This document shows, piece by piece, positions 1 to 64,000 of a stretch of 64,000 nucleotides of DNA (position 1 is its first letter; each line of letters starts with the position of its first letter). The stretch covers positions 5,003,001 through 5,067,000 of the forward strand of contig NZ_CP118225.1 of assembly GCF_028768465.1 (NCBI RefSeq), written 5' to 3'. The notes beneath the pieces are model-generated. The model was not told the DNA's origin and made no database searches. It was given only the letters and a program-made list of their open reading frames with translations. The translations under genes and the position numbers were made by a program. This DNA is from Rhodopirellula sp. P2. GTDB taxonomy: Bacteria > Planctomycetota > Planctomycetia > Pirellulales > Pirellulaceae.

Positions 1-600
1 TGGCAGCCCACTCAGGTCATTCATGCCATCGCCGATGCGACCATCACCGTGGTGGGTGGCGAAATCACTTCCGGCGTCACCACGGCAGGAGGCTTGGTCT
101 CCGTCGCGGCGACCCGAGTCGACAGCCCTCGCTACAACACCGACCTCGGCGAAGACGTCAACGGCGACGGGGTCGTCACCGCCTTGGATGCACTGCAAGT
201 CATCAACGACTTGAATGCCAACGGCGACCGCACCCTGACCTTCGCCGAAACCACCGGCTCCAAAATCGACGTCACCAACGATGGCAATGTCTCCGCATTG
301 GATGCGTTGCGAGTCATCAACAAGCTCAACGAACTCGACAGCGAATCAGAACCCGCCGGCGAATTTGTTGCGAATGCTCAATCTGGCAGTGCATCCGGCA
401 GCAACTCAGCGGAATCGAATTCATCCGATTCGAATGGTCTCGCTGCCTTCTCTCATGCGACGAACAATTCCCTCGCATCACTTGACGTGCCCCAGCCAAC
501 GTTCGACCACCAAGGTTCCAACGACGCCATCTTCCGTGATGACAAAACGCTCGGTGAGATCCTCGGTCTGGAATCGAAATTCATCGCTTCGGACGCCTGA
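1..600 (+). CDS. C-terminal part of a large exported protein with a type I dockerin-like domain
   Basis: The reading frame is open from the first base, so the gene begins outside the window. About 55 residues in, two calcium-loop repeats follow each other: DVNGDGVVTALDALQVIND and, about 40 residues later, DVTNDGNVSALDALRVINK. Both have the D-x-N/D-x-D/N-G spacing and the following helix typical of dockerin type I repeats. A Ser/Asn-rich linker and a short acidic tail ending FIASDA follow. In planctomycetes such dockerins sit at the end of very large cell-surface or secreted proteins; no cohesin is visible here, so the partner is unknown. What the missing N-terminal part does cannot be told. 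Confidence 0.85.
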   Translation, partial: WQPTQVIHAIADATITVVGGEITSGVTTAGGLVSVAATRVDSPRYNTDLGEDVNGDGVVTALDALQVINDLNANGDRTLTFAETTGSKIDVTNDGNVSALDALRVINKLNELDSESEPAGEFVANAQSGSASGSNSAESNSSDSNGLAAFSHATNNSLASLDVPQPTFDHQGSNDAIFRDDKTLGEILGLESKFIASDA

Positions 601-829
601 TCGCTCTCGCATCGGCACGCATTCTTGTTGGCTCTTCCTGATTGCTCGTGGGGGATCCAAATTCTTGGCGTCCCCCGTTCCCCTGAGTCCCCATCCTGGA
701 ACGACACAGAGCAGCGAGATGCCTGTGTCGCTCCAGCGGAACAAGGGACCGTCGCGATCCAAAGTGGTGTTCGGACCGCGACGTTTCAGATCGGTTGCGT
801 GTGGACGTCGCCACTGACACCGTGGCTCA

Positions 830-1573
830 TCACCGGACAGGCGTGAGCAGACTCTTCACCTGGCTCTTGGGATGGAGCACTCGCTCGGAGCGATCGCTTC
901 GGAACGTGAATTCCAAGGGCGAATCCACCGAGGCAAGCGATGGATCCAACTCCGCCAGCAAGCCGGCCTTTTGAAATCGCTTGAGCAATTGCAGCGGATT
1001 GCAACAACTGAATTTCTCCAGAACGCTGCTTTGGCATCGGGCCGCTTCTGTGAAAGTCAGCTCGCGTTGTGCCGCAATGGCTTTGATGGACAGGCCGTCA
1101 CAAACCGAGGGAAGCACAAGGCGTTCTTGTTCGGTCAACGTCGCCAGTTCCTCTTTCAGTTGCAGAGCCAATTTCATCCGCATTTCGCGATCTTCACCAA
1201 TGGAAAGAGCCGTCTTCACCAGCGAAACGAATCTCTCGGGATCCACTGGTTTTTCAAGCAAATCCAAAGCGCCCAGACGCATCGCTGCCGTGGCGATCGG
1301 TACCGTCGCGACTCCCGAGACCAAGATGATTGGAATGTCCAAGCAACGTTCCAGCAATTCTCGCTGAAGCGAAGGGCCATCCAGCCCCGGCATCCGAACA
1401 TCCACAACCAAACACGCGATCTGGCTGCTGCCGAGTTCCGCCAAAAAGGCATCCGAATCAGCGTACTCTTTCACTGCGATACCGACTGACGCCAGAATTC
1501 GCCGAATTGCAATGCGATCGACCTCGTTATCGTCGACCAGGTGTATCGTCGGCGATTTGGGTTCATCACTCAT
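830..1573 (-). CDS. Response regulator, FixJ/LuxR type
   Basis: A 247-residue two-component response regulator. The receiver domain (about residues 8-125) has the acidic pair in HLVDDNEVD, the phospho-acceptor Asp58 in VVDVRMPGLDG, Ser86 in LVSG and Lys108 in LLEKPVDP. The C-terminal half resembles a LuxR/FixJ helix-turn-helix (LTEQERLVL, then LSIKAIAAQ), but the recognition helix is poorly conserved. The ATG at 1573 is chosen because AAGGA lies about 8 bases upstream and the receiver fold starts directly after it; an in-frame upstream start would add 17 residues with no match. No histidine kinase gene is adjacent, so it is an orphan regulator. It is divergent from the GH5 gene, with 250 bases between them that could hold both promoters. 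Confidence 0.85.
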   Translation of the reverse strand: MSDEPKSPTIHLVDDNEVDRIAIRRILASVGIAVKEYADSDAFLAELGSSQIACLVVDVRMPGLDGPSLQRELLERCLDIPIILVSGVATVPIATAAMRLGALDLLEKPVDPERFVSLVKTALSIGEDREMRMKLALQLKEELATLTEQERLVLPSVCDGLSIKAIAAQRELTFTEAARCQSSVLEKFSCCNPLQLLKRFQKAGLLAELDPSLASVDSPLEFTFRSDRSERVLHPKSQVKSLLTPVR

Positions 1574-1823
1574 GTCTAAATCCTTTTCGAATAACCAACG
1601 AACTTTGCATGCCCGCAAAGCCAAACATCGCCCCGATCAAAAATACGACATGGAAACCTGCGGGGCGACGCAATGTCGACGTAATGAACACAGGAACACT
1701 CCCCCCCTGTTGGTTATAACGATCGAATGGCGCATCCGCGCTTCAAACGTAACCTATTGTTCTGAAAGGGCAGACGCATAGACACATCCAACACAGACCA
1801 AGACTTCTTTGGGGCAAAAGACA

Positions 1824-2924
1824 ATGAGACCGATCTACTGGGGGCCGTTCCTATTCGTCATCGTGATCAGTTTGCTGCGTGTGCACGAATCATCACAGGC
1901 GGACCACGTTCTCAAAGAAGACTTTCCAGCTTCGATCGGAGTCTCAATTGCTGGACCTGAATTTGGAACTCACCGTTCCGATTTTTCAAACCTGAATCCA
2001 GGCGTCTTTGATGTCGACTACACCTATCCAGGGGCGTCAACGATTCAGCCATTGTCACGGCGTGGGATCCGTTTGATGCGATTGCCGGTTCGATGGGAGC
2101 GTCTGCAGCCGGCTCTCGGGGAAGAACTCGACCCACAAGAGCTTGACCGCTTGGTTCGAACCATCGCTCAGGTCCGAGCATCCGAAGCTCGCGTGATCAT
2201 CGATCTGCACAACTACGGCCGGTACCGCACACTCACCGCCCGGGGGACACGTGATTGCATCATCGATCAAAAGATCGACGGGCAAACCCCGGTCTCAAGT
2301 GAACACTTGGCTGATCTTTGGACCCGGTTGGCAATCCATTTCCACGACAATGCGACCGTGATTGCCTATGGGTTGATGAACGAACCCCATGACATGGGAA
2401 GCTCCCGATGGAACGAAATTTCTCAGCGTTCGGTCGATGCGATTCGAGCAGTCGACCAACAAACATGGCTCTTGGTTGCCGGTGATGCCTGGTCCTCCAC
2501 GGAAAAATTCTCCCGCGTCAACGGGCCGGACGCTTGGATCAACGATGCGACGGGACGCGTGCTCTACGAAGGGCATTGCTACTTGGACCACGATTCCAGC
2601 GGTCAATACAAAATGTCCTTTGCTGAAGAAGCACTGAACGACCCCCGGATCGGGCAACGTCCTGCCAAACGATTGCAACCGTTCGTGGATTGGTGCCAAC
2701 GCAACCAGGTCCGAGGATTTGTGGGTGAATTTGGTGTTCCCGTTGACGACGCCGATTGGAACAAACTGTTGTCGAAAATGCTGGTTCAGATGGAAGCCGC
2801 GGATCTTGGCGGGTGCGTTTGGGCAGCCGGGCCGTGGTGGGCGGACTACCCGCTCTCAGTGGAGGTGGGCCACTCCCATGGAATGGATCCCTTGTCTTTG
2901 CAGAAAATAATTGACCGGAATTGA
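1824..2924 (+). CDS. Exported glycoside hydrolase family 5 (cellulase-like)
   Basis: A 366-residue enzyme of GH5 type (endo-beta-1,4-glucanase or mannanase-like), expected to retain configuration while cutting beta-glycans. An N-terminal hydrophobic segment (YWGPFLFVIVISLL) followed by ESSQA is a signal peptide. The acid/base Glu187 lies in YGLMNEPHDM and the nucleophile Glu302 in FVGEFGVP; Arg and His of the family appear in LMRLPVRWERL and IIDLHNYG. An ATG at 1824 is preferred over a TTG 15 bases upstream. Its stop overlaps a possible TTG start of the following cellulose synthase gene, so the two are probably co-transcribed. This suggests a role like BcsZ, the endoglucanase of bacterial cellulose operons, although BcsZ is GH8. 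The substrate is inferred from context. Confidence 0.87.
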   Translation: MRPIYWGPFLFVIVISLLRVHESSQADHVLKEDFPASIGVSIAGPEFGTHRSDFSNLNPGVFDVDYTYPGASTIQPLSRRGIRLMRLPVRWERLQPALGEELDPQELDRLVRTIAQVRASEARVIIDLHNYGRYRTLTARGTRDCIIDQKIDGQTPVSSEHLADLWTRLAIHFHDNATVIAYGLMNEPHDMGSSRWNEISQRSVDAIRAVDQQTWLLVAGDAWSSTEKFSRVNGPDAWINDATGRVLYEGHCYLDHDSSGQYKMSFAEEALNDPRIGQRPAKRLQPFVDWCQRNQVRGFVGEFGVPVDDADWNKLLSKMLVQMEAADLGGCVWAAGPWWADYPLSVEVGHSHGMDPLSLQKIIDRN

Positions 2925-2989
2925 AGCCCGGCAGCCAAGTCGGACCTAGGCTTTCGGACTTGCCCCCATTCTCGTCTGACAAGCCACCC

Positions 2990-5900
2990 ATGTTTGGAAG
3001 CTCCAATCGTTTAATCCGTCGCACGTCCATCATTGCCGCCATGTTGGTGTCCGTGGTCTACCTCGGATTTCGCGGCGCGTTCACGCTGAACTTTGACAGT
3101 GTGTACGCAACCTGTGCCTCGCTCTCGCTGTATGTCGCCGAACTCTACGGCTGCTTGCTGATGCACCTCTACTTTTTCCAAATTTGGGAAATTGTGGAAC
3201 CCGAACCGGTCGCTCCGCTCAAAAACCGAACCGTCGACGTCTACATTCCGACCTACAACGAAGATCCCAGTCTTCTGCGCGGCACCATTTCCGCTGCGCT
3301 CGCGTTGCACTACGAACACGAAACCTACGTGTTGGATGATGGCAACCGTCCCGCCGTGGCGGAGTTATGCGATGAACTGGGCGCGACCTACATCAACCGC
3401 GACACCAATTTGCATGCCAAGGCAGGCAATTTGAATCACGCGATGGGAATCACCTCGGGTGAATTCGTGGTCATCTTCGATGCCGATCACATCTCTCGCC
3501 AGGACTTCATCACCCGACTGCTGGGTTACTTCGAAGACGACCGTTTGGGATTCGTCCAGACGCCTCACTCGTTTTACAACTTCGACAATTTCCACGGGAC
3601 ATTGGACTACGGACGCCAAACCTACTGGGAAGAAGGCGAGATCTTTTACAATGTGATCCAGCCTGGCAAAAACTACTGGAACGGTGTCTCGTTCTGCGGC
3701 AGTGCCGCGATGTTCCGACGATCCGCCTTGGAAGATGTCGGTTGCGTGGCGACCGAAACGATCACCGAAGACATGCACACCGGTCTTCGGCTGCATGCCA
3801 AGGGCTGGAACTCGCTCTTCGTGAATGAACGGTTGGTCAGCGGCCAAGCTGCCACCGATGTCACGACATTCAACACACAGCGTCTGCGTTGGGGTGAAGG
3901 AAATCTCGGGATCTTTGCCCATGACAATCCCTTCACCATGCCAGGACTGACCTTGGCTCAGCGTCTGTGCTACTTGGGCTCGATGCTCAGCTGGACGACC
4001 GGAATTCAGAAGCTGCAATTGTATCTGGCGCCAATGTTGATGCTGTTGACCGGCGTCGCACCGGTTGCGGAACTGTCTTGGACGCTGGGGATCATCACGT
4101 TGATCTACATGCTCACGATCTGGACAGCCGTGACGGTGACGAGCAATGGACACGGCAATTTGATTGGCACCGAATTGACACACATGGCATCGTTCTGGAC
4201 TCAAATCCAATCCTGCTATCGCGCCGTCTTCAAACGCAAAAAAACCACCTTCGTCGTGACGTCCAAACGAGGCCGGCAAACCAACAGCATTCGCCGCTTC
4301 ATCATGCCTCAATGCCTGTACATCGTCGGCAGTGCCCTGGCCATCGCGTGGGCATCGACCAAATACTCGATCGGGCTGACCCATGACTTGACTGGAGTCC
4401 TGGTTGGTTCCCTGCTGTTGTTGAGCCAGTGTTGGTTTGCTTGGCAAGTGATCCAGCGTTCGCTTCGCGCCTCCGACGAAACCGAGGAAGGATGGCGTCA
4501 CCCTTGTGCTCTGCACCTGACGTATCAACTCGGCGAGGAAGATGACCGTCGCATTGGAACGGGTGTGACGTGTGATCTCAACGAAGCGGGGGTGGGATTC
4601 CATGCCTTCGAAGATCTACCAATCGACCAAGACGTGACGTTGACGATTTCGGCGATGGGACTGACCGCGACTTGTCGAGCGAGATTGTGTCAAAAATCAC
4701 CGGGTTTGCAGTCGCAGTCCACGCGAGACGGCAACGCGACCAGCTATCGCTACGGGTGCGAATTCGTGGATCCGTCGACCGAAGCACTGGGCGTGATCTG
4801 GCGACTGTGTTCGGACTATGCCACGACGCGGATGTACGATCAATTCGAATCGCGGAAAAAGCATCGCGACGACTCAATCGAGGTCCAGTTGGCTGCCAGT
4901 GAAATGGATGATGAACGCATCAATTTGCCCATCATACTGTCAGACGGATCGACCAAGTATGAACCCACCGTCACGGAAGGGATCACAGCCCACGGGTGCA
5001 TGGTCCTTGCCACCAATTGCCCGGATGTCGGTACCGAAACTCGTTTTGTTCTGACCACCCCACTGGGACGAATCGCGGGAACGACGGTCGTCACCGCGAT
5101 TCATCAGGTGAACCTGGGATGCGTGCCGCTGCAGCTAGCGGAGTTGGACTTTGTGGGATTCACCGGGGAAGGCCGAAGCCTGCTGCTTTCTCTGTGCAAC
5201 GCCAGTGATCAGAATCGTGTCAGCGCCGTGGTGAAACTTCAGCCACCCGAGCGTCAGTTGCCTCGCGCTCGTCCAGCCATCTTGACTGGAACGCTCTCCA
5301 TCGCCGCGTCTTTGATCGCAATCTTCGGGACCTTGCTTTGGAACCAGGATGATATCCTGTTGAACTTCAATCAACAGGCAACTGTCGTCCCTCAAGAAAC
5401 TCGCATCAAACTCGCCTCGTTGTTGGCCAAGACCGTTGAGGACCCAGATGCAGATGAACAACGGATCGTTCGATTGAGAGAGATCTTCCAGAACTTAGGG
5501 GATCACCAAAGCATCGCGAAACTGGATCGATTGATCATGGATCGAGATGTGACCACCTTCACCGCGAAATTCTGTCGAGCACAGACCTTCGACGGCGCCG
5601 AAATGTATGATCGCGCCCTGCCGATCTACGCTGACCTGCTGGAGCATGTCGATGAAGCCAGCGATGATCAAGAACGCAACGAATTGCTTATCTCAGCTGG
5701 ACGAAACCATGCCAACCGAGGCGACATCACTCGAGCGGTGGCCTTGTTCGCTCGTGTGGACCCGCTGCTTGTCAAAGACGACCCCGCATTGCGTCGTGAA
5801 TACGCAGGCCTGTTGGCCGAAGTTGGCCGAGTCGAAGAAGCCATCTCATTCTTGACTGAAGAGGATGATTCCGAACCCAGCTATGAAGACCGCCTGCACC

Positions 5901-6511
5901 GAGCGCACCTTTACGCGTCTGCTCGGCATTTTGATCAAGTGATTGAGCATTGTCATGCTCTGCTCGCGATTGATTCGAAGGACCCCGCTGTTCTGCAACT
6001 GCTTGCCAACGCCGCACTGGGTCAAGACGACTTTGAATTGGCGATGACGACCATGGATCGCTTGGTGCAGCTCCGTCCCGATGACGCAGACGCCCGCCGT
6101 CTGCATGCCCTGACCTGTCTGTGGAATCACGATGGGGAGCGTGCGATGAGATTGATCGAACCGATTTTGGTAGCAAATCCAGACGATGCGGAATTGCAAC
6201 GATCGTTTGTCGAGGCCAGTCTGCTGGTGGACCAACTGTCACCCTCTCAGTCATCCCAACTGCAACGGGTTGCTTTGGCAATCTCAGACGGACCCGATGC
6301 AGGCGTCGCAGGACAAACGATGGTCGCGGCGATGGCACGGCACAATCAAACGGAGTCCTTGATTCCTTTCTTAACTCAAATGGTTGAAGAACGGCCCAAT
6401 GAGGTCAAACTGCGTTTGCAATTGGTGGACCTGTTGGAATCGGCAGGCGATTTCCGCTCCGCCGAAAAGCATTTGAATTGGTTGCTGACCGCGACCACCG
6501 CCTCGTTGTAA
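2990..6511 (+). CDS. bcsA: Cellulose synthase catalytic subunit BcsA with PilZ-like domain and C-terminal TPR domain
   Basis: A 1173-residue inner-membrane GT2 synthase that would polymerise UDP-glucose. Two N-terminal membrane helices precede the GT domain, with DD in VLDDGNRP (116-117), FDADH (Asp164, Asp166), TED (259-261), QRLRW (297-301) and the gating-loop FVVTSK motif (421-426) diagnostic of BcsA. Further helices lead to a PilZ-like region (about 490-620) with DLNEAGVG in place of D/NxSxxG and no clear RxxxR, so c-di-GMP binding is doubtful. A second beta-rich module (about 645-740), a membrane helix (765-784) and about 380 residues of TPR-like helical pairs follow. Known BcsA proteins are about 700-900 residues without a TPR tail. 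The start is uncertain: a TTG at 2921 overlapping the GH5 stop would add 23 residues. Confidence 0.9.
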   Translation: MFGSSNRLIRRTSIIAAMLVSVVYLGFRGAFTLNFDSVYATCASLSLYVAELYGCLLMHLYFFQIWEIVEPEPVAPLKNRTVDVYIPTYNEDPSLLRGTISAALALHYEHETYVLDDGNRPAVAELCDELGATYINRDTNLHAKAGNLNHAMGITSGEFVVIFDADHISRQDFITRLLGYFEDDRLGFVQTPHSFYNFDNFHGTLDYGRQTYWEEGEIFYNVIQPGKNYWNGVSFCGSAAMFRRSALEDVGCVATETITEDMHTGLRLHAKGWNSLFVNERLVSGQAATDVTTFNTQRLRWGEGNLGIFAHDNPFTMPGLTLAQRLCYLGSMLSWTTGIQKLQLYLAPMLMLLTGVAPVAELSWTLGIITLIYMLTIWTAVTVTSNGHGNLIGTELTHMASFWTQIQSCYRAVFKRKKTTFVVTSKRGRQTNSIRRFIMPQCLYIVGSALAIAWASTKYSIGLTHDLTGVLVGSLLLLSQCWFAWQVIQRSLRASDETEEGWRHPCALHLTYQLGEEDDRRIGTGVTCDLNEAGVGFHAFEDLPIDQDVTLTISAMGLTATCRARLCQKSPGLQSQSTRDGNATSYRYGCEFVDPSTEALGVIWRLCSDYATTRMYDQFESRKKHRDDSIEVQLAASEMDDERINLPIILSDGSTKYEPTVTEGITAHGCMVLATNCPDVGTETRFVLTTPLGRIAGTTVVTAIHQVNLGCVPLQLAELDFVGFTGEGRSLLLSLCNASDQNRVSAVVKLQPPERQLPRARPAILTGTLSIAASLIAIFGTLLWNQDDILLNFNQQATVVPQETRIKLASLLAKTVEDPDADEQRIVRLREIFQNLGDHQSIAKLDRLIMDRDVTTFTAKFCRAQTFDGAEMYDRALPIYADLLEHVDEASDDQERNELLISAGRNHANRGDITRAVALFARVDPLLVKDDPALRREYAGLLAEVGRVEEAISFLTEEDDSEPSYEDRLHRAHLYASARHFDQVIEHCHALLAIDSKDPAVLQLLANAALGQDDFELAMTTMDRLVQLRPDDADARRLHALTCLWNHDGERAMRLIEPILVANPDDAELQRSFVEASLLVDQLSPSQSSQLQRVALAISDGPDAGVAGQTMVAAMARHNQTESLIPFLTQMVEERPNEVKLRLQLVDLLESAGDFRSAEKHLNWLLTATTASL

Positions 6512-6753
6512 CCGAGCCAATGATGGCCAGCCCTTGCCAAACGATCGCCTGAACATCACGTGACATAGCGACAGGCCCCAACCTTCCCAGTTCGACACCG
6601 CGCGGCTTCCGCCATGCCGAAACGTTCGTCACTTGTTCGCTGCGACGAGGCGCGGCGGGCAACTCATTCAACAGAAATGCGGGGTGGCCGGAAGTGACAT
6701 GCTAGCCCGTGACCCCCACGCACGGTTCATCAACAGACGGTGAGCAACGACAA

Positions 6754-9700
6754 TCAAGGGAACCGGATCGTGAACAAGCCGCCCACGCCCACACTGTTGT
6801 AGACCTCCGAGAGGATGACCGAGGTTTTCACCTCTGCACTCAACCATCCCTGGTGATCGCGATGCGCGGCTGCTTCGAACAGCCCGTAGCCAACGCTGTC
6901 CGAGTCGATCCGCACGCCACCGTAGGCCGACACCCAATGGGAATCGGCACCATGAAAGTTGTGAGGACTCAGCCACTTGCGGACTTCCATGCCACTGGAC
7001 GCAAACGTGAAGGCAGACGGACTGAAATACGGATGAAGAATCCCAGTCAAATCATTTGGGTCAGCGTTGAAGCGAGTTGATTCGTTGAAGGCGATCAAAT
7101 TCCAATCCGTCTTCCATCGCAATTGTGTGCGTCCTGGAATCAGCAAGTAGTTGTTCTGAACCAACACTTCCTGTGAGAAGTTGTCATCGGAATAGCCCGC
7201 CAAACGGTACATCGCGGCCGCATCCCAACGCCAAGAAAAGTTCGTTGCTGCGCTGAGTTCCAACCCACCACGGAAGGTGTCTTGGCGGATCGATTCACCG
7301 TTGGCAGCGATATTTTCAAGGAATCCAACCAGACCGAGATGGACGTCCGCCGGCGTTCGCCAGTTCAATCCCGCACGAAACGGGACTCGTGTTGAGAAAC
7401 CTTGATCGTATTGTTCCAACTCCGCCAAAGCGAACAAACGCAGGTGATCCCATGGTTTGGTTTGGAAACCAAGAATCGCCACGTTCCCATCCGCGTCTTC
7501 GCCTTGCTTGGGCCGCAAAAAGCGATGGGCATAGCCTGCAACGAGGTATTCGTCCTGATCTCCAATCGGTTTGACGACCCGAGTGTCCAATCTCAACGAA
7601 GTCAAATCGGTCAATCCTTGCCGGCCCGATCGAAATTCAAACTGAAAGGAGTTCAAAATCTGGGGACGAGATTCCAGTTGCATTCGCCGTTTGGCAATCA
7701 AAGCCTCGGTGTGGCACGGATCCTGACTGAGCAAGCAGTCGTACCGTGCGATGGCTTTTTGAGTTTGGTTCAACCCGGAATGGACTTGGCCCAGATCGAA
7801 CTGGGCTTCCTGGTTGGTGGGGTCCAGCTGAAGCAACGATTGATAGTTGGCCAGCGCCGTTCGAGGCTTCCAGTCCTTGTAGTACTTGGCCTTTCGCTCC
7901 GCTTCGATGAGTTGCAAGCGGTGGCTTGCCTGTTCGTATTCGACCTGCAACGTATTCAGGTCGCTGTGCATCAAGCTCGCACCAGGCAAAAACTCCTGCG
8001 GACGATGGCGTGCCTTGGCTTCCGCATACGCGTGGTTCGCCGCATCCACGCCCTTCCAAGCGTAATGCATGCGAGCATTTTCGATCCGTGCCGTCTCGTG
8101 CTGTGGGAACGCCGTCAGAATCATGTCGAACGACTTGTTCGCCAAGCGGAAGTCATTCGTGCGGGTGTAGGAACGAGCCAACCCCAAGCGGGCGCGGGTG
8201 TTCATGGGCGATGCCGCCAGCGCCGAAACGAAACTCGACCGATCGTCACAATCGCCGGAGCATCGATTGCACATCGATCGGGATTCCCCCAGCAAGATCA
8301 TCAAGTAGACATTGCTCGGGTCGAACATCAACGCTTGCTGCAACAATCTCTCCGCCAACTTGCACTCACAATCGGCCATGGCCAATTGAGCGATCGTCAC
8401 CCGATCTTTCGTCATCGGGGCAAACGAATTCCGCTCGTCCGACAACACTTGCTCGGCCTCCGCCTCGCGGTCCAGTGCGATCAAACAGCGATACAGCCCG
8501 TAGCGAAGCTTGGCCGAATCTCCTCCCTGCATTCGCCGTGTTTCTTGGAGCGTGTCCTCGGCTTCCGCAAAGCGTCCCTGCTTGAGCTGAGACAGTCCGA
8601 GCGTGGTCCGAAGCTGAATCTTGGTGGCGGCATCAAGTGCAGTCCCTTGGGCACCCGCCAAGGCAGCCACGCAGACAGATTCGGCGGAGGCATAATCCCG
8701 TCCACGCAGCAAGATGTCCGCAATCGCCGCTTCATGGTTCAGCGATGTCGTATGCGATGACTGACGCAGCGTTTGGATCGCCTCACCGAGTCGGTTTTGT
8801 TGCAGCAACGACTCGGCCAGCATTTGGACCGAGTGCGACTGCTTTGTTCCCAGATTGCGGAACACGGTTTCGGCAGCCCGATCGTCTCCAATCGCATGGT
8901 AGAGCGTTCCCAAACCAATTTGTGCTAACTCATCGTCTTCGTTCTCGACCAAAAGGGAGCGATAGATTGCAAACGCTTTGGCATGTTCGCCCACCGCGGT
9001 TTGATAGTTGGCCGTTTCGAGCCTCACCAACCGATGGTCGGGTGTTCCCGCGTTGGTCTCTGCAATGGAATCCAACACCGCTTTTGCACCGTTCATGTCG
9101 AACAGACGCACCAAAACACGGACAATTTTGGTTTGAGTGGCGACGTGGTTGGGTCGCAGAACGGACGCGGACTGGTACACCATCAATGCCAACCGGTCGG
9201 CACCGTCTCGATACAACGTGTCGGCCAGTTCAATCCGACTGTCAAAGCTGAACTCCGGATTCGATTGCAGCTCCTCCAAATACCGATGGATGACCACGTT
9301 CTCACCCATTCGCGAATTCGCGAGCACCAGCATCACGAGGACTTGCGGGTTGCCGGGATCGGATTCGTACAGCCGGAGCAACCCGGCGATGGCATCTCCG
9401 GGTTGCTGGATCTCGATCAGCAGTTCGGCGATTGCGAGTTCGTTCGGCAACGGCAATCCAGGCAGATCTCGCAGGTGTCGCTGATAGACCTCCAACGCTT
9501 CGACAACGTTGCCTTGCCAGGCCAGCACGCGAGCAAAGGAAATCAGAACGTCCACATTCGCTTCACCGCTTTCGACGATTTTGCGAAGCGAACGTTCCGC
9601 ATTGAGATGCTTCCCCTGTTGAATCAACAACTCCGCATGCAGGATGAGGAACGGAGTTGAATCGGGAAACTGGTCGACCAGCACCTTCAACGATTGCTCC

Positions 9701-10203
9701 GCCTTCGTGAGATTGCCCGATTGAATCAGCAACCCGATGTACTCAATCTTCAAATCCGTTTGGCCGGGAAACTCTCGAAAGAGATCTTCAAACCGTTTGA
9801 GAGCCAGCGGAATGTCCCCCAGGCTCACGGCATTGCGGACCGCGCGAAGCAGAATGCCCTGACGGATCTCTTGATCCGAATCGGGGGTTGGCAGATCCTC
9901 CGGTGGCCGAGACGGGGCGGGAAGTGTCTCCAGTTCAACCGCGTTGTCTTTCGCAACCCTGGCTCTCTCCTTGTGTTGAGCCCATCGAATGGAGATCCCC
10001 TCCCGTTCGCGAACGGATTGCGATTGAGAGACCGAAGGCAAACGAAATGGGGTGGAGAATCCATCTTCGCCGATCGTGGGGGCCACCCACGATGCCGTCG
10101 ACAGAACCACAGCCATGCAGACACCGAACGAGCGCACGCAATGACGCGATCGCAAATGGGGTTCGGCAGCGGTGATCCGACGACGGTGCAAATCAAGTTT
10201 CAC
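6754..10203 (-). CDS. TPR-repeat outer-membrane protein, BcsC/PgaA-like exporter
   Basis: A 1149-residue protein. After a hydrophobic export segment (CMAVVLSTASWVAPTIG) there are about 750 residues of TPR-type helical pairs (for example LKIEYIGLLIQSGNLTKAEQ). From about residue 850 the sequence changes to alternating polar/aromatic strands and ends in TIRFP, as outer-membrane beta-barrels do. This order, periplasmic TPR scaffold then C-terminal barrel, is that of BcsC and PgaA, which pass cellulose or poly-GlcNAc across the outer membrane. It is convergent with the BcsA gene (240 bases between), which supports the export role. The start is a GTG at 10203 without a visible Shine-Dalgarno; an in-frame ATG at 10116 would cut into the signal region. 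Assignment to BcsC in particular is inference. Confidence 0.8.
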   Translation of the reverse strand: MKLDLHRRRITAAEPHLRSRHCVRSFGVCMAVVLSTASWVAPTIGEDGFSTPFRLPSVSQSQSVREREGISIRWAQHKERARVAKDNAVELETLPAPSRPPEDLPTPDSDQEIRQGILLRAVRNAVSLGDIPLALKRFEDLFREFPGQTDLKIEYIGLLIQSGNLTKAEQSLKVLVDQFPDSTPFLILHAELLIQQGKHLNAERSLRKIVESGEANVDVLISFARVLAWQGNVVEALEVYQRHLRDLPGLPLPNELAIAELLIEIQQPGDAIAGLLRLYESDPGNPQVLVMLVLANSRMGENVVIHRYLEELQSNPEFSFDSRIELADTLYRDGADRLALMVYQSASVLRPNHVATQTKIVRVLVRLFDMNGAKAVLDSIAETNAGTPDHRLVRLETANYQTAVGEHAKAFAIYRSLLVENEDDELAQIGLGTLYHAIGDDRAAETVFRNLGTKQSHSVQMLAESLLQQNRLGEAIQTLRQSSHTTSLNHEAAIADILLRGRDYASAESVCVAALAGAQGTALDAATKIQLRTTLGLSQLKQGRFAEAEDTLQETRRMQGGDSAKLRYGLYRCLIALDREAEAEQVLSDERNSFAPMTKDRVTIAQLAMADCECKLAERLLQQALMFDPSNVYLMILLGESRSMCNRCSGDCDDRSSFVSALAASPMNTRARLGLARSYTRTNDFRLANKSFDMILTAFPQHETARIENARMHYAWKGVDAANHAYAEAKARHRPQEFLPGASLMHSDLNTLQVEYEQASHRLQLIEAERKAKYYKDWKPRTALANYQSLLQLDPTNQEAQFDLGQVHSGLNQTQKAIARYDCLLSQDPCHTEALIAKRRMQLESRPQILNSFQFEFRSGRQGLTDLTSLRLDTRVVKPIGDQDEYLVAGYAHRFLRPKQGEDADGNVAILGFQTKPWDHLRLFALAELEQYDQGFSTRVPFRAGLNWRTPADVHLGLVGFLENIAANGESIRQDTFRGGLELSAATNFSWRWDAAAMYRLAGYSDDNFSQEVLVQNNYLLIPGRTQLRWKTDWNLIAFNESTRFNADPNDLTGILHPYFSPSAFTFASSGMEVRKWLSPHNFHGADSHWVSAYGGVRIDSDSVGYGLFEAAAHRDHQGWLSAEVKTSVILSEVYNSVGVGGLFTIRFP

Positions 10204-10433
10204 GACAGAGAGAACGGCCGCGCATCCAACATGGGTGCGGACCAGACATCTTGGTATCGGTTGTTTCGAATGTGCCGATTAGGCAAAACGAACCCACCAA
10301 CTTCTCCTGTTCGCAAAAAACCGCTGGAAGACCGGGGAGGAGCCCAAAAAATCCCCCAAAATTGCCCCCGCGTTCTCAGGCGGTTAGTCTATGCCCTTCC
10401 ATTCATCCCCGATTCCACCCTGAAGAGCCCGCC

Positions 10434-11906
10434 ATGAGCGACCGACGCGAATTCCTCAAAACCTCGGCTGCAGCCGCGACTATCTCTGCCGCGACCTTCT
10501 CCGCCGCAACCACGACCAGCCAACCGGCCTCGGCGGCCCCCGCCGGCAGCAACGAACGCATGCGAATCGGGTTCATCGGTCCCGGCGGCCGAGGCTTCGG
10601 TGCTCACGTCAAATCGCTCTGCAAACATCACCAGGCAGGTCGCAAGATTGACCTCGTCGCTGTCGCCGAAGTGTTCGAAACCCAACGGGACACCGTCGCC
10701 GATTACATCGAAAAGGCCACCAAAACCAAACCGGCCAAGTACGTCGACTACCGCGACATGATCGAGAAAGAAAATCTCGACGCCGTCTGCATCGGAACCC
10801 CCGATCACTGGCACCACCGCCAAACCGTTGACGCTCTCGAAGCCGGACTGAACGTCTATTGCGAAAAGCCAATGACGAAGACCGTCCAAGAAGCCTTCGA
10901 CGTTGAAGACAAGTGGCGTGCCAGCGGCAAAGTCATGCAGGTCGGTGTGCAGTCAACCAGCCTCCCCGTTTGGGACGAGGTCAACGCATTGCTTCGCGAA
11001 GGCAAACTCGGCAAAGTCCTGGGTTTCCAAACCGAATACTTCCGCAACTCCGATGTCGGACAATGGCGTTATTACAAACTCACGCCTGACATGACTCCCA
11101 AAACGATTGACTGGAAACGTTGGCTGGGAACCGAACACGACCTCGCCGAAGACGTGCCATTCGATCGCGAAGTCTACAAGCAATGGCGTCGTTTCTGGCC
11201 GTTCGGCAGCGGCATGTTCACGGACCTGTTCGTTCACCGCACCACTTCCATGTTGAAAGCCACCGGCCTTCGCGTGCCAGGTCGTGTCGTCGGTGGTGGT
11301 GGCATCTACCTGGAGTACGACGGTCGCGATGTGCCTGACGTTGCCACGGTCGTTGCCGACTTCAATGAAGGCGTCCAAGGCTTGGTCACCGCGACGATGT
11401 GCAACGAAGAATCACGTGTCAATCAATTGATTCGTGGCCATTACGGAACGTTCGCATTTGGCAACGGTGAATCGTTTGACGGGTTTGACTTCATCCCGGA
11501 ACGCGGCCCGGTCACTCACGTGCGACAAGAAGCCGAACGAATCACCACCAATCCAATCGACAACACCACCATGGCTCACTTCGCCAACTGGTTGGATGCC
11601 TGTGAAGCCGGTGACCCATCGCTTTGCAACAACCAACCCGACCTCGGTGCGGCTGCCATGTCGGTCGTCAACCTCGGTGCCCAAAGCTACCGCCAAGGCA
11701 AAGTCTTCTTTGTCGACGAAGATCACAAGATCTCCGACCAAGATCCGGGTTGGGCAGCCAAGTGGGAAGAACGATCCGCCAATGGCGGCCCCGCTGTCCA
11801 CATCCCAGGCTGGAACGCAGGCGACTACGGCAGCGAACAACGAGACCCTGACTACATGCAGTACGGCGGCCCCTGGATCAACGGCAAAGACCCGTTCCAA
11901 GGCTAG
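10434..11906 (+). CDS. Tat-exported Gfo/Idh/MocA family oxidoreductase
   Basis: A 490-residue NAD(P)-dependent sugar oxidoreductase homologue. The N-terminus has a twin-arginine signal (DRREFLKTSAAAA) followed by an Ala/Thr-rich hydrophobic stretch, so it is probably folded with cofactor before export. The Rossmann part shows GFIGPGGRGFG and the family EKP motif in YCEKPMTKT. The C-terminal half contains the usual alpha/beta domain. Many planctomycete genomes hold dozens of exported members; the substrate cannot be deduced. The ATG at 10434 is chosen because the Tat motif starts immediately after it; upstream in-frame codons add 61 residues without signal character. The gene is divergent from the TPR-barrel gene, with 230 bases between. 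Confidence 0.9.
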   Translation: MSDRREFLKTSAAAATISAATFSAATTTSQPASAAPAGSNERMRIGFIGPGGRGFGAHVKSLCKHHQAGRKIDLVAVAEVFETQRDTVADYIEKATKTKPAKYVDYRDMIEKENLDAVCIGTPDHWHHRQTVDALEAGLNVYCEKPMTKTVQEAFDVEDKWRASGKVMQVGVQSTSLPVWDEVNALLREGKLGKVLGFQTEYFRNSDVGQWRYYKLTPDMTPKTIDWKRWLGTEHDLAEDVPFDREVYKQWRRFWPFGSGMFTDLFVHRTTSMLKATGLRVPGRVVGGGGIYLEYDGRDVPDVATVVADFNEGVQGLVTATMCNEESRVNQLIRGHYGTFAFGNGESFDGFDFIPERGPVTHVRQEAERITTNPIDNTTMAHFANWLDACEAGDPSLCNNQPDLGAAAMSVVNLGAQSYRQGKVFFVDEDHKISDQDPGWAAKWEERSANGGPAVHIPGWNAGDYGSEQRDPDYMQYGGPWINGKDPFQG

Positions 11907-11938
11907 ACTGCTTGCCTGCCACGGCAGTCGGCGAGTTT

Positions 11939-11977
11939 CATTCGTAGCGAAAGTCATCGAGACTTTCGCTACGAATG
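11939..11977. repeat. Perfect 17-bp hairpin behind the oxidoreductase gene
   Basis: The arms cattcgtagcgaaagtc (11939-11955) and its exact reverse complement (11961-11977) enclose a 5-base loop, atcga. It starts 33 bases after the oxidoreductase stop. There is no T-run after it, so it is either a rho-independent-like transcript end without U-tract or a REP-like intergenic repeat. The 13-base core tagcgaaagtc/gactttcgcta is not found elsewhere in the window. Confidence 0.85.
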
Positions 11978-12559
11978 ATGGTGACATTCACACGGATGGA
12001 GTCCTTCTCCGCGTCCCAATTTGTCCTGTAAGAGTCACGATGAACGTACGGTTGTTCGCTGTTGCCGCCGCACTTGTTTTGCCAATCTCGCCAACAACTT
12101 GACCTCCCGCGCGTGGGCCATTCGCATCGACTGAACGAACAACCTCACTCAGCGGACGCCCCAAAAGGGGACGGGGGTCTTTTCAGCGACAGACCCAGCC
12201 GCAAACTCCGTGTCGCCCTGGCGATTCCCTCTCCCCGTAGGCTGGAGCAACCGGGAAGTCGGTTGCCATTCGCTGATTGGCTAACGCGACGGACTTCGAT
12301 TTGAAAAGCGACACGCTGTTGCCGAAAGTCCGAATTTTCGATCTGCTCGTGGGAATTGCGATCCTGGCTCTGCACTGGTTTGTTGTGCGGCCATTTCATC
12401 TCCTCGTCCATCCACCTTACCGAACAACTGAACTCTCAGCGTCCAACCATTGCTAACCCCCAGATTGCTCACTGGTTCGCCGCCAACCATCCTCGGCAAC
12501 CTGCTTTCCTAGCACAGCAACGGCTATTCACGCCCACCGAATCGATCACCGTTCGCAAC
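11978..12559. other. Gene-poor stretch with short remnants
   Basis: No gene with support crosses this stretch. At 12040-12102 a 20-codon frame (MNVRLFAVAAALVLPISPTT) looks like a signal peptide cut off by a stop, possibly the remains of an exported protein gene. A small membrane-protein frame at 12301-12456 is listed separately. The segment around 12145-12185 carries a C-run/G-run imperfect hairpin (gccccaaaaggggac). Confidence 0.4.
12301..12456 (+). CDS. Possible small membrane protein
   Basis: A 51-codon frame beginning with TTG. It contains a single hydrophobic helix preceded by a charged stretch ([17 protein letters not shown]), a pattern common in small planctomycete membrane proteins of unknown role. 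The start codon is weak, no Shine-Dalgarno is visible, and the surroundings look decayed, so it could be a fragment. Function is unknown. Confidence 0.3.
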
Positions 12560-13129
12560 ATGAATCCAAACATTGATCCTGCCACCGACATCGTTGCCTA
12601 CAACCGTGCGGCCTGGGACAGTCAGGTGCGAAAAGGAAATCGTTGGACGATTCCTGTCACGCCAGAGGAAATCGAGCGTGCTCGCGTTGGTGATTGGAGC
12701 ATCGTCCTGACGCCAGAAAAGCCCGTGCCTCGCGAATGGTTTCCCGATTTTACCGGCGGACCTGTTGAAGTGCTCTGCCTGGCCGGAAGCGGAGGACAAC
12801 AATCTCCCATCCTCGCCGCGGCGGGTGCCAAGGTGACTGTGTTTGACAACTCGCCAGCCCAACTTTCACAGGACCAAATGGTGGCCGAGCGAGAAGGCTT
12901 GGATATCAAACTCGTTCAGGGCGACATGGCCGGCCTTTCCGAACTGGCGGATGAATCATTTGACCTGATTGTGCATCCTTGTTCCAACTGTTTCGTGCCC
13001 AACGTCCTGCCGGCTTGGATAGAAGCCTCGCGGGTCATCGAAGCCGGCTGCAACGCCTTCGTCATTCCTTCGCGTCACATCATCCAAGCCGGCATCGTCT
13101 GGGACAAATTCGCCTGCATGGCTCCCTAG
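12560..13129 (+). pseudogene. Truncated class I SAM-dependent methyltransferase
   Basis: The first about 155 of 189 residues match the Methyltransf_11 group: an N-terminal [17 protein letters not shown] segment, the SAM-binding loop [11 protein letters not shown], the acidic end of strand 2 in [15 protein letters not shown] and [15 protein letters not shown]. Members usually run to about 250-270 residues. Here the family pattern breaks after [11 protein letters not shown], where an R-V-L-x-P-G-G turn is expected, and the frame stops about 25 residues later. The stop is followed within 20 bases by a GC-rich hairpin repeat. The 3' part is therefore likely lost by rearrangement. A shortened functional protein cannot be excluded. 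The ATG at 12560 fits the family N-terminus. Confidence 0.65.
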
Positions 13130-13145
13130 GAGTCCACGTTGATAG

Positions 13146-13165
13146 CTCGGGGTGCAAGCCCCGAG
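13146..13165. repeat. GC-rich hairpin, ctcgggg/ccccgag type
   Basis: Arms of 7 bases (ctcgggg and ccccgag) enclose tgcaag. The arms are the same as those in the paired hairpins at 42017, 42285 and 62455, so this belongs to the window's recurring GC-rich hairpin family. It lies directly behind the truncated methyltransferase gene. Confidence 0.7.
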
Positions 13166-13249
13166 AACACTCCCCAATCATTCCTTCCAACCTGCTTATA
13201 CTGGACGACGACTGGTCAACCTTGTCTGTTGCAATATGTGGAGGAGAGC

Positions 13250-13744
13250 ATGAGGCGTAGAAGAGCAACATTCTCGTGGCTACTTGCTTGTTCCTTCGTG
13301 TTTTGCATCGGTTTTTCGGGACCGCTCTTGAAGATTGGAAGGGCACTGAATCGTTCTCGCATTGCCGCATCAGCCCCGACCGCAACCGATCAATCACCCT
13401 CCATCCGTTGGACCGAAGATCAGATTGTTGGCTGGCATTATTCCCTTGTATCAGAGACACGCATTGCGAACTTTGGTTTTTACGCGGAAGCTGGAACCGC
13501 AAGTATTGGCGAACCGCCCGAAATGAACTTGCCTCATCTTGGAATCAAGGCTGGCGACACGCAGATCATGGAAGTGGAGATGTGCGGCGTCTACTGGCGT
13601 GTCACTCCAGCGGGTTCGCTTTCGCTTACTGTTCCTGACACCGACTACTCTGCTGATCTGCGACTGGTCTACCTTGACGATCAAGTCGCCTCCGTTTGGA
13701 ACGTCACACGAAGCGAAGCCGAGGTTTACATTCGATCCCGATAG
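13250..13744 (+). CDS. Hypothetical protein with N-terminal membrane anchor
   Basis: A 164-residue protein of unknown function. The ATG is preceded by a strong GGAGGAG Shine-Dalgarno. Residues 6-27 form a basic-then-hydrophobic segment (TFSWLLACSFVFCIGFSG), either a signal peptide or a single anchor. The rest is a soluble, beta-rich domain without a recognised motif. The following lipoprotein gene begins about 100 bases downstream on the same strand, so they may form one transcript. Confidence 0.65.
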   Translation: MRRRRATFSWLLACSFVFCIGFSGPLLKIGRALNRSRIAASAPTATDQSPSIRWTEDQIVGWHYSLVSETRIANFGFYAEAGTASIGEPPEMNLPHLGIKAGDTQIMEVEMCGVYWRVTPAGSLSLTVPDTDYSADLRLVYLDDQVASVWNVTRSEAEVYIRSR

Positions 13745-13842
13745 AACGTCAACAAAAGTGGATAGCAAACAAATCGAACTGCCCGAATTTTTTCGGCCGA
13801 TCCGATGAAAGTGCGAAACGCTCTTCGAATCTGTGGAATGTC

Positions 13843-14316
13843 ATGAGAACACTGTTGCTGACAATCGCCACGACACTGCCGATGTTCGGTTGTGGTCCGA
13901 CTCAACGCTCGTTTCCAACGGCCGCGGAAGTGCCAGACGGCTCGCATTTACTGCTTCCTCCAGAGGCTTCCGACATTGTCCTTACCGAACACGGGGGTTT
14001 TCATACTGCCGTGTTCACCTGCCCCCAGTCCGCCGTCGAGCGATTCATCACCAATCTGCGTTCCGAACGTCCTTTCCTAAACGGGTCAGATCCTGTTTCG
14101 GGAACACCGATCATCAATCCGGACAACGATCCGCTCATCCAGCAACAGACGTTCGATTTACGCCAGCGGGAATTTGCCATTCGCTTCGGGAACGCTCAGG
14201 CATTCCATGCGAACTTGTTGTGCTACGGAGTGGCCTTGTCGCGGAGAGGCGGCAACCTGGGAATGTTGTTCGATCCGAACAACTCGCGATGCTACCTCTA
14301 CACCGCGTACAGATAG
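13843..14316 (+). CDS. Predicted lipoprotein, unknown function
   Basis: A 157-residue protein starting MRTLLLTIATTLPMFGC; Cys17 follows a lipobox-like PMFG and would be lipidated after signal-peptidase II cleavage. The mature part has no recognised domain. An in-frame upstream start would put 49 hydrophilic residues in front of the signal sequence, so the ATG at 13843 is preferred. It follows the anchored hypothetical protein on the same strand. Confidence 0.65.
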   Translation: MRTLLLTIATTLPMFGCGPTQRSFPTAAEVPDGSHLLLPPEASDIVLTEHGGFHTAVFTCPQSAVERFITNLRSERPFLNGSDPVSGTPIINPDNDPLIQQQTFDLRQREFAIRFGNAQAFHANLLCYGVALSRRGGNLGMLFDPNNSRCYLYTAYR

Positions 14317-14572
14317 TTGTCCGCCTCAGAAAACGGGCACGACTCCGCGTCCGAGCAGCCACAATCGATTTGATGGATTGATGGACCACAGAGCCCATCT
14401 TCATCAGAGCCAACAGCAACTCTCTGTACCTACTTCGCGTTGCACCACCGACGCCATGACGCACAGATGGCTAGCAAGAGTCTAGAATTTGGATCTTGCC
14501 GTTTGTCGCCGTTGAAACCCGCTGGGACTTGAAACGAACCAGCGTGCCCAGCAAAATTTGAATCGAACCATC

Positions 14573-15112
14573 ATGACGAAATCTTTCACCAGGGATTGGC
14601 TGGATTTGTGGCACCGGTTGCACGACGACCCAGCGATTCCTTCCTTCAAAAAACCGGACGACATGGCGGGCGTTCTTGCCGATCTCCGATGCGATCGCGA
14701 ACGTCTGGCCATGGCTTTTCAGCCACTTCCATGCGGAGAGGAGATCCTCACGCGCCTGCAGTTCTGTATCGGCGCCGAGCCAGATCACGACACCTTCTAT
14801 CTCGTACCATCGCCCCTGGAATCGACGGATGAAGAACTTCGAAGTCTGGTGCTCGATTCGATTCATCGGGCCAGCCAATGCTGCGGAACGGAGCCAATCA
14901 TCTCGCAGACGTCTTACGAGGAAGACGAGCGGAGATCACCGGAATCAACAACGAAGCGAATGGTGCCGATCGAATCGTTGACGGATTGCGGAATCAATCC
15001 AAGTACGACCAAACAGCTGCAAACAGATCGTTTCTTGCGAGTAGCACGGCAGGGTCAGCAGCCGCCAAGACCCTCGCTGACAGAGTCGTTGATGAAGCTC
15101 GCTATCGAATAG
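14573..15112 (+). CDS. Uncertain hypothetical protein
   Basis: A 179-codon frame without recognised motifs. Codon-position composition (rough hand count: third position GC-rich, second position GC-poor) suits coding on this strand, and both neighbours are on this strand. However, an overlapping frame on the minus strand (14471-14866) is also protein-like, because the two frames share codon boundaries. The protein has an unusual number of cysteines. It may be a gene fragment; no function is proposed. Confidence 0.35.
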   Translation: MTKSFTRDWLDLWHRLHDDPAIPSFKKPDDMAGVLADLRCDRERLAMAFQPLPCGEEILTRLQFCIGAEPDHDTFYLVPSPLESTDEELRSLVLDSIHRASQCCGTEPIISQTSYEEDERRSPESTTKRMVPIESLTDCGINPSTTKQLQTDRFLRVARQGQQPPRPSLTESLMKLAIE

Positions 15113-15248
15113 CGATTCGTCATCACCATTCTTGTTCCGCCAGACAACATGTCTCGGATTCCCCCAACCTGACATTGCATCTCCCCCCGGAGTTTTGATA
15201 ACGCGAAAGAAGTCCTTTCCTCATTCATGCAACCAAGACGCGGTTTCG

Positions 15249-15671
15249 ATGAATCAACTGCCCCAAACGACCGCCGTTTTGGTTGTGATGCTTGTGTTTG
15301 CGGGCTGCAGATCTGCTCCCAAAGACACATCGGAGATGGACGCGATCCTGAAAACCGTGGTCTACGACACATCGGTTCCAGTCATTCCTGCGTCGTTCCC
15401 GGTTGCTTATTCGTCTTCGACACCCGCGACGTCGGAACCGGCTGCGTCAGCCCCCAAACTCAAAGTCACGTTCGCAGAGAGAACCAAAGCAACGGGGAGA
15501 TTCGTCGGTGATGGCCTGAAAGCAACTGCGGGGTTCATCCTGCTGGGCGGCATCAAAATCGTGGAAGCCTCTCTTGGTTTGGGCGACGATGATTCGACGA
15601 GCTATGGAAGTGCGGACAGGAAATTCAACCAATGGCTCGACGATCGGGATCGTTGGCGGAAAAATGATTGA
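15249..15671 (+). CDS. Predicted small lipoprotein
   Basis: A 140-residue protein starting MNQLPQTTAVLVVMLVFAGC, with a lipobox LVFAGC giving lipidated Cys20. A Ser/Ala/Pro-rich linker follows, then a Gly-rich hydrophobic stretch (ATAGFILLGGIKIVEA) and a charged tail. It has no family assignment. The ATG at 15249 is chosen because the signal peptide starts there. Confidence 0.65.
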   Translation: MNQLPQTTAVLVVMLVFAGCRSAPKDTSEMDAILKTVVYDTSVPVIPASFPVAYSSSTPATSEPAASAPKLKVTFAERTKATGRFVGDGLKATAGFILLGGIKIVEASLGLGDDDSTSYGSADRKFNQWLDDRDRWRKND

Positions 15672-15866
15672 TTGTCGTCCCTGAGACGCTCGCCGGCCCG
15701 CATCCACGCTTCCGACAAAATGGCACGATTCGAATCGGTGAGTTTTCCTGCGGGCTGTCTTCCGATTAAAAACGCATGGGGCCCACTTGCTGGCAGCTTG
15801 TCTGCCTGCCTGTTGGCGTTCGCCCATGTTCCAAATCCATCCGACTTCTTCTGACGCTACCTTTCC

Positions 15867-16451
15867 GTGATCATCCCCGAAAAGCCCGAGCACTTTGATG
15901 CGGTTCGCCAATTGACGATGGAAGCTTTTGCTTCTTCGACCTTCGGCCACCAGGGCGAGGCTGACCTCATCGAGACACTTCGCGAATGCTGCGCTGACAC
16001 ACTTTCATTGGTCGCGATCGTGGATCAACGCGTCGTCGGACACATTCTTTTTTCGCGGGCAGAAATTCGCGAGCCAACTTCTTTGTTAACGGATTCGTCG
16101 GAACTGGCTTCCCCGACACGGCGGTCTCCCATGCGGGGCATGGGGCTAGCTCCGATGTCAGTGCATCCTTCGCGTCAACGCAGCGGCATTGGTTCGATGC
16201 TGGTCAACGAAGGCCTCCGACGCCTCGATGAACTCGGCAACCGCTTCACGATTGTTGCCGGGCATCCAGACTACTACCCCCGATTTGGGTTTCGCCCAGC
16301 AAAAGAATTCTCCGTCTCGCACGGTTTTGCTGGCATGCCTCAGGAAGTGTTTTTCCTCCGCACTGCTTCGCCGTCTGATGACGCGGACCTTCCCAATGGC
16401 TTGGCGTATTACCACGCCGCCTTCGGTCCACAACACGAAACATCCCCATGA
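15867..16451 (+). CDS. GNAT family N-acetyltransferase (YhbS-like)
   Basis: A 194-residue acetyl-CoA-dependent acyltransferase. The GNAT fold is seen in the order of an N-terminal AVRQLTMEAF segment, strand VVGHILFS, the acetyl-CoA pyrophosphate loop RQRSGIGSMLV (Q/RxxGxG/A) and the YYPRFGFRPA segment characteristic of the YhbS subgroup. The start is a GTG at 15867. Substrate is unknown. A loop of about 20 residues between the third and fourth strands is longer than usual. Confidence 0.88.
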   Translation: MIIPEKPEHFDAVRQLTMEAFASSTFGHQGEADLIETLRECCADTLSLVAIVDQRVVGHILFSRAEIREPTSLLTDSSELASPTRRSPMRGMGLAPMSVHPSRQRSGIGSMLVNEGLRRLDELGNRFTIVAGHPDYYPRFGFRPAKEFSVSHGFAGMPQEVFFLRTASPSDDADLPNGLAYYHAAFGPQHETSP

Positions 16452-17015
16452 ATTAGCCGACATGGTTCCGGCGGAGTCCACACTTTCATTTCTGTCGCGT
16501 CGATGATGTCTGCGACTTTCCCAGGACTCCAACCGCCTCGCCTACCGGGATGTACAACTGCGATCGTTTTCGTCGTCCAATACACCTCCCATGGCCGCTA
16601 CGATCAAGGTCCACCCGGACAACTTCTCTTGCGGTTGTGAAAACGGTTTCGATCGCTGCACATCAACTGCTCGATGCGAGATCGTCCCAAGCCTCCGTGT
16701 TGTCGCCTACCAAGAAGAGCACATCGTGCTTCCATGCGTAGCGCCCGCGCAATCGATAGACCTGTCCCCTGCGATTTTTAGTGCATCGAATTTGTCTCTT
16801 CGGTCCAAGGCCCACGAAAACCAACATTCGAAGGACTCTAGCGACCGCTCATACGAAATCGCAGGCGTTGATTCGACCACTCCCAACCATCGTTTCACTA
16901 CAATCCCCACCGACTTCACAAAGTCGTTCGAGGTTGTCGGTCCCTGCTTTCTTGGATTGTCCAAGTTGCCGCGATCTTGCGAACAAATCGACTTTTCACG
17001 AACAGGCCCGCCGTC
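16452..17015. other. Intergenic stretch without recognised features
   Basis: Frames on both strands here are rich in Ser, Thr and Cys and have no signal peptide or motif, so none is called. No clear hairpin or repeat of the window's families was found. Confidence 0.4.
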
Positions 17016-17900
17016 ATGCCAGACACACGAATCCTCGCGTTGCTGATCGCTGCTGTTGTCCCGCTGACCTTTTGTCATGCAGAATCGTCAGGTTATGACC
17101 ACAACCGAATTGCAATGAGCTTTGACGGCAACAGCGCACCTGACAACGAATACAAATGGCCCACCGGAGACCCAGATGACTGGGGCGCCCTTCCTGCATC
17201 CTGTGCGATCATTGCGAAACTGGGACTCCAGGACAAACTGGTTCACTGTTCGTACAACAACTTCATCGATGCCCCAGCAGGTCCCGACGACAAAAACCAA
17301 CTCAAGATCAGTGCGGATGGCGTGGTCGCGCATTGGGGGTTTGACCGCGAGGTGTTTTTTGATGTGACCAAGCAACAACGGCAGGCAATCCAAACCTTGG
17401 CAACGGAAATGTCCAAGTCGACCGCAGAGGATCCGCTGTACTACATTCACGCTGGCCTGTCGGAGTTTGTTTATCTCGCAGTCGAAGAGGTCGTCCAAAG
17501 CGGCAAGGCGGATTCACTATCGCACGTTCATTTGGTGTCACACAGTGCGTTCAACGAAAACGAACAACGTCGTCCCCATCATCGAACCTGGAACGACATT
17601 CAGAAGCTCAGCGGGAATCGAATCCAGTACACAAAGATCAAAGACCAGAACGACAAGGGAAACGCGAATCATCTGTGGCATTCGGGCAATGACTTCTCCG
17701 TTTGGTTCTGGATGCGAGACCACCCCCAAGAGGACATCCGCTGGATGTACTCCAGGCTCAAAGCACACCGCGGGAATGTGGCTGACATCTCGGATTGTGG
17801 GATGCTGTTCTACTTGCTCGTCGGAGATGCGGATGGTGGACCTGCCAAATTCCGCGAATTCATTGGCGATGGAATCGACTCTGCCAACCAATCAAAATAG
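17016..17900 (+). CDS. Exported protein, possibly nucleoside-hydrolase-like
   Basis: A 294-residue protein with a signal peptide (ILALLIAAVVPLTFCHA). The mature protein opens with RIAMSFDGNSAPDN and an Asp-rich GDPDDWGALPA, resembling the Asp cluster (DxDxxxDD) with which nucleoside hydrolases hold Ca2+ and ribose, and later has HLVSHSAFNEN. The similarity is only by pattern, so the enzymatic role is inference. The ATG at 17016 places the signal peptide at the N-terminus; an upstream start adds 13 residues. It lies about 300 bases before the DUF1080 gene on the same strand. Confidence 0.65.
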   Translation: MPDTRILALLIAAVVPLTFCHAESSGYDHNRIAMSFDGNSAPDNEYKWPTGDPDDWGALPASCAIIAKLGLQDKLVHCSYNNFIDAPAGPDDKNQLKISADGVVAHWGFDREVFFDVTKQQRQAIQTLATEMSKSTAEDPLYYIHAGLSEFVYLAVEEVVQSGKADSLSHVHLVSHSAFNENEQRRPHHRTWNDIQKLSGNRIQYTKIKDQNDKGNANHLWHSGNDFSVWFWMRDHPQEDIRWMYSRLKAHRGNVADISDCGMLFYLLVGDADGGPAKFREFIGDGIDSANQSK

Positions 17901-18197
17901 TATGCCCTCAAGAATGGACTCCGACCAGCGTTTCACATTCGGTCAAACAATTGCCCCGAAGAATTTCGTCGGTCTGGGAGGAGCCCCAACGACGAATTGC
18001 ATCCAACGTGAGACGCGAGAATTTTCTGGAAGCGTGCTGCGTGCAAAGGGGGCCATGCATTCGTTGCCAGCGAATCAACTTGCCAACACAATGACGCCTC
18101 CCCGCGAACCGACTGAAGAAGCCAACGAACGACTTCGACGCTCATTTCCAACGGTTTCCCTCCTGCCCAACTTCCCTCCCTCCATTTGGATGCCCTC

Positions 18198-18896
18198 ATG
18201 AACGAACGCTTGCGCCTCATCCTCCCGTCCATGTTGCTAGCGATTCTTCTTCCTGTCAGCTCGCTGAAGGCAGATGAGTTTCAATCCCTTTTTGATGGCT
18301 CGACGTTGACCGGATGGAAGGCTTTGGACATGCGATACTGGTCCGTCCGAGACGGCGCGATCACCGGAGAGTCCACGCCAGAGATCCCCTGCACTTCCAA
18401 CCAGTTTCTTGTTTGGCAGGGTGGCGACGTGGCGGACTTTGAATTGAAACTCAAATTTCGTGCGACAGGAAATGGCTGCAACACAGGGGTCCAGTTTCGC
18501 AGCGAAATCGATCCCAAAGGATTGGCGGTGGGCTATCAAGCGGACATCTACCAAAGTGGGCCTTACCTCGGTGGCGTCTGTGATGAACAGCACAAACGAG
18601 ACGGCGAGGAGTTGCTGACTGCCAACGGAACCAAAACGGTGATTGATCCGTCGGGAAAACGAACGGTCACAGCCCTTGATGGGGAAGTGACGATGAAACC
18701 GCAGGGTGAATGGAACGACTACCACATCACCGCCCAAGGCCAGCACATCACCCTACGAATCAATGGAAGAGTTTCTTCTGAACTCATCGACCAGGAAGAG
18801 GGACACTACGATTTGAAGGGCATCTTGGGATTGCAATTGAGGTCTGGTCGACCGATGACGGTGCAGTTCAAAGACATCTTCCTCAAGCCTCTTTGA
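18198..18896 (+). CDS. Exported DUF1080 (3-keto-disaccharide hydrolase) protein
   Basis: A 232-residue protein with a signal peptide (LILPSMLLAILLPVSSLKA). The mature domain begins FQSLFDGSTLTGWK, continues with WSVRDGAITGE and FELKLKFRATGNG, has GVQFRSE, and ends LGLQLRSGRP; these are the successive signatures of the DUF1080 concanavalin-like jelly-roll. Some DUF1080 members have been shown to hydrolyse 3-keto-glycosides; whether this one does is inference. Planctomycetes carry many copies. The ATG at 18198 is preferred to a TTG 12 bases upstream. Confidence 0.9.
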   Translation: MNERLRLILPSMLLAILLPVSSLKADEFQSLFDGSTLTGWKALDMRYWSVRDGAITGESTPEIPCTSNQFLVWQGGDVADFELKLKFRATGNGCNTGVQFRSEIDPKGLAVGYQADIYQSGPYLGGVCDEQHKRDGEELLTANGTKTVIDPSGKRTVTALDGEVTMKPQGEWNDYHITAQGQHITLRINGRVSSELIDQEEGHYDLKGILGLQLRSGRPMTVQFKDIFLKPL

Positions 18897-19382
18897 TATC
18901 CAGGTTCGCGAACCGTTCGGACAACTCACTTCCGCGGCAATCGCCATGGCCTCCACGCTTCGCTGCTGCGGAACGAACCACTCGGAAGGAAGCCCGTTGG
19001 GAACGCCGACAGTCAAACGTTGACGGATAACGGCATAACCGGGACGAGTGGAGGCGTCATGAACGATGGCATTGTGCATCGGGCCCAAGCCATCTGCAGG
19101 GAAACTCTGCGCATCGACTTGGCGTGCGGACGTCCAATGCCGTCCCTCTTCATGGTGCGGCGGACGAGGGCCGTGTCGCATCCGGCGTTCGCCTCCCCTC
19201 CTTCTCGGCGACAACATCGGCCTGGCTGAGTCGAACTCATCGAATGTCGATGCTCGTTCGCCCCCCCATTCCCGCTCAAACAACTCACGTCCGGCGACTG
19301 GATCCTCCGCCATTCCTAGAGGGGTGATGAGCAGAACCAAGACCAGCCCCCCAGCCAATTCAGTCCGATGGTTGACGGCCAT
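18753..19382 (-). pseudogene. Remnant of a DUF1111 di-haem oxidoreductase gene
   Basis: The frame starts with a signal peptide (TELAGGLVLVLLITPLGMA), then has AGRELFEREW and, about 70 residues on, DGLGPMHNA. In DUF1111 (cytochrome-c-peroxidase-like) proteins these two motifs begin the mature protein and lead straight into a CxxCH haem site. Here the CxxCH is missing, the following residues do not match, and the frame runs antisense into the 3' end of the DUF1080 gene. The rest of a normally 400-500-residue gene is absent. The 5' end thus looks like a truncated, decayed gene. It could instead be a small protein of new function; no evidence favours that. Confidence 0.5.
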
Positions 19383-19605
19383 ATCACGCTGCCTCGGCGG
19401 CGTTCGAAAAGCAAGTTTAAAAAGGCGGCGAAGCAATCCCCACTTACAAGAAGGACAAATGCCAATCCGAATTGTCACACATCCGATCGCATCGTCGTCC
19501 GTCGTTTGCATTCTCGTGATAACGCGGAAACAGACGGTCCCCTTCATGATGGCGAACATCTTGGTTCGCACCATTTGTCAGTTGTCTCCACCGAGGAACA
19601 CAGTC

Positions 19606-19872
19606 ATGAAACGTCGCGTCCCCAACCGTCGTCGCTTGTTCGTCCAAAACCTTGAGAATCGTCGTGTCCTCGCTGGTTGCATGGGCGTGGATGCTGCGAC
19701 CGACGACCTGGCCACCAACGATACAGACGAAACCGATGTGGACTCTGAACCAGTCGATGACACCGAGGACGAAGCTTCCTCACTTTGCCTGATTCACGAA
19801 GAACTCGAAAGCATCTTCGCTGAACTGGGAAGCCGCGATTTGGCCGACGCTCAGATCTACATTCTGATCTGA
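19606..19872 (+). CDS. Small exported acidic protein with LEPR-type leader
   Basis: An 88-residue protein beginning MKRRVPNRRRLFVQNLENRR followed by VLAG. Basic leaders with an L-E-x-R-x-V/L-L-A core are recurrent at the start of exported planctomycete proteins, often very large ones. The mature part is short and acidic (Asp/Glu/Thr-rich), ending in a helix-like LIHEELESIFAELG segment. A GAGGAAC motif lies upstream of the ATG. It may be a genuine small surface protein or the stump of a larger one; the stop is followed by more than 400 non-coding bases. Confidence 0.6.
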   Translation: MKRRVPNRRRLFVQNLENRRVLAGCMGVDAATDDLATNDTDETDVDSEPVDDTEDEASSLCLIHEELESIFAELGSRDLADAQIYILI

Positions 19873-20306
19873 TTGTCACTTCCGCTGCGTTTCCGTCTGA
19901 ATACGTTTTGCCTGGCCGAAAGGCCGTGAAAGGCTTCAAAATGCCGCCGTCGCACAAAAACTGTCAAACCTCGCCCAATAGTGGTAAAATGGTTTCCGGT
20001 AGCTTGGCGATAACCCGTCATCAAGGCCCCAAGGTTTTCACGCACGAAAACTCTGTTGTGGCAACCGGCGAGACAGCTAGGCTATAGACATTGTCTCCAA
20101 CAGCGATTCATCGCTCCCGCCTTCGTCCTGCCTTGCTCCCTCCACCTTTCGCCAACCCACGCTATGCGTGCCGTTGCCGCCTCCATGCTCGAGCCTTTCG
20201 CGGCCGGAGCAGGTGAAATTAGGATGCACCGTCGGAAGAACATTCGGGTTCGGTCAGACCTGTTGATTCAAAACAATCGACCGTGAACCAAGTTGAAAGT
20301 TCGATC
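19873..20306. other. Intergenic region before the DUF1552 gene
   Basis: No coding frame with support. The region contains short inverted stretches (ggccgaaaggcc at about 19914) and probably the promoter of the DUF1552-DUF1592 pair, but no promoter can be placed with confidence. Confidence 0.4.
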
Positions 20307-21626
20307 ATGCTCAGTCGTAGAAATCTGCTGCAAGGAATCGCAGCGGGCGCGGGTGCCGCCTTCGCTGCCCCACTTTGCCCTGAGCGTCTGCTCGCATCTG
20401 CCAATGCGAACTCGACTCCCAAGCGAATCATCTTCTTCATGCAGAACCAGGGATTCGATCCCAAAACCTGCATTCCGGCTGGGATGAAGCACAGTGGATC
20501 CCTCGGCAAAGCGAAACTGCCCGAGCCTATCAGTGCGTTGGAGCCCTACAAAGAACGACTGCACATCATCAATGGTTTGCACGGCCTTCACACCAGCCCC
20601 TCGCACAGTGCGTTCTTTGGCGCACTGGGTGGGTACCGTGGCAGTGACGGGGTGCCGCCGAGTGGCTCGACGATCGATTATGAACTGAGCAAGGTTTTGC
20701 CGCAGACATTGCTGCCGCACCTGTGCATCGGCATGGACTCGATCGAGAACATGAAGACCAAACCCACCATCGCGACTTTGTCAGCCAGCGGTGCGGGATC
20801 GCCCATCTTCATGCATTCCAACCCGAATCATCTCTATCAGATGCTCTACGGCGGCATCTCATCAGGCGACATTCGATTGCAACACGAGGCGAGATCGAGC
20901 GTGCTCAGCCAAATCGAATTGCTGGCTGCGAGCAAAGGACAATCGCTCCCGCCATCCGATCAACAACGCTACGGCCAATTCGTTCAAGGCTTCCAAGAGG
21001 TCAACGGATTGCGAGATCGGCTGGACACCGTTTCCGATCACCTGCGGAAGTTTGCACCGGAAGTGGATGAGCGATACAGCAACCCTGAGTTTGAAACCGA
21101 CTGGCATGATCGGCTGCTCGACCTAGGAATCTCCGCTCTCTCGTCCGGCATCACCAACACGCTGACCATTGGTTCCGGACGCGGCGAAATCTTCGGTGCT
21201 TGGAAAGGTCTGGGTATCGAACAACAAGGCCACAACTTGGGACACATGGACCAGCCCGACAATCCGATCTGGATCAAAATCCGGCAGTACAACAGCCGCA
21301 TGCTAGTTCGGATCATGGAAAAACTGGACAGCGTGCCCGAAGGCAGCGGCACAATGATGGACAACACTCTGATCGTGTACACCAGCAACAACGCCGACAA
21401 ACAGCACACCAACGGAGCGAACTGGCCGGTCATGCTGCTGGGCAACCTCGATGGGGCGTTCAAAAGCGGTTGCTTCACACAAATCGAGGGCAAGCGTCCG
21501 ATCAACGCGCTCTACACATCTCTGTTGCGTGCCGCCGGTCAAAACGTCGACCGCTTCAACATGGATGACAAGATGGCGAAGAAGTATGACGACAGCAACG
21601 GTCCACTCAAAGAAGTGCTGGCATAG
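20307..21626 (+). CDS. DUF1552 family protein with Tat-type signal
   Basis: A 439-residue DUF1552 protein (alkaline-phosphatase-like fold by family). The N-terminus [20 protein letters not shown] is a twin-arginine-type signal. The mature domain has [29 protein letters not shown] and, near the end, [15 protein letters not shown], matching the family order. The ATG at 20307 is preferred; an in-frame GTG at 20283 would add 8 residues. Its stop is 2 bases before the start of the DUF1592/1588/1585 gene, and this pairing recurs in planctomycetes and Verrucomicrobia. The biochemical role of the pair is not established. Confidence 0.88.
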
Positions 21627-21628
21627 CA

Positions 21629-24145
21629 ATGATGAAGTCTCGTCGAAGTGATTGCCCACGGTTGCTTGCATTGGTGATTGTGTTGTTCGGCATTGGCCCG
21701 TTGGCCCGCGCCGAAACGTACACGCCAGGTCAACCGATCGACCAAGACTTCGCGGGATTTGCGGAGCCGTTTTTGACGGACCACTGCATCGATTGTCATG
21801 GTGAGTCCGATCCAGAGGGCGATCTCTCACTGGAGAACCTGGGACCGGTCGACGCAATCAACGCGAGTGTGTGGACCAGCGTCTGGGCTCAGGTCAGCCT
21901 GCAGGAAATGCCGCCTCCGGACATGTCCCAGCCCGAGGTGATTGAGCGGTTGAAATTCTCGGACTGGATCGTCGGTGAACTTTCAGATGCCATGCAGGAC
22001 AAAGGCGGTTTCCACGCTCACCGCGATCCCAACAAAGGCAACTTCCTCGATCACGATCTGCTGTTCGGTTCATTGCCAGAGGGCATCCAGCTCGTTCCCA
22101 CTTCCTCGCCCGCACGCATTTGGCGGCTCACGCCTGACGAACATATCACGCGACTGAATGATCTGTTCAACGCAGAGCCGGAATACGATCCCGCCAAACC
22201 GGGACTGCGTGCCCACGGCGACGCTGTGCCCACCAACCACGGTGGCGAACTCAAACTCTATTTCGGTGTGGACCGCATCATTAAATGGCAGGGCGGGACC
22301 GTCGCCTACGCGACCGCGGTCAAAAGCGTCCCTGCGGTGCTGTCATCGCCCCGCGATCATGGGCTGGAAAACTACCCCGACTTCTCACCTGTCAACAGCG
22401 CGGAAGCAACCCAGATCATGGGGATTGCCGGTGACATCCTCCGCTACATGGTCGATGGCCCGCTCAGCATCGCTGAGCCCTACCAGATCACCGATGATCC
22501 GGAATCGATCGCCGACAAGATGCAGGGCGATCTGCGGGGCTTGCCGACCAGTTTGGTCTACAGCACCAAAGTCACGCGGCCCATCACTCCGGTCTATGAC
22601 TTGATGAAGGAAGACGCCCCCACGGAAGAACACGTGCACTCCGCAGTGGATTTCCTATTCGAAGCGTTGACCTTTCGACCGCCGACAAAAACCGAATCCA
22701 ATCGCTACATGGAGATTGTCGAGCAATCCATTGAAAAGCTGGGTAGGAAGGACGGTGCCGTCCTCGGCCTCTCAGCGATCTTCCTCGATCGTGACTCGCT
22801 CTTCCGGCCGGAGTTGGTTGAGAAAGGCGAAGCTGACGAACACGGCCGGGTCATGCTGCAGGATTGGGAACTTGGACTGGCGGTCAATCATGCTCTGCGC
22901 TACATCCAACCGGACGCTGAACTGCGGCAATCGATTGTCGACGGACGCATGCGAACTCGGGATGATGTGAAGCGTGAAGTCGAACGCATGCTGGCTGATG
23001 ACAGCATCCGAAAACCAAGACTCCTTCGTTTCTTCCGTGAATACTTCGATTACGACCTTGGCGGTTACATCTGCAAAGACACGCGCGCACTTGGCGAAAC
23101 AGGTGTCAACAACAAGGGCGTCGCTCATTACAACGCGATGTTCGATGCGACCGCCAGCACGGATCGATTGATCGAACTGATCCTGCAAGAAGACACTGAT
23201 GTTTTGAAGCGGTTGCTGACGACCGACCAAGTGGTCGCTGGCAAGGCCGACAACACGTACTTCGGCAAACAGCGTTCTCGTGAAGAGATGGCTGCCTCGG
23301 TCGCCGCCGAAAAAGCTGCCGCGAAGAAAGAGGCTCTCGCACTAACCGCATGGAAGAAAGCCAATCCCGGCAAGGAACCGCCCGATGCCGCGAATGCCAA
23401 GAAGAAACCAAAGATCAATCACGCGGTCACAGAAGCCAACTTAACCGGACCGGAAATCTACGCTCGGGTGAGCCGGCGAAGTTTCGGTCGCGGTTCCATG
23501 AAACCTGAACGGGTTCTCGCGACCGCTCGCGAAGGCGAACGACTTGGCATCCTGACCCATCCGAGTTGGCTGGTTTCTCATTCGGACGCGATGGACAATC
23601 ACGTCATCCGTCGCGGTCGCTGGATTCAGGAACGACTGATCGGCGGTGCGATTCCGGATGTCCCCATCACGGTCGACGCGATGCTGCCGGACGAACCCCG
23701 GACACCGCTTCGGGAACGCATGCGAGTCACACGGGAAGACTACTGCTGGACCTGCCATCGAAAGATGGACCCGCTGGGATTCCCGTTTGAAATGTACAAT
23801 CACGCGGGACTGTATCGCGAATTCGAACATCGCCAGCCCGTCGACACGACAGGTGAGATCATCGATTCGGGAGATCCAGAACTGGACGGCAAAGTCGCGA
23901 ACGCCTTCGAGCTGATTCAAAAACTGGGCGAAAGCGAACGCGTCGAACAGGTTTTCGTGCGCCACGCGTTTCGGTTCTGGATGGGTCGCAACGAGACGCT
24001 CAATGACGCTCCCGTTTTGCAAGCTGCCCATCGAGCCTACCGAGACAACAACGGCAGCATGAAAGCCCTGCTGGTATCATTGCTGACGTCCGACGCGTTT
24101 CTATATCGCACACGAAGCGAATCAGCATTGGCTACCACCAACTGA
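21629..24145 (+). CDS. Exported DUF1592/DUF1588/DUF1585 protein with cytochrome-c motif
   Basis: An 838-residue exported protein with a signal peptide ([17 protein letters not shown]). A haem-c site CIDCH (Cys53, Cys56, His57) sits in an N-terminal planctomycete cytochrome domain with LQEMPPPD. The middle holds DUF1587/1592-type sequence ([22 protein letters not shown]). The DUF1588 part has [16 protein letters not shown] and a second haem-like [19 protein letters not shown]1585 closes the protein ([23 protein letters not shown]). A Lys/Ala-rich insert at about 550-600 is poorly conserved. It is co-transcribed with the DUF1552 gene. A periplasmic electron-transfer-linked enzyme is likely; the substrate is unknown. 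Confidence 0.9.
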
Positions 24146-24471
24146 GCGAGTGAGCGTCAAAAGGTGAAGCTTCCTCGCGGAACGGTGCAAGCCGTCCACA
24201 TCAATGGCGAATGGCCAACTTGAACTTTCGCTGCCAACTCGTAGGTCTGCCAAGTGAGCGTGAGTGCTCGTGGCGGTTGTTTGCCACCGAGGACACCGAG
24301 TTCACAGAGACAAAGTGACGGCTGAGCTCATGTCCAAATCGACGGAGAATCACCTCGGTGCTCTCAGTGACCTCTGTGGCTGCCCCACACCAACCGCGTC
24401 CGGAGCCGCAGGCAACTGTATGCCACCGGGCGACCAACGCCGTATCGCAGCATCGAGAACCACTTTCTTGC
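24146..24471. other. Intergenic stretch with imperfect inverted repeat
   Basis: No gene. At about 24283-24385 the phrases caccgaggacaccgag and cctcggtgctctcag face each other as an imperfect inverted repeat about 55 bases apart. This could be a transcript end between the convergent DUF1592 and MFS genes, or a mobile repeat fragment. Confidence 0.4.
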
Positions 24472-25815
24472 TCACACCGGGCGATCGGCTCGCCAGGACG
24501 CCGCGATCAAAACCACGGCCGCGACAGCACACAGCAACGTTGCGGGTCGATAGGCACCGACTTGGTCGTGGGCAACGCTGAACAAGTAAGGACCAATCGC
24601 GGTTCCCGCGACGACGATCGACGTCGAAAAACCCGAGATCGCACCGAGGTGCATGCGACCGAAAAAGCGAGGCCAGGTGACACCAGAGATGATGCCGAAC
24701 ATGCCTTGCATCAGCCCCATGCCCAACACCACAAACACGATGGAAACGTTGTCGCCTAAAAACGCCAAGCTCAACGCGAGTATCAAACTGCCGAGCGACT
24801 GCACCATCGCGAGGTACTTCAGTTTGACAAAATCGCTGAGCCAACTGCCGACGAACTCGACCACCACGCTGACGAATGCCGCAGGCACAAAGATCGAAAC
24901 CGCCCGCCCCCGTGACATCCCTGCGTCCGCGAAAATGGAGACCACGTGGAACGAGAACGCTGTCAACAACAATCCCGACAGCACCACACTGAACGTGAAC
25001 ACCCAAAAGCTGTACGTTCGCCGGGCTTCGGAAAGCGTGAACTGGCGACCACGGACCGTTTCCGCGTGCGTCTTGCGGTCTTGTTTCGCAAACGGACCAT
25101 CGGGAATCATCCCATGCTCTTCGGGACGTGATCGAGCGAAGACGATTGCGATCACAGCAAACCCCGCCACAATCACAGCAATCGTCTGCCATGCCCAGGC
25201 CCATCCACCACGCTGGATCAACCACTCGAAAAACGCCGGTGTGATTGAAAACCCAAACGAAATCGAGATCCCGATGAATGCCAGTGCCATCCCGCGTCGT
25301 TGTTCGAACCACTCCAAAACCATGTTGCGAGACGACAACGTCAGCATGCCCTGGCCGAAGAAACGCATCGCAAAGAAGCCGAGGGTCAAAACAGCGAACG
25401 ACACACCGTCTCGGTAGCCACCAGGCAAGACGGAGGCGACCGCCCCCGCGATCAAGTCCGAGAAGCTCATTCCCATCAGCACGACTGCCAACATCGCGGC
25501 CGAACCGGCAGCAACCCACCGTCCACCGAACCGATCGTAGTAGCGTCCGGCGCGACTGATCAACACCGCGCTGCCAATCGTTCCAGCCAAATAGGCGAAG
25601 CTGATCCAACTGCGAGACAACTTGTGGGCATCGATCAGAAAATCGGTGAACACCGACACGCCCACGGTTTGCCCCGGCGCGCTCGCCAACACGCCCAACG
25701 TTCCACACACCAAGACCACCGTGCCGTAGAAGAATGGCACCGCAGCAGGATCGAAGGGAAAGTTCGAATACCTTGGACGCACTGGGCGTCCCTCGTTGGG
25801 TTGGTCAGAATGCAT
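24472..25815 (-). CDS. Major facilitator superfamily transporter
   Basis: A 447-residue inner-membrane transporter with about 12 predicted helices in two halves. The loop between helices 2 and 3 has GRYYDRFGGRWV, the MFS signature G-R-x-x-D-R-x-G-x-R, and the central cytoplasmic loop is charged (PFAKQDRKTHAETVRGR). The arrangement resembles the oxalate/formate-antiporter-like group, but no substrate can be named. The ATG at 25815 is chosen over a GTG 6 bases upstream. It is convergent with the DUF1592 gene. Confidence 0.87.
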   Translation of the reverse strand: MHSDQPNEGRPVRPRYSNFPFDPAAVPFFYGTVVLVCGTLGVLASAPGQTVGVSVFTDFLIDAHKLSRSWISFAYLAGTIGSAVLISRAGRYYDRFGGRWVAAGSAAMLAVVLMGMSFSDLIAGAVASVLPGGYRDGVSFAVLTLGFFAMRFFGQGMLTLSSRNMVLEWFEQRRGMALAFIGISISFGFSITPAFFEWLIQRGGWAWAWQTIAVIVAGFAVIAIVFARSRPEEHGMIPDGPFAKQDRKTHAETVRGRQFTLSEARRTYSFWVFTFSVVLSGLLLTAFSFHVVSIFADAGMSRGRAVSIFVPAAFVSVVVEFVGSWLSDFVKLKYLAMVQSLGSLILALSLAFLGDNVSIVFVVLGMGLMQGMFGIISGVTWPRFFGRMHLGAISGFSTSIVVAGTAIGPYLFSVAHDQVGAYRPATLLCAVAAVVLIAASWRADRPV

Positions 25816-26120
25816 GCACACAGCCGAGACGTTGAAGTCAGAAGCAATGCATTGGATCGGGTCGTCGCGACCACGTCAGCGGGGATTGACACACAAACCC
25901 AATGCAATCGCTTGAAGCACTTCCGACGCTCCGCGATGATAAGAATGCCCCGTCGCAAAGACGTTCAGTCGTGGGCCGAGTCAGAGTTCTCACCTAACCC
26001 AATGCTTTGGAACCAACCTCGCAGTGAGCGCAACGGTGGCTTCCATTGAAATGGCCGCCCCATCCGGCTGGCGCCCATCGCGTGGTGCCACCTGTCCAAC
26101 GTTGACTCCGAACAGGCATC
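25816..26120. other. Intergenic region between divergent genes
   Basis: The MFS gene and the small membrane protein gene diverge here. No repeat or operator is recognised; promoters for both must lie inside this stretch. Confidence 0.4.
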
Positions 26121-26534
26121 ATGATTCCCGACATCAACGAGCAACAAGAATTGCGAACCAACCCGGATCCCTTCGCGCCGCCACTCGAGATGCCGAACGG
26201 GAACGATCGAAAGCCGGAGTTCCGTTCCCGGGGCCGCGCCTTCTTGATTGGCTGTCGCAATGGTTTCCTTTGGTCCGTTGCGATCGGTGCTCCGTTGTCG
26301 TGGGTGATGGTTCCGGCAATGCCCAGACGCAGGTCCTTCGATGAGGCAGGCAACCTCATTCCATGGGTGGACGAAATCGGCTGGCTTGGATTGTTCCAGC
26401 TTGTCGCGCCAGGACTCGCCAGCATTTCTGCCATCTGGACCTTGTCAGCGGGTGTTGCAGAATTGATCACCCACATTCGCCAGCAGCGATCCATCGTCAA
26501 AGAAGCCCCCCCAGTCCAAGCGGAACGGTACTGA
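26121..26534 (+). CDS. Hypothetical membrane protein
   Basis: A 137-residue protein with a Pro/Asn-rich hydrophilic N-terminus and two hydrophobic segments (FLIGCRNGFLWSVAIGAPLS and LGLFQLVAPGLASISAIWTL), followed by a charged C-terminus. There is no family assignment. An opposite frame covers the same region but lacks any membrane or signal pattern. A short hairpin, ccaccc/gggtgg (26567-26581), lies 33 bases after the stop and may end the transcript. Confidence 0.6.
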   Translation: MIPDINEQQELRTNPDPFAPPLEMPNGNDRKPEFRSRGRAFLIGCRNGFLWSVAIGAPLSWVMVPAMPRRRSFDEAGNLIPWVDEIGWLGLFQLVAPGLASISAIWTLSAGVAELITHIRQQRSIVKEAPPVQAERY

Positions 26535-26653
26535 AGCCGCAGCGAGACAACACAATGGACGTGGCCCCACCCGTCGGGTGGTCGTGATACAATGCCGCCC
26601 GGTCGTTTTTCGACTTCACGCCTACAACAATGTCTTGCCATCTGGACTCACTC

Positions 26654-26902
26654 ATGGAAATTCTTCTCAACATTCTGGCCATGACGGCAATGGCCGCCAG
26701 TGTCGTTGGCTGGCTTTGGATCACGGTGATGGCATTCAGTGAAGGCGAAATCCTCTGGGGTCTTGGGTGCTTGATCATTTCGCCCGTCTGCTTGATCTAC
26801 GGGTTCCTGAACTTCCAAGAACTGAAGATCCCCGTCCTGATGCTCGCCATCGGACTTGTCGCAAGAATTGGACTCGGGGCGATAGCGTTCGCAACGACCT
26901 GA
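26654..26902 (+). CDS. Small hypothetical membrane protein
   Basis: An 82-residue protein with about three hydrophobic segments (ILAMTAMAASVVGWLWITVM, LGCLIISPVCLIYGFLNF, IPVLMLAIGLVARIGLGAIA). No family is recognised. An upstream in-frame ATG at 26630 would add eight residues; both starts are possible. It follows the other small membrane protein on the same strand after a possible terminator. Confidence 0.6.
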   Translation: MEILLNILAMTAMAASVVGWLWITVMAFSEGEILWGLGCLIISPVCLIYGFLNFQELKIPVLMLAIGLVARIGLGAIAFATT

Positions 26903-27030
26903 CAAACCGTCGAGCGACCAAACCGAAGATCATCTCTGATGGGAGAGGGGCGCGTTCCATGCCATGGAGCTTCCATGCATGGACACCATGATCCGGCGAC
27001 GCGACGGCTTTCATTGTTGGCTGCGTGGGA

Positions 27031-29863
<2,833 letters not shown>

Positions 29864-32800
29864 ATGCCTCGGCCGACGATGCCTCCCCGTGCTTTGACCA
29901 CACGCGCATTCGCAGCCCTTTTGGTTGGAATGTTGACCTGTGCCACCGGCTTGGCCCAGCGACCTCCCACCGGTGTTCCTGAGGGAGTCGAGAAGGTCCT
30001 GCGGATCGGGCCACGCCCCGGCAACGCTCGCAACAGCGAAGGGGACTTTGTTCGGTTGAAGGATGGACGCCTGCTGTTGGTCTACACCAAGTTTGTCGAG
30101 TCAGGCGACCACGCCCCAGCGGAGTTGGTTTCCAGAGTGTCCGCCGACAACGGTGTGACTTGGACGAAAGAAGACAAATCCGTGATCGCACGCGGAGACA
30201 ACGACTCCAACTTGATGTCCGTGTCCCTGTTGCGGCTTCAGGATGGCCGCCTCGGATTGTTTTACATCCGCAAGTACGATCCGACGCCCGAAGCCAAGCA
30301 CTTGTTCTTGGACGACATCATGATGCGAACCAGTTCGGACGAAGGGGAAACCTGGTCAGAACCAACTCGCGTTGTCCCCCAAGACAATCCGTCCTACAGC
30401 ATCCTGAACAATGACCGAGTGATCCAGCTTCGCAGCGGTCGCTTGGTGGTCCCACTCGCGGTCCATTACCGCGTTGGCTGGCCTGCTTACCGCAAATCCG
30501 CCGAGATGGTTTGCTACCTTTCCGATGACGGCGGTGCGACGTGGCAACGCAGCGAAACGGCATTGTCGTCCGAGTCGTTGGCACAGGAACCTGGCGTCGT
30601 TGAGTTGAGCGATGGTCGGCTGATGATGTTCTGCCGAAGTGGCGATTGCCAATTGCTGTCCTATTCAAGCGATCAAGGTGAGACGTGGTCCGAACTGACG
30701 CGGTCTACTTTCACTCAGCCCACCGTTTCGCCCGCCTCGATCGAACGCATTCCGTCCACCGGCGACCTGTTGATGCTGTGGAACAATGGCGACGACGAAT
30801 TGTCACCGAAGCAGCCCGTTGGAAGACGCCCATTCACCGCCGCGATCTCCAAGGATGATGGGCAATCGTGGCAGAACGTCCGCAACGTCGGAACCGATCC
30901 GGAGGGCTGGTATTGCTACACCGCGATCGAGTTTGTTGACGACCATGTTTTGCTTGCACATTGCGAGTATCCACGGTTGAACTCGTTGCAACTGACCCGA
31001 ATTCCGGTGTCGTGGTTCTACGAGGGCGATGAGGTCTCGGCCAGCGGCGGCAAGGCTGCAGAAAAGGCGAAGATGGACTCGCTGGACTATTCCATCTCCT
31101 TGGACGTTGCCCACGAAGGCTTTGACGGCAAGGAATGCTGGGTGCATGCCCGTGTCGGAGCAATCCCGGAATCCAATGGTGATCCCACCTCGGTCATGAC
31201 CACTCAAAAGTTGCTGCTCTCGGGATCGGACGTCTTTTACCGCCTGCATGAATCTCGAACGTCAGCGGGATCCGAATCATGGACCAAACTGAGCCCCATC
31301 GACTCGTTTTCTCGCCAGAAAGTTCAGAGCGATGTCATCCCACGCGGCGGTGAAGGGGCACAGGAGTTGTTGCAAGAAGGCGACGAAACCACCGTCTGTG
31401 ACTTCGTGCCCCAGTGGCATGCGGCGAGCCAGCGTCTGCTCGGGATTGGGCAAACAGTCTGGTACAGAAACAATCGTGTCATGCATGTGCGGCCACGCGG
31501 GATCGCGTACAGCGTGATGAACCCAAAGAATGAAACGTGGGACGATTGGAAAGTCGTCCAGCTCCCCGATGAACTGCGGTTTCAAAGTGCGGGTTCCGGC
31601 AGTGCCCAGCGAGTTGACCTGCCCGGAGGCGACGTGTTGGTGCCGGTGTACTGCAAAGAGCCGAACCAAAAACAGTACTCGTCCCTGGTCGTGCGTTGTC
31701 GCTTCGATGGCGAGACGCTGCACTATGTCGAGCATGGCAATGCGATGACCATCCCGGTCGACCGGGGCTTCGTCGAACCTTCCCTGACCCACTTCAAGGA
31801 TCGGTTCTACCTCACGCTTCGCAACGACCAACATGGATATGTCACCACCAGCGATGATGGCCTGCATTTTGAAACTCCCCAACGCTGGACGTTTGATGAT
31901 GGAGAAGAACTGGGAAACTACAACACGCAACAGCACTGGGTGACTCACAGTGATGGGCTGTTCTTGGTCTACACGCGTCGCGGAGCGAACAACGATCATG
32001 TGTTTCGCCACCGGGCTCCACTTTTCATCGCTCGTGTCGATCCCGACAAGTTGCAGGTCATTCGATCAACCGAACGAGTGTTGGTTCCAGAACACGGAGC
32101 CCGCTTGGGCAACTTCGGCGTCACTCGTTACTCCAAGAATGAGACTTGGGTGACGGTCACCGAATGGATGCAACCCCAAGGTGTCGAGAAACACGGCAGC
32201 GACAACCGAATCTTTGTGGCCAAGCTGAAATGGAACCAACCCAATGAACTCGCATCATTGGAAAGCACACCGGGAATCGAAGCCGATCCAACCGCGTATT
32301 GCCAACCACCGAAGAGCCTCGCCGAAGAGTTCGGTGACTACCGGTCTCCCCTGGTCTTTGAGAACGGGACTCAGATCACGCAAGCAAACCAGTGGCCGAA
32401 AAGACGGGACGAGATTCGTTCCCGATGGGAAACCATGCTGGGCGAGTGGCCTGCGTTGATCACCGATCCTCAAGCCAAAATCATTCAATCGGAACAAGAC
32501 GGCACGTTGACGAAGCACACCGTCGAATTCCAATGGACGCCCACGGAGAAGACGACCGGGTACCTTTTGATTCCCAACACCACAGAGTCCCAATCGAAAG
32601 GTTTGCCCGCTGTCCTCTCAGTCTTCTACGAACCTGAAACAGGCGTCGGCGAAGGAAAACCTCATCGCGATTTCGCGTTGCAGTTGGCACGTCGTGGCTT
32701 CGTGACTTTGTCGATCGGCACGACGGAGGCGTCGCAAGCTAAAACGTATGCTCTGTATCACCCGTCAATTGACGACGCGTCGGTTCAACCCTTGTCGATG

Positions 32801-33349
32801 CTTGCCTACGCCGCCGCGAATGCTTGGCAAGTGTTGGCCGACCGCCCCGAAGTCGACGCGAATCGAATTGGGGTCGTGGGGCACTCCTTCGGCGGCAAGT
32901 GGGCGATGTTTGCCGCGTGCCTTTCCGAGCGTTTCGCTTGTGGGGCGTGGTCGGACCCCGGTATCGTGTTCGATGAAACGATGGCAGGCGTGAACTACTG
33001 GGAACCGTGGTATCTGGGCTATCACCCACGACCGTGGCGCAAACGCGGGATGATCACCGACGACAATCCGGCTCATGGGCTGTATCCGAAATTGGTGACA
33101 AAGGGTCACGACTTGCATGAACTGCATGCCTTGATGGCGCCACGTCCATTCCTGGTTTCGGGCGGCTCGGCTGATCCGATTCGTCGCTGGGCAGCACTCA
33201 ATCATTCGGTCGCCATCAATCAACTGCTGGGGCACAATGACCGGGTTGCCATGACGAATCGTCCGGATCACTCGCCTAACGCGGATTCGAATTCGTTGGT
33301 TTTCGCCTTCTTTGAAAAACACTTGGCGACGAACGAGCAGCCGCTCTGA
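29864..33349 (+). CDS. Exported sialidase-propeller protein fused to an alpha/beta hydrolase
   Basis: A 1161-residue protein with a signal peptide (FAALLVGMLTCATGLAQ). Residues about 40-400 form a sialidase-type six-bladed propeller with five Asp-boxes (SADNGVTWT, SSDEGETWS, SDDGGATWQ, SSDQGETWS, SKDDGQSWQ) and an Arg after GPRPGN. Residues about 420-790 look like a second propeller (DDGLHFETP, WKVVQLPDE). From about 880 an esterase-type alpha/beta hydrolase follows: GHSFGG with candidate nucleophile Ser1008, ending with PDHSPN, whose His could complete the triad. Sialidases and esterases are usually separate proteins. A glycan-degrading enzyme removing both sugar and acyl groups is inferred; the exact linkage cannot be told. 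Confidence 0.85.
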   Translation: MPRPTMPPRALTTRAFAALLVGMLTCATGLAQRPPTGVPEGVEKVLRIGPRPGNARNSEGDFVRLKDGRLLLVYTKFVESGDHAPAELVSRVSADNGVTWTKEDKSVIARGDNDSNLMSVSLLRLQDGRLGLFYIRKYDPTPEAKHLFLDDIMMRTSSDEGETWSEPTRVVPQDNPSYSILNNDRVIQLRSGRLVVPLAVHYRVGWPAYRKSAEMVCYLSDDGGATWQRSETALSSESLAQEPGVVELSDGRLMMFCRSGDCQLLSYSSDQGETWSELTRSTFTQPTVSPASIERIPSTGDLLMLWNNGDDELSPKQPVGRRPFTAAISKDDGQSWQNVRNVGTDPEGWYCYTAIEFVDDHVLLAHCEYPRLNSLQLTRIPVSWFYEGDEVSASGGKAAEKAKMDSLDYSISLDVAHEGFDGKECWVHARVGAIPESNGDPTSVMTTQKLLLSGSDVFYRLHESRTSAGSESWTKLSPIDSFSRQKVQSDVIPRGGEGAQELLQEGDETTVCDFVPQWHAASQRLLGIGQTVWYRNNRVMHVRPRGIAYSVMNPKNETWDDWKVVQLPDELRFQSAGSGSAQRVDLPGGDVLVPVYCKEPNQKQYSSLVVRCRFDGETLHYVEHGNAMTIPVDRGFVEPSLTHFKDRFYLTLRNDQHGYVTTSDDGLHFETPQRWTFDDGEELGNYNTQQHWVTHSDGLFLVYTRRGANNDHVFRHRAPLFIARVDPDKLQVIRSTERVLVPEHGARLGNFGVTRYSKNETWVTVTEWMQPQGVEKHGSDNRIFVAKLKWNQPNELASLESTPGIEADPTAYCQPPKSLAEEFGDYRSPLVFENGTQITQANQWPKRRDEIRSRWETMLGEWPALITDPQAKIIQSEQDGTLTKHTVEFQWTPTEKTTGYLLIPNTTESQSKGLPAVLSVFYEPETGVGEGKPHRDFALQLARRGFVTLSIGTTEASQAKTYALYHPSIDDASVQPLSMLAYAAANAWQVLADRPEVDANRIGVVGHSFGGKWAMFAACLSERFACGAWSDPGIVFDETMAGVNYWEPWYLGYHPRPWRKRGMITDDNPAHGLYPKLVTKGHDLHELHALMAPRPFLVSGGSADPIRRWAALNHSVAINQLLGHNDRVAMTNRPDHSPNADSNSLVFAFFEKHLATNEQPL

Positions 33350-33555
33350 CGAGTCCGATCACTGAACCCACGCAAAGGACTCGTTGCCTTGTCCATTACG
33401 CTTGCGGTCTGATCCCGTCGCCGGATTCGCCAAAAATTCGGATCGCAACAGGTCCCCGTAACGCTGCCACGTTTTGATTCAATTTGAAACACTCGCGACC
33501 GTCCAACAAAGTTATCGTGTCATGGACCGGTATTCAGTTTGACGCTGATTCACAA

Positions 33556-33684
33556 CCGAATTCGGTAGCCGGATTCGCCAAGAATTCGGACAGCAACACC
33601 GAACTCGGTAGCCGGATTCGCCGAGAATTCGGACAGCAACACCGAACTTGGTAGCCGGATTTGCCAAGAATTCGGACAGCAACA
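33556..33684. repeat. Three tandem copies of a 43-bp repeat
   Basis: Copies start at 33556, 33599 and 33642, each running from ccgaa through ggtagccggatt and gaattcggacagcaaca. They differ at a few positions (ccgaattcgg, ccgaactcgg, ccgaacttgg). A more diverged single copy lies at about 33419-33450 (ccggattcgccaaaaattcg). In the first copy ccgaattc and gaattcgg form an 8-base inverted pair. The array ends 20 bases before the start of the esterase gene, so it lies in that gene's promoter/leader region. Confidence 0.95.
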
Positions 33685-33704
33685 CAAATCCCGTGGTGCC
33701 CTCG

Positions 33705-34721
33705 ATGTCTCGCAAGAAAAGTATGCTCTTCCGATTGACCGTCTCAGCAATCGTGATGACCGTTGTGTCATTCGGATCAATCATCGGTTTCGCTCAATTC
33801 CGCTTGCGATCCAAAGCGACTGGTACGAGCGTCTCGGTCAAGCACGACGGTTTGGAACGAGAATATCGAATTCATGTTCCCGAGAATTTACCGGCCGATG
33901 CCAAAGTCCCATTGGTTGTTTGTTTTCATGGTGGAGGTGGCAATTCGCGCACGGCGTCGGTGATGGGGCTGACTCCTGTCGCCGATCGAGAAGGGTTCAT
34001 CGTTGTCTATCCAAATGGAATCGATCGACATTGGAACGATGGCCGGGAATCCCCCATGTTCGCTGAACAGGATCAATCCATCGACGATGTCGGGTACGTG
34101 ATGGGATTGATCGAACGGGTGTGCAAGAAACATCCCATTGATCGAGATCGCATTTTCGCCGCGGGGTTGTCCAATGGCGGTTTCATGACTCAGCGATTGG
34201 CCATCGAACATTCCGATACGTTTGCCGCCGTTGCCGTGATCATCGCCACGATGGGGGAACCGCTCAGCAAACGATTTGAACCAAAATCCCCGGTTTCGAT
34301 TCTGTTCATGAATGGCACGGAGGATCGATTGGTTCCCTACGAAGGCGGTCCCGTTGGCAAGCCAGTGACAAATCGATTCAACCAAGTCAAAGGTCATGAG
34401 GACGCTCCGCGAGGACTGGCGATTTCAACGGACGAAGCGGTCGCCTTGTGGGTGAAGCACAACCAGACGCAACCCGAACCGAAGGTTGAACTGGTGCCGG
34501 ACACCAACCAAGAAGACCACTCTCACATCGAAAGCAGCCTTTGGGTAGGCGGCGAACGGGGGACTGCCGTGATGCTGTACAAAGTCGTCGGCGGTGGACA
34601 TTGTCTCCCTGGCGGGTCGCAGTACTTCCCCGCGAGACTGGTCGGGTATCCCAACCAAGACGTCAAAGGGTTTGATTTGGTTTGGGACTTCTTTGAAAAG
34701 CACGCTCGGCAACCCCAGTGA
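33705..34721 (+). CDS. Exported PHB-depolymerase-like/feruloyl-esterase-like (LpqC/CE1) hydrolase
   Basis: A 338-residue exported hydrolase. A signal or anchor (FRLTVSAIVMTVVSFGSIIG) is followed by an alpha/beta hydrolase core: oxyanion segment VVCFHGGGGNS, VVYPNGIDRHWND, nucleophile Ser156 in AAGLSNGGFM, FMNGTEDRLVPY with the candidate acid Asp, and GGGHCLPGG with the candidate His. These are the marks of the PHB depolymerase/LpqC esterase family, which acts on polyester or feruloyl esters. The ATG at 33705 is used; a TTG inside the tandem repeat would add 19 residues encoded by repeat DNA. The substrate is unproven. Confidence 0.87.
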   Translation: MSRKKSMLFRLTVSAIVMTVVSFGSIIGFAQFRLRSKATGTSVSVKHDGLEREYRIHVPENLPADAKVPLVVCFHGGGGNSRTASVMGLTPVADREGFIVVYPNGIDRHWNDGRESPMFAEQDQSIDDVGYVMGLIERVCKKHPIDRDRIFAAGLSNGGFMTQRLAIEHSDTFAAVAVIIATMGEPLSKRFEPKSPVSILFMNGTEDRLVPYEGGPVGKPVTNRFNQVKGHEDAPRGLAISTDEAVALWVKHNQTQPEPKVELVPDTNQEDHSHIESSLWVGGERGTAVMLYKVVGGGHCLPGGSQYFPARLVGYPNQDVKGFDLVWDFFEKHARQPQ

Positions 34722-34832
34722 CCAATCAGTGCAGTGCCGCGTTGAACCCCAGGGGACCGGACAGCACACCGCACCGGCGGCTGATTTCAATGCTTGGCCG
34801 TGTCGCTTGAACACGTGTGGGGGCATGCCAAT

Positions 34833-34959
34833 TAAGCAGGTACGCAGGTGTCATCGGGTATGTGAGCCGTTGGCGTTAGCCACGGTTTTCACACGCAACC
34901 GGGGCTAACGTCCAAACGGCTCACATGGTTGTGCCCGATCATTCCAGCCGACCTGCTTA
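34833..34959. repeat. 127-bp imperfect hairpin repeat
   Basis: The ends taagcaggt and acctgctta are exact reverse complements. Inside, gagccgttggcgttagcc pairs with ggctaacgtccaaacggctc and tcatcgggt with gcccgatca. The rest of the stem is imperfect, with a loop around 34881-34900. Related sequence recurs at 35686-35804 with its halves in swapped order, so this is an intergenic repeat element, not a simple terminator. Confidence 0.85.
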
Positions 34960-35120
34960 GTGCATCCGTCACAATCAATCGGATCGTTCCGTCTTGGCAT
35001 CAATGCACTCGTCCGCAAGTCACAACTTGTTCTCATCCAATCAATCCGTGACCCAGGCTTCCAACAGCAAAGCGGTTTGCTGGAAAGTCATGAATCAGTT
35101 GAATTGTGGAAGAGAACCCG

Positions 35121-35624
35121 ATGAATTGCGAATCTTGCGGTGCGCCCGTGTCACGAATGGGACGATCTGGACGCTACTTCTGTGACTATTGTTCCCGCCT
35201 AGCCGTCGCAACTCCGCTCCAAAACTCAGAAGACGGACTCGTCCTGACCGGCACGTCGTCAGAGACATCCTGCCTGACCTGTGATGACACTCATTTGGAG
35301 ATCGGCTCGCTGGGCACCTATCCAGTTCTAGGATGCAGGCATTGCCAAGGAGTTCTGTTGAACCGAGCCGCGTTTGCCAAACTGATTCGAGAACGCAGGG
35401 AATCGTATGACGGCCCGGAACGAACTGGTGAATTCGATCCCGCCTTGGATGGGCCCCGCGATCACCATTCGCGACTGACGTGCCCGAAGTGCTGCCTTTC
35501 GATGGACTCATTCTTCTACGCTGGACCAGGCCGAGTTGCCATCGACTCCTGCGGACGGTGCGAGAACGTTTGGCTGGACTGTGGAGAGATCGCTTCCATC
35601 ACGGAAGCCCCCGGACTTCGCTAA
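35121..35624 (+). CDS. Zinc-ribbon (TFIIB-type) protein
   Basis: A 167-residue, Cys-rich protein. Three zinc-ribbon units can be seen: CESCGAP...FCDYC near the start, CLTCDD...GCRHCQGVLL in the middle, and CPKCCLS...SCGRCENVWLDCGE at the end. The last two have the C-x2-C...G-C-x2-C-x-G-x-W/L-L pattern of the zf-TFIIB family (PF13453-type), found in bacterial proteins of unknown function. A GGAAGAG ribosome site lies 8 bases before the ATG at 35121. It stands between two copies of the intergenic repeat. It may bind nucleic acid or protein. Confidence 0.8.
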   Translation: MNCESCGAPVSRMGRSGRYFCDYCSRLAVATPLQNSEDGLVLTGTSSETSCLTCDDTHLEIGSLGTYPVLGCRHCQGVLLNRAAFAKLIRERRESYDGPERTGEFDPALDGPRDHHSRLTCPKCCLSMDSFFYAGPGRVAIDSCGRCENVWLDCGEIASITEAPGLR

Positions 35625-35685
35625 GCAGTTCGGCAGGAGTCTTTCAGCATTTGCCTTTTTTTGTGTAGCGTCGTTGGTCCCACGT

Positions 35686-35804
35686 ACAACCGGGGCGAAC
35701 GCCCAAACGGCTCACATCGTTGCACCCGATCAATCCTGCCGACCTGCTTAGCTGGATACGCAGATGTCATCGCGTACGTGAGCCGCATGGCGTTAGCCAC
35801 GGTT
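35686..35804. repeat. Second copy of the hairpin repeat, halves permuted
   Basis: The right-hand arm sequence (cggggcgaacgcccaaacgg then ctcacat...cccgatca...gacctgctta) comes first here, followed by the left-hand arm (acgcagatgtcatcg...gtgagccgcatggcgttagcc). At 34833-34959 the order is the reverse. The permuted order would arise if the elements occur as arrays of alternating arms and each locus keeps a different one-and-a-half-unit portion. Confidence 0.8.
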
Positions 35805-35905
35805 CCCGAGCCCAATCCCCATGTAGGCACTCTTCCATCTTGCATGCCAAGAGGTGGCCGCGTTCGCAGAAAGCGATCTGCGATGGTTCTTTGGCGGACA
35901 CTCGT

Positions 35906-36187
35906 TTAATAAAATCCGGCATCTCGCGGCAGGTCGGTGAATCGGTTCAGCGGACACAATCGACCGTTAGGCAACCATAGCGGCAGTGTCGCTTCCAACG
36001 TGAACGATGCGACCTCTCTGGCGACTCGGCAAACGCTCTCGAACGTGCCTCGTGTAGCACTTTGAATGGCGGTAGCCAACGGATGCTCGCCATTGAAACA
36101 ATCTGCCAACAATCGATAGGCGACGCCCGAGCACTCCGGAAGCATTTGTGATTTCGCGATCCGGTCTGTGAGTTCGCGTCCACCCAT
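35906..36187 (-). CDS. Possible hypothetical protein or gene fragment
   Basis: A 93-residue frame starting with ATG, opposite in direction to its neighbours. The sequence has normal amino-acid composition (ELTDRIAKSQMLPECSGVAY; LATAIQSATRGTFESV) but no signal peptide, membrane helix or family motif. No other frame in this 580-base gap is better. It may be part of a decayed gene. Confidence 0.3.
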   Translation of the reverse strand: MGGRELTDRIAKSQMLPECSGVAYRLLADCFNGEHPLATAIQSATRGTFESVCRVAREVASFTLEATLPLWLPNGRLCPLNRFTDLPRDAGFY

Positions 36188-36207
36188 TCATCCTTCACGG
36201 AAACCTC

Positions 36208-37380
36208 ATGCTCACCCGAAGAAATCTGTTGCAAGCCAGCGCGGCCATTGGCGTTGGCTCGGTGATCAGCCGTCCCGCCGCTGCGCAAGCCTTGAAGGTT
36301 CAAATGTCCACAGGCGAAGTCATGAAGACCAAGGGGTTGGTGGATACCAATGAGGCCTTGCCCAGCAATTCCAAGATCGACGGACAACGCTATCGCCCCA
36401 CATCCCGAATGGGACTGGGCGGACTGGCCGCCGGAAATGGATTCAACACCATTTCTGATGACGAAGAAATCCTCGCCATGCTGAACCAGGCTTGGGATTC
36501 TGGGATCCGATACTTTGACACCGCACCGTTCTACGGGCTGAGCCTGAGCGAACGGCGATTCGGGGATTTGCTGCGTAACAAGAAACGCGAAGATTATGTT
36601 CTTTCATCGAAGGTCGGACGGTTGCTCACGCCGTCCGCTGAACCGTTGCCCAAACGGTGGCATTGGGCGAATCACTCACCTTTTCACTACCACTACGACT
36701 ACACGGCAGAGGGAACGCGACGTTCGGTCGAAGACACCCTGCAGCGCATCGGTGTCTCCTCGCTCGACATCGTCTTCATTCACGACCTCTCACCGCAAAA
36801 CAGTGACTTTGGTGCGGACTGGCTCAAGCACTTTGACGAAGCCGCCAAGGGGGCCATGCCCGAGCTCACTCGAATGCGTGAGGAAGGCATTATCAAAGCC
36901 TGGGGATTTGGGATCAACAGTCCCCATGCGATCTACAAAGCCGTCGACATCGCGGATCCCGACATTTGTTTGTTGGCACTTCAGTACTCGATCCTGGACC
37001 ACCAAGAAGCGTTGGAGAAAACCTTCCCACTGCTGGATGAACGTGACATTTCGGCGGTCGTTGGTGCTCCTCTCAACGGCGGATTTCTCGCCGGACGAAA
37101 CCGTTTCAACTATTCCAGTCTGATCCCGGATCCAATGAAGAAAAAGTTTGCTGCGATCAGTGCAGTCGCAACCAAACATGGGATCGACATCAAAACCGCC
37201 GCCCTGCAATTTGCAGAGGCACCCTCGACTGTTTCAGCGATCATCCCCGGGGCTCGCACTTCCCAACAGGTGAAGGAAAACGTCGCGTCGATGAAAGTTG
37301 CAATTCCGGAAGCTTTCTGGAGCGAGCTGAAATCCAAAGGGCTCATCGCCCAAGACGCGCCCACTCCGGTTGCCAGTTGA
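36208..37380 (+). CDS. Tat-exported aldo/keto reductase
   Basis: A 390-residue NADPH-type aldo/keto reductase. A twin-arginine signal (LTRRNLLQASAAIG) heads the protein. The (beta/alpha)8 catalytic tetrad is visible: Asp and Tyr in YFDTAPFYG, Lys in LSSKVGRLL, His in VFIHDLSP. The C-terminal cofactor segment has SAIIPGARTSQQVKEN. The overall pattern is closest to the D-threo-aldose/L-fucose/pyridoxal dehydrogenase group. Export of AKRs via Tat is a planctomycete habit; the natural substrate is unknown. Confidence 0.9.
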   Translation: MLTRRNLLQASAAIGVGSVISRPAAAQALKVQMSTGEVMKTKGLVDTNEALPSNSKIDGQRYRPTSRMGLGGLAAGNGFNTISDDEEILAMLNQAWDSGIRYFDTAPFYGLSLSERRFGDLLRNKKREDYVLSSKVGRLLTPSAEPLPKRWHWANHSPFHYHYDYTAEGTRRSVEDTLQRIGVSSLDIVFIHDLSPQNSDFGADWLKHFDEAAKGAMPELTRMREEGIIKAWGFGINSPHAIYKAVDIADPDICLLALQYSILDHQEALEKTFPLLDERDISAVVGAPLNGGFLAGRNRFNYSSLIPDPMKKKFAAISAVATKHGIDIKTAALQFAEAPSTVSAIIPGARTSQQVKENVASMKVAIPEAFWSELKSKGLIAQDAPTPVAS

Positions 37381-37550
37381 GCACTGCACAGTCAATGACT
37401 GTCGCCGTGGACGAAGTGAGAGTCCCTTGGGCAGCTGGCACGTTTCGATCGAGCTTTGTGAAGCAGGATGGGTACTCTTGCCTGTCAGCGTCGGCCAAGA
37501 CCACCCATCACAACCCGACGCGTCAGCGAGCGACGCCCCCAACTCCCACG

Positions 37551-37754
37551 ACGGCCCCATCCGGGGCGACCTATTGTTTTTCGGCATCGGTCTCCCGGGG
37601 CTTCCGCCCCGAGCGAAGCAACGCGTGAACAACAAGTGACGATGTTAGCGGTGTGGCGCAAGCCGCCCGGTGAGGAACCGGAGGGCTCGCGCCCAATACC
37701 GCTACGTCACTTGTTGTTCACGTGGTCCTAAGCACGACGGCCCCATCCGGGGCG
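37551..37754. repeat. Cluster of GC-rich double hairpins
   Basis: The element acggccccatccggggcga occurs at 37551-37569 and again at 37736-37754. Between them lie cccggggcttccgccccgag (37594-37613), its usual partner hairpin, and the 99-bp palindrome listed separately. The same two hairpins, in this or reverse order, recur at 41976-42037, 42244-42305 and 62455-62503. Confidence 0.9.
37624..37722. repeat. 99-bp palindrome with 18-bp perfect terminal arms
   Basis: The ends cgtgaacaacaagtgacg (37624-37641) and its exact reverse complement (37705-37722) flank an inner region that also pairs: tagcggtgtggcgcaagc with gctcgcgcccaataccgcta, and ccggt with accgg around the centre. The whole can fold into one long hairpin. 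It lies between a convergent aldo/keto reductase gene and a PQQ-propeller gene. Confidence 0.92.
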
Positions 37755-37849
37755 AAACCCAGACGCCAGCCACCATTCATTCCTGCTTCCCTGCTTCCCT
37801 GCTTCGCCGAGCGTTGTAGGACACAACATTCGCGACAAGAATCAACCGG

Positions 37850-39142
37850 CTACTCCTCGATCCGGTAAATCGCATCGGCCGTTCGCATGATCAAGGCGTT
37901 GGCGTCCACGGCAGCCGAAGCCAGCGTGCGTTCGCCAAGATCGTTTTCCGCCAGCACCTTGTATTTCGGGCCTGTCGCGATCACCGTCGTCTCGCCGGAT
38001 TCGTTGGTGTAGTGGATCTTGCCATCGACCAACACGGGTGACGATGAGAAACCGCCGCCCACCCGTTTCTTGTAGACAACGTCGCCGGTAGCAGCGTCCA
38101 CGCACATCGCGATTCCATCGTCACTGATTGAGTAGAGATACTCTTCGTCAGCGAGCAGCGACGGGGTGTGGGGCACGTTCTTGTTGATCGACCATCTCAG
38201 GTGAGTCTCCGTCACATCGCCTTGCCCTGTCGGGTCGATCGCGAGCAGGCTGGGCGTGTCGTAACTGGTCGAGAGATAGACCAACCCGTTGTGGTAAATC
38301 GGTTTGGGAATGACGGAGTAACCCGAGTAGAACAATTCCCAAATCACGTTTCCGCTTGCCGGATCAATCGCCAACACGCAATCGCTTCCCGGTGCGATGA
38401 CTTGTTTCTGCCCCTCGATGACAATCGTCAACGGTGTGCAAAACGAAAACTTCTTCTTTGCATCGTTGGGGCGTTTGACTTCCCAGGCGAGCTTGCCGGT
38501 TCCGGCATCCAATGCGACGACCTTGGGATCTTTGGCACCATCGCACGTGAAGATCAACTTGTCATCGACCAAGACCGGCGTGCCCCCGTTTCCGTGGACG
38601 GGTTTGAAGAACAGATCGCGATTTTTCCAAATCAGGTTCCCATCGAGATCGACACACGCCGTTCCCTGATAACCAAAGTGCACAAACACTCGGTTGCCAT
38701 CCACGATCGGCGTGGGGCTGGCATGCGAATTCTTCTTGTGGATCCGAGCACTCTTCTCGGCTGTTTGCCGCATCAATGGCACCGACTTCAAAATCTCGCC
38801 ATTCTTCGCATCCAACACGATCAACGTCAGTTCGTATTCCGTCGCCTTCGCGTCAGATTGCTGATCGACCGGAATCGCGGCTGAAACATAGATCCGTCCG
38901 TTCGCGATGACAGGCGACGACCACCCCTGACCTGGCAACTCCGTTCGAAAGGCGATGTTCTTTTCACGGGACCATTCCGTCGGCACGCTGGTGCCAGCCT
39001 CTGCGATCCCGTTGGCCGACGGTCCTCGGAAGACATTCCAGTCCTCTGCAGCGGCGGGATGCCCCGTCGAACCGAGGGCACCCAAGGTGGTCGACAACAC
39101 AAGGATGCAAATGGCAAGGTTGCCAGATCTGGGAGAGGTCAT
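37850..39142 (-). CDS. Exported PQQ-binding-like beta-propeller protein
   Basis: A 430-residue protein with a signal peptide (AICILVLSTTLGALGSTGHP). Repeating blades of the PQQ/quinoprotein type follow: DWNVFRGPSANGIAE, WSSPVIANGRIYVSA, NRVFVHFGYQGTACVDLDGN, VALDAGTGKLAWEVKR, LAIDPASGNVIWELF and MCVDAATGDVVYKKRV. No methanol-dehydrogenase active-site Asp/Cys pair is seen, so it is probably a BamB-like or binding propeller. Such proteins are abundant in planctomycetes. The start at 39142 is the ATG at the signal peptide; upstream frame adds 41 residues. Confidence 0.87.
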   Translation of the reverse strand: MTSPRSGNLAICILVLSTTLGALGSTGHPAAAEDWNVFRGPSANGIAEAGTSVPTEWSREKNIAFRTELPGQGWSSPVIANGRIYVSAAIPVDQQSDAKATEYELTLIVLDAKNGEILKSVPLMRQTAEKSARIHKKNSHASPTPIVDGNRVFVHFGYQGTACVDLDGNLIWKNRDLFFKPVHGNGGTPVLVDDKLIFTCDGAKDPKVVALDAGTGKLAWEVKRPNDAKKKFSFCTPLTIVIEGQKQVIAPGSDCVLAIDPASGNVIWELFYSGYSVIPKPIYHNGLVYLSTSYDTPSLLAIDPTGQGDVTETHLRWSINKNVPHTPSLLADEEYLYSISDDGIAMCVDAATGDVVYKKRVGGGFSSSPVLVDGKIHYTNESGETTVIATGPKYKVLAENDLGERTLASAAVDANALIMRTADAIYRIEE

Positions 39143-39276
39143 GAATGGTTCGCTGCAAAGGATGGCTGGCAGGAAGATGCAAAACAAATCGCAACTCATG
39201 ATAGCGGATGATCGGTCAGGTAGAATCAGCTGCCGCGTGCGATGACTTCCATCTCCCCCAACCAAGCGAATTCACC

Positions 39277-40602
39277 ATGACGAGACGCCCCGACCTCTCC
39301 GTTTCATTGACACGGCGGCACTGGATGGTGTCGGCCGCAGCCAGCACCGGGGTGCTGCTGCACGGCAGCGACCGGATCTGGGCGGACGAGACGGAACCAG
39401 CCTCCACACCGCATTTCTGGTACCGCTTGGCTCCCGAAGGCCCCTACATCGATTCCCAGCGAGACAACCAAGCATTCGGTTTCGGACAAGGCAAGATTTT
39501 CCTGTCCGAAGACAACGGGCAATCCTGGCCGCACGATGCCATTTTTCGCGATGCGGACAACATCACGTTCAGTTGCATCCTCAAGAACGGGAACATCCTG
39601 TTCGCGACACGAACGCGTCTTTATCTCAGCACCGATAATTTAAGCAGCCACCGGGAAGTGATTGTCCAAGACACGGACGGCAGCGACTACCTTCCCCATC
39701 AGCCCCTCGATCCCGAAAAACCGGGCTGGTACTTTCATCCGCTCGACGGAGTTCACACCTGGGACGTGGACGGTTCCGAGATGCTGGTCTGGGGCAACTA
39801 CTGCAACGTGTTGGGCGGTGCCGTCCCAATCAACCTCTACTATTCAACCGATCAAGGCGAAACCGTCAAAATCGCCTACTCGTTCGGGCAGAGTCCAAGT
39901 TTTCAACAACCCGGTGCCGGGCCAGATGATCTGCTGGGTAATCCAGACAACCCAGTGGTCTGCCGCCATGTTCACTGTGTGACCTACAACCCGGCCGAGA
40001 ACGCATTTTACGCATGCACCGGCGACCATGACCGCACTGACTCGGATGGCAACAACCACCAAGAATGCCATTGGCTTCGTGGAACTTACGACGCTGCCAG
40101 CGATGCCTGGGACTGGAAGGTTTTGGTGACCGTCAATTCGAACTCCCGTTACAAATCGGGTGGAATCAACTTTGTCGACGGGCAACTGTATTGGGCAGCC
40201 GATGCCAACGGCAAAAATGGCACGATGCCTCACGACCGCGGCATCTTTCGATGTGCCCCCGAGGACCTGGCGGATCCGACCAAGCACGAACTGCTGTTCA
40301 ACCCTCACTACGAATCCGCCAACATGATCATCGAAGACGGCGTGATTCTGTCCGCCCACTACGCTCCCGCGTCGCCGTACGCGACGGGAATCATCTACTC
40401 GCCTGACCTGGGCAAGTCATGGGCGCAATACGATTTAGAAGAGTTCGGCCAACGCAGTCCGATCCGATTCCATCCCAAGAACAGTGACGGCTGGTTTCGC
40501 GTCGACTTGAGGAAAGGCTGGATCGAACGTGGCGAAGTGCTGTTCATCAAACCCAAACCAAATCACGGTGCTGCCCAAACCAAAACGCCAGCAACCAAAT
40601 GA
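39277..40602 (+). CDS. Tat-type exported BNR/Asp-box propeller protein
   Basis: A 441-residue protein. The leader TRRHWMVSAAASTGVLL has a twin-arginine pattern. The mature sequence has propeller blades with Asp-box-like motifs (LSEDNGQSWP, YSTDQGETV, YSPDLGKSWAQYD), as in sialidase-like and photosystem-assembly-like propellers. No catalytic Arg triad or Tyr/Glu pair of sialidases is evident. It starts 134 bases from the divergent PQQ-propeller gene. A binding or glycan-handling role is inferred. Confidence 0.75.
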   Translation: MTRRPDLSVSLTRRHWMVSAAASTGVLLHGSDRIWADETEPASTPHFWYRLAPEGPYIDSQRDNQAFGFGQGKIFLSEDNGQSWPHDAIFRDADNITFSCILKNGNILFATRTRLYLSTDNLSSHREVIVQDTDGSDYLPHQPLDPEKPGWYFHPLDGVHTWDVDGSEMLVWGNYCNVLGGAVPINLYYSTDQGETVKIAYSFGQSPSFQQPGAGPDDLLGNPDNPVVCRHVHCVTYNPAENAFYACTGDHDRTDSDGNNHQECHWLRGTYDAASDAWDWKVLVTVNSNSRYKSGGINFVDGQLYWAADANGKNGTMPHDRGIFRCAPEDLADPTKHELLFNPHYESANMIIEDGVILSAHYAPASPYATGIIYSPDLGKSWAQYDLEEFGQRSPIRFHPKNSDGWFRVDLRKGWIERGEVLFIKPKPNHGAAQTKTPATK

Positions 40603-40720
40603 AACGTACGCTTCTTCATTGGAGCAGGGCAGCCAATACGATTGCAAGGGACACCGTGAGCCGTCTAGGCGTTCGCCCCGGTTCTGAACACTCACCTCCA
40701 TCCACGAGCGAATCAATCAC

Positions 40721-41848
40721 ATGGGTTTCAAACCTCCCCCACGCACCATAGCGGGAGCTATCTTTGTGTCGCTCGTGTCGTTGGCACTCGCCTTTCCGAA
40801 GGGTGCACAAGCCGAAATCGTCACCTTGGAATCCGTTCCAGCCAAACGTGATTCGATTGACGCGAATGAACCGATCGCGGAATCGTTCTCTGCGAAACAG
40901 GCTGCGACCTACCTGGATCGCGCCTCGCTGACTTGGCAGAAAGAGAAAAAGTGCGTGACCTGCCACACCAACATGCCGTACATGTTCGCCCGTCCGGCGT
41001 TGTCGTCCGTCCAAAAGGATTCCGGCGAGGTCCGCGCGTTCTTTGAGCGGTACCGAACGGAGCGGTGGCAGAAGAAGGCTCCGACGGAGGGCCAAGGTTT
41101 TTGGGTGATCGTTGTCGGCGCTGGGTTGACGTTCAACGACCTGCAGACGACCGGGCATCTCAGCCCGGCCGCTCGCGATGTCTTGGATTTGTTGTGGACC
41201 GTGCAGCGCACCGATGGCGGTTGGGACTGGCCCGATTGCGACTACGCCCCGATGGAAATTGATGACCACTACGGTGTCACTCTGGCTGCACTCGCTGTTG
41301 GCATCGCGGCGGATGGTTACGCTGAATCGGAAGCCTCCCGGGCAGGGCTCGACAAACTGCGGACCTACCTGAAAAACAACCCACCCAAGTCGCTGCACCA
41401 TCGCGCCATGATCGCTTGGTGTTCCAAGCGACTCGAAGGCATCGCGACAGAGGACGAGCGTCAAAGAACGCTAGAAGAACTACTCGCGAAACAACTTCCT
41501 GACGGAGGCTGGTCGACGGCAGGCTTCTTGACCGACTGGAAAGGGCTCGAACGCAATGACGGCGAGCCACTCGACACCCAAACCAGCGATGGCTACGGCA
41601 CCGGTTTGGTGATCGTCATCAGCCGAGACCTTGGGATTCCCGCCAGCGATCCACGGTTGCAAAGAGGGATTCAATGGTTGAAGTCCAACCAGCGTGAAAG
41701 CGGCAAGTGGTTCACACGTTCGCCCGTCAACGATGCCGGCAACCTGATTTCCAACACCGGAACGGCCTACGCAATCCTCGCACTCCAAAGCTGTGGCGAG
41801 CTCCCCGGATGGCCATTCCAACCACCGAATCGAACCACAGCAAAGTAG
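40721..41848 (+). CDS. Exported terpene-cyclase-fold protein with haem-c motif
   Basis: A 375-residue protein with a signal peptide (IAGAIFVSLVSLALAF). Near the N-terminus CVTCH (Cys78, Cys81, His82) is a typical covalent haem-c site. The remainder consists of alpha/alpha repeats with QW-like motifs (QRTDGGWDWP, KQLPDGGWSTA, QRESGKWFTR), as in squalene-hopene-cyclase and prenyltransferase barrels. The DxDD acid motif of cyclases is absent, so cyclisation of squalene is unlikely. Its last codons and stop lie inside the first copy of the 268-bp tandem repeat. Function is unknown. Confidence 0.8.
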   Translation: MGFKPPPRTIAGAIFVSLVSLALAFPKGAQAEIVTLESVPAKRDSIDANEPIAESFSAKQAATYLDRASLTWQKEKKCVTCHTNMPYMFARPALSSVQKDSGEVRAFFERYRTERWQKKAPTEGQGFWVIVVGAGLTFNDLQTTGHLSPAARDVLDLLWTVQRTDGGWDWPDCDYAPMEIDDHYGVTLAALAVGIAADGYAESEASRAGLDKLRTYLKNNPPKSLHHRAMIAWCSKRLEGIATEDERQRTLEELLAKQLPDGGWSTAGFLTDWKGLERNDGEPLDTQTSDGYGTGLVIVISRDLGIPASDPRLQRGIQWLKSNQRESGKWFTRSPVNDAGNLISNTGTAYAILALQSCGELPGWPFQPPNRTTAK

Positions 41849-42376
41849 GACGGATCAAGGAGCGAAGCGACGCCGCTCCGGCAGTTCAACGTGACACGAC
41901 GCCGAGAAACTCTCGAATGCCGGAACAACGCTTCCCTTGGTCCGGCCTACCGCGCTTCACGCCGGACTATCGACGACGGCCCCATCCGGGGCGAATTCAT
42001 GATGCCCACCAACGGATCTCGGGGCTTCCGCCCCGAGCTATCAACGCGGACTCCTCCGGAGCCATTCACGCAGATTCACGCCGAACCGGGCCTTCATCAC
42101 TCGCTCAGCAAAGTAGGCCGGATCAAGGAGCGAAGCGACGCCGCTCCGGCAGCTCATCGTGACACGACGCCGAAAAACTCTCGAATGCCGGAACGACGCT
42201 TCGCTTGGTCCGGCCTGCCGCGCTTCACGCCGGACTATCGACGACGGCCCCATCCGGGGCGAATTCATGATGCCCACCAACGGATCTCGGGGCTTCCGCC
42301 CCGAGCTATCAACGCGGACTCCTCCGGAGCCATTCACGCAGATTCACGCCGAACCGGGCCTTCATCACTCGCTCAG
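41841..42376. repeat. 268-bp direct repeat, two head-to-tail copies
   Basis: Copy 1 is 41841-42108 and copy 2 is 42109-42376; both start caaagtagg and end actcgctcag, and differ at only about ten bases. Each copy carries gaccgcaagcg-free, GC-rich hairpins ggccccatccggggc and tctcggggcttccgccccga separated by about 30 bases. The first copy begins inside the 3' end of the upstream gene (the TAG stop is within it), and the second ends 120 bases before the oxyR ATG. No protein is called; frames in it only repeat each other. Confidence 0.95.
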
Positions 42377-42495
42377 CCCCAGGTAGCCGTGGCAACGCAA
42401 TTGGCTTTAGACTGAACCCGATAGGATGCGACTGGAGTTCTCAACCGCATGCCAAGCTTGCTGCCGCAAGTTCCGTTTTCGATCATGATGATTCA

Positions 42496-43377
42496 ATGGA
42501 CGTTGACCAACTGAAGTACTTTCAAAGCGTGGCGGAGACCAAAAGTTTCACCGAGGCGGCAGCGCGGATGAATCTGTCTCAACCGGCACTGAGCCGATCG
42601 ATTCAGCGACTCGAGGAAGAGTTTGGGCAACCGTTTTTCGAGCGGAAACCACGCTCTGTCGAATTGACGGATGCCGGGCTTCGGTTCCAACGCAGCGCCA
42701 CGCAGATCCTTCGAATCATCGAGGACACTCGAGCGGAGATCACGGACGACGGTGAAACCGGCAAGCTCCGGATTGGCGCGATTCCAACCATTGCCCCGTA
42801 CTTCTTGCCAAACTTGCTGAAACAGTTCTCCAATGCTTTCCCACGATCTCAATTGATCGTCCACGAGAACACAACCGACGAATTGCTGAAGGGAATCAAA
42901 CAAGGTGAAATCGACCTGGCGATCTTGGCGGAACCGATCACGGAAAAGTACGTCGAAGTGCAACCGTTGATGGAAGAAGAATTGTGCTTGGTGCTCCCGC
43001 CTGATCATCCGCTGTGTGAGCAGAAAGTGATCCGCCTCGAAGATGTGGAAGAAGAACCGTTCGTGATGCTCGGCGAAGCTCACTGCTTGTCAGAGAACAT
43101 CCATTCGTTTTGTCGACAACGTTCGATCTTGCCCGTTGCCGTGGAACGCGCCAATCAACTGGCAACCGTACAAGAACTGGTGTCTCTGTCGCATGGGATC
43201 TCGATGATTCCAGAAATGGCTCGACGTTTGGATCGCAGCAAGCGGCGTGTGTATCGATCGTTTGTCAGCCCTGTCCCCACGCGAACGATCGTTTGCGTGA
43301 CCAACCCGTATCGTTTTCAAAGCCGGCTGTTCGCTGAGTTTCGCGAGCGTTTGTGCGAGTACTCAAAGCAGTTTTGA
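42496..43377 (+). CDS. oxyR: OxyR-type LysR-family transcriptional regulator
   Basis: A 293-residue LysR-family regulator. The N-terminal helix-turn-helix is clear ([20 protein letters not shown]), followed by the inducer domain ([15 protein letters not shown]). The segment [14 protein letters not shown] places Cys197 and Cys206 eight residues apart, the same spacing and surroundings as the redox pair Cys199/Cys208 of E. coli OxyR. It therefore probably senses H2O2 by disulfide formation and activates peroxide-defence genes. katG, a classical OxyR target, is about 13 kb away. The gene is convergent with the ClC gene; a hairpin separates them. Confidence 0.88.
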
Positions 43378-43457
43378 TGACGGAGGAGACTCGCCTTTTT
43401 CGGCATGCTCGGCTGTTCCACAACTTGGCACGACCGGACGCGTTTAGAGAGAAGCCG

Positions 43458-43478
43458 CGTGAGCCACTACGGCTCACG
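43458..43478. terminator. Hairpin between convergent oxyR and ClC genes
   Basis: Arms cgtgagcc and ggctcacg enclose actac. It lies 80 bases after the oxyR stop and 4 bases after the ClC stop (which is on the other strand), a position suited to a bidirectional terminator. No clear T-run follows on either side. Confidence 0.55.
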
Positions 43479-43482
43479 AATC

Positions 43483-45327
43483 CTAAGCGTCATCAGCGGT
43501 TTGTTTGTGTTCCACCAGTCGGCGGTTGTAGGCCGAAATGGTTTCCTTTCGACGCAACATCCCAAGCAATTTGCCTGGCTCGTCGACGTCCACCACCGGC
43601 AACTCTTCCAAGTTCAAGGACGTGAATCGCTTCAGCGCTGTGTTCAAGTCGTCGTCCGGGGTGACGCTGACCAATTCGGTGGTCATCACATCGTTGGCCA
43701 CCGCCAGTCGCCAAATCGAATCGTTGTACAGATAACTGCGCACGTCGTCGTCGCTGAAGATTCCCACGATGCGTTTCTGCTCATCAATCACCGGGAAATA
43801 GTGTTGTTGGTTGTCGGCAAGACAGTGCACGATCTCGTCGAGCGTCGTGGCTTCCGGGATCAGCAACACTTTGCGTTTGGGGTCAAAGACGTCGCCAACC
43901 TTCAGGCCCTCCAGCACATCGACGATGAAGTCCCCTCGGTGGGCCTTCGAATCCATTCGCGTGGGGACTTGCCATTGATACAAACGCCAGCGACTGCACA
44001 TCACAAAACTGAGCGTCGTCACCAGCATCGTGGGCACCAGCAATCCGAAGTCTCCCGTGAGCGCACGCACCATGATGATGGTCGAAATCGGGGCTCGCGC
44101 GACGCCGGCGAAGAACCCCGCCGTGCCAACAACCGCGTACGCTTCGGGTTGGGTGACGACGCCTGGGAACAAGGCTTGAAACCCGAGTCCAATCGCGGCA
44201 CCAAGGCAGCCACCGATGACCATCGAAGGACCAAACACACCGCCGGATCCTCCCGAACCGATGGTGAGTGCTGTGGTCACGATCTTTGCGAACACGATGA
44301 TCAACAACATCGGGATGCCAAGTTCCGCCGCATGCGTGACGGCCATCTGCAGGGTTCCATAACCGGTTCCTAAAACTCCCAGCGCGTGCATGTTGTTGCC
44401 AACCATTCGGAACAGCCCGATTCCGACCAGCCCGGCAAGCAACGCGCCGATGGCGGGTTTGATGTGCGGCCACAGCGGCAAATCCAGAAATCGCTGGCGC
44501 GTTCCGGCAAACAATTTGACATAGATCACACCAACGATCGTGACCGCGATCGCGAGAAATCCATACGCCAACAATTCAAAGGGCGAGGTCAGCGTGTGGT
44601 GCAGGTCGTCACCGAACAAAGGCAAATACCGATATTCGATCGGTAGAGCTTGTGTGAACAGGCTGTAGGCCACAATCGAAGCGATGGCCGAGGGAACAAT
44701 CACATCGGCTTCCATGTCCGAATCGCTGTAGAGGATTTCGGCAGCGAACACAGCACCGGCCAAGGGAGCTCGAAAGATCGCCCCGACGCCCGCCCCCATT
44801 CCGGCTGCCATCAAGATCCGGCGGTCCCGCGGGGACAACTTCAATCGGTCGGCCAACACCGAACCCAACCCAGCGCCAATCTGAGAAATCGGTCCTTCCC
44901 GACCGCCCGAGCCACCGGTGCCGAGCGTGATCGCGGAAGCAATCGTTTTGACCAACGGAATCCGAGCTCGCATTTTGCCACGACGATTGTGAAAAGCGTC
45001 GATGACCGCGTCGGCCCCAGAACCCTCTGCCTCGGGAGCGAACCAGTAAACGATCGCCCCCGAAACCAACCCGCCCAAAGTCATGACCAGGACCAGCATC
45101 CAGGGCGAGAACACCGCGTCGGGCGGCATCATGACGGCTTGTTCGCCCGCGGCTTCCATCGGCGCGTAGCCGGTGAATTGGGCCATCGCAAATCGCACGA
45201 CCACTCGGCCCAAGCGATCAAAGATGAGTGCGCCGATGCCCACCAAAACCCCAACCATGGACGCCAGAACGATCCACTTTCCAGACGATTGCCCGAAGAC
45301 TTCTAGAAACTCGCGGATCTTTTTCAC
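43483..45327 (-). CDS. ClC-type chloride channel/antiporter with CBS domains
   Basis: A 614-residue inner-membrane ClC protein. Anion-binding loops are conserved: GSGADAVIDAF, GTGGSGGREGPI (with the gating Glu) and GSGGSGGVFGPSMVIG; the GREGP Glu suggests a Cl-/H+ exchanger. The C-terminal about 150 residues form a pair of CBS domains (VLLIPEATTLDEIVHCLAD; VSVTPDDDLNTALKRF) that in other ClC proteins bind adenine nucleotides and adjust gating. The start is GTG at 45327, with no in-frame ATG before the first helix. Confidence 0.93.
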   Translation of the reverse strand: MKKIREFLEVFGQSSGKWIVLASMVGVLVGIGALIFDRLGRVVVRFAMAQFTGYAPMEAAGEQAVMMPPDAVFSPWMLVLVMTLGGLVSGAIVYWFAPEAEGSGADAVIDAFHNRRGKMRARIPLVKTIASAITLGTGGSGGREGPISQIGAGLGSVLADRLKLSPRDRRILMAAGMGAGVGAIFRAPLAGAVFAAEILYSDSDMEADVIVPSAIASIVAYSLFTQALPIEYRYLPLFGDDLHHTLTSPFELLAYGFLAIAVTIVGVIYVKLFAGTRQRFLDLPLWPHIKPAIGALLAGLVGIGLFRMVGNNMHALGVLGTGYGTLQMAVTHAAELGIPMLLIIVFAKIVTTALTIGSGGSGGVFGPSMVIGGCLGAAIGLGFQALFPGVVTQPEAYAVVGTAGFFAGVARAPISTIIMVRALTGDFGLLVPTMLVTTLSFVMCSRWRLYQWQVPTRMDSKAHRGDFIVDVLEGLKVGDVFDPKRKVLLIPEATTLDEIVHCLADNQQHYFPVIDEQKRIVGIFSDDDVRSYLYNDSIWRLAVANDVMTTELVSVTPDDDLNTALKRFTSLNLEELPVVDVDEPGKLLGMLRRKETISAYNRRLVEHKQTADDA

Positions 45328-45566
45328 AAGGCAGTCGGGGCGTTCGTCTCACGGGGGGATGGGACACAGATTGCGGGCTCGGTGTGTTCCCGTCAAAGAC
45401 AAATCAAGGCTCACCCCAAGCGGCCGTCATTAAACGGTCCCTCGACGTTTTTTTCCAGGGACTCCTTGGGAAACTTGCAAAATGATTTGCAAGGAGGCCA
45501 GCGACAACTCTGAAACCAATCAACAGGCATCAAGCCACCGGAGTGGCGAGTGGTCGCAGCAAGAGC

Positions 45567-46523
45567 TCAGCGATATTGCTCGTGGCAGGCGGCACAGCTT
45601 TGAGTCACATCGCCGACAGCGGATCGGACACCCTCCCAATCTTGTCGCTCGATCGCGCTGACCACACCGCTGGCACTGGTCGCCATCGCCCCGCTGAGTT
45701 CGGCGTAGTCGGGGTCGTCGAAGTCGTCCATGCCCTCTTGAATCAGAACCTCGCCCAACATCGCCAACAATTCCGATTCCCGTTTCACCGCATCCAGGTT
45801 GTCTTGGGTCGTGGCTGCGTCGCGAGTGTGATCGCCCAGCGTGTCCAACAACTGCTCGGCGTACTCCATCAGCGGCGAACGGTCCGCGATCATATGCCAC
45901 TCGTTGACCCGCTCGGACTTCTGCGTCGACGTGATGCTGGCTCCGCTGACCAGATCTTGCAGGTCAGCTTTGCGAAGCTTGGCCTCGTTGTAGACCTGGG
46001 TCGATCCAGCCGCGCTGTTGCGAGCGGTGCGTGCCATCACATCGCGAGCGGTGTGCGCCTCTGATTTCCAACGCACATCCTCGTTGTGATCCGCAACGAC
46101 GGCGAACAAAGTCGCCAACACCGTGAGGTTCAATCGAGCTTCTTGATATCCACCGCCGTTGAAGGCGCCCGGTGTGGTGATGACCGAGTCGTATCGAAGC
46201 TTGATTCGTTTGATCTCATCTTCCAAAGAGAGTGGCGAGACCAAACTTGCCCACTTGGATCCTCCCCCCGAGGTTTCCTCGGCGGCGGCTTCCGCTTGAG
46301 CCATCACCTTTTCGGCACCCGCGTCACGGAGATTGGCAAGCGAAGGTCGCTCACCACGAAACGCGGTCGCTGGATCCGCAAAGAACACTCGCGAAACCTC
46401 GTCGGCGTCAAATTGGGGCGGACGAGCCCGTTGTTCCTGCGCGTCGACATTCGATGCCGTGCAAATCAACATCCCGACCACGATCAGGAAGAATGACAAG
46501 CGATGAAAGGCGAGCAATCGCAT
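45567..46523 (-). CDS. Exported cytochrome c (c'-like) protein
   Basis: A 318-residue protein with a signal peptide (LSFFLIVVGMLICTASNVDA). It is mostly helical and ends with a haem-c attachment site CAACH (Cys310, Cys313, His314) four residues before the end, as in class II cytochromes c' where CxxCH is C-terminal. About 190 residues before this helical bundle are not recognised. Its partner is unknown. It is followed downstream on the same strand by the ClC gene (240 bases). Confidence 0.78.
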   Translation of the reverse strand: MRLLAFHRLSFFLIVVGMLICTASNVDAQEQRARPPQFDADEVSRVFFADPATAFRGERPSLANLRDAGAEKVMAQAEAAAEETSGGGSKWASLVSPLSLEDEIKRIKLRYDSVITTPGAFNGGGYQEARLNLTVLATLFAVVADHNEDVRWKSEAHTARDVMARTARNSAAGSTQVYNEAKLRKADLQDLVSGASITSTQKSERVNEWHMIADRSPLMEYAEQLLDTLGDHTRDAATTQDNLDAVKRESELLAMLGEVLIQEGMDDFDDPDYAELSGAMATSASGVVSAIERQDWEGVRSAVGDVTQSCAACHEQYR

Positions 46524-46585
46524 GGAGTCACAGTTTTAAGAGAATGGAAAGAGCAGAAGCGATGCAACGAAACAACCAACGCAGT

Positions 46586-47044
46586 TCAATTCTCGCGATT
46601 CGCGGCCAAGTGCTCGGCAACCGCCGCCAGCAGCGGATCGATCGTTTGCGTTTGAATTTGATGCGGCGGGGACCAAGGCCACCAACGAGACATCTCGTGT
46701 TCGGTCAGTTCAATTTTAACGACTTGCGGCAAGAACACCAAAAAATATCGCACGTGCTTTTGAAACGTTTGCCCCGGGCGATCGCGATAAGTGACCGGGT
46801 AGTGCAGGTCAAACTGAAAATCCGGATCAAACTCGCAGTCCGCGGCGGCAATCCCGGTCTCTTCTTCCAACTCCCGTTTGGCTGCTGTCAAGAAATCTTC
46901 GCCCTCATCGCAGTGCCCCTTGGGCAAGTCCCAGCGATCGGGGTGTCGCATCAGCAGGAAACGCGGGGACGGTTCCCGGGTCATCACCAACACACCGGCC
47001 GCACACACCGGCGGGAGTGCCGGTTCTTTCTTCTCACTTGTCAT
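46586..47044 (-). CDS. Nudix hydrolase
   Basis: A 152-residue hydrolase of nucleoside-diphosphate-linked compounds. The Nudix box is complete: G43, then E49, then RELEEETGI from Arg57, giving the G-x5-E-x7-R-E-U-x-E-E-x-G-U pattern that binds Mg2+. Before it lies WDLPKGH, as in dinucleoside-polyphosphate hydrolases. GGAG sits 8 bases before the ATG at 47044. The substrate is not determined by the sequence. It is divergent from the cobalamin adenosyltransferase gene. Confidence 0.92.
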   Translation of the reverse strand: MTSEKKEPALPPVCAAGVLVMTREPSPRFLLMRHPDRWDLPKGHCDEGEDFLTAAKRELEEETGIAAADCEFDPDFQFDLHYPVTYRDRPGQTFQKHVRYFLVFLPQVVKIELTEHEMSRWWPWSPPHQIQTQTIDPLLAAVAEHLAANREN

Positions 47045-47169
47045 CTTGCTCCAATGCCACACCGGTTGAGACCGCAAATCGAGCTCCGCAACAACGCAGC
47101 CTTGTTTTCGACGACCAAGTTTCAGCCGTCGCATGCTTCCGCTTTCGAAACACTTCCATTGAACGAATC

Positions 47170-47760
47170 ATGAAAATCTACACTCGCACAGGCGATTCCG
47201 GGACCACAGGTTTGTTTGGCGGGCCACGGGTGGCAAAGGACGACACGCGAATCGAAGCCTACGGGACGGTCGATGAATTGAACGCGACGCTGGGCCAGGT
47301 TCGCTCGGCACTGGAACAGTCCGCCGCCGATGCTTCCGAAGCCCAGAGAGCTTTGGGCGAGCTGGATGCACGCCTTGTCCAAGTGCAGCACGAACTGTTT
47401 TCGATCGGCGCGGAATTGGCTTCACCGCACCCCGACCAATTTGATCTGCGGGTGATCGGAAACCCCCACATCGAACGCCTGGAAGAATGGATCGATGACG
47501 CCGAGCAACATCTTCCCCCTTTGAAACAGTTCATCCTCCCTGGAGGATCGATTTTGGCGTCGCACGTCCACTTGTCGCGAGCGGTATGCCGGCGGGCCGA
47601 ACGGCGGGTGATTTCGCTGGCCGACGCGGTTCAAACCGAAACACCGATCAGTGACACGGTGATCATCTACTTGAATCGCCTGAGTGACTGGTTGTTCGTC
47701 GTGTCCCGATTGGTCAACCAAATCCTGAATGTTCCGGATCAAATCTGGGAAAAACCCTGA
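47170..47760 (+). CDS. pduO: PduO-type ATP:cob(I)alamin adenosyltransferase
   Basis: A 196-residue enzyme that transfers adenosyl from ATP to cob(I)alamin to make coenzyme B12. The N-terminal ATP-binding motif YTRTGDSGTTGLFGG, the helix IEAYGTVDELNA, the conserved SRAVCRRAERR and LNRLSDWLFVVSR are the family hallmarks, and the length is typical. The ATG at 47170 starts exactly at MKIYTRTGD. A B12 riboswitch was looked for upstream and not seen. A single gene; no cobalamin synthesis genes are nearby. Confidence 0.94.
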   Translation: MKIYTRTGDSGTTGLFGGPRVAKDDTRIEAYGTVDELNATLGQVRSALEQSAADASEAQRALGELDARLVQVQHELFSIGAELASPHPDQFDLRVIGNPHIERLEEWIDDAEQHLPPLKQFILPGGSILASHVHLSRAVCRRAERRVISLADAVQTETPISDTVIIYLNRLSDWLFVVSRLVNQILNVPDQIWEKP

Positions 47761-48195
<435 letters not shown>

Positions 48196-48204
48196 GCTTG
48201 CTTG

Positions 48205-50856
48205 ATGGCGTCCCAAGGTTCACTCCCTTCGTTGGCGCGGCAATGCCGCGACCGACTGAAAGATGGACGCGGTCGTATCGAGTCTCGATTCCGAGCCGGT
48301 CTGCCCAGTGTTCAAACGGCAACCGCGCTGACGGATCTCTATGACGAAGTCATCGAGAAAATTTGGCAGGCATCGCTGGAGCGTGCCTCTCTGACCATCA
48401 AAGCCTCGCAGCTTTCACAACTGAGTTTGGTGGCGCACGGTGGCTATGGCCGTCGTGATCTTTCGCCGTACAGCGATGCAGACTTGATGCTGCTGACGAC
48501 TCGGCGAAGCGCTGCCGCGGCGGCCCAGGTGGCCAGCACCTTCGTGCGGGATGTCACCGACGCCGGGATCGATTGTGGCTTCTCTGTCCGAACGCCTCGC
48601 GAATGCAGTTCCTTGGCTTGGGCGGATGCGAAAATCTACACGTCGCTCACTGAGTCGCGATTGTGCTTTGGCAGCGAACACACCTTCGATCGTTTTTTCG
48701 ATCGCTTTCGCGCCGGTGCTCGTCGCCGACGCAACTACATGAATCATCAGGCCTTGATGGCTCGCCGAGAAGAACGTCACAAATGGGGCGAGACGAACTA
48801 CTTGCTGCGTCCCAACGTCAAGCGTTCTCGAGGTGGACTGCGTGACATTCAATTGGTTCGCTGGCTTGGCTTTGCGACCTATGGCGCGACCAGTCTCGAA
48901 CAACTGAACAAACTCAACGCTCTGTCAGACGAGGACTACGGCACGCTGCGACGCGCTCACGCATTCATGTTGCGATTGCGTCATGAATTGCATTTCCGCA
49001 GCGGACGCTCCCAAGATGTCTTGGACCGCCCGACGCAGATGGATATCGCTCGGGATTGGGGGTATCAAGGCCGATCGGGCGTGTTGGCAGTCGAAGACTT
49101 CATGCAAGATTACTTCGATCACACTCGCGGCGTTCGATACGTGGCCGCTTACTTCCACGATGACACTCGCATTCGTTCCCGAGCGGCGGGTGCATTGGAA
49201 ACCGTGATTTCACGGCGGGTCGATGAAAACATCCGAATGGGGCCAACCCACATTTGGGTCAAAGCCAGTTCATTGGAAGCGTTCTCGCAAAGCCTGTCGG
49301 ATGTGCTGCGATTGATTCAACTGGCAAACCGACATTCGCGCCGAATCGCTCACCCGACTTGGCAAGCGATCCGCAAATCGATGCAAGATCGCGAGCCCTC
49401 GCCCCCCGACCAACCCGCCGTTGATGCATTCATGGAATTGCTCCGTGACCCTGGACGCTTGGCCTCCTTGCTGCGTCGTTTGCACGAACTTCGCATTTTG
49501 GATCAACTGATCCCCGCCATGGGACGTTGCCGAGGCTTGCTTCAGTTCAACGCGTATCACAAGTACACGGTCGACGCGCACTGCATTCGGGCGGTGGAAG
49601 CGGCGACGGATCTGATCGATGCTGAAACCTCCATGGGGCGGCGGTATCGGCGACTGAAAGACAAAACACTGTTGCACCTGGCGTTGCTGATTCACGACTT
49701 GGGCAAAGGGTACGAAGAAGACCACAGCGAAGTGGGACGCCGAATCGCAGGAGACGTTGCGGACCTGTTCCACCTGAGTGCTGACGACAAAGACACGTTG
49801 CAGTGGTTGATCCACAAACACTTGCTGATCAACGAGGTCGCCTTTCGGCATGATCTGAATGACCCGGAAGTGGTCCACCAGTTCGCCGTCGAAGTGGGAT
49901 CGATCGCACGCTTGGAATTGTTGTTGATCCACACCGTGGCCGATCTCCAAGCCGTTGGCCCCGACGTGCTCAACGATTGGAAAATGGGATTGATCGAAGA
50001 CCTCTATCTTCGTGCCCGTCGCTACTTCGAAACGGGCAACTTGCCAGGCGAGAACGAGTCAGAGCTGGATTCCAAGATGGAGCAGGTGATGGGAGCGCTC
50101 GGCGAAATGAAACTCGATCCATCCCTGCTGGAATTCGCGAAGGACATGCCGCTGTCGTTGCTGCGTCAACATTCGACCGATGATTTGATCCATGAGATGC
50201 ACCAGGTCGGCGAATGGTTGAGTGAACATCCCGGGTGTTTCTGCGCCGGCGCGGTGGACCCCGCCGCGTCCGCCGTCCGGTACACCATCGTGCTGCGCCA
50301 GGGAGAACGTCGGATCGGAGTCTTCGCACGTATCACGGCGGCCTTCAGCGCCTGTGGTTTATCGATCATGCGCGCGAATGTGGAAACCGTCGGCGAAGAT
50401 TTGCTGTGGGATCAATTTTGGGTCACCGATCCTGAATTGAAACAACGTCAACCTGAGTCGCGAATCGAGGAGGTTTGCCGAGTGGTGACCAAAGCGCTCG
50501 ACGATCCCGATTCGATCATGCCGACACCACGACGAGTGTGGCAGACTCAGGGTGCCAAGGAACCGTCCAGCGTGCTGCTGTTGCCGACCAAGGTGGTCTT
50601 TGACAACGACACCTTTGACCATCAAACGATCCTGTCGATGTTCACTTACGATCGACCGGGGTTGCTGTCTGACGTCTCAGGAACGTTGTCTCAGTTGGGC
50701 GTGGTGATTCAATTCGCAAAAATTGACACGCACTTGGATCAGATTGCGGACGTCTTCTACGTGACCAATCTGGACGGCACTCCCATCACGGATGCTTCCC
50801 GGCAGGAAACCATCCGAAACGCACTGGTCGAAGCAGTCGCCCAGCCGCCGAGTTAG
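48205..50856 (+). CDS. glnD: [Protein-PII] uridylyltransferase/uridylyl-removing enzyme
   Basis: An 883-residue bifunctional enzyme that uridylylates and deuridylylates P-II in response to glutamine. Domains in order: nucleotidyltransferase with GGYGRRDLSPYSDADL (about 80-95), a helical linker, an HD phosphohydrolase domain (HLALLIHDLGKGYEEDHSEV) and two ACT domains at the C-terminus (starting VRYTIVLRQGERRIGVFARI and LLSDVSGTLSQLGVVIQ). These match E. coli GlnD (890 residues). The ATG at 48205 is taken; a TTG one codon upstream is also in frame. It follows glnB directly. Confidence 0.95.
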   Translation: MASQGSLPSLARQCRDRLKDGRGRIESRFRAGLPSVQTATALTDLYDEVIEKIWQASLERASLTIKASQLSQLSLVAHGGYGRRDLSPYSDADLMLLTTRRSAAAAAQVASTFVRDVTDAGIDCGFSVRTPRECSSLAWADAKIYTSLTESRLCFGSEHTFDRFFDRFRAGARRRRNYMNHQALMARREERHKWGETNYLLRPNVKRSRGGLRDIQLVRWLGFATYGATSLEQLNKLNALSDEDYGTLRRAHAFMLRLRHELHFRSGRSQDVLDRPTQMDIARDWGYQGRSGVLAVEDFMQDYFDHTRGVRYVAAYFHDDTRIRSRAAGALETVISRRVDENIRMGPTHIWVKASSLEAFSQSLSDVLRLIQLANRHSRRIAHPTWQAIRKSMQDREPSPPDQPAVDAFMELLRDPGRLASLLRRLHELRILDQLIPAMGRCRGLLQFNAYHKYTVDAHCIRAVEAATDLIDAETSMGRRYRRLKDKTLLHLALLIHDLGKGYEEDHSEVGRRIAGDVADLFHLSADDKDTLQWLIHKHLLINEVAFRHDLNDPEVVHQFAVEVGSIARLELLLIHTVADLQAVGPDVLNDWKMGLIEDLYLRARRYFETGNLPGENESELDSKMEQVMGALGEMKLDPSLLEFAKDMPLSLLRQHSTDDLIHEMHQVGEWLSEHPGCFCAGAVDPAASAVRYTIVLRQGERRIGVFARITAAFSACGLSIMRANVETVGEDLLWDQFWVTDPELKQRQPESRIEEVCRVVTKALDDPDSIMPTPRRVWQTQGAKEPSSVLLLPTKVVFDNDTFDHQTILSMFTYDRPGLLSDVSGTLSQLGVVIQFAKIDTHLDQIADVFYVTNLDGTPITDASRQETIRNALVEAVAQPPS

Positions 50857-50899
50857 CGTCGCGACGACGCGGTCGGCAGCACCTTTCCTGACGGGTTCC

Positions 50900-51910
50900 C
50901 TACGCCAAAGCCGTTTGCAACTGTGCCAGGTGCTTTGGAAGAGCTTCCAAGACATCGGCGTCTTCGTACTCCAACACCACGTAACCTTGATAACCGGAGT
51001 CGCGAAGAATCTTTGCGATGCGGTCATAGTCGGCCGGTGTCTTCTCGCCGGTGCGTGATTTCATGACCGGTTTGACTTGCACATTGACCGCGTAGGGAGC
51101 ACACGCTTCCAAGTCACCGTAGGGATCGTCCGACACAAAATTGCCGGTGTCGAGATTGATTCCAACCCATGGTGAATCCACTCGATCCATGATTTCCAAC
51201 ATCTGAGCCGCGCTCAATTGGCCGTGATTCTCGACACCCAAAAACACACCCTGCTTTGCAGCTTGTTCCGCACAGCGATTGACGGCGGCAACGGCTTCGT
51301 CCATTCGAGTGGGTGATTTCGCCAACTGAGCGGCTGTTCCGGCAAAGAAGCGAATGTGGGGGGCGCCCAGAACGGCGGCCAAGTCGATCCAGCGAATCGC
51401 ATCGCTGATTTCTTGTTCGTAACGCGCCCCAAGCCCCACGGTGAAGTTGTTTCCGATCGCGGTCCCGCTGATGACCACCCCACGGGTGAACGCTTGGCGT
51501 CGCAGTTCGAGCAATGATTCTTCGGTTGGAAATCCGTCCGGGCCGGGCGTCATGAAATAACCGGTCAACTCCGCGGCTTCGACACCCATCGAGACACAGT
51601 AGTCCAGGAAATCAACCTGAGTCAAACCGGCGGACACATCACGGCTGGTGAACGACACGCCCTCTGGAATTGGTTGGAACTTCTGTTCTTTGCCCTTCAT
51701 GTAGCGGAAGTAAGGGCGGAGCGAATACCCAGCGATTCCGATTCGAAATCGTGGTGGGCCGGAGCGTTCAATTGGCTCTCGAGCGTGCAACAGCGAGTTC
51801 GCTGTCCCTGCAAGCGCTGTCACGCCCGCGGCCGCGGTGGCTTGCAAGAAAGACCGTCGTTTCAGCAGGGAAGCTCCACGGCCAAGGTCACTCGCCTTCC
51901 CCTCGCTCAT
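50900..51910 (-). CDS. Tat-exported sugar phosphate isomerase/epimerase (AP-endonuclease-2 fold)
   Basis: A 336-residue protein. The leader SLLKRRSFLQATAAAGVTAL is a twin-arginine signal. The TIM-barrel has FRIGIAGYSLRPYF, FLDYCVSMGVEAAELT, GVFLGVENHGQ (metal ligand Glu), PWVGINLDTGN (Asp) and GYVVLEYEDAD (Glu), the metal-binding pattern of the xylose-isomerase-like/AP-endonuclease-2 family. The ATG at 51910 places the Tat motif near the N-terminus; longer starts have no support. Substrate unknown; often found beside Gfo/Idh/MocA genes, but not here. Confidence 0.88.
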   Translation of the reverse strand: MSEGKASDLGRGASLLKRRSFLQATAAAGVTALAGTANSLLHAREPIERSGPPRFRIGIAGYSLRPYFRYMKGKEQKFQPIPEGVSFTSRDVSAGLTQVDFLDYCVSMGVEAAELTGYFMTPGPDGFPTEESLLELRRQAFTRGVVISGTAIGNNFTVGLGARYEQEISDAIRWIDLAAVLGAPHIRFFAGTAAQLAKSPTRMDEAVAAVNRCAEQAAKQGVFLGVENHGQLSAAQMLEIMDRVDSPWVGINLDTGNFVSDDPYGDLEACAPYAVNVQVKPVMKSRTGEKTPADYDRIAKILRDSGYQGYVVLEYEDADVLEALPKHLAQLQTALA

Positions 51911-51996
51911 CCCAGATCGAAGCTCGACTGCGGGTGCGGCAATGGCAGGAGCACGGGTCTCTGTGAGGCGAGCAAGCCTCCTGTCCGGTTGGTGGC

Positions 51997-52782
51997 CTAC
52001 GCGATGCGTTCGGCGATCAGGACTCGAAACAGTGACAGCGGGTTGGACTTCTCGCATTGCGTGACCTGGATGGGTAATTCGTTGAGCAATTCTTCCACGT
52101 TCAGATCCGTTCGCCATCCCAGGTGCCGGGTCAAACTGCCGGCGGAGTCAACGACTCGAGCGATCAATGGGTTGGGGCTGCGGAAATGATTGATGACCAG
52201 AATTTTACCACCTGGACGACACACACGCACGAGTTCACGCATCATTCGATCAGGGCGAGAAACCACGCTGATCGTATGGAACGAAGTCACGAGATCGAAA
52301 CTCGCGTCTTCAAAGGTCAGCTCCTCAGCATTCATTGGCTGGACGGAAATATGATCCCATCCGCGTTGCTCAATCAGATCTTCGGCTTCCGCCAACATGG
52401 ATTCCGAGAGATCGACGCCGGTGACCTTGGCATGAGTCGGATAGGCGTCCAACGACAGGCCGGTGCCGACACCGACTTCCAAGACCTTTGTGTTCGCGGA
52501 GATATTGAGCGAGTCAACGGTCTTCAGGATGCGACGACGTGCCACCGCTGGCCACAGGGCCTGGTAAGCGGGCACGAGGTTGTCGTAAAGCTTGCTCTCG
52601 TGAGGCTTGGGTTGTGCCCCCCGCTTCTTCTTGGTTGTTCCGCCGTTCATCTTCTCGCTTCGTTCGCGATTGCCATCGCCCGCTGGAGTCGGTTCACCGA
52701 CAGTTTTCGCGACAGCGGCACCCGTCGGGGAGCTTGTTTCAGGTGCTTGATTCAATGATGACTCAGAATCCAACTCGAACAT
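51997..52782 (-). CDS. Class I SAM-dependent methyltransferase (PmtA/UbiE-like)
   Basis: A 261-residue methyltransferase. After a Ser/Pro/Lys-rich N-terminus of about 65 residues comes PAYQALWPAVARRRI, the SAM site VLEVGVGTGLSL, the strand-2 acidic TGVDLSESM, QPMNAEELTF and ASFDLVTSFHTISV. It most resembles phosphatidylethanolamine N-methyltransferases of the Rhodobacter PmtA kind or UbiE; the substrate is inferred only. GAGG lies 8 bases before the ATG at 52782; an upstream in-frame start would add 39 residues. It lies between the isomerase and rsgA, on the same strand. Confidence 0.86.
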   Translation of the reverse strand: MFELDSESSLNQAPETSSPTGAAVAKTVGEPTPAGDGNRERSEKMNGGTTKKKRGAQPKPHESKLYDNLVPAYQALWPAVARRRILKTVDSLNISANTKVLEVGVGTGLSLDAYPTHAKVTGVDLSESMLAEAEDLIEQRGWDHISVQPMNAEELTFEDASFDLVTSFHTISVVSRPDRMMRELVRVCRPGGKILVINHFRSPNPLIARVVDSAGSLTRHLGWRTDLNVEELLNELPIQVTQCEKSNPLSLFRVLIAERIA

Positions 52783-52948
52783 TTCAACCTCGTCCTCAGC
52801 GAATTGACGGCGTAAACGAACTTCCAGGTGAAATCGCGTTGCAATCAACAATGAATTTGAATCACCACAGCAGTTTCGCAGATTTTGGTCCGCTGTCATG
52901 CCCGAACCACTCTCCGGAGCCCAAAAGCTAGCGAATTTTGCGCCACAA

Positions 52949-54109
52949 TTACATCAGCTCTTCTTCCAGCAAATGACAATAGGCGTCGTAACGTCTCGCA
53001 TCGATCCGAGCGTCCGCCACTGCGTTTTTCACCGCGCAGTCATCTTCGGCCAAATGCAGACAGTCTGGATAGCGACAACCGCTGACATAAGGACGCAAAT
53101 CGGGCATCAACCCGGCCACTTCGCTAGCACTGATGTCCCACAGCTGGAATTGCCGAATCCCCGGCGTATCAAAGACTGCCCCCCCGTCCGCGAGCGGGAT
53201 CAGCTGAGAGGCCGTTGTCGTGTGTTTTCCCTTGTCGTTGTCCGCGCTGACCGCACCAATCGCCAATCCCAGGCCTGGCTGGACCACGTTGAGCAAACTG
53301 CTTTTCCCAACACCGCTCTGACCGGCCAAGGCGGTTTGCCGGTCCTTCAACAACGCCCGCAAGTAGTCGACGTTCTGTCCGGTTTCTGCCGATGTGGGCA
53401 AAACCCGATAGCCCAACGCGGAATAAACGCCAATCAGTGGTTGCAAATCAACCAGATCGATCAAGTCGACTTTGTTGATGATCACGATCGGTTCAATTTC
53501 GCATTGATGCGCGGTCAAAATCATCCGGTCGATCAAGGCCGGTTTGATCCCCGGTTGCTCCGCGCTGGCGATAATCAACATCGCATCGATGTTCGAAACC
53601 AAAACATGTTGCTTGCCGCGACTGGTCCGACTGATCATCCCCGTTCGTGGCTCAACGCGTTCGATCATTCCGTCCGCAGCGGACTTCAGTGACACACCAT
53701 CCCGTGACTCGGACCGAAACCAAACTCGGTCGCCCGCCACAATGACGTTTCGCTGACTCGTGCTGAGAGACTTCAGGACTTGCCGAACCGCGCATGCGTA
53801 CAAGACACCGTTGTCACCCAGCACCTTGCTTTGCAAACCGTGAACGCTGAGCACTCGGCCTTGCAGCAACTTGTCTTCGTCCACCGACACCTGCACATGC
53901 ATTCCGGCAGCTGATTCGGGCGTGGCGTCCGCACCTTGGATCGTGCGTTTGCGAGTCAGTTCACCTTTGCCAGTCAGCCGTTCGGATTGAACGGCGTCAT
54001 CTTGCGAATCACCTTCGTGAAAATCACGAGTCAAATCACCACGCCGTACACGGCCTTGGTGCTTCTTTCGAAAATTCGCTCGGAGGTTTCCGCTTTGCTT
54101 CTTCGCCAA
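52949..54109 (-). CDS. rsgA: Ribosome small subunit-dependent GTPase A
   Basis: A 386-residue circularly permuted GTPase that aids maturation of the 30S subunit. The order is OB-fold first ([12 protein letters not shown]), then G4 ([11 protein letters not shown]), G1 ([12 protein letters not shown]), G3 (DTPGIRQF) and the C-terminal zinc site [15 protein letters not shown]. The N-terminal 60 residues are basic and longer than in E. coli RsgA. The start is TTG at 54109, three bases downstream of the ftsH stop; no ATG fits. rsgA is thus probably co-transcribed and translated from ftsH mRNA. Confidence 0.93.
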
Positions 54110-54112
54110 GGT

Positions 54113-56131
54113 TCAATCTTCGCGTCGAGCGGAGGCATTCGACGTTCGTTCAGCGGCCCCTTCGGGTGCCATGATCTGCTCGACCTTGCCGTCGTCGTCG
54201 CCCGAACGTTTGTGAATCGAAGGGCCAATCAGCTCTGTCAATTCCACTTCGTTGAGCTCTTCGCGATCCAACAGAGCACGGGTAATCGTCTCCAACTGGC
54301 CACGATGTTCGCGCAGAAGTTGTTCAGCTTTCTGGTCGGCTTCCATTAGGATCCGAGCCACCTCTTCATCGATCAGTTCTTGCGTGTGTTCGCTGAACTG
54401 ACGCTGCTGGTGAATCTCGCGACCCAAAAACGGATCTTCGTCACTGGTTTTGTAACTGACCGGTCCAATCTTCGCGCTCATGCCCCAGTGAGTGACCATC
54501 CGTCGAGCGATGCTGGTGGCGCGTTCCAAGTCATTTTCAGCACCCACACAGGTTTCGGTGTAGATGATTTTCTCGGCCGCACGGCCCCCGAGCAACACGA
54601 TCAATTGATGCTCGAGTTCCTTTTTGCTCATGCTCAAACGATCTTCGTTGGGCACGTACTGGGTCACTCCCAAGGCACGACCACGCGGGATGATCGTGAC
54701 TTTGTGTACGATGTGCGAACCTTCCAAATGCCAAGCCGTCAGGGTGTGCCCGGCTTCGTGGTACGCGGTCTTCTCTTTCTCGCTGTCGAGCAAGACTTCT
54801 TCACGCTTCGCACCCATCAAGATTTTGTCGCGAGCGTAATCAAAGTCGTTCATCTCAACGAGTTTTTTGTCGTTGCGAGCGGCCCACAGAGCCGCTTCGT
54901 TGACCATGTTGCGAATGTCGGCTCCGGTCAGTCCGACCGTCCCAGCAGCCAAACGGTGCAGGTCAACATCGTCGCCCAAAGGCACGTCTCGAACGTGAAC
55001 CTTGAAGATCTCTTCGCGGCCTTTCATCGTCGGACGTCCCACCGTGACGTGGCGGTCAAACCGACCGGGACGCAGCAAGGCGGGGTCCAAGACATCCGGA
55101 CGATTCGTCGCAGCGATCACGATCACGGCGTGAGTCCCACTGAAACCATCCATCTCACCAAGGATCTGGTTCAGAGTTTGTTCCCGTTCATCGTGGCCTC
55201 CGCCCAGACCAGCGCCACGCTGGCGACCAACCGCATCGATTTCATCGATGAAGATGATCGAAGGCGATTGCTCTTTGGCGGTTTTGAACAAGTCGCGAAC
55301 ACGACTGGCACCAACCCCAACAAACATTTGAATGAATTCACTGCCGTTGACGCTAAAGAACGGCACGTCGGCTTCACCGGCGACGGCGCGAGCCAACAGC
55401 GTCTTGCCTGTTCCGGGAGGTCCGTTCAGCAGAACTCCCTTGGGCACCTGCCCACCGAGTTTCTGAAACTTCTCAGGCGTTTTCAGGAAGTCCACGATTT
55501 CCTGCAGGTCCGCTTTCACACCTTCCAGCCCAGCGACATCGTTGAAGGTGATGACCTTGTCGGTGGCTTCAAATCTTTTCGCAGGGCTCTTGCTGAATCC
55601 TGACAAGAAGCCGCCACCCATCATGTCGTTGCGACTGCGACGAATCATCATGAAGATGAAGAAGAAGATCGCCAGCGGCAGACCGACCAGGATCAACAGG
55701 TTCAAAATCGCGGCGGTGTTGTCCGGCGGAGCAAACTCCCAGTCCTTGATCTTTCGTTTTTCAAGATCTTCCGCCAACTGAACGGCATAATCCGCTCCGG
55801 CAGGGCGGGTGAATTTGAATCGCTTCAGCAATTCCTTCGGTTTCGCGTCCCCGTCGGACGATTCGCTGGCGGGAATTTCGGGGCGAGTTTTGAACTCCCC
55901 GGAAACCTCGATGTCGCCAATGCGAACCGATTCAATGTTGTTTTTCTCGAGTTCACTTCGGAAGAAGCTCGCCGAGATCGTCGATGACGGTTCGGGTTGA
56001 TTGAAAAACAGCATCGCGGCCAAGACCGTGATCACCAATGCGATGATCATCGGATTTCCCCCACGGCGTCCCGTCGAGAGCTCTTCCTTGTTGGATTTGT
56101 CCGAAGAGTTCGATTCGGAATCCTTTTTCAT
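54113..56131 (-). CDS. ftsH: ATP-dependent zinc metalloprotease FtsH
   Basis: A 672-residue membrane-anchored AAA protease. Two membrane helices ([33 protein letters not shown]) enclose a periplasmic domain; then Walker A GPPGTGKT, Walker [12 protein letters not shown], second region of homology [17 protein letters not shown], and zinc site HEAGH with the third ligand further on. AGGAAAA precedes the ATG at 56131. rsgA follows at 3 bases. It degrades misfolded and short-lived membrane proteins. Confidence 0.96.
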
Positions 56132-56710
56132 ACCGTTTTTTCCTCAAAATTCACTGTTCGTTGGCACTGGCGATGGCGAGTTGCCTCTCGCTAGTGCAAG
56201 GAGTGTACCGCGATGGTGGATCGTTGCCTAACCGGATGACTCGATCTGACTCGAGGTGGCCAGCAGTTGCTCCCGAGACACGGGTTGAAACGCCCTGGAG
56301 GCCGATTCGCGAAACTGAAGTCTAGCTTCCAAACTGTTCCATCCACCCAAACAACCGAAATTCGCAATCCCGTTCCAACGGGCTGCGACAGTTGTTCCAA
56401 GAGATTTATTCTTCCTATTCCGTTGGCAAGCCACTTTGGCAGTCTGCATGGTTTTTGTTTGACACAATCGACCGTCGCTGCCCTCCCTGAACCGTGGCAC
56501 GTTCCGGGGCTTTGGCATGGCGTTGGGCCTTTGCACTTCCACTGACAATCTCTGCTCAACCAATCCCTGCCCAGACGTTCGCAGCCGCGCCCGACACCGG
56601 GTCGGGAGAATACGTCCCGCCCGATCAATTCGTTCGATCGTTGCAAGTCCGAGCCACTCGCGTCCAGAGATTCTCGTGGGAGATCAACGGCAAACGGACC
56701 GGAGGATCGC
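56132..56710. other. Intergenic region upstream of ftsH
   Basis: This 580-base gap contains the ftsH promoter region, but no motif is clear. Coding potential is weak; one plus-strand frame with a signal-like N-terminus is listed separately. A minus-strand frame (56191-56646) lacks motifs and is not called. Confidence 0.4.
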
Positions 56711-56790
56711 TCAGCGTGTCACTTTGTAGAGATGACTTTTCGTCCGCAGCAACAACCCATCGCCAAACGGGACGGGGCTGGCAACCGTGA
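56494..56790 (+). CDS. Possible small exported protein
   Basis: A 98-codon frame starting GTG, with a hydrophobic segment (WAFALPLTISAQPIPAQTFAAA) that could be a signal peptide, followed by SGEYVPPDQFVRSL and RFSWEINGKRTGGSLSVSL. Its last 80 bases overlap the 3' end of the opposite PQQ-propeller gene. The tail after the overlap looks like antisense sequence, so the frame may be a remnant. No function is proposed. Confidence 0.3.
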   Translation: MARSGALAWRWAFALPLTISAQPIPAQTFAAAPDTGSGEYVPPDQFVRSLQVRATRVQRFSWEINGKRTGGSLSVSLCRDDFSSAATTHRQTGRGWQP

Positions 56791-58084
56791 ATTGTTCGTC
56801 GTCGTCCACTTTGTTTGTGTGCAACAAAGTCGGCTCTGACTCGCCTCCGATGTGCTCCACCACAGAAGTCGCCCCGGCTTCGTCAGTGATATAGAGACGA
56901 TCGCCCACGATCAACGGCGAACTGCTGTAGCTAGCCCGCGTCCGCGCCAGCGAGGTCTTCCAAAGCGTTTCGCCTGTTTCAGCTGACAGAGCGTACAGCG
57001 TTCCCCGATCGCGTTTGCCGTCTGACATCACATACACGACACCATCGCGAGCAGCCGGTGTGGGAACATCTGCCCCGACATCATCACGCATCCACAGAAT
57101 CGCATCCTTCGCCGCGCTGGCGTCATCACCAGCGGCGATCAACTTCTGCATTTCGACCCCGGTCAACGTGGCACCACGCGAGTAAGGGCAAACGATGATG
57201 TTGCCAGTGATCACAGGCGAGGCAATCGATCGGAAGTACTTTTCCTGGTCCGGATTGAATCCCCCGAGCGTTCCCAATCGCTTGCCGGTTTTCGCATCCG
57301 TCAGCGTCAGGTGGTCGGCGCCCAACACAGCCACCACCGGTTTGCCATTCACCTCGGTTGCCAACGGGGTCGAGTAGCTCTGGGCGGCTTCTTCGGGAGC
57401 TGGCACCATCCGATCATCTTTCCACACCATCTCGCCCGACTCGATGTCGAACGCAACGATGTAGCTGGGGCCCGTTTGCATGACCGCAACGACCACCAAG
57501 TTGTCAATGATCATCGGCGAGGAGCCCAGGTCCCACCAAAGCGTGTCCTCACCAAAACGTTCTTGCACATTGATGTGCCAAATGGATTTGCCGTCCAAGT
57601 CACAACAGGCCAAATCGCCGCTGCGGAAATAGGCAACCACATGCTTGCCATCCGTGACGGGCGAAGGGTTGCTCCCGCTGCCTTTGCGATGCTTGTTCCC
57701 GCGGTCTTCGCCCAGGGGAGTTTGGAACGCGATCTCCAACGACTCGATGTCGATGCCCAACAGATGATTTTTACCATCAATGCCGCTGGTCAAAAACGCT
57801 CGGTCGCCAACCACCACCGGTGTGCTGGCACCGCTTCCCGGCACCTTGCGGTTGATCGAATCGGACTCCGACCACTCGGTGGGATAATCGCCTTCAGGTG
57901 CAATGCCTTGTTGCGATCCGCCGCGCCACTGCGACCAAACGACCTTTCCGGCCTTCTTCGAATCTGCCGAAACCGGTTCCGCCGCGTCAATGGAAAGCGA
58001 GGACCAAGACAAGCCTCCTAAACAAACCGCCAAGGCAGTCAGGCGAGTCAACGAGAGCGATGCCGGAGGATGGAACTGGGACAT
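56711..58084 (-). CDS. Exported PQQ-binding-like beta-propeller protein
   Basis: A 457-residue protein with a signal peptide (LTRLTALAVCLGGLSWSSLS). Quinoprotein-like blades follow: VVWSQWRGGSQQGIAP, STPVVVGDRAFLTSG, LACCDLDGKSIWHI, IVAFDIESGEMVWKD, LTDAKTGKRLGTL and TLYALSAETGETLWKT. It is a second member of the family present at 37850, with different blade sequences, so it is not a recent duplicate. The ATG at 58084 is at the signal peptide; an upstream start adds 39 residues. Role unknown. Confidence 0.86.
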   Translation of the reverse strand: MSQFHPPASLSLTRLTALAVCLGGLSWSSLSIDAAEPVSADSKKAGKVVWSQWRGGSQQGIAPEGDYPTEWSESDSINRKVPGSGASTPVVVGDRAFLTSGIDGKNHLLGIDIESLEIAFQTPLGEDRGNKHRKGSGSNPSPVTDGKHVVAYFRSGDLACCDLDGKSIWHINVQERFGEDTLWWDLGSSPMIIDNLVVVAVMQTGPSYIVAFDIESGEMVWKDDRMVPAPEEAAQSYSTPLATEVNGKPVVAVLGADHLTLTDAKTGKRLGTLGGFNPDQEKYFRSIASPVITGNIIVCPYSRGATLTGVEMQKLIAAGDDASAAKDAILWMRDDVGADVPTPAARDGVVYVMSDGKRDRGTLYALSAETGETLWKTSLARTRASYSSSPLIVGDRLYITDEAGATSVVEHIGGESEPTLLHTNKVDDDEQFTVASPVPFGDGLLLRTKSHLYKVTR

Positions 58085-58341
58085 CAAGCGGTCTCCACAA
58101 AGATGGGCGGAAGGAGGCGGGGGTGGGAAACCGCCATTGTGAAGCACCCAGCGTGCAAATGAAAGCACGCAGAAACGTCGTCGAATGCAAGGAAGCCGCA
58201 ATTTCCAGGATCAATGCCGGTCCCCGCCGAACCAACCCGAAAAACTTACTCCTCCATATGGTGCCATCCACCCTAATTTGACTTTGCTGATGCGATGCAT
58301 ACGATGCCTTTGTCTTGCCAATCCCACTGGAGAGCAGAGCG

Positions 58342-59502
58342 ATGCCGCGGCCTCAGCGAAGCGAACAGTTTGATCCCAGCGAAGTGGGGATCGTGCACGT
58401 GGTCCAGCGATGTGTGCGACGCGCCTTTCTTGCAGGTGTCGACCAGGCGACCGGCAAGGATTTCTCGTTCCGCAGGGAATGGATTCGCCGGCGGATGGAA
58501 GCTCTGGCTTCGGTGTTCGCGGTCGATGTGCTTTCGTACGCGGTGTTGAGCAATCACATGCATCAGATTCTCCGCAACCGGCCGGATGTCTGTGCTCAAT
58601 GGAGCGACGAGGAAGTTGCGATTCGCTGGCTGCGTGTGTTCCCCGGTCGACGCCTCGAAGAACACTTGGCCGAGCCGACTGAAAACGATGTGCAAATGCT
58701 GGTTCGCAACAAAGAGCGGCTGACTGAAATCCGTCGCCGCTTGTCAGACATCTCTTGGTACATGAGAGCCTTGGCCGAACCCATTGCCCGACTGGCAAAC
58801 AAACAGGACGAGTGCACCGGCAGATTCTGGGAAGGTCGCTTCAAAGCACAGAAAATCGTCGACGAGGCAGGCTTGCTCGCCTGCAGCATGTACGTCGATC
58901 TGAATCCGGTCCGCGCAGCGCTGACGGCGACCCCCGAGACCAGCCCGCACACCAGTGCCTACGACCGGATCGAAGCTCGCAAGGGCGAACAAATCCCTTC
59001 GGCCGCCTTTGATCTGAAACCGATTCCGACGGAGGAAGCTGGACGAGAAATCCGAGAAACGCCCGTCGAAGTTCTTCAGGAAAAACGCAGGGCGAAGCGA
59101 CGCAATCCAACCGGCAAACGGATCCGGCGAGACGAATGGTTGAGCCCTCTGACGTTGAGCGAAACCAAACTGTCCACCGAACCGCAAGTCCACACGAAAG
59201 GGCTCCGCAGCAGCGATCGCGGATTCTTGAACATCCGCTGGAGCGATTACAAACGGTTGCTGGACTGGACCGCGGCGCAACCGATTGCCTGCCGAGCGGC
59301 TGAACTGCCCAAGCGTCTCGCCCAAACGCTCTCGGAAGTCGGAATCGACGCTTCGATGTGGCGAGACTTGGTGTGGGACTGGCAGAAATACTTTGGCAAA
59401 ACCAGCTGCATCGGTCGCCCTGAATCGCTGAAAGCCGATGCAGAACGCACCGGCCGCCATCACCACCGCGGCCAGGTCCAAGCCGCAGCCTGCTTCGCTT
59501 GA
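58342..59502 (+). CDS. IS200-like (Y1/RAYT-type) transposase with long C-terminal extension
   Basis: A 386-residue protein of the Y1 HUH transposase group. The metal-binding motif LSNHMHQIL (H-U-H) lies at about residue 75-85; IVDEAGLLACSMYVDLNPVR at about 180 and the candidate Tyr in SDISWYMRAL fit the REP-associated tyrosine transposase (RAYT) pattern. RAYTs usually have 150-250 residues; the additional 180 C-terminal residues are unrecognised and basic. A purine-rich GGAGAGC lies about 11 bases before the ATG. No flanking IS200 end hairpins were seen, but short repeats follow downstream. Confidence 0.82.
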   Translation: MPRPQRSEQFDPSEVGIVHVVQRCVRRAFLAGVDQATGKDFSFRREWIRRRMEALASVFAVDVLSYAVLSNHMHQILRNRPDVCAQWSDEEVAIRWLRVFPGRRLEEHLAEPTENDVQMLVRNKERLTEIRRRLSDISWYMRALAEPIARLANKQDECTGRFWEGRFKAQKIVDEAGLLACSMYVDLNPVRAALTATPETSPHTSAYDRIEARKGEQIPSAAFDLKPIPTEEAGREIRETPVEVLQEKRRAKRRNPTGKRIRRDEWLSPLTLSETKLSTEPQVHTKGLRSSDRGFLNIRWSDYKRLLDWTAAQPIACRAAELPKRLAQTLSEVGIDASMWRDLVWDWQKYFGKTSCIGRPESLKADAERTGRHHHRGQVQAAACFA

Positions 59503-59678
59503 GCAGCAAGGTCAAAGCACGCGTCATCCTTCGCAGTGGTGCAAGGGGCGACGGAACAGTTGGGGACAACTGTTCTACTCTGCTGCGCTCCAACGACCTC
59601 AATTGAGAGGCGGAGCCACTGAGCTCACGATCCTCGCCTGAAAATTGCGATGCCCCCGTGAGATTCGCTCTCCATTCG

Positions 59679-59880
59679 CGACGCCTGCACTTTTGAAAAG
59701 GTGGCTGGTACCAAATGAAACGTTGCATCCCGCCTCGGTGATGCCGCTACCGATCGGCTCGCCGGCAGCAGCCCACTAGCCTCCGCAAAGTGGCTGGCAC
59801 CTTACGTGCTTTCAAGTGGCTGGCACCTTACGTGCTTTCGACGCCTGCTCTTTCCAAATAGTGGCTGGCACCTTACGTGA
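59679..59880. repeat. Short repeats with core gtggctggcacc behind the transposase
   Basis: A 26-bp unit aagtggctggcaccttacgt(gctttc) is repeated exactly head to tail (59788-59813 and 59814-59839). A third core copy is at 59861-59879. A 34-bp longer unit, cgacgcctgc...gtggctggYacc, occurs at 59679-59712 and 59839-59872. All lie in the 465-base gap after the RAYT-like gene. Confidence 0.85.
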
Positions 59881-59967
59881 GGAGGCGTTCAGAAGGTTCG
59901 AGACGTGGTCATTGCCTTGGAGCAAGAAACGCCCGCCGACAATCCGAATATGTCCCAACGATTCGGC

Positions 59968-61257
59968 TCAACGGCGGAAGAGGAAGAACGATCCGTTGTC
60001 GGCGACGTTGAACAGTGGGTTTCGATAGCGTTGTTTCGGTCCGGTCACACCGGGACGGAAGGCGAACCCGAGCGAGAGATTCCAACCTTCCGCTTCGTTG
60101 GCGTCCAAGGCTGTGTCATCGCCGGGGCTGAAGTAAGCCGACCCCACCAACAACGACCAGTTGGTTTGCAACGGGATTTCCATTTCGCTGCCCCAAATGA
60201 AGTGCTCTTCACTCGTGCCACCCAAAAACGCGGTCATGTGCCCGGTCGTTCCCATCGCTCGGCGATAGAAGGCCCGGTACTGATCGACGGGCTCGATCGT
60301 TTCCGAACTGGTGAAGCCGCCCGCTTCGGTGGTCACGGTTTGATCCGTCACACCCGCCATGAATTGGAATCCAAATTCATGACACGCGGACACCTTCCAG
60401 CTCAACTCACCACGAAGCTGAACCAGGTCGCTTTGGTAGTACCAATCTTGATTCATGTAGTCGACAACCAAGCCATATTGCAGACCGTAATCAACGCGAC
60501 GGAAGAATCCGCCCGTCACGAAGACTTGATGCATTCGTCCGCTGGTGAACTCTTCGCCTTCCAAGTTGGTTTGAGTGGCACGCACACCAAGTTGAGCGGA
60601 GAGATCCAGTCCCAACCAATTCCGGAGGTCACGCCCCTCGTTGAAACCTTGGTAGTAGCCGAAACTGCCGCTGCCGCCGCGAGGCTGCCCAGCGGCGTCC
60701 AAAGCGGGGTAGTTCATGGGTGACTTGAACGATTGCGATCCGGCAAAGAACGAAAAGCGACTCCAATCGACTCGCAGGATCGGCAGGAACAACGGGAAGC
60801 AATCGATTTCGGCTCCGCCGCACATCCCATCGCATCCGCCGTCGCAAAAGCCGCTGTCACAGCCCGACACCAGATTGCCTGTGCAGGCATCACAACTGCA
60901 GACGCCGTACTCTTCCAACCCACAACCCACCTCGAGTCCGCAGCTGGCTTCCATCCCACAACCAGGACCGCCCATGACGCCTGCCGACGAACAGGCATCG
61001 CAGTCGCAACCGCCGTCCAAGTAGCCGACCTGCTTGACCGGCGAGGACGCCGATTGACGCCGCTGCACGGCTGGTTTGCTGCTTTGTGGCGTCCACCCCG
61101 AACGACTGGCCCCTTGAGCCGACGACGTGTTTCCCTGTGAAACGGACCGGCTGCGGATCAACTGCTCGGCCGCTGTCGCGGTGGACAACGTCCAGGACGA
61201 GATCACACAAAGGAAACACGCAAGCAGGCACAACAATCGACGGGGAATGGTTATCAT
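59968..61257 (-). CDS. Outer-membrane beta-barrel protein with Cys-rich region
   Basis: A 429-residue exported protein with a signal peptide (LLCLLACFLCVISSWTLSTA). Residues 84-153 contain 14 cysteines among Gly (CDCDAC, CSCDAC, CDGGCDGMCGG). The C-terminal about 270 residues alternate aromatic and polar residues in strand-length segments (WSRFSFFAGSQSF, YGLQYGLVVDYMN, FGFQFMAGV) and end NGSFFLFRR, as in planctomycete outer-membrane barrel proteins. Cys-rich spacers are seen in some planctomycete surface proteins; here the function is unknown. The ATG at 61257 has no Shine-Dalgarno. Confidence 0.75.
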   Translation of the reverse strand: MITIPRRLLCLLACFLCVISSWTLSTATAAEQLIRSRSVSQGNTSSAQGASRSGWTPQSSKPAVQRRQSASSPVKQVGYLDGGCDCDACSSAGVMGGPGCGMEASCGLEVGCGLEEYGVCSCDACTGNLVSGCDSGFCDGGCDGMCGGAEIDCFPLFLPILRVDWSRFSFFAGSQSFKSPMNYPALDAAGQPRGGSGSFGYYQGFNEGRDLRNWLGLDLSAQLGVRATQTNLEGEEFTSGRMHQVFVTGGFFRRVDYGLQYGLVVDYMNQDWYYQSDLVQLRGELSWKVSACHEFGFQFMAGVTDQTVTTEAGGFTSSETIEPVDQYRAFYRRAMGTTGHMTAFLGGTSEEHFIWGSEMEIPLQTNWSLLVGSAYFSPGDDTALDANEAEGWNLSLGFAFRPGVTGPKQRYRNPLFNVADNGSFFLFRR

Positions 61258-61320
61258 GAGACGTCATTGCCGGAATAGGGACATGGAACTTTCTTCTTAT
61301 CGGACGTCATAACCCACCTC

Positions 61321-62391
61321 ATGAATAAATCTTGCCTAACCGGAACATTCGGTTCTTTCTTCCCAAACACACCTGCTTTCTCGCCGGGAAGTTTCACACG
61401 GGTCGCGTTCCAGCACTGCAAAAGCGTGCGTTTGGTTGTGATTGCAGCGGCATTGTCCGGCACCTGCCTGCACTCCCACTCGGCCAACGCTCAAGACGCC
61501 GCCGACGCCCAGGCCACTCCTGACGCGGGCAAGTCCGACGAAGCAGCCCCAGCCGAGCCCACGGCAGCGACTTACCCCGCTGATTTTTGGACCGAAGCGG
61601 AAAGCCCCGTTTACCCACGTGGTGCGGTGATGTCCGAGAACGCGTTGTTCGTCGTCGATTCCGACGCACCGGGAGTCTGGACTGTGCCTTGGCCCGCCCA
61701 AGAAGCCGCCAAGCCTCAACGTTTCGTGACCGGCTCACGCTACCTTCGCAAATCAATGAACCGGCCTTTCAGCGCCACACCTCATCCAGAGGGCGGTGTG
61801 CTGGTCGGCGATTCGGCAACGCGTGAGATCTACCACGTGACCCCCAATGCCGATGCACCGGGCGGCCAGGATGCCAAACCCCTCAACGGTGGGTTCTTGG
61901 GAATCCCGATGGCCCTGGTGGTTTCACCCGATGGGCAAACGATCTACGTCGGGGACGCCGAGCGGCGTGCGACATTCGCCTTGCCAATCGAAGGTGGCGA
62001 GCCCGAATTGGTCGTTCGTGTGAACGCTCGCGGGCTGGTCTTCGACGAAGACGGTGCCCTCTACGCAGTCACACCTGACGCCGACGCAGTCGTGAAAATC
62101 GATGTCGCCAAGAACACCAGCGAGCCCGTGGTGACGGATCGTCCGTACGGTTTTCCCGGCGGGATCGCGTGGCACAACGGCACTGGATTCGTTTCTGATG
62201 TCTACGGCAAATGCATTTGGCAATTCACCGCCGATGGCAAAACGGAGAAGTGGTTCGACGAGGAACTGTTGCTCGGCCCAGTTGGCTTGAGCGCGACAGC
62301 CGATGCCGTGATCGTTTCCGATCCCAAAGCGAAGCAGGTTTACCGGATCGATCGCGAATCGAAAGAAGTCACCAAGCTATTCGCAGAATGA
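61321..62391 (+). CDS. Exported SMP-30/NHL-type propeller protein
   Basis: A 356-residue protein. A signal segment (VVIAAALSGTCLHSHSANA) at about 37-58 is preceded by a long N-terminus, so a shorter start is possible but no better ATG precedes the hydrophobic stretch. The mature protein has repeated strands of NHL/gluconolactonase-like type (NALFVVDSDAPGVW, QTIYVGDAERRATFALP, GALYAVTPDADAVVKID, GTGFVSDVYGKCIWQF, DAVIVSDPKAKQVYRID). A sugar-lactonase role is not supported by clear metal ligands. Confidence 0.75.
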   Translation: MNKSCLTGTFGSFFPNTPAFSPGSFTRVAFQHCKSVRLVVIAAALSGTCLHSHSANAQDAADAQATPDAGKSDEAAPAEPTAATYPADFWTEAESPVYPRGAVMSENALFVVDSDAPGVWTVPWPAQEAAKPQRFVTGSRYLRKSMNRPFSATPHPEGGVLVGDSATREIYHVTPNADAPGGQDAKPLNGGFLGIPMALVVSPDGQTIYVGDAERRATFALPIEGGEPELVVRVNARGLVFDEDGALYAVTPDADAVVKIDVAKNTSEPVVTDRPYGFPGGIAWHNGTGFVSDVYGKCIWQFTADGKTEKWFDEELLLGPVGLSATADAVIVSDPKAKQVYRIDRESKEVTKLFAE

Positions 62392-62454
62392 TTCGCAAGC
62401 GTCACGGCTAGTCGATGGAGTCGTCCACGACGATTCAACACATGTAGCCACGGT

Positions 62455-62503
62455 CTCGGGGCTCCCGCCCCGAGCTACTGACGGCGGCCCCATCCGGGGC
62501 GAG
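62455..62503. repeat. GC-rich double hairpin element
   Basis: The hairpin ctcggggctcccgccccgag (62455-62474) is followed after about 10 bases by cggccccatccggggcgag (62485-62503). The pair matches those at 37551, 41976 and 42244, here in swapped order. It lies between convergent genes (propeller and exported methyltransferase), where it may also end transcripts. Confidence 0.85.
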
Positions 62504-62566
62504 GTTGTTGGATGCCACTCTCGTAGCGGGAAGATCGGATCACAGCTCTGACATCCACCCCGACGT

Positions 62567-63448
62567 TCACTCTTGAGTGAACGGTTCCGGTTCGATCTCG
62601 GGCAGGGGACTGTCGTCGCGAGCAAAGAACATCAGGTGTTGCCACGGCAAACCGTTGTATTCGCGAACGAGTTTCAAATCCGACGCTTTGTATTCCTGCA
62701 TGATTTGTGCTTTGGACATTTTGTGCAGCGGCTTGATCGGAACCGCAGGATCTTCCGCGCGGTATTCCAGCAAAGCGATCACGCCATCGGGTTTGAGCGA
62801 TTGGCGGATGGACCACAGCATCGATTCGGGATGCGAAAACTCGTGGTAGACATCGACCAACAGCACCAAGTCCACTTGGCCAGCGGGTAGTTTGGGATCG
62901 TCGATCGCTCCCAGCACCGGCTGAATGTTGTCCAATTTTGCACGGGCGGCGTTTCGCTGAAGCATTTGCAGCATCTCACGCTGAATATCAACGGCCAACA
63001 CCTGGCCTTCCAGCGATTCTGTCTCCGACCCCGCGTCGGCTGACTGTTCCTCGGGTTCCGCCGCCGCAGCACCGTCGGAAGAAGGGGGCTGGGGTTGGGC
63101 CGCCACGGCGCGCGCCATCGGGATCGTCCAGTAACCATTGCCGCATCCCAGGTCGACGACGGTCATCCCAGGTTCCAACCCCAAGCGGTCGAAGGATTCG
63201 CCGGCCTTTTCCTCGTCGTCTCGTTCGGGACGAACCAACCAGGCAGCACCGCGGTGCGACATCGGTTGAGCGACAATCCGGCCCATGTAAGTCCGACGGG
63301 CCTCTTCTTTGGGGCGTGGTTTTTCGGTCTGACGAGCCACCGTTTTCGGCCCATCGGCCGCGACCAAGTCATCGGCGACACCCTTCCCGGTGGTGATCGC
63401 TGCCAAACCAACCAACACCCCAAGGGCGTGCAAAAAAGTGAAACGCAT
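62567..63448 (-). CDS. Class I SAM-dependent methyltransferase with signal peptide
   Basis: A 293-residue protein. The N-terminus FLHALGVLVGLAAITTGKGVA is a signal peptide. The methyltransferase fold is clear: YMGRIVAQPMSHRGAAWL, the SAM loop VVDLGCGNGYW, VLAVDIQREML and LVLLVDVYHEFSHPE. Between the first two strands lies an Ala/Glu/Ser/Pro-rich insert of about 40 residues (PQPPSSDGAAAAEPEEQS). SAM is not expected in the periplasm, which makes export odd. Substrate unknown. It is in tandem with the Minf_1886 gene. Confidence 0.83.
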   Translation of the reverse strand: MRFTFLHALGVLVGLAAITTGKGVADDLVAADGPKTVARQTEKPRPKEEARRTYMGRIVAQPMSHRGAAWLVRPERDDEEKAGESFDRLGLEPGMTVVDLGCGNGYWTIPMARAVAAQPQPPSSDGAAAAEPEEQSADAGSETESLEGQVLAVDIQREMLQMLQRNAARAKLDNIQPVLGAIDDPKLPAGQVDLVLLVDVYHEFSHPESMLWSIRQSLKPDGVIALLEYRAEDPAVPIKPLHKMSKAQIMQEYKASDLKLVREYNGLPWQHLMFFARDDSPLPEIEPEPFTQE

Positions 63449-63499
63449 GATGCTTTTTCAAGGAGTGGTAGGAGAGGTCGTCGCGATGGATGATTTCAA

Positions 63500-63925
63500 T
63501 CAATCCTCGTCGCTGAGCGCCAGCTCAAACTTGGGTTGAAACGCGTTTTCGAAATCGTAGACGTTGTCAAAGTCTTCCCGTCGATCCGACTCGCTTTTTC
63601 GCATTTGCTCGATCCGAATCAGATTGTAAACCAATTCGCCGAAATCGCTGGTTTGCCGCAGGCCCCAGTTTTCGAGCACCATTTGGGCCAGGTAACCAAA
63701 TTGGTCGACAGCATACAAACGGCACGCCTCACAGAGCTGTTGGCCGGTCAAATGACGCGGCGCATCGCTGCTGGGGTCATCGCTGGGTCCGAAACCAAGC
63801 GGACCGATCTGGTCCAAATTCTCGTGGGCGTATTGCAACGCTTCGCGAATGAATTGATACGCTTCGAGCTTGTATCGAGTGTCGTCTCGCAGGAGATCCT
63901 GCATCGCTTTGACAGGGGATGGCAT
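63500..63925 (-). CDS. Minf_1886 family protein
   Basis: A 141-residue protein of the family named Minf_1886, found mostly in the Planctomycetes-Verrucomicrobia-Chlamydiae group. The pattern YKLEAYQFIREAL, HLTGQQLCEACRLYAVDQFG and VLENWGLRQTSDFGELVYNLI matches the family. It has no enzyme motif; function is unknown. The tail is acidic (ALSDED). It lies 51 bases upstream of the exported methyltransferase gene on the same strand. Confidence 0.85.
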   Translation of the reverse strand: MPSPVKAMQDLLRDDTRYKLEAYQFIREALQYAHENLDQIGPLGFGPSDDPSSDAPRHLTGQQLCEACRLYAVDQFGYLAQMVLENWGLRQTSDFGELVYNLIRIEQMRKSESDRREDFDNVYDFENAFQPKFELALSDED

Positions 63926-63967
63926 GGCGAAGATTCGAGGAAGAGAAAGGAAGAGGCTCGGGGATGA

Positions 63968-64000
63968 TCAGCGTTTACGTTGTTTGGGAGGATCCCCGGA
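63968..64000 (-). CDS. C-terminal end of a gene extending beyond the window
   Basis: Reading the minus strand from the window edge gives SGDPPKQRKR and a TGA stop, 42 bases before the Minf_1886 ATG. A basic tail that ends this close to the next gene suggests the 3' end of an upstream gene in the same transcript. Too little is present to identify it. Confidence 0.35.
   Translation of the reverse strand, partial: SGDPPKQRKR

Follow-up and report, generated by a model that had tools for sequence, protein, structure and literature searches.

The BcsA-like synthase encoded in the window (the whole 64,000-nucleotide stretch of Rhodopirellula sp. P2 that was analysed) continues, behind two PilZ-type domains and one further membrane helix, into a predicted periplasmic TPR tail, and this tail is the inner-membrane-anchored subunit of a BcsB-less, Bcs-like system. 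The architecture of the chain, its conservation, its neighbouring genes, the lack of a convincing BcsB and the split counterpart are direct observations. On balance we consider it probable that the tail acts as a stand-in for BcsB and docks a BcsC-like porin in a BcsB-less exopolysaccharide machine, the product of which is probably cellulose. The coordinates are collected in Table 1.

Table 1. Features of the fused synthase and of its two neighbours, in positions of the window.
Feature	Position	Strand	Basis or remark
GH5 endoglucanase-like protein, hydrophobic N-terminus	1809..2924	+	directly upstream of the synthase
BcsA-like synthase with tandem PilZ, membrane helix and predicted periplasmic TPR tail	2921..6511	+	
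Two N-terminal membrane helices	2999..3181	+	model residues 4-64
GT2 catalytic domain with DDG, DAD, TED, QRLRW	3233..3919	+	Pfam, alignment, model
Four further membrane helices	3953..4465	+	model, alignment
FVVTSK gating-loop motif	4250-4267	+	alignment, model
PilZ domain 1	4493..4810	+	DLNEAG; first Arg of RxxxR absent in the window's clade
Second PilZ-type beta domain, degenerate motif	4922..5203	+	profile comparison, model
Last membrane helix	5273..5338	+	model residues 762-783; positive side before, negative after
TPR tail, ~11 repeats, predicted periplasmic	5345..6490	+	Pfam, offset scan, model
BcsC-like protein, convergent downstream neighbour	6754..10203	-	TPR solenoid 7672-9876, 16-strand barrel 6763-7662

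The synthase is read from one intact open frame of 1196 aa. Its TTG start at 2921 overlaps the end of the GH5 frame, and ATG 2990 appears the likelier start because a 95%-identical copy from the same genus (G180) starts there. Pfam recognises GT2 (89.6 bits) and Cellulose_synt (46.5 bits), both above their cut-offs, as well as PilZ (27.3 bits, cut-off 22.5) and, in the tail, TPR_19 (60.8 bits, cut-off 25). The BcsA motif set belongs to a GT2 core flanked by membrane helices, and DDG, DAD, TED, QRLRW and FVVT-x-K show no variation across 11 aligned fused homologues, which bears out the GT2/BcsA signatures of the original prediction. TPR_19 is found in all 11 of these homologues and PilZ in 8. 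The NCBIfam CelA equivalog TIGR03030 scores 369.8 bits against a cut-off of 699.1, and the protein is therefore named BcsA-like and not filed as an equivalog. A phmmer search of the PDB with the fused protein ranks six bacterial BcsA sequences first.

The AlphaFold2 model of the fused protein (34-row alignment, residues counted from ATG 2990) has a pLDDT of 86 and a pTM of 0.67. Helices 4-32 and 38-64 are located ahead of the GT domain and helices 322-354, 364-384, 435-460 and 467-492 behind it; the helix 391-414 is, by analogy with BcsA, presumably interfacial and not a membrane helix. They are followed by beta domains 509-592 and 647-724, helix 762-783 and then 23 helices, mostly in TPR-like pairs, up to residue 1167. 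In Foldseek, structures of bacterial BcsA take the first eight places (9b8v, E 3.2e-35; TMt 0.59-0.69), with plant CesA next and hyaluronan synthases later. An ungapped offset scan gives the best self-match of the tail at 34 residues. The TPR assignment of the tail, the two beta modules and the membrane helix between them and the tail, all proposed earlier from the DNA alone, thus find support: the first in the above-mentioned TPR_19 scores, the 34-residue repeat and the helix pairs, the others in the model and, for the PilZ-type nature of both modules, in the profile comparisons described below.

Counting 2 + 2 + 2 membrane helices and then one, with the PilZ domains taken as cytoplasmic, gives an odd total ahead of the tail, which as a prediction only places the tail in the periplasm. 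If the cytoplasm houses the GT domain, the gating loop and the PilZ domains, a seventh membrane helix would lead to periplasmic TPRs. In the 24 fused rows taken together, 94 K/R and 33 D/E fall within the 20 residues that precede the last helix, against 46 K/R and 70 D/E within the 20 that follow it; this charge bias agrees with the positive-inside rule. From the helix count, this bias and the stand-alone counterpart of the tail we infer strongly that the modelled TPRs are periplasmic, as the original prediction had it. The sequence of PilZ domain, membrane helix and periplasmic part is also the layout of Alg44.

Both beta modules are, as judged by profile comparison, PilZ-type domains. The second module of the fused proteins (24 rows) matches the second domain of eight unfused relatives with a probability of 98.0 (E 2.6e-13), and the unfused first module with a probability of 20.7; the corresponding values are 95.6 for first against second module within the fused rows and 80.6 for first against second PilZ domain in the unfused relatives. 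Pfam PilZ itself detects two stretches in the unfused Planctomycetota locus L103 and three in L092. PilZ domains that bind c-di-GMP carry RxxxR and D/NxSxxG. In the window the first Arg of RxxxR is absent from PilZ 1, DLNEAG stands in place of the second element, and neither RxxxR nor DxSxxG is left in the second domain, where all 8 unfused rows have both. The loss of the first Arg in PilZ 1 is limited to the window's own clade (5 of 24 fused rows: the window, L017, L018, L019 and L020). DxNExG replaces DxSxxG in PilZ 1 of 19 of the 24 fused rows and of all 8 planctomycete unfused rows; DxSxxG is kept in four fused rows (L028, L083, L085 and L100), each together with RxxxR, and L027 has ExNExG. 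The original prediction had read the PilZ-like part as having lost its c-di-GMP motif. This holds for the first Arg in the window's clade, but DxNExG, being common to unfused relatives, is no recent loss. The own genome contains seven GGDEF matches and one further tandem-PilZ protein, so c-di-GMP is probably present in the cell; it may nevertheless not act on the fused synthase, and c-di-GMP control would be absent from the window's clade.

The fused gene is found in more than one planctomycete family. In f1, P0001 has a match at E 1e-20 in 13 of 199 genomes, 12 of which contain the fused gene whole or in pieces; three of the 13 same-genus genomes listed contain it. In f34, 24 of 81 genomes match, 21 of them from residue 41 or earlier to residue 1183 or later (one of these with an internal stop), which leaves 20 of 81 with stop-free frames past query residue 1182; partial copies are found in G913, G543 and G875. 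Frames of fused length also occur in f59, f112 and f116. At E 1e-60, CelA-type matches, many of them unfused, are found in 28 of 392 genomes at the level of the phylum and in 19 of 396 at that of the order. A wider contig scan returned at least 80 loci, and the fused ones among the matches listed come from three Planctomycetota MAGs and the truncated L101. For the tree of the GT domain, a chosen 14 were considered among the loci above L116, L029, L094, L156, L161 and L169 were removed beforehand, and L098, which shares its genome with L084, and the overly short L093 were left out; the tree has 58 rows. All 24 fused rows group in a single clade (SH-aLRT 100), together with two rows that are truncated or split. 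Its sister, at an SH-aLRT of only 81, is an unfused clade of Verrucomicrobia (L106), Methylomirabilota (L102), Brocadia (L104), Planctomycetota (L103) and family f46 rows.

The tail is under constraint and at the same time diverges fast. Between the window and G180, dN/dS is 0.016 in the GT part, 0.053 in the PilZ part and 0.057 in the tail; this value and the presence of TPR_19 in 11/11 homologues indicate that the tail is more than a chance appendage. With the truncated L101 left out, 21 of 23 complete rows have 384-422 residues after the helix, the exceptions being G026 (961 residues) and G048 (1664 residues). The ungapped offset scan resolves the long tail of G048 into super-repeats of ~210 residues, and a BLASTP self-comparison of the long tails gives no off-diagonal match. 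Outside G180, tail identity is ~20-45%, and a BLAST search with the tail at 1e-5 has no match in 4 of 12 family loci. With divergence this fast, no conserved docking surface is visible.

In the unfused sister loci, a separate gene for a membrane anchor and TPRs is located beside bcsA in six of seven cases, the seventh (L102) stopping at a contig edge. The encoded proteins (137-559 aa) have an N-terminal membrane helix followed by TPRs; four of the six pass a Pfam TPR cut-off and two (L092 and L096) are just under it. Since TPRs align with TPRs, likeness of the tail to these proteins is weak proof, and a junction test with controls was therefore used. The profile of the last helix plus ~110 residues matches five stand-alone proteins with a probability of 95.7 (E 1e-8), and the alignment runs from the latter half of the helix on into the TPRs; the two TPR-only controls, of BcsC-like type, give probabilities of 70 and 83 (E 4e-5 and 9e-6). 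When L106 is added, the match starts past the helix (probability 95.5), and with the whole tail as query in hhalign the small stand-alone proteins fall on the C-terminal TPRs (95.8, E 6.9e-9), so that TPR likeness confounds the junction test. The tail appears to correspond to the separate inner-membrane-anchored TPR subunit of the sister lineage, and the data are explained by a single ancient event, either the joining of bcsA to its neighbour or a split.

The neighbouring genes were surveyed at the window and 20 further fused loci (12 + 8; n = 21). The GH5 protein, whose nearest solved structures are endoglucanases and cellulases, is present at 19 of them. It is absent from L027, where the stretch read extends only 1.4 kb upstream, and from L028, whose GH5 gene adjoins a synthase fragment on another contig (L030). 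The BcsC-like protein (1149 aa) is present at 20 of the 21. The exception, L024, is a second fused copy in its genome (G107) with no porin within the stretch read; in L022 the protein is divided over two overlapping frames, and the barrel of L085 gives a weak match of 38 bits. Its model (pLDDT 74, pTM 0.49) shows a TPR solenoid (residues 110-844) followed by 16 strands (848-1147); the E. coli BcsC barrel is also 16-stranded in the part of the source consulted (PMC11379886). With this model, Foldseek finds E. coli BcsC (9b8a, E 5.5e-12; 9b8h, E 5.1e-11) under several eukaryotic TPR proteins, and these two are the sole TPR-barrel proteins recognised by title in the best 50 matches. The curated BcsC model NF008520 scores 37.4 bits against 858, its best stretch lying within the TPRs, and we therefore call the protein BcsC-like.

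PF03170 (BcsB) was searched in 30 genomes, 22 of them with the fused gene (including the split G586 and the truncated G639), and convincing BcsB was found in none of the 22. No match at E 0.01 was obtained in 18, the own genome of the window being without a BcsB match; the other four have fragments of ~60 residues at 16.2-20.6 bits in frames of ~2800 aa elsewhere in the genome, one of which reaches the 21-bit cut-off together with its neighbours. PF03170 gave no match in four unfused genomes of genus g132 either. In all four canonical genomes (G286, G392, G435 and G470), BcsB is found beside bcsA at 350-365 bits.

Based on these observations we propose the following mechanism. The GT2 core would polymerise a beta-glucan, probably cellulose, and thread it through its own membrane helices, with the two PilZ-type domains in the cytoplasm. 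The further membrane helix, packing beside the synthase, would lead the chain out to a periplasmic stalk of ~11 TPRs, which would dock the BcsC-like porin at its TPR solenoid and thereby allow the polymer to be handed from synthase to porin. GH5 would occupy the slot that GH8 (BcsZ type) has in two unfused operons, at L103 and L104, perhaps trimming misdirected polymer. The cited excerpt describes the tip of E. coli BcsB as the site on which BcsC docks with its TPR1 (PMC11379886). Because BcsB is missing here and the BcsC-like protein is separate, the tail looks like a BcsB substitute, that is, an inner-membrane docking subunit, and the synthase's own stalk is the obvious remaining partner for the porin solenoid. 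Whether a whole BcsB-free class exists, in which an anchored TPR subunit, separate or fused, replaces BcsB as both activator and porin dock and two chains span the envelope, seems to us evenly poised. The original prediction had pointed out that the TPRs of known Bcs systems belong to the outer-membrane subunit BcsC, and had seen synthesis and export linked within one chain. The tail is not displaced BcsC, which the separate TPR-barrel protein next door (6754-10203, minus strand) rules out; the synthase does bear its own TPR stalk, but the porin is still a second chain. A tail acting as a length ruler across the periplasm is not supported, because the porins of the long-tailed G048 and G026 (1254 and 1398 aa) are not shorter than others and tail and porin lengths show no compensation.

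Other functions of the tail need to be weighed against porin docking. Much like the TPRs of AlgK or PgaA, the stalk could mainly be a recruitment site for the cell wall or for enzymes of the periplasm, be it GH5 or a modifying enzyme, and not the link to the porin; this is a possible but rather unlikely alternative. In the passages seen of PMC9734138, the modifying enzyme AlgX is bound by the TPRs of AlgK, and a contact between AlgK and Alg44 is reported; GH5 adjoins the synthase in 19 of 21 fused loci and the surface of the tail is poorly conserved. However, the BcsC-like protein is as constant a neighbour (20/21), and without BcsB the docking role would be left vacant. More doubtful is a role in self-assembly, with synthase stalks packing in arrays or clusters like the E. 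coli BcsB semicircle and no specific docking of the porin. BcsB of E. coli forms a hexameric semicircle in the section cited (PMC11379886), a BcsB-less system might organise otherwise, and the length of the tail is nearly uniform (384-422 residues in 21 of 23), but neither the conserved porin neighbour nor the anchored TPR protein that the sister lineage has as a separate chain, in one case of just 137 aa, suggests arrays.

Two further alternatives concern the product and the gene itself. Another beta-glycan (curdlan, mixed-linkage glucan or similar), made by a synthase whose tail would still be periplasmic, is unlikely: the CelA equivalog score (369.8 of 699.1 bits) favours it, and pseudomonad BcsA-like proteins have been proposed as makers of cyclic beta-glucan in the extract cited (PMC10237404), yet the BcsA motifs are invariant, Foldseek puts BcsA structures first and the synthase is accompanied by two cellulase-type families, GH5 here and GH8 in two unfused operons. 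An assembly or frameshift artefact merging two genes is scarcely credible, even though the two parts are separate genes in the unfused lineage and the synthase of G586 is split over two overlapping frames. Single open frames are found in many genomes (the 20 stop-free f34 genomes, a 21st having one stop), the tail dN/dS of 0.057 against G180 argues against it, and fused chains of this kind, which form one clade, are found across several families of planctomycetes. The tail as BcsB stand-in thus carries our preference.

A fusion of synthase and TPRs has apparently no description in the open-licence PMC literature, in those portions that were accessible, and appears not to be among what is already known there: BcsB-less systems (cyanobacteria), the pairing of a GT with an outer-membrane protein rich in TPRs, and fusions of the BcsAB and BcsZC kind. 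The last, in Zymomonas, are likewise fusions of bcs subunits (PMC7112194), and the TPR protein BcsK is assumed to share the function of BcsC (PMC6559018); the cited parts of these two papers report no synthase-TPR fusion. Cellulose secretion is said typically to need BcsA with BcsB (PMC5727187, as excerpted). A lineage seemingly without BcsB but with a BcsC-like porin and a TPR stalk on the synthase provides a direct test of what BcsB contributes (activation, chain guidance or porin docking), as well as a two-chain model for trans-envelope polysaccharide export and a pointer to beta-glucan in planctomycetes.

Several known systems share parts of this arrangement. NfrB-NfrA of E. coli combines a GT2 synthase with a TPR-rich outer-membrane protein, and the quoted text names no BcsB; NfrB has MshEN instead of PilZ, and that text mentions no TPR tail on the synthase (PMC8669469). 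The alginate system Alg8-Alg44-AlgK, which we liken to the present one by layout, has the Alg44-type order and the TPR protein AlgK, but as three separate proteins with AlgK linked to the outer membrane, going by the sections seen (PMC9734138). The cyanobacterial 'type IV' system (XcsA, XcsB, TolC) likewise has a PilZ cellulose synthase, no BcsB and another periplasmic protein, but there it is an HlyD-like fusion protein with TolC, as the cited portion describes (PMC12430437), and here a TPR tail with a BcsC-like porin. The BcsA-BcsB-BcsC systems of E. coli and R. sphaeroides have in common with it the BcsA-type GT2 core, the FxVTxK loop, PilZ behind the membrane helices, the TPR-barrel porin and a cellulase gene nearby. 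The planctomycete system differs from them in the lack of a convincing BcsB, in curated BcsA and BcsC scores below cut-off, in GH5 in place of GH8, in its two PilZ-type domains and in a synthase that carries its own membrane-anchored TPR tail.

Counterparts of the FixJ-like response regulator occupy the same position in two genomes, with 95% identity in the same-genus genome G180 and 47% in G141. Two GH5 genes flank the synthase-porin pair, one on each side, in five loci of synthase relatives (L080, L081, L082, L083, and L100). Besides the synthase, the sole further PilZ match in the window's genome is a separate tandem-PilZ frame.

Features around the fused synthase, elsewhere in its genome and in other loci
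Feature	Location	Strand	Remarks
Frame already open where the window begins	window 1-600	plus	dockerin type I domain
FixJ-like response regulator	window 830-1624	minus	adjoins GH5 gene
Tandem-PilZ frame	G000:C1:5890568-5891152		228 aa; separate from synthase
Partial synthase chain	L028 (G048) 12401-19462	minus	2353 aa
Synthase in two overlapping frames	L089 (G586) 8137-9960 and 9902-11986		
Fused synthase	L101 4777-7587		contig of 7.6 kb
Proteobacterial BcsA-like protein fused to BcsS domain	L112 7820-10801		PF17036, 76.9 bits

The tail of the partial L028 chain is built of TPR super-repeats of ~210 residues (offsets 210, 421, 632, 842, and 1053), and the 5′ part of its gene seems to lie on a separate contig, L030. 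The junction of the two L089 frames falls inside the first PilZ domain, and this two-frame state may reflect a true split, a frameshift or an assembly error. The L101 contig comes from a MAG labelled Bacteroidales, whereas its synthase is placed within the otherwise planctomycete clade of fused synthases, a conflict that points to either misbinning or transfer. The chain in L112 is a further example of a bcs fusion.
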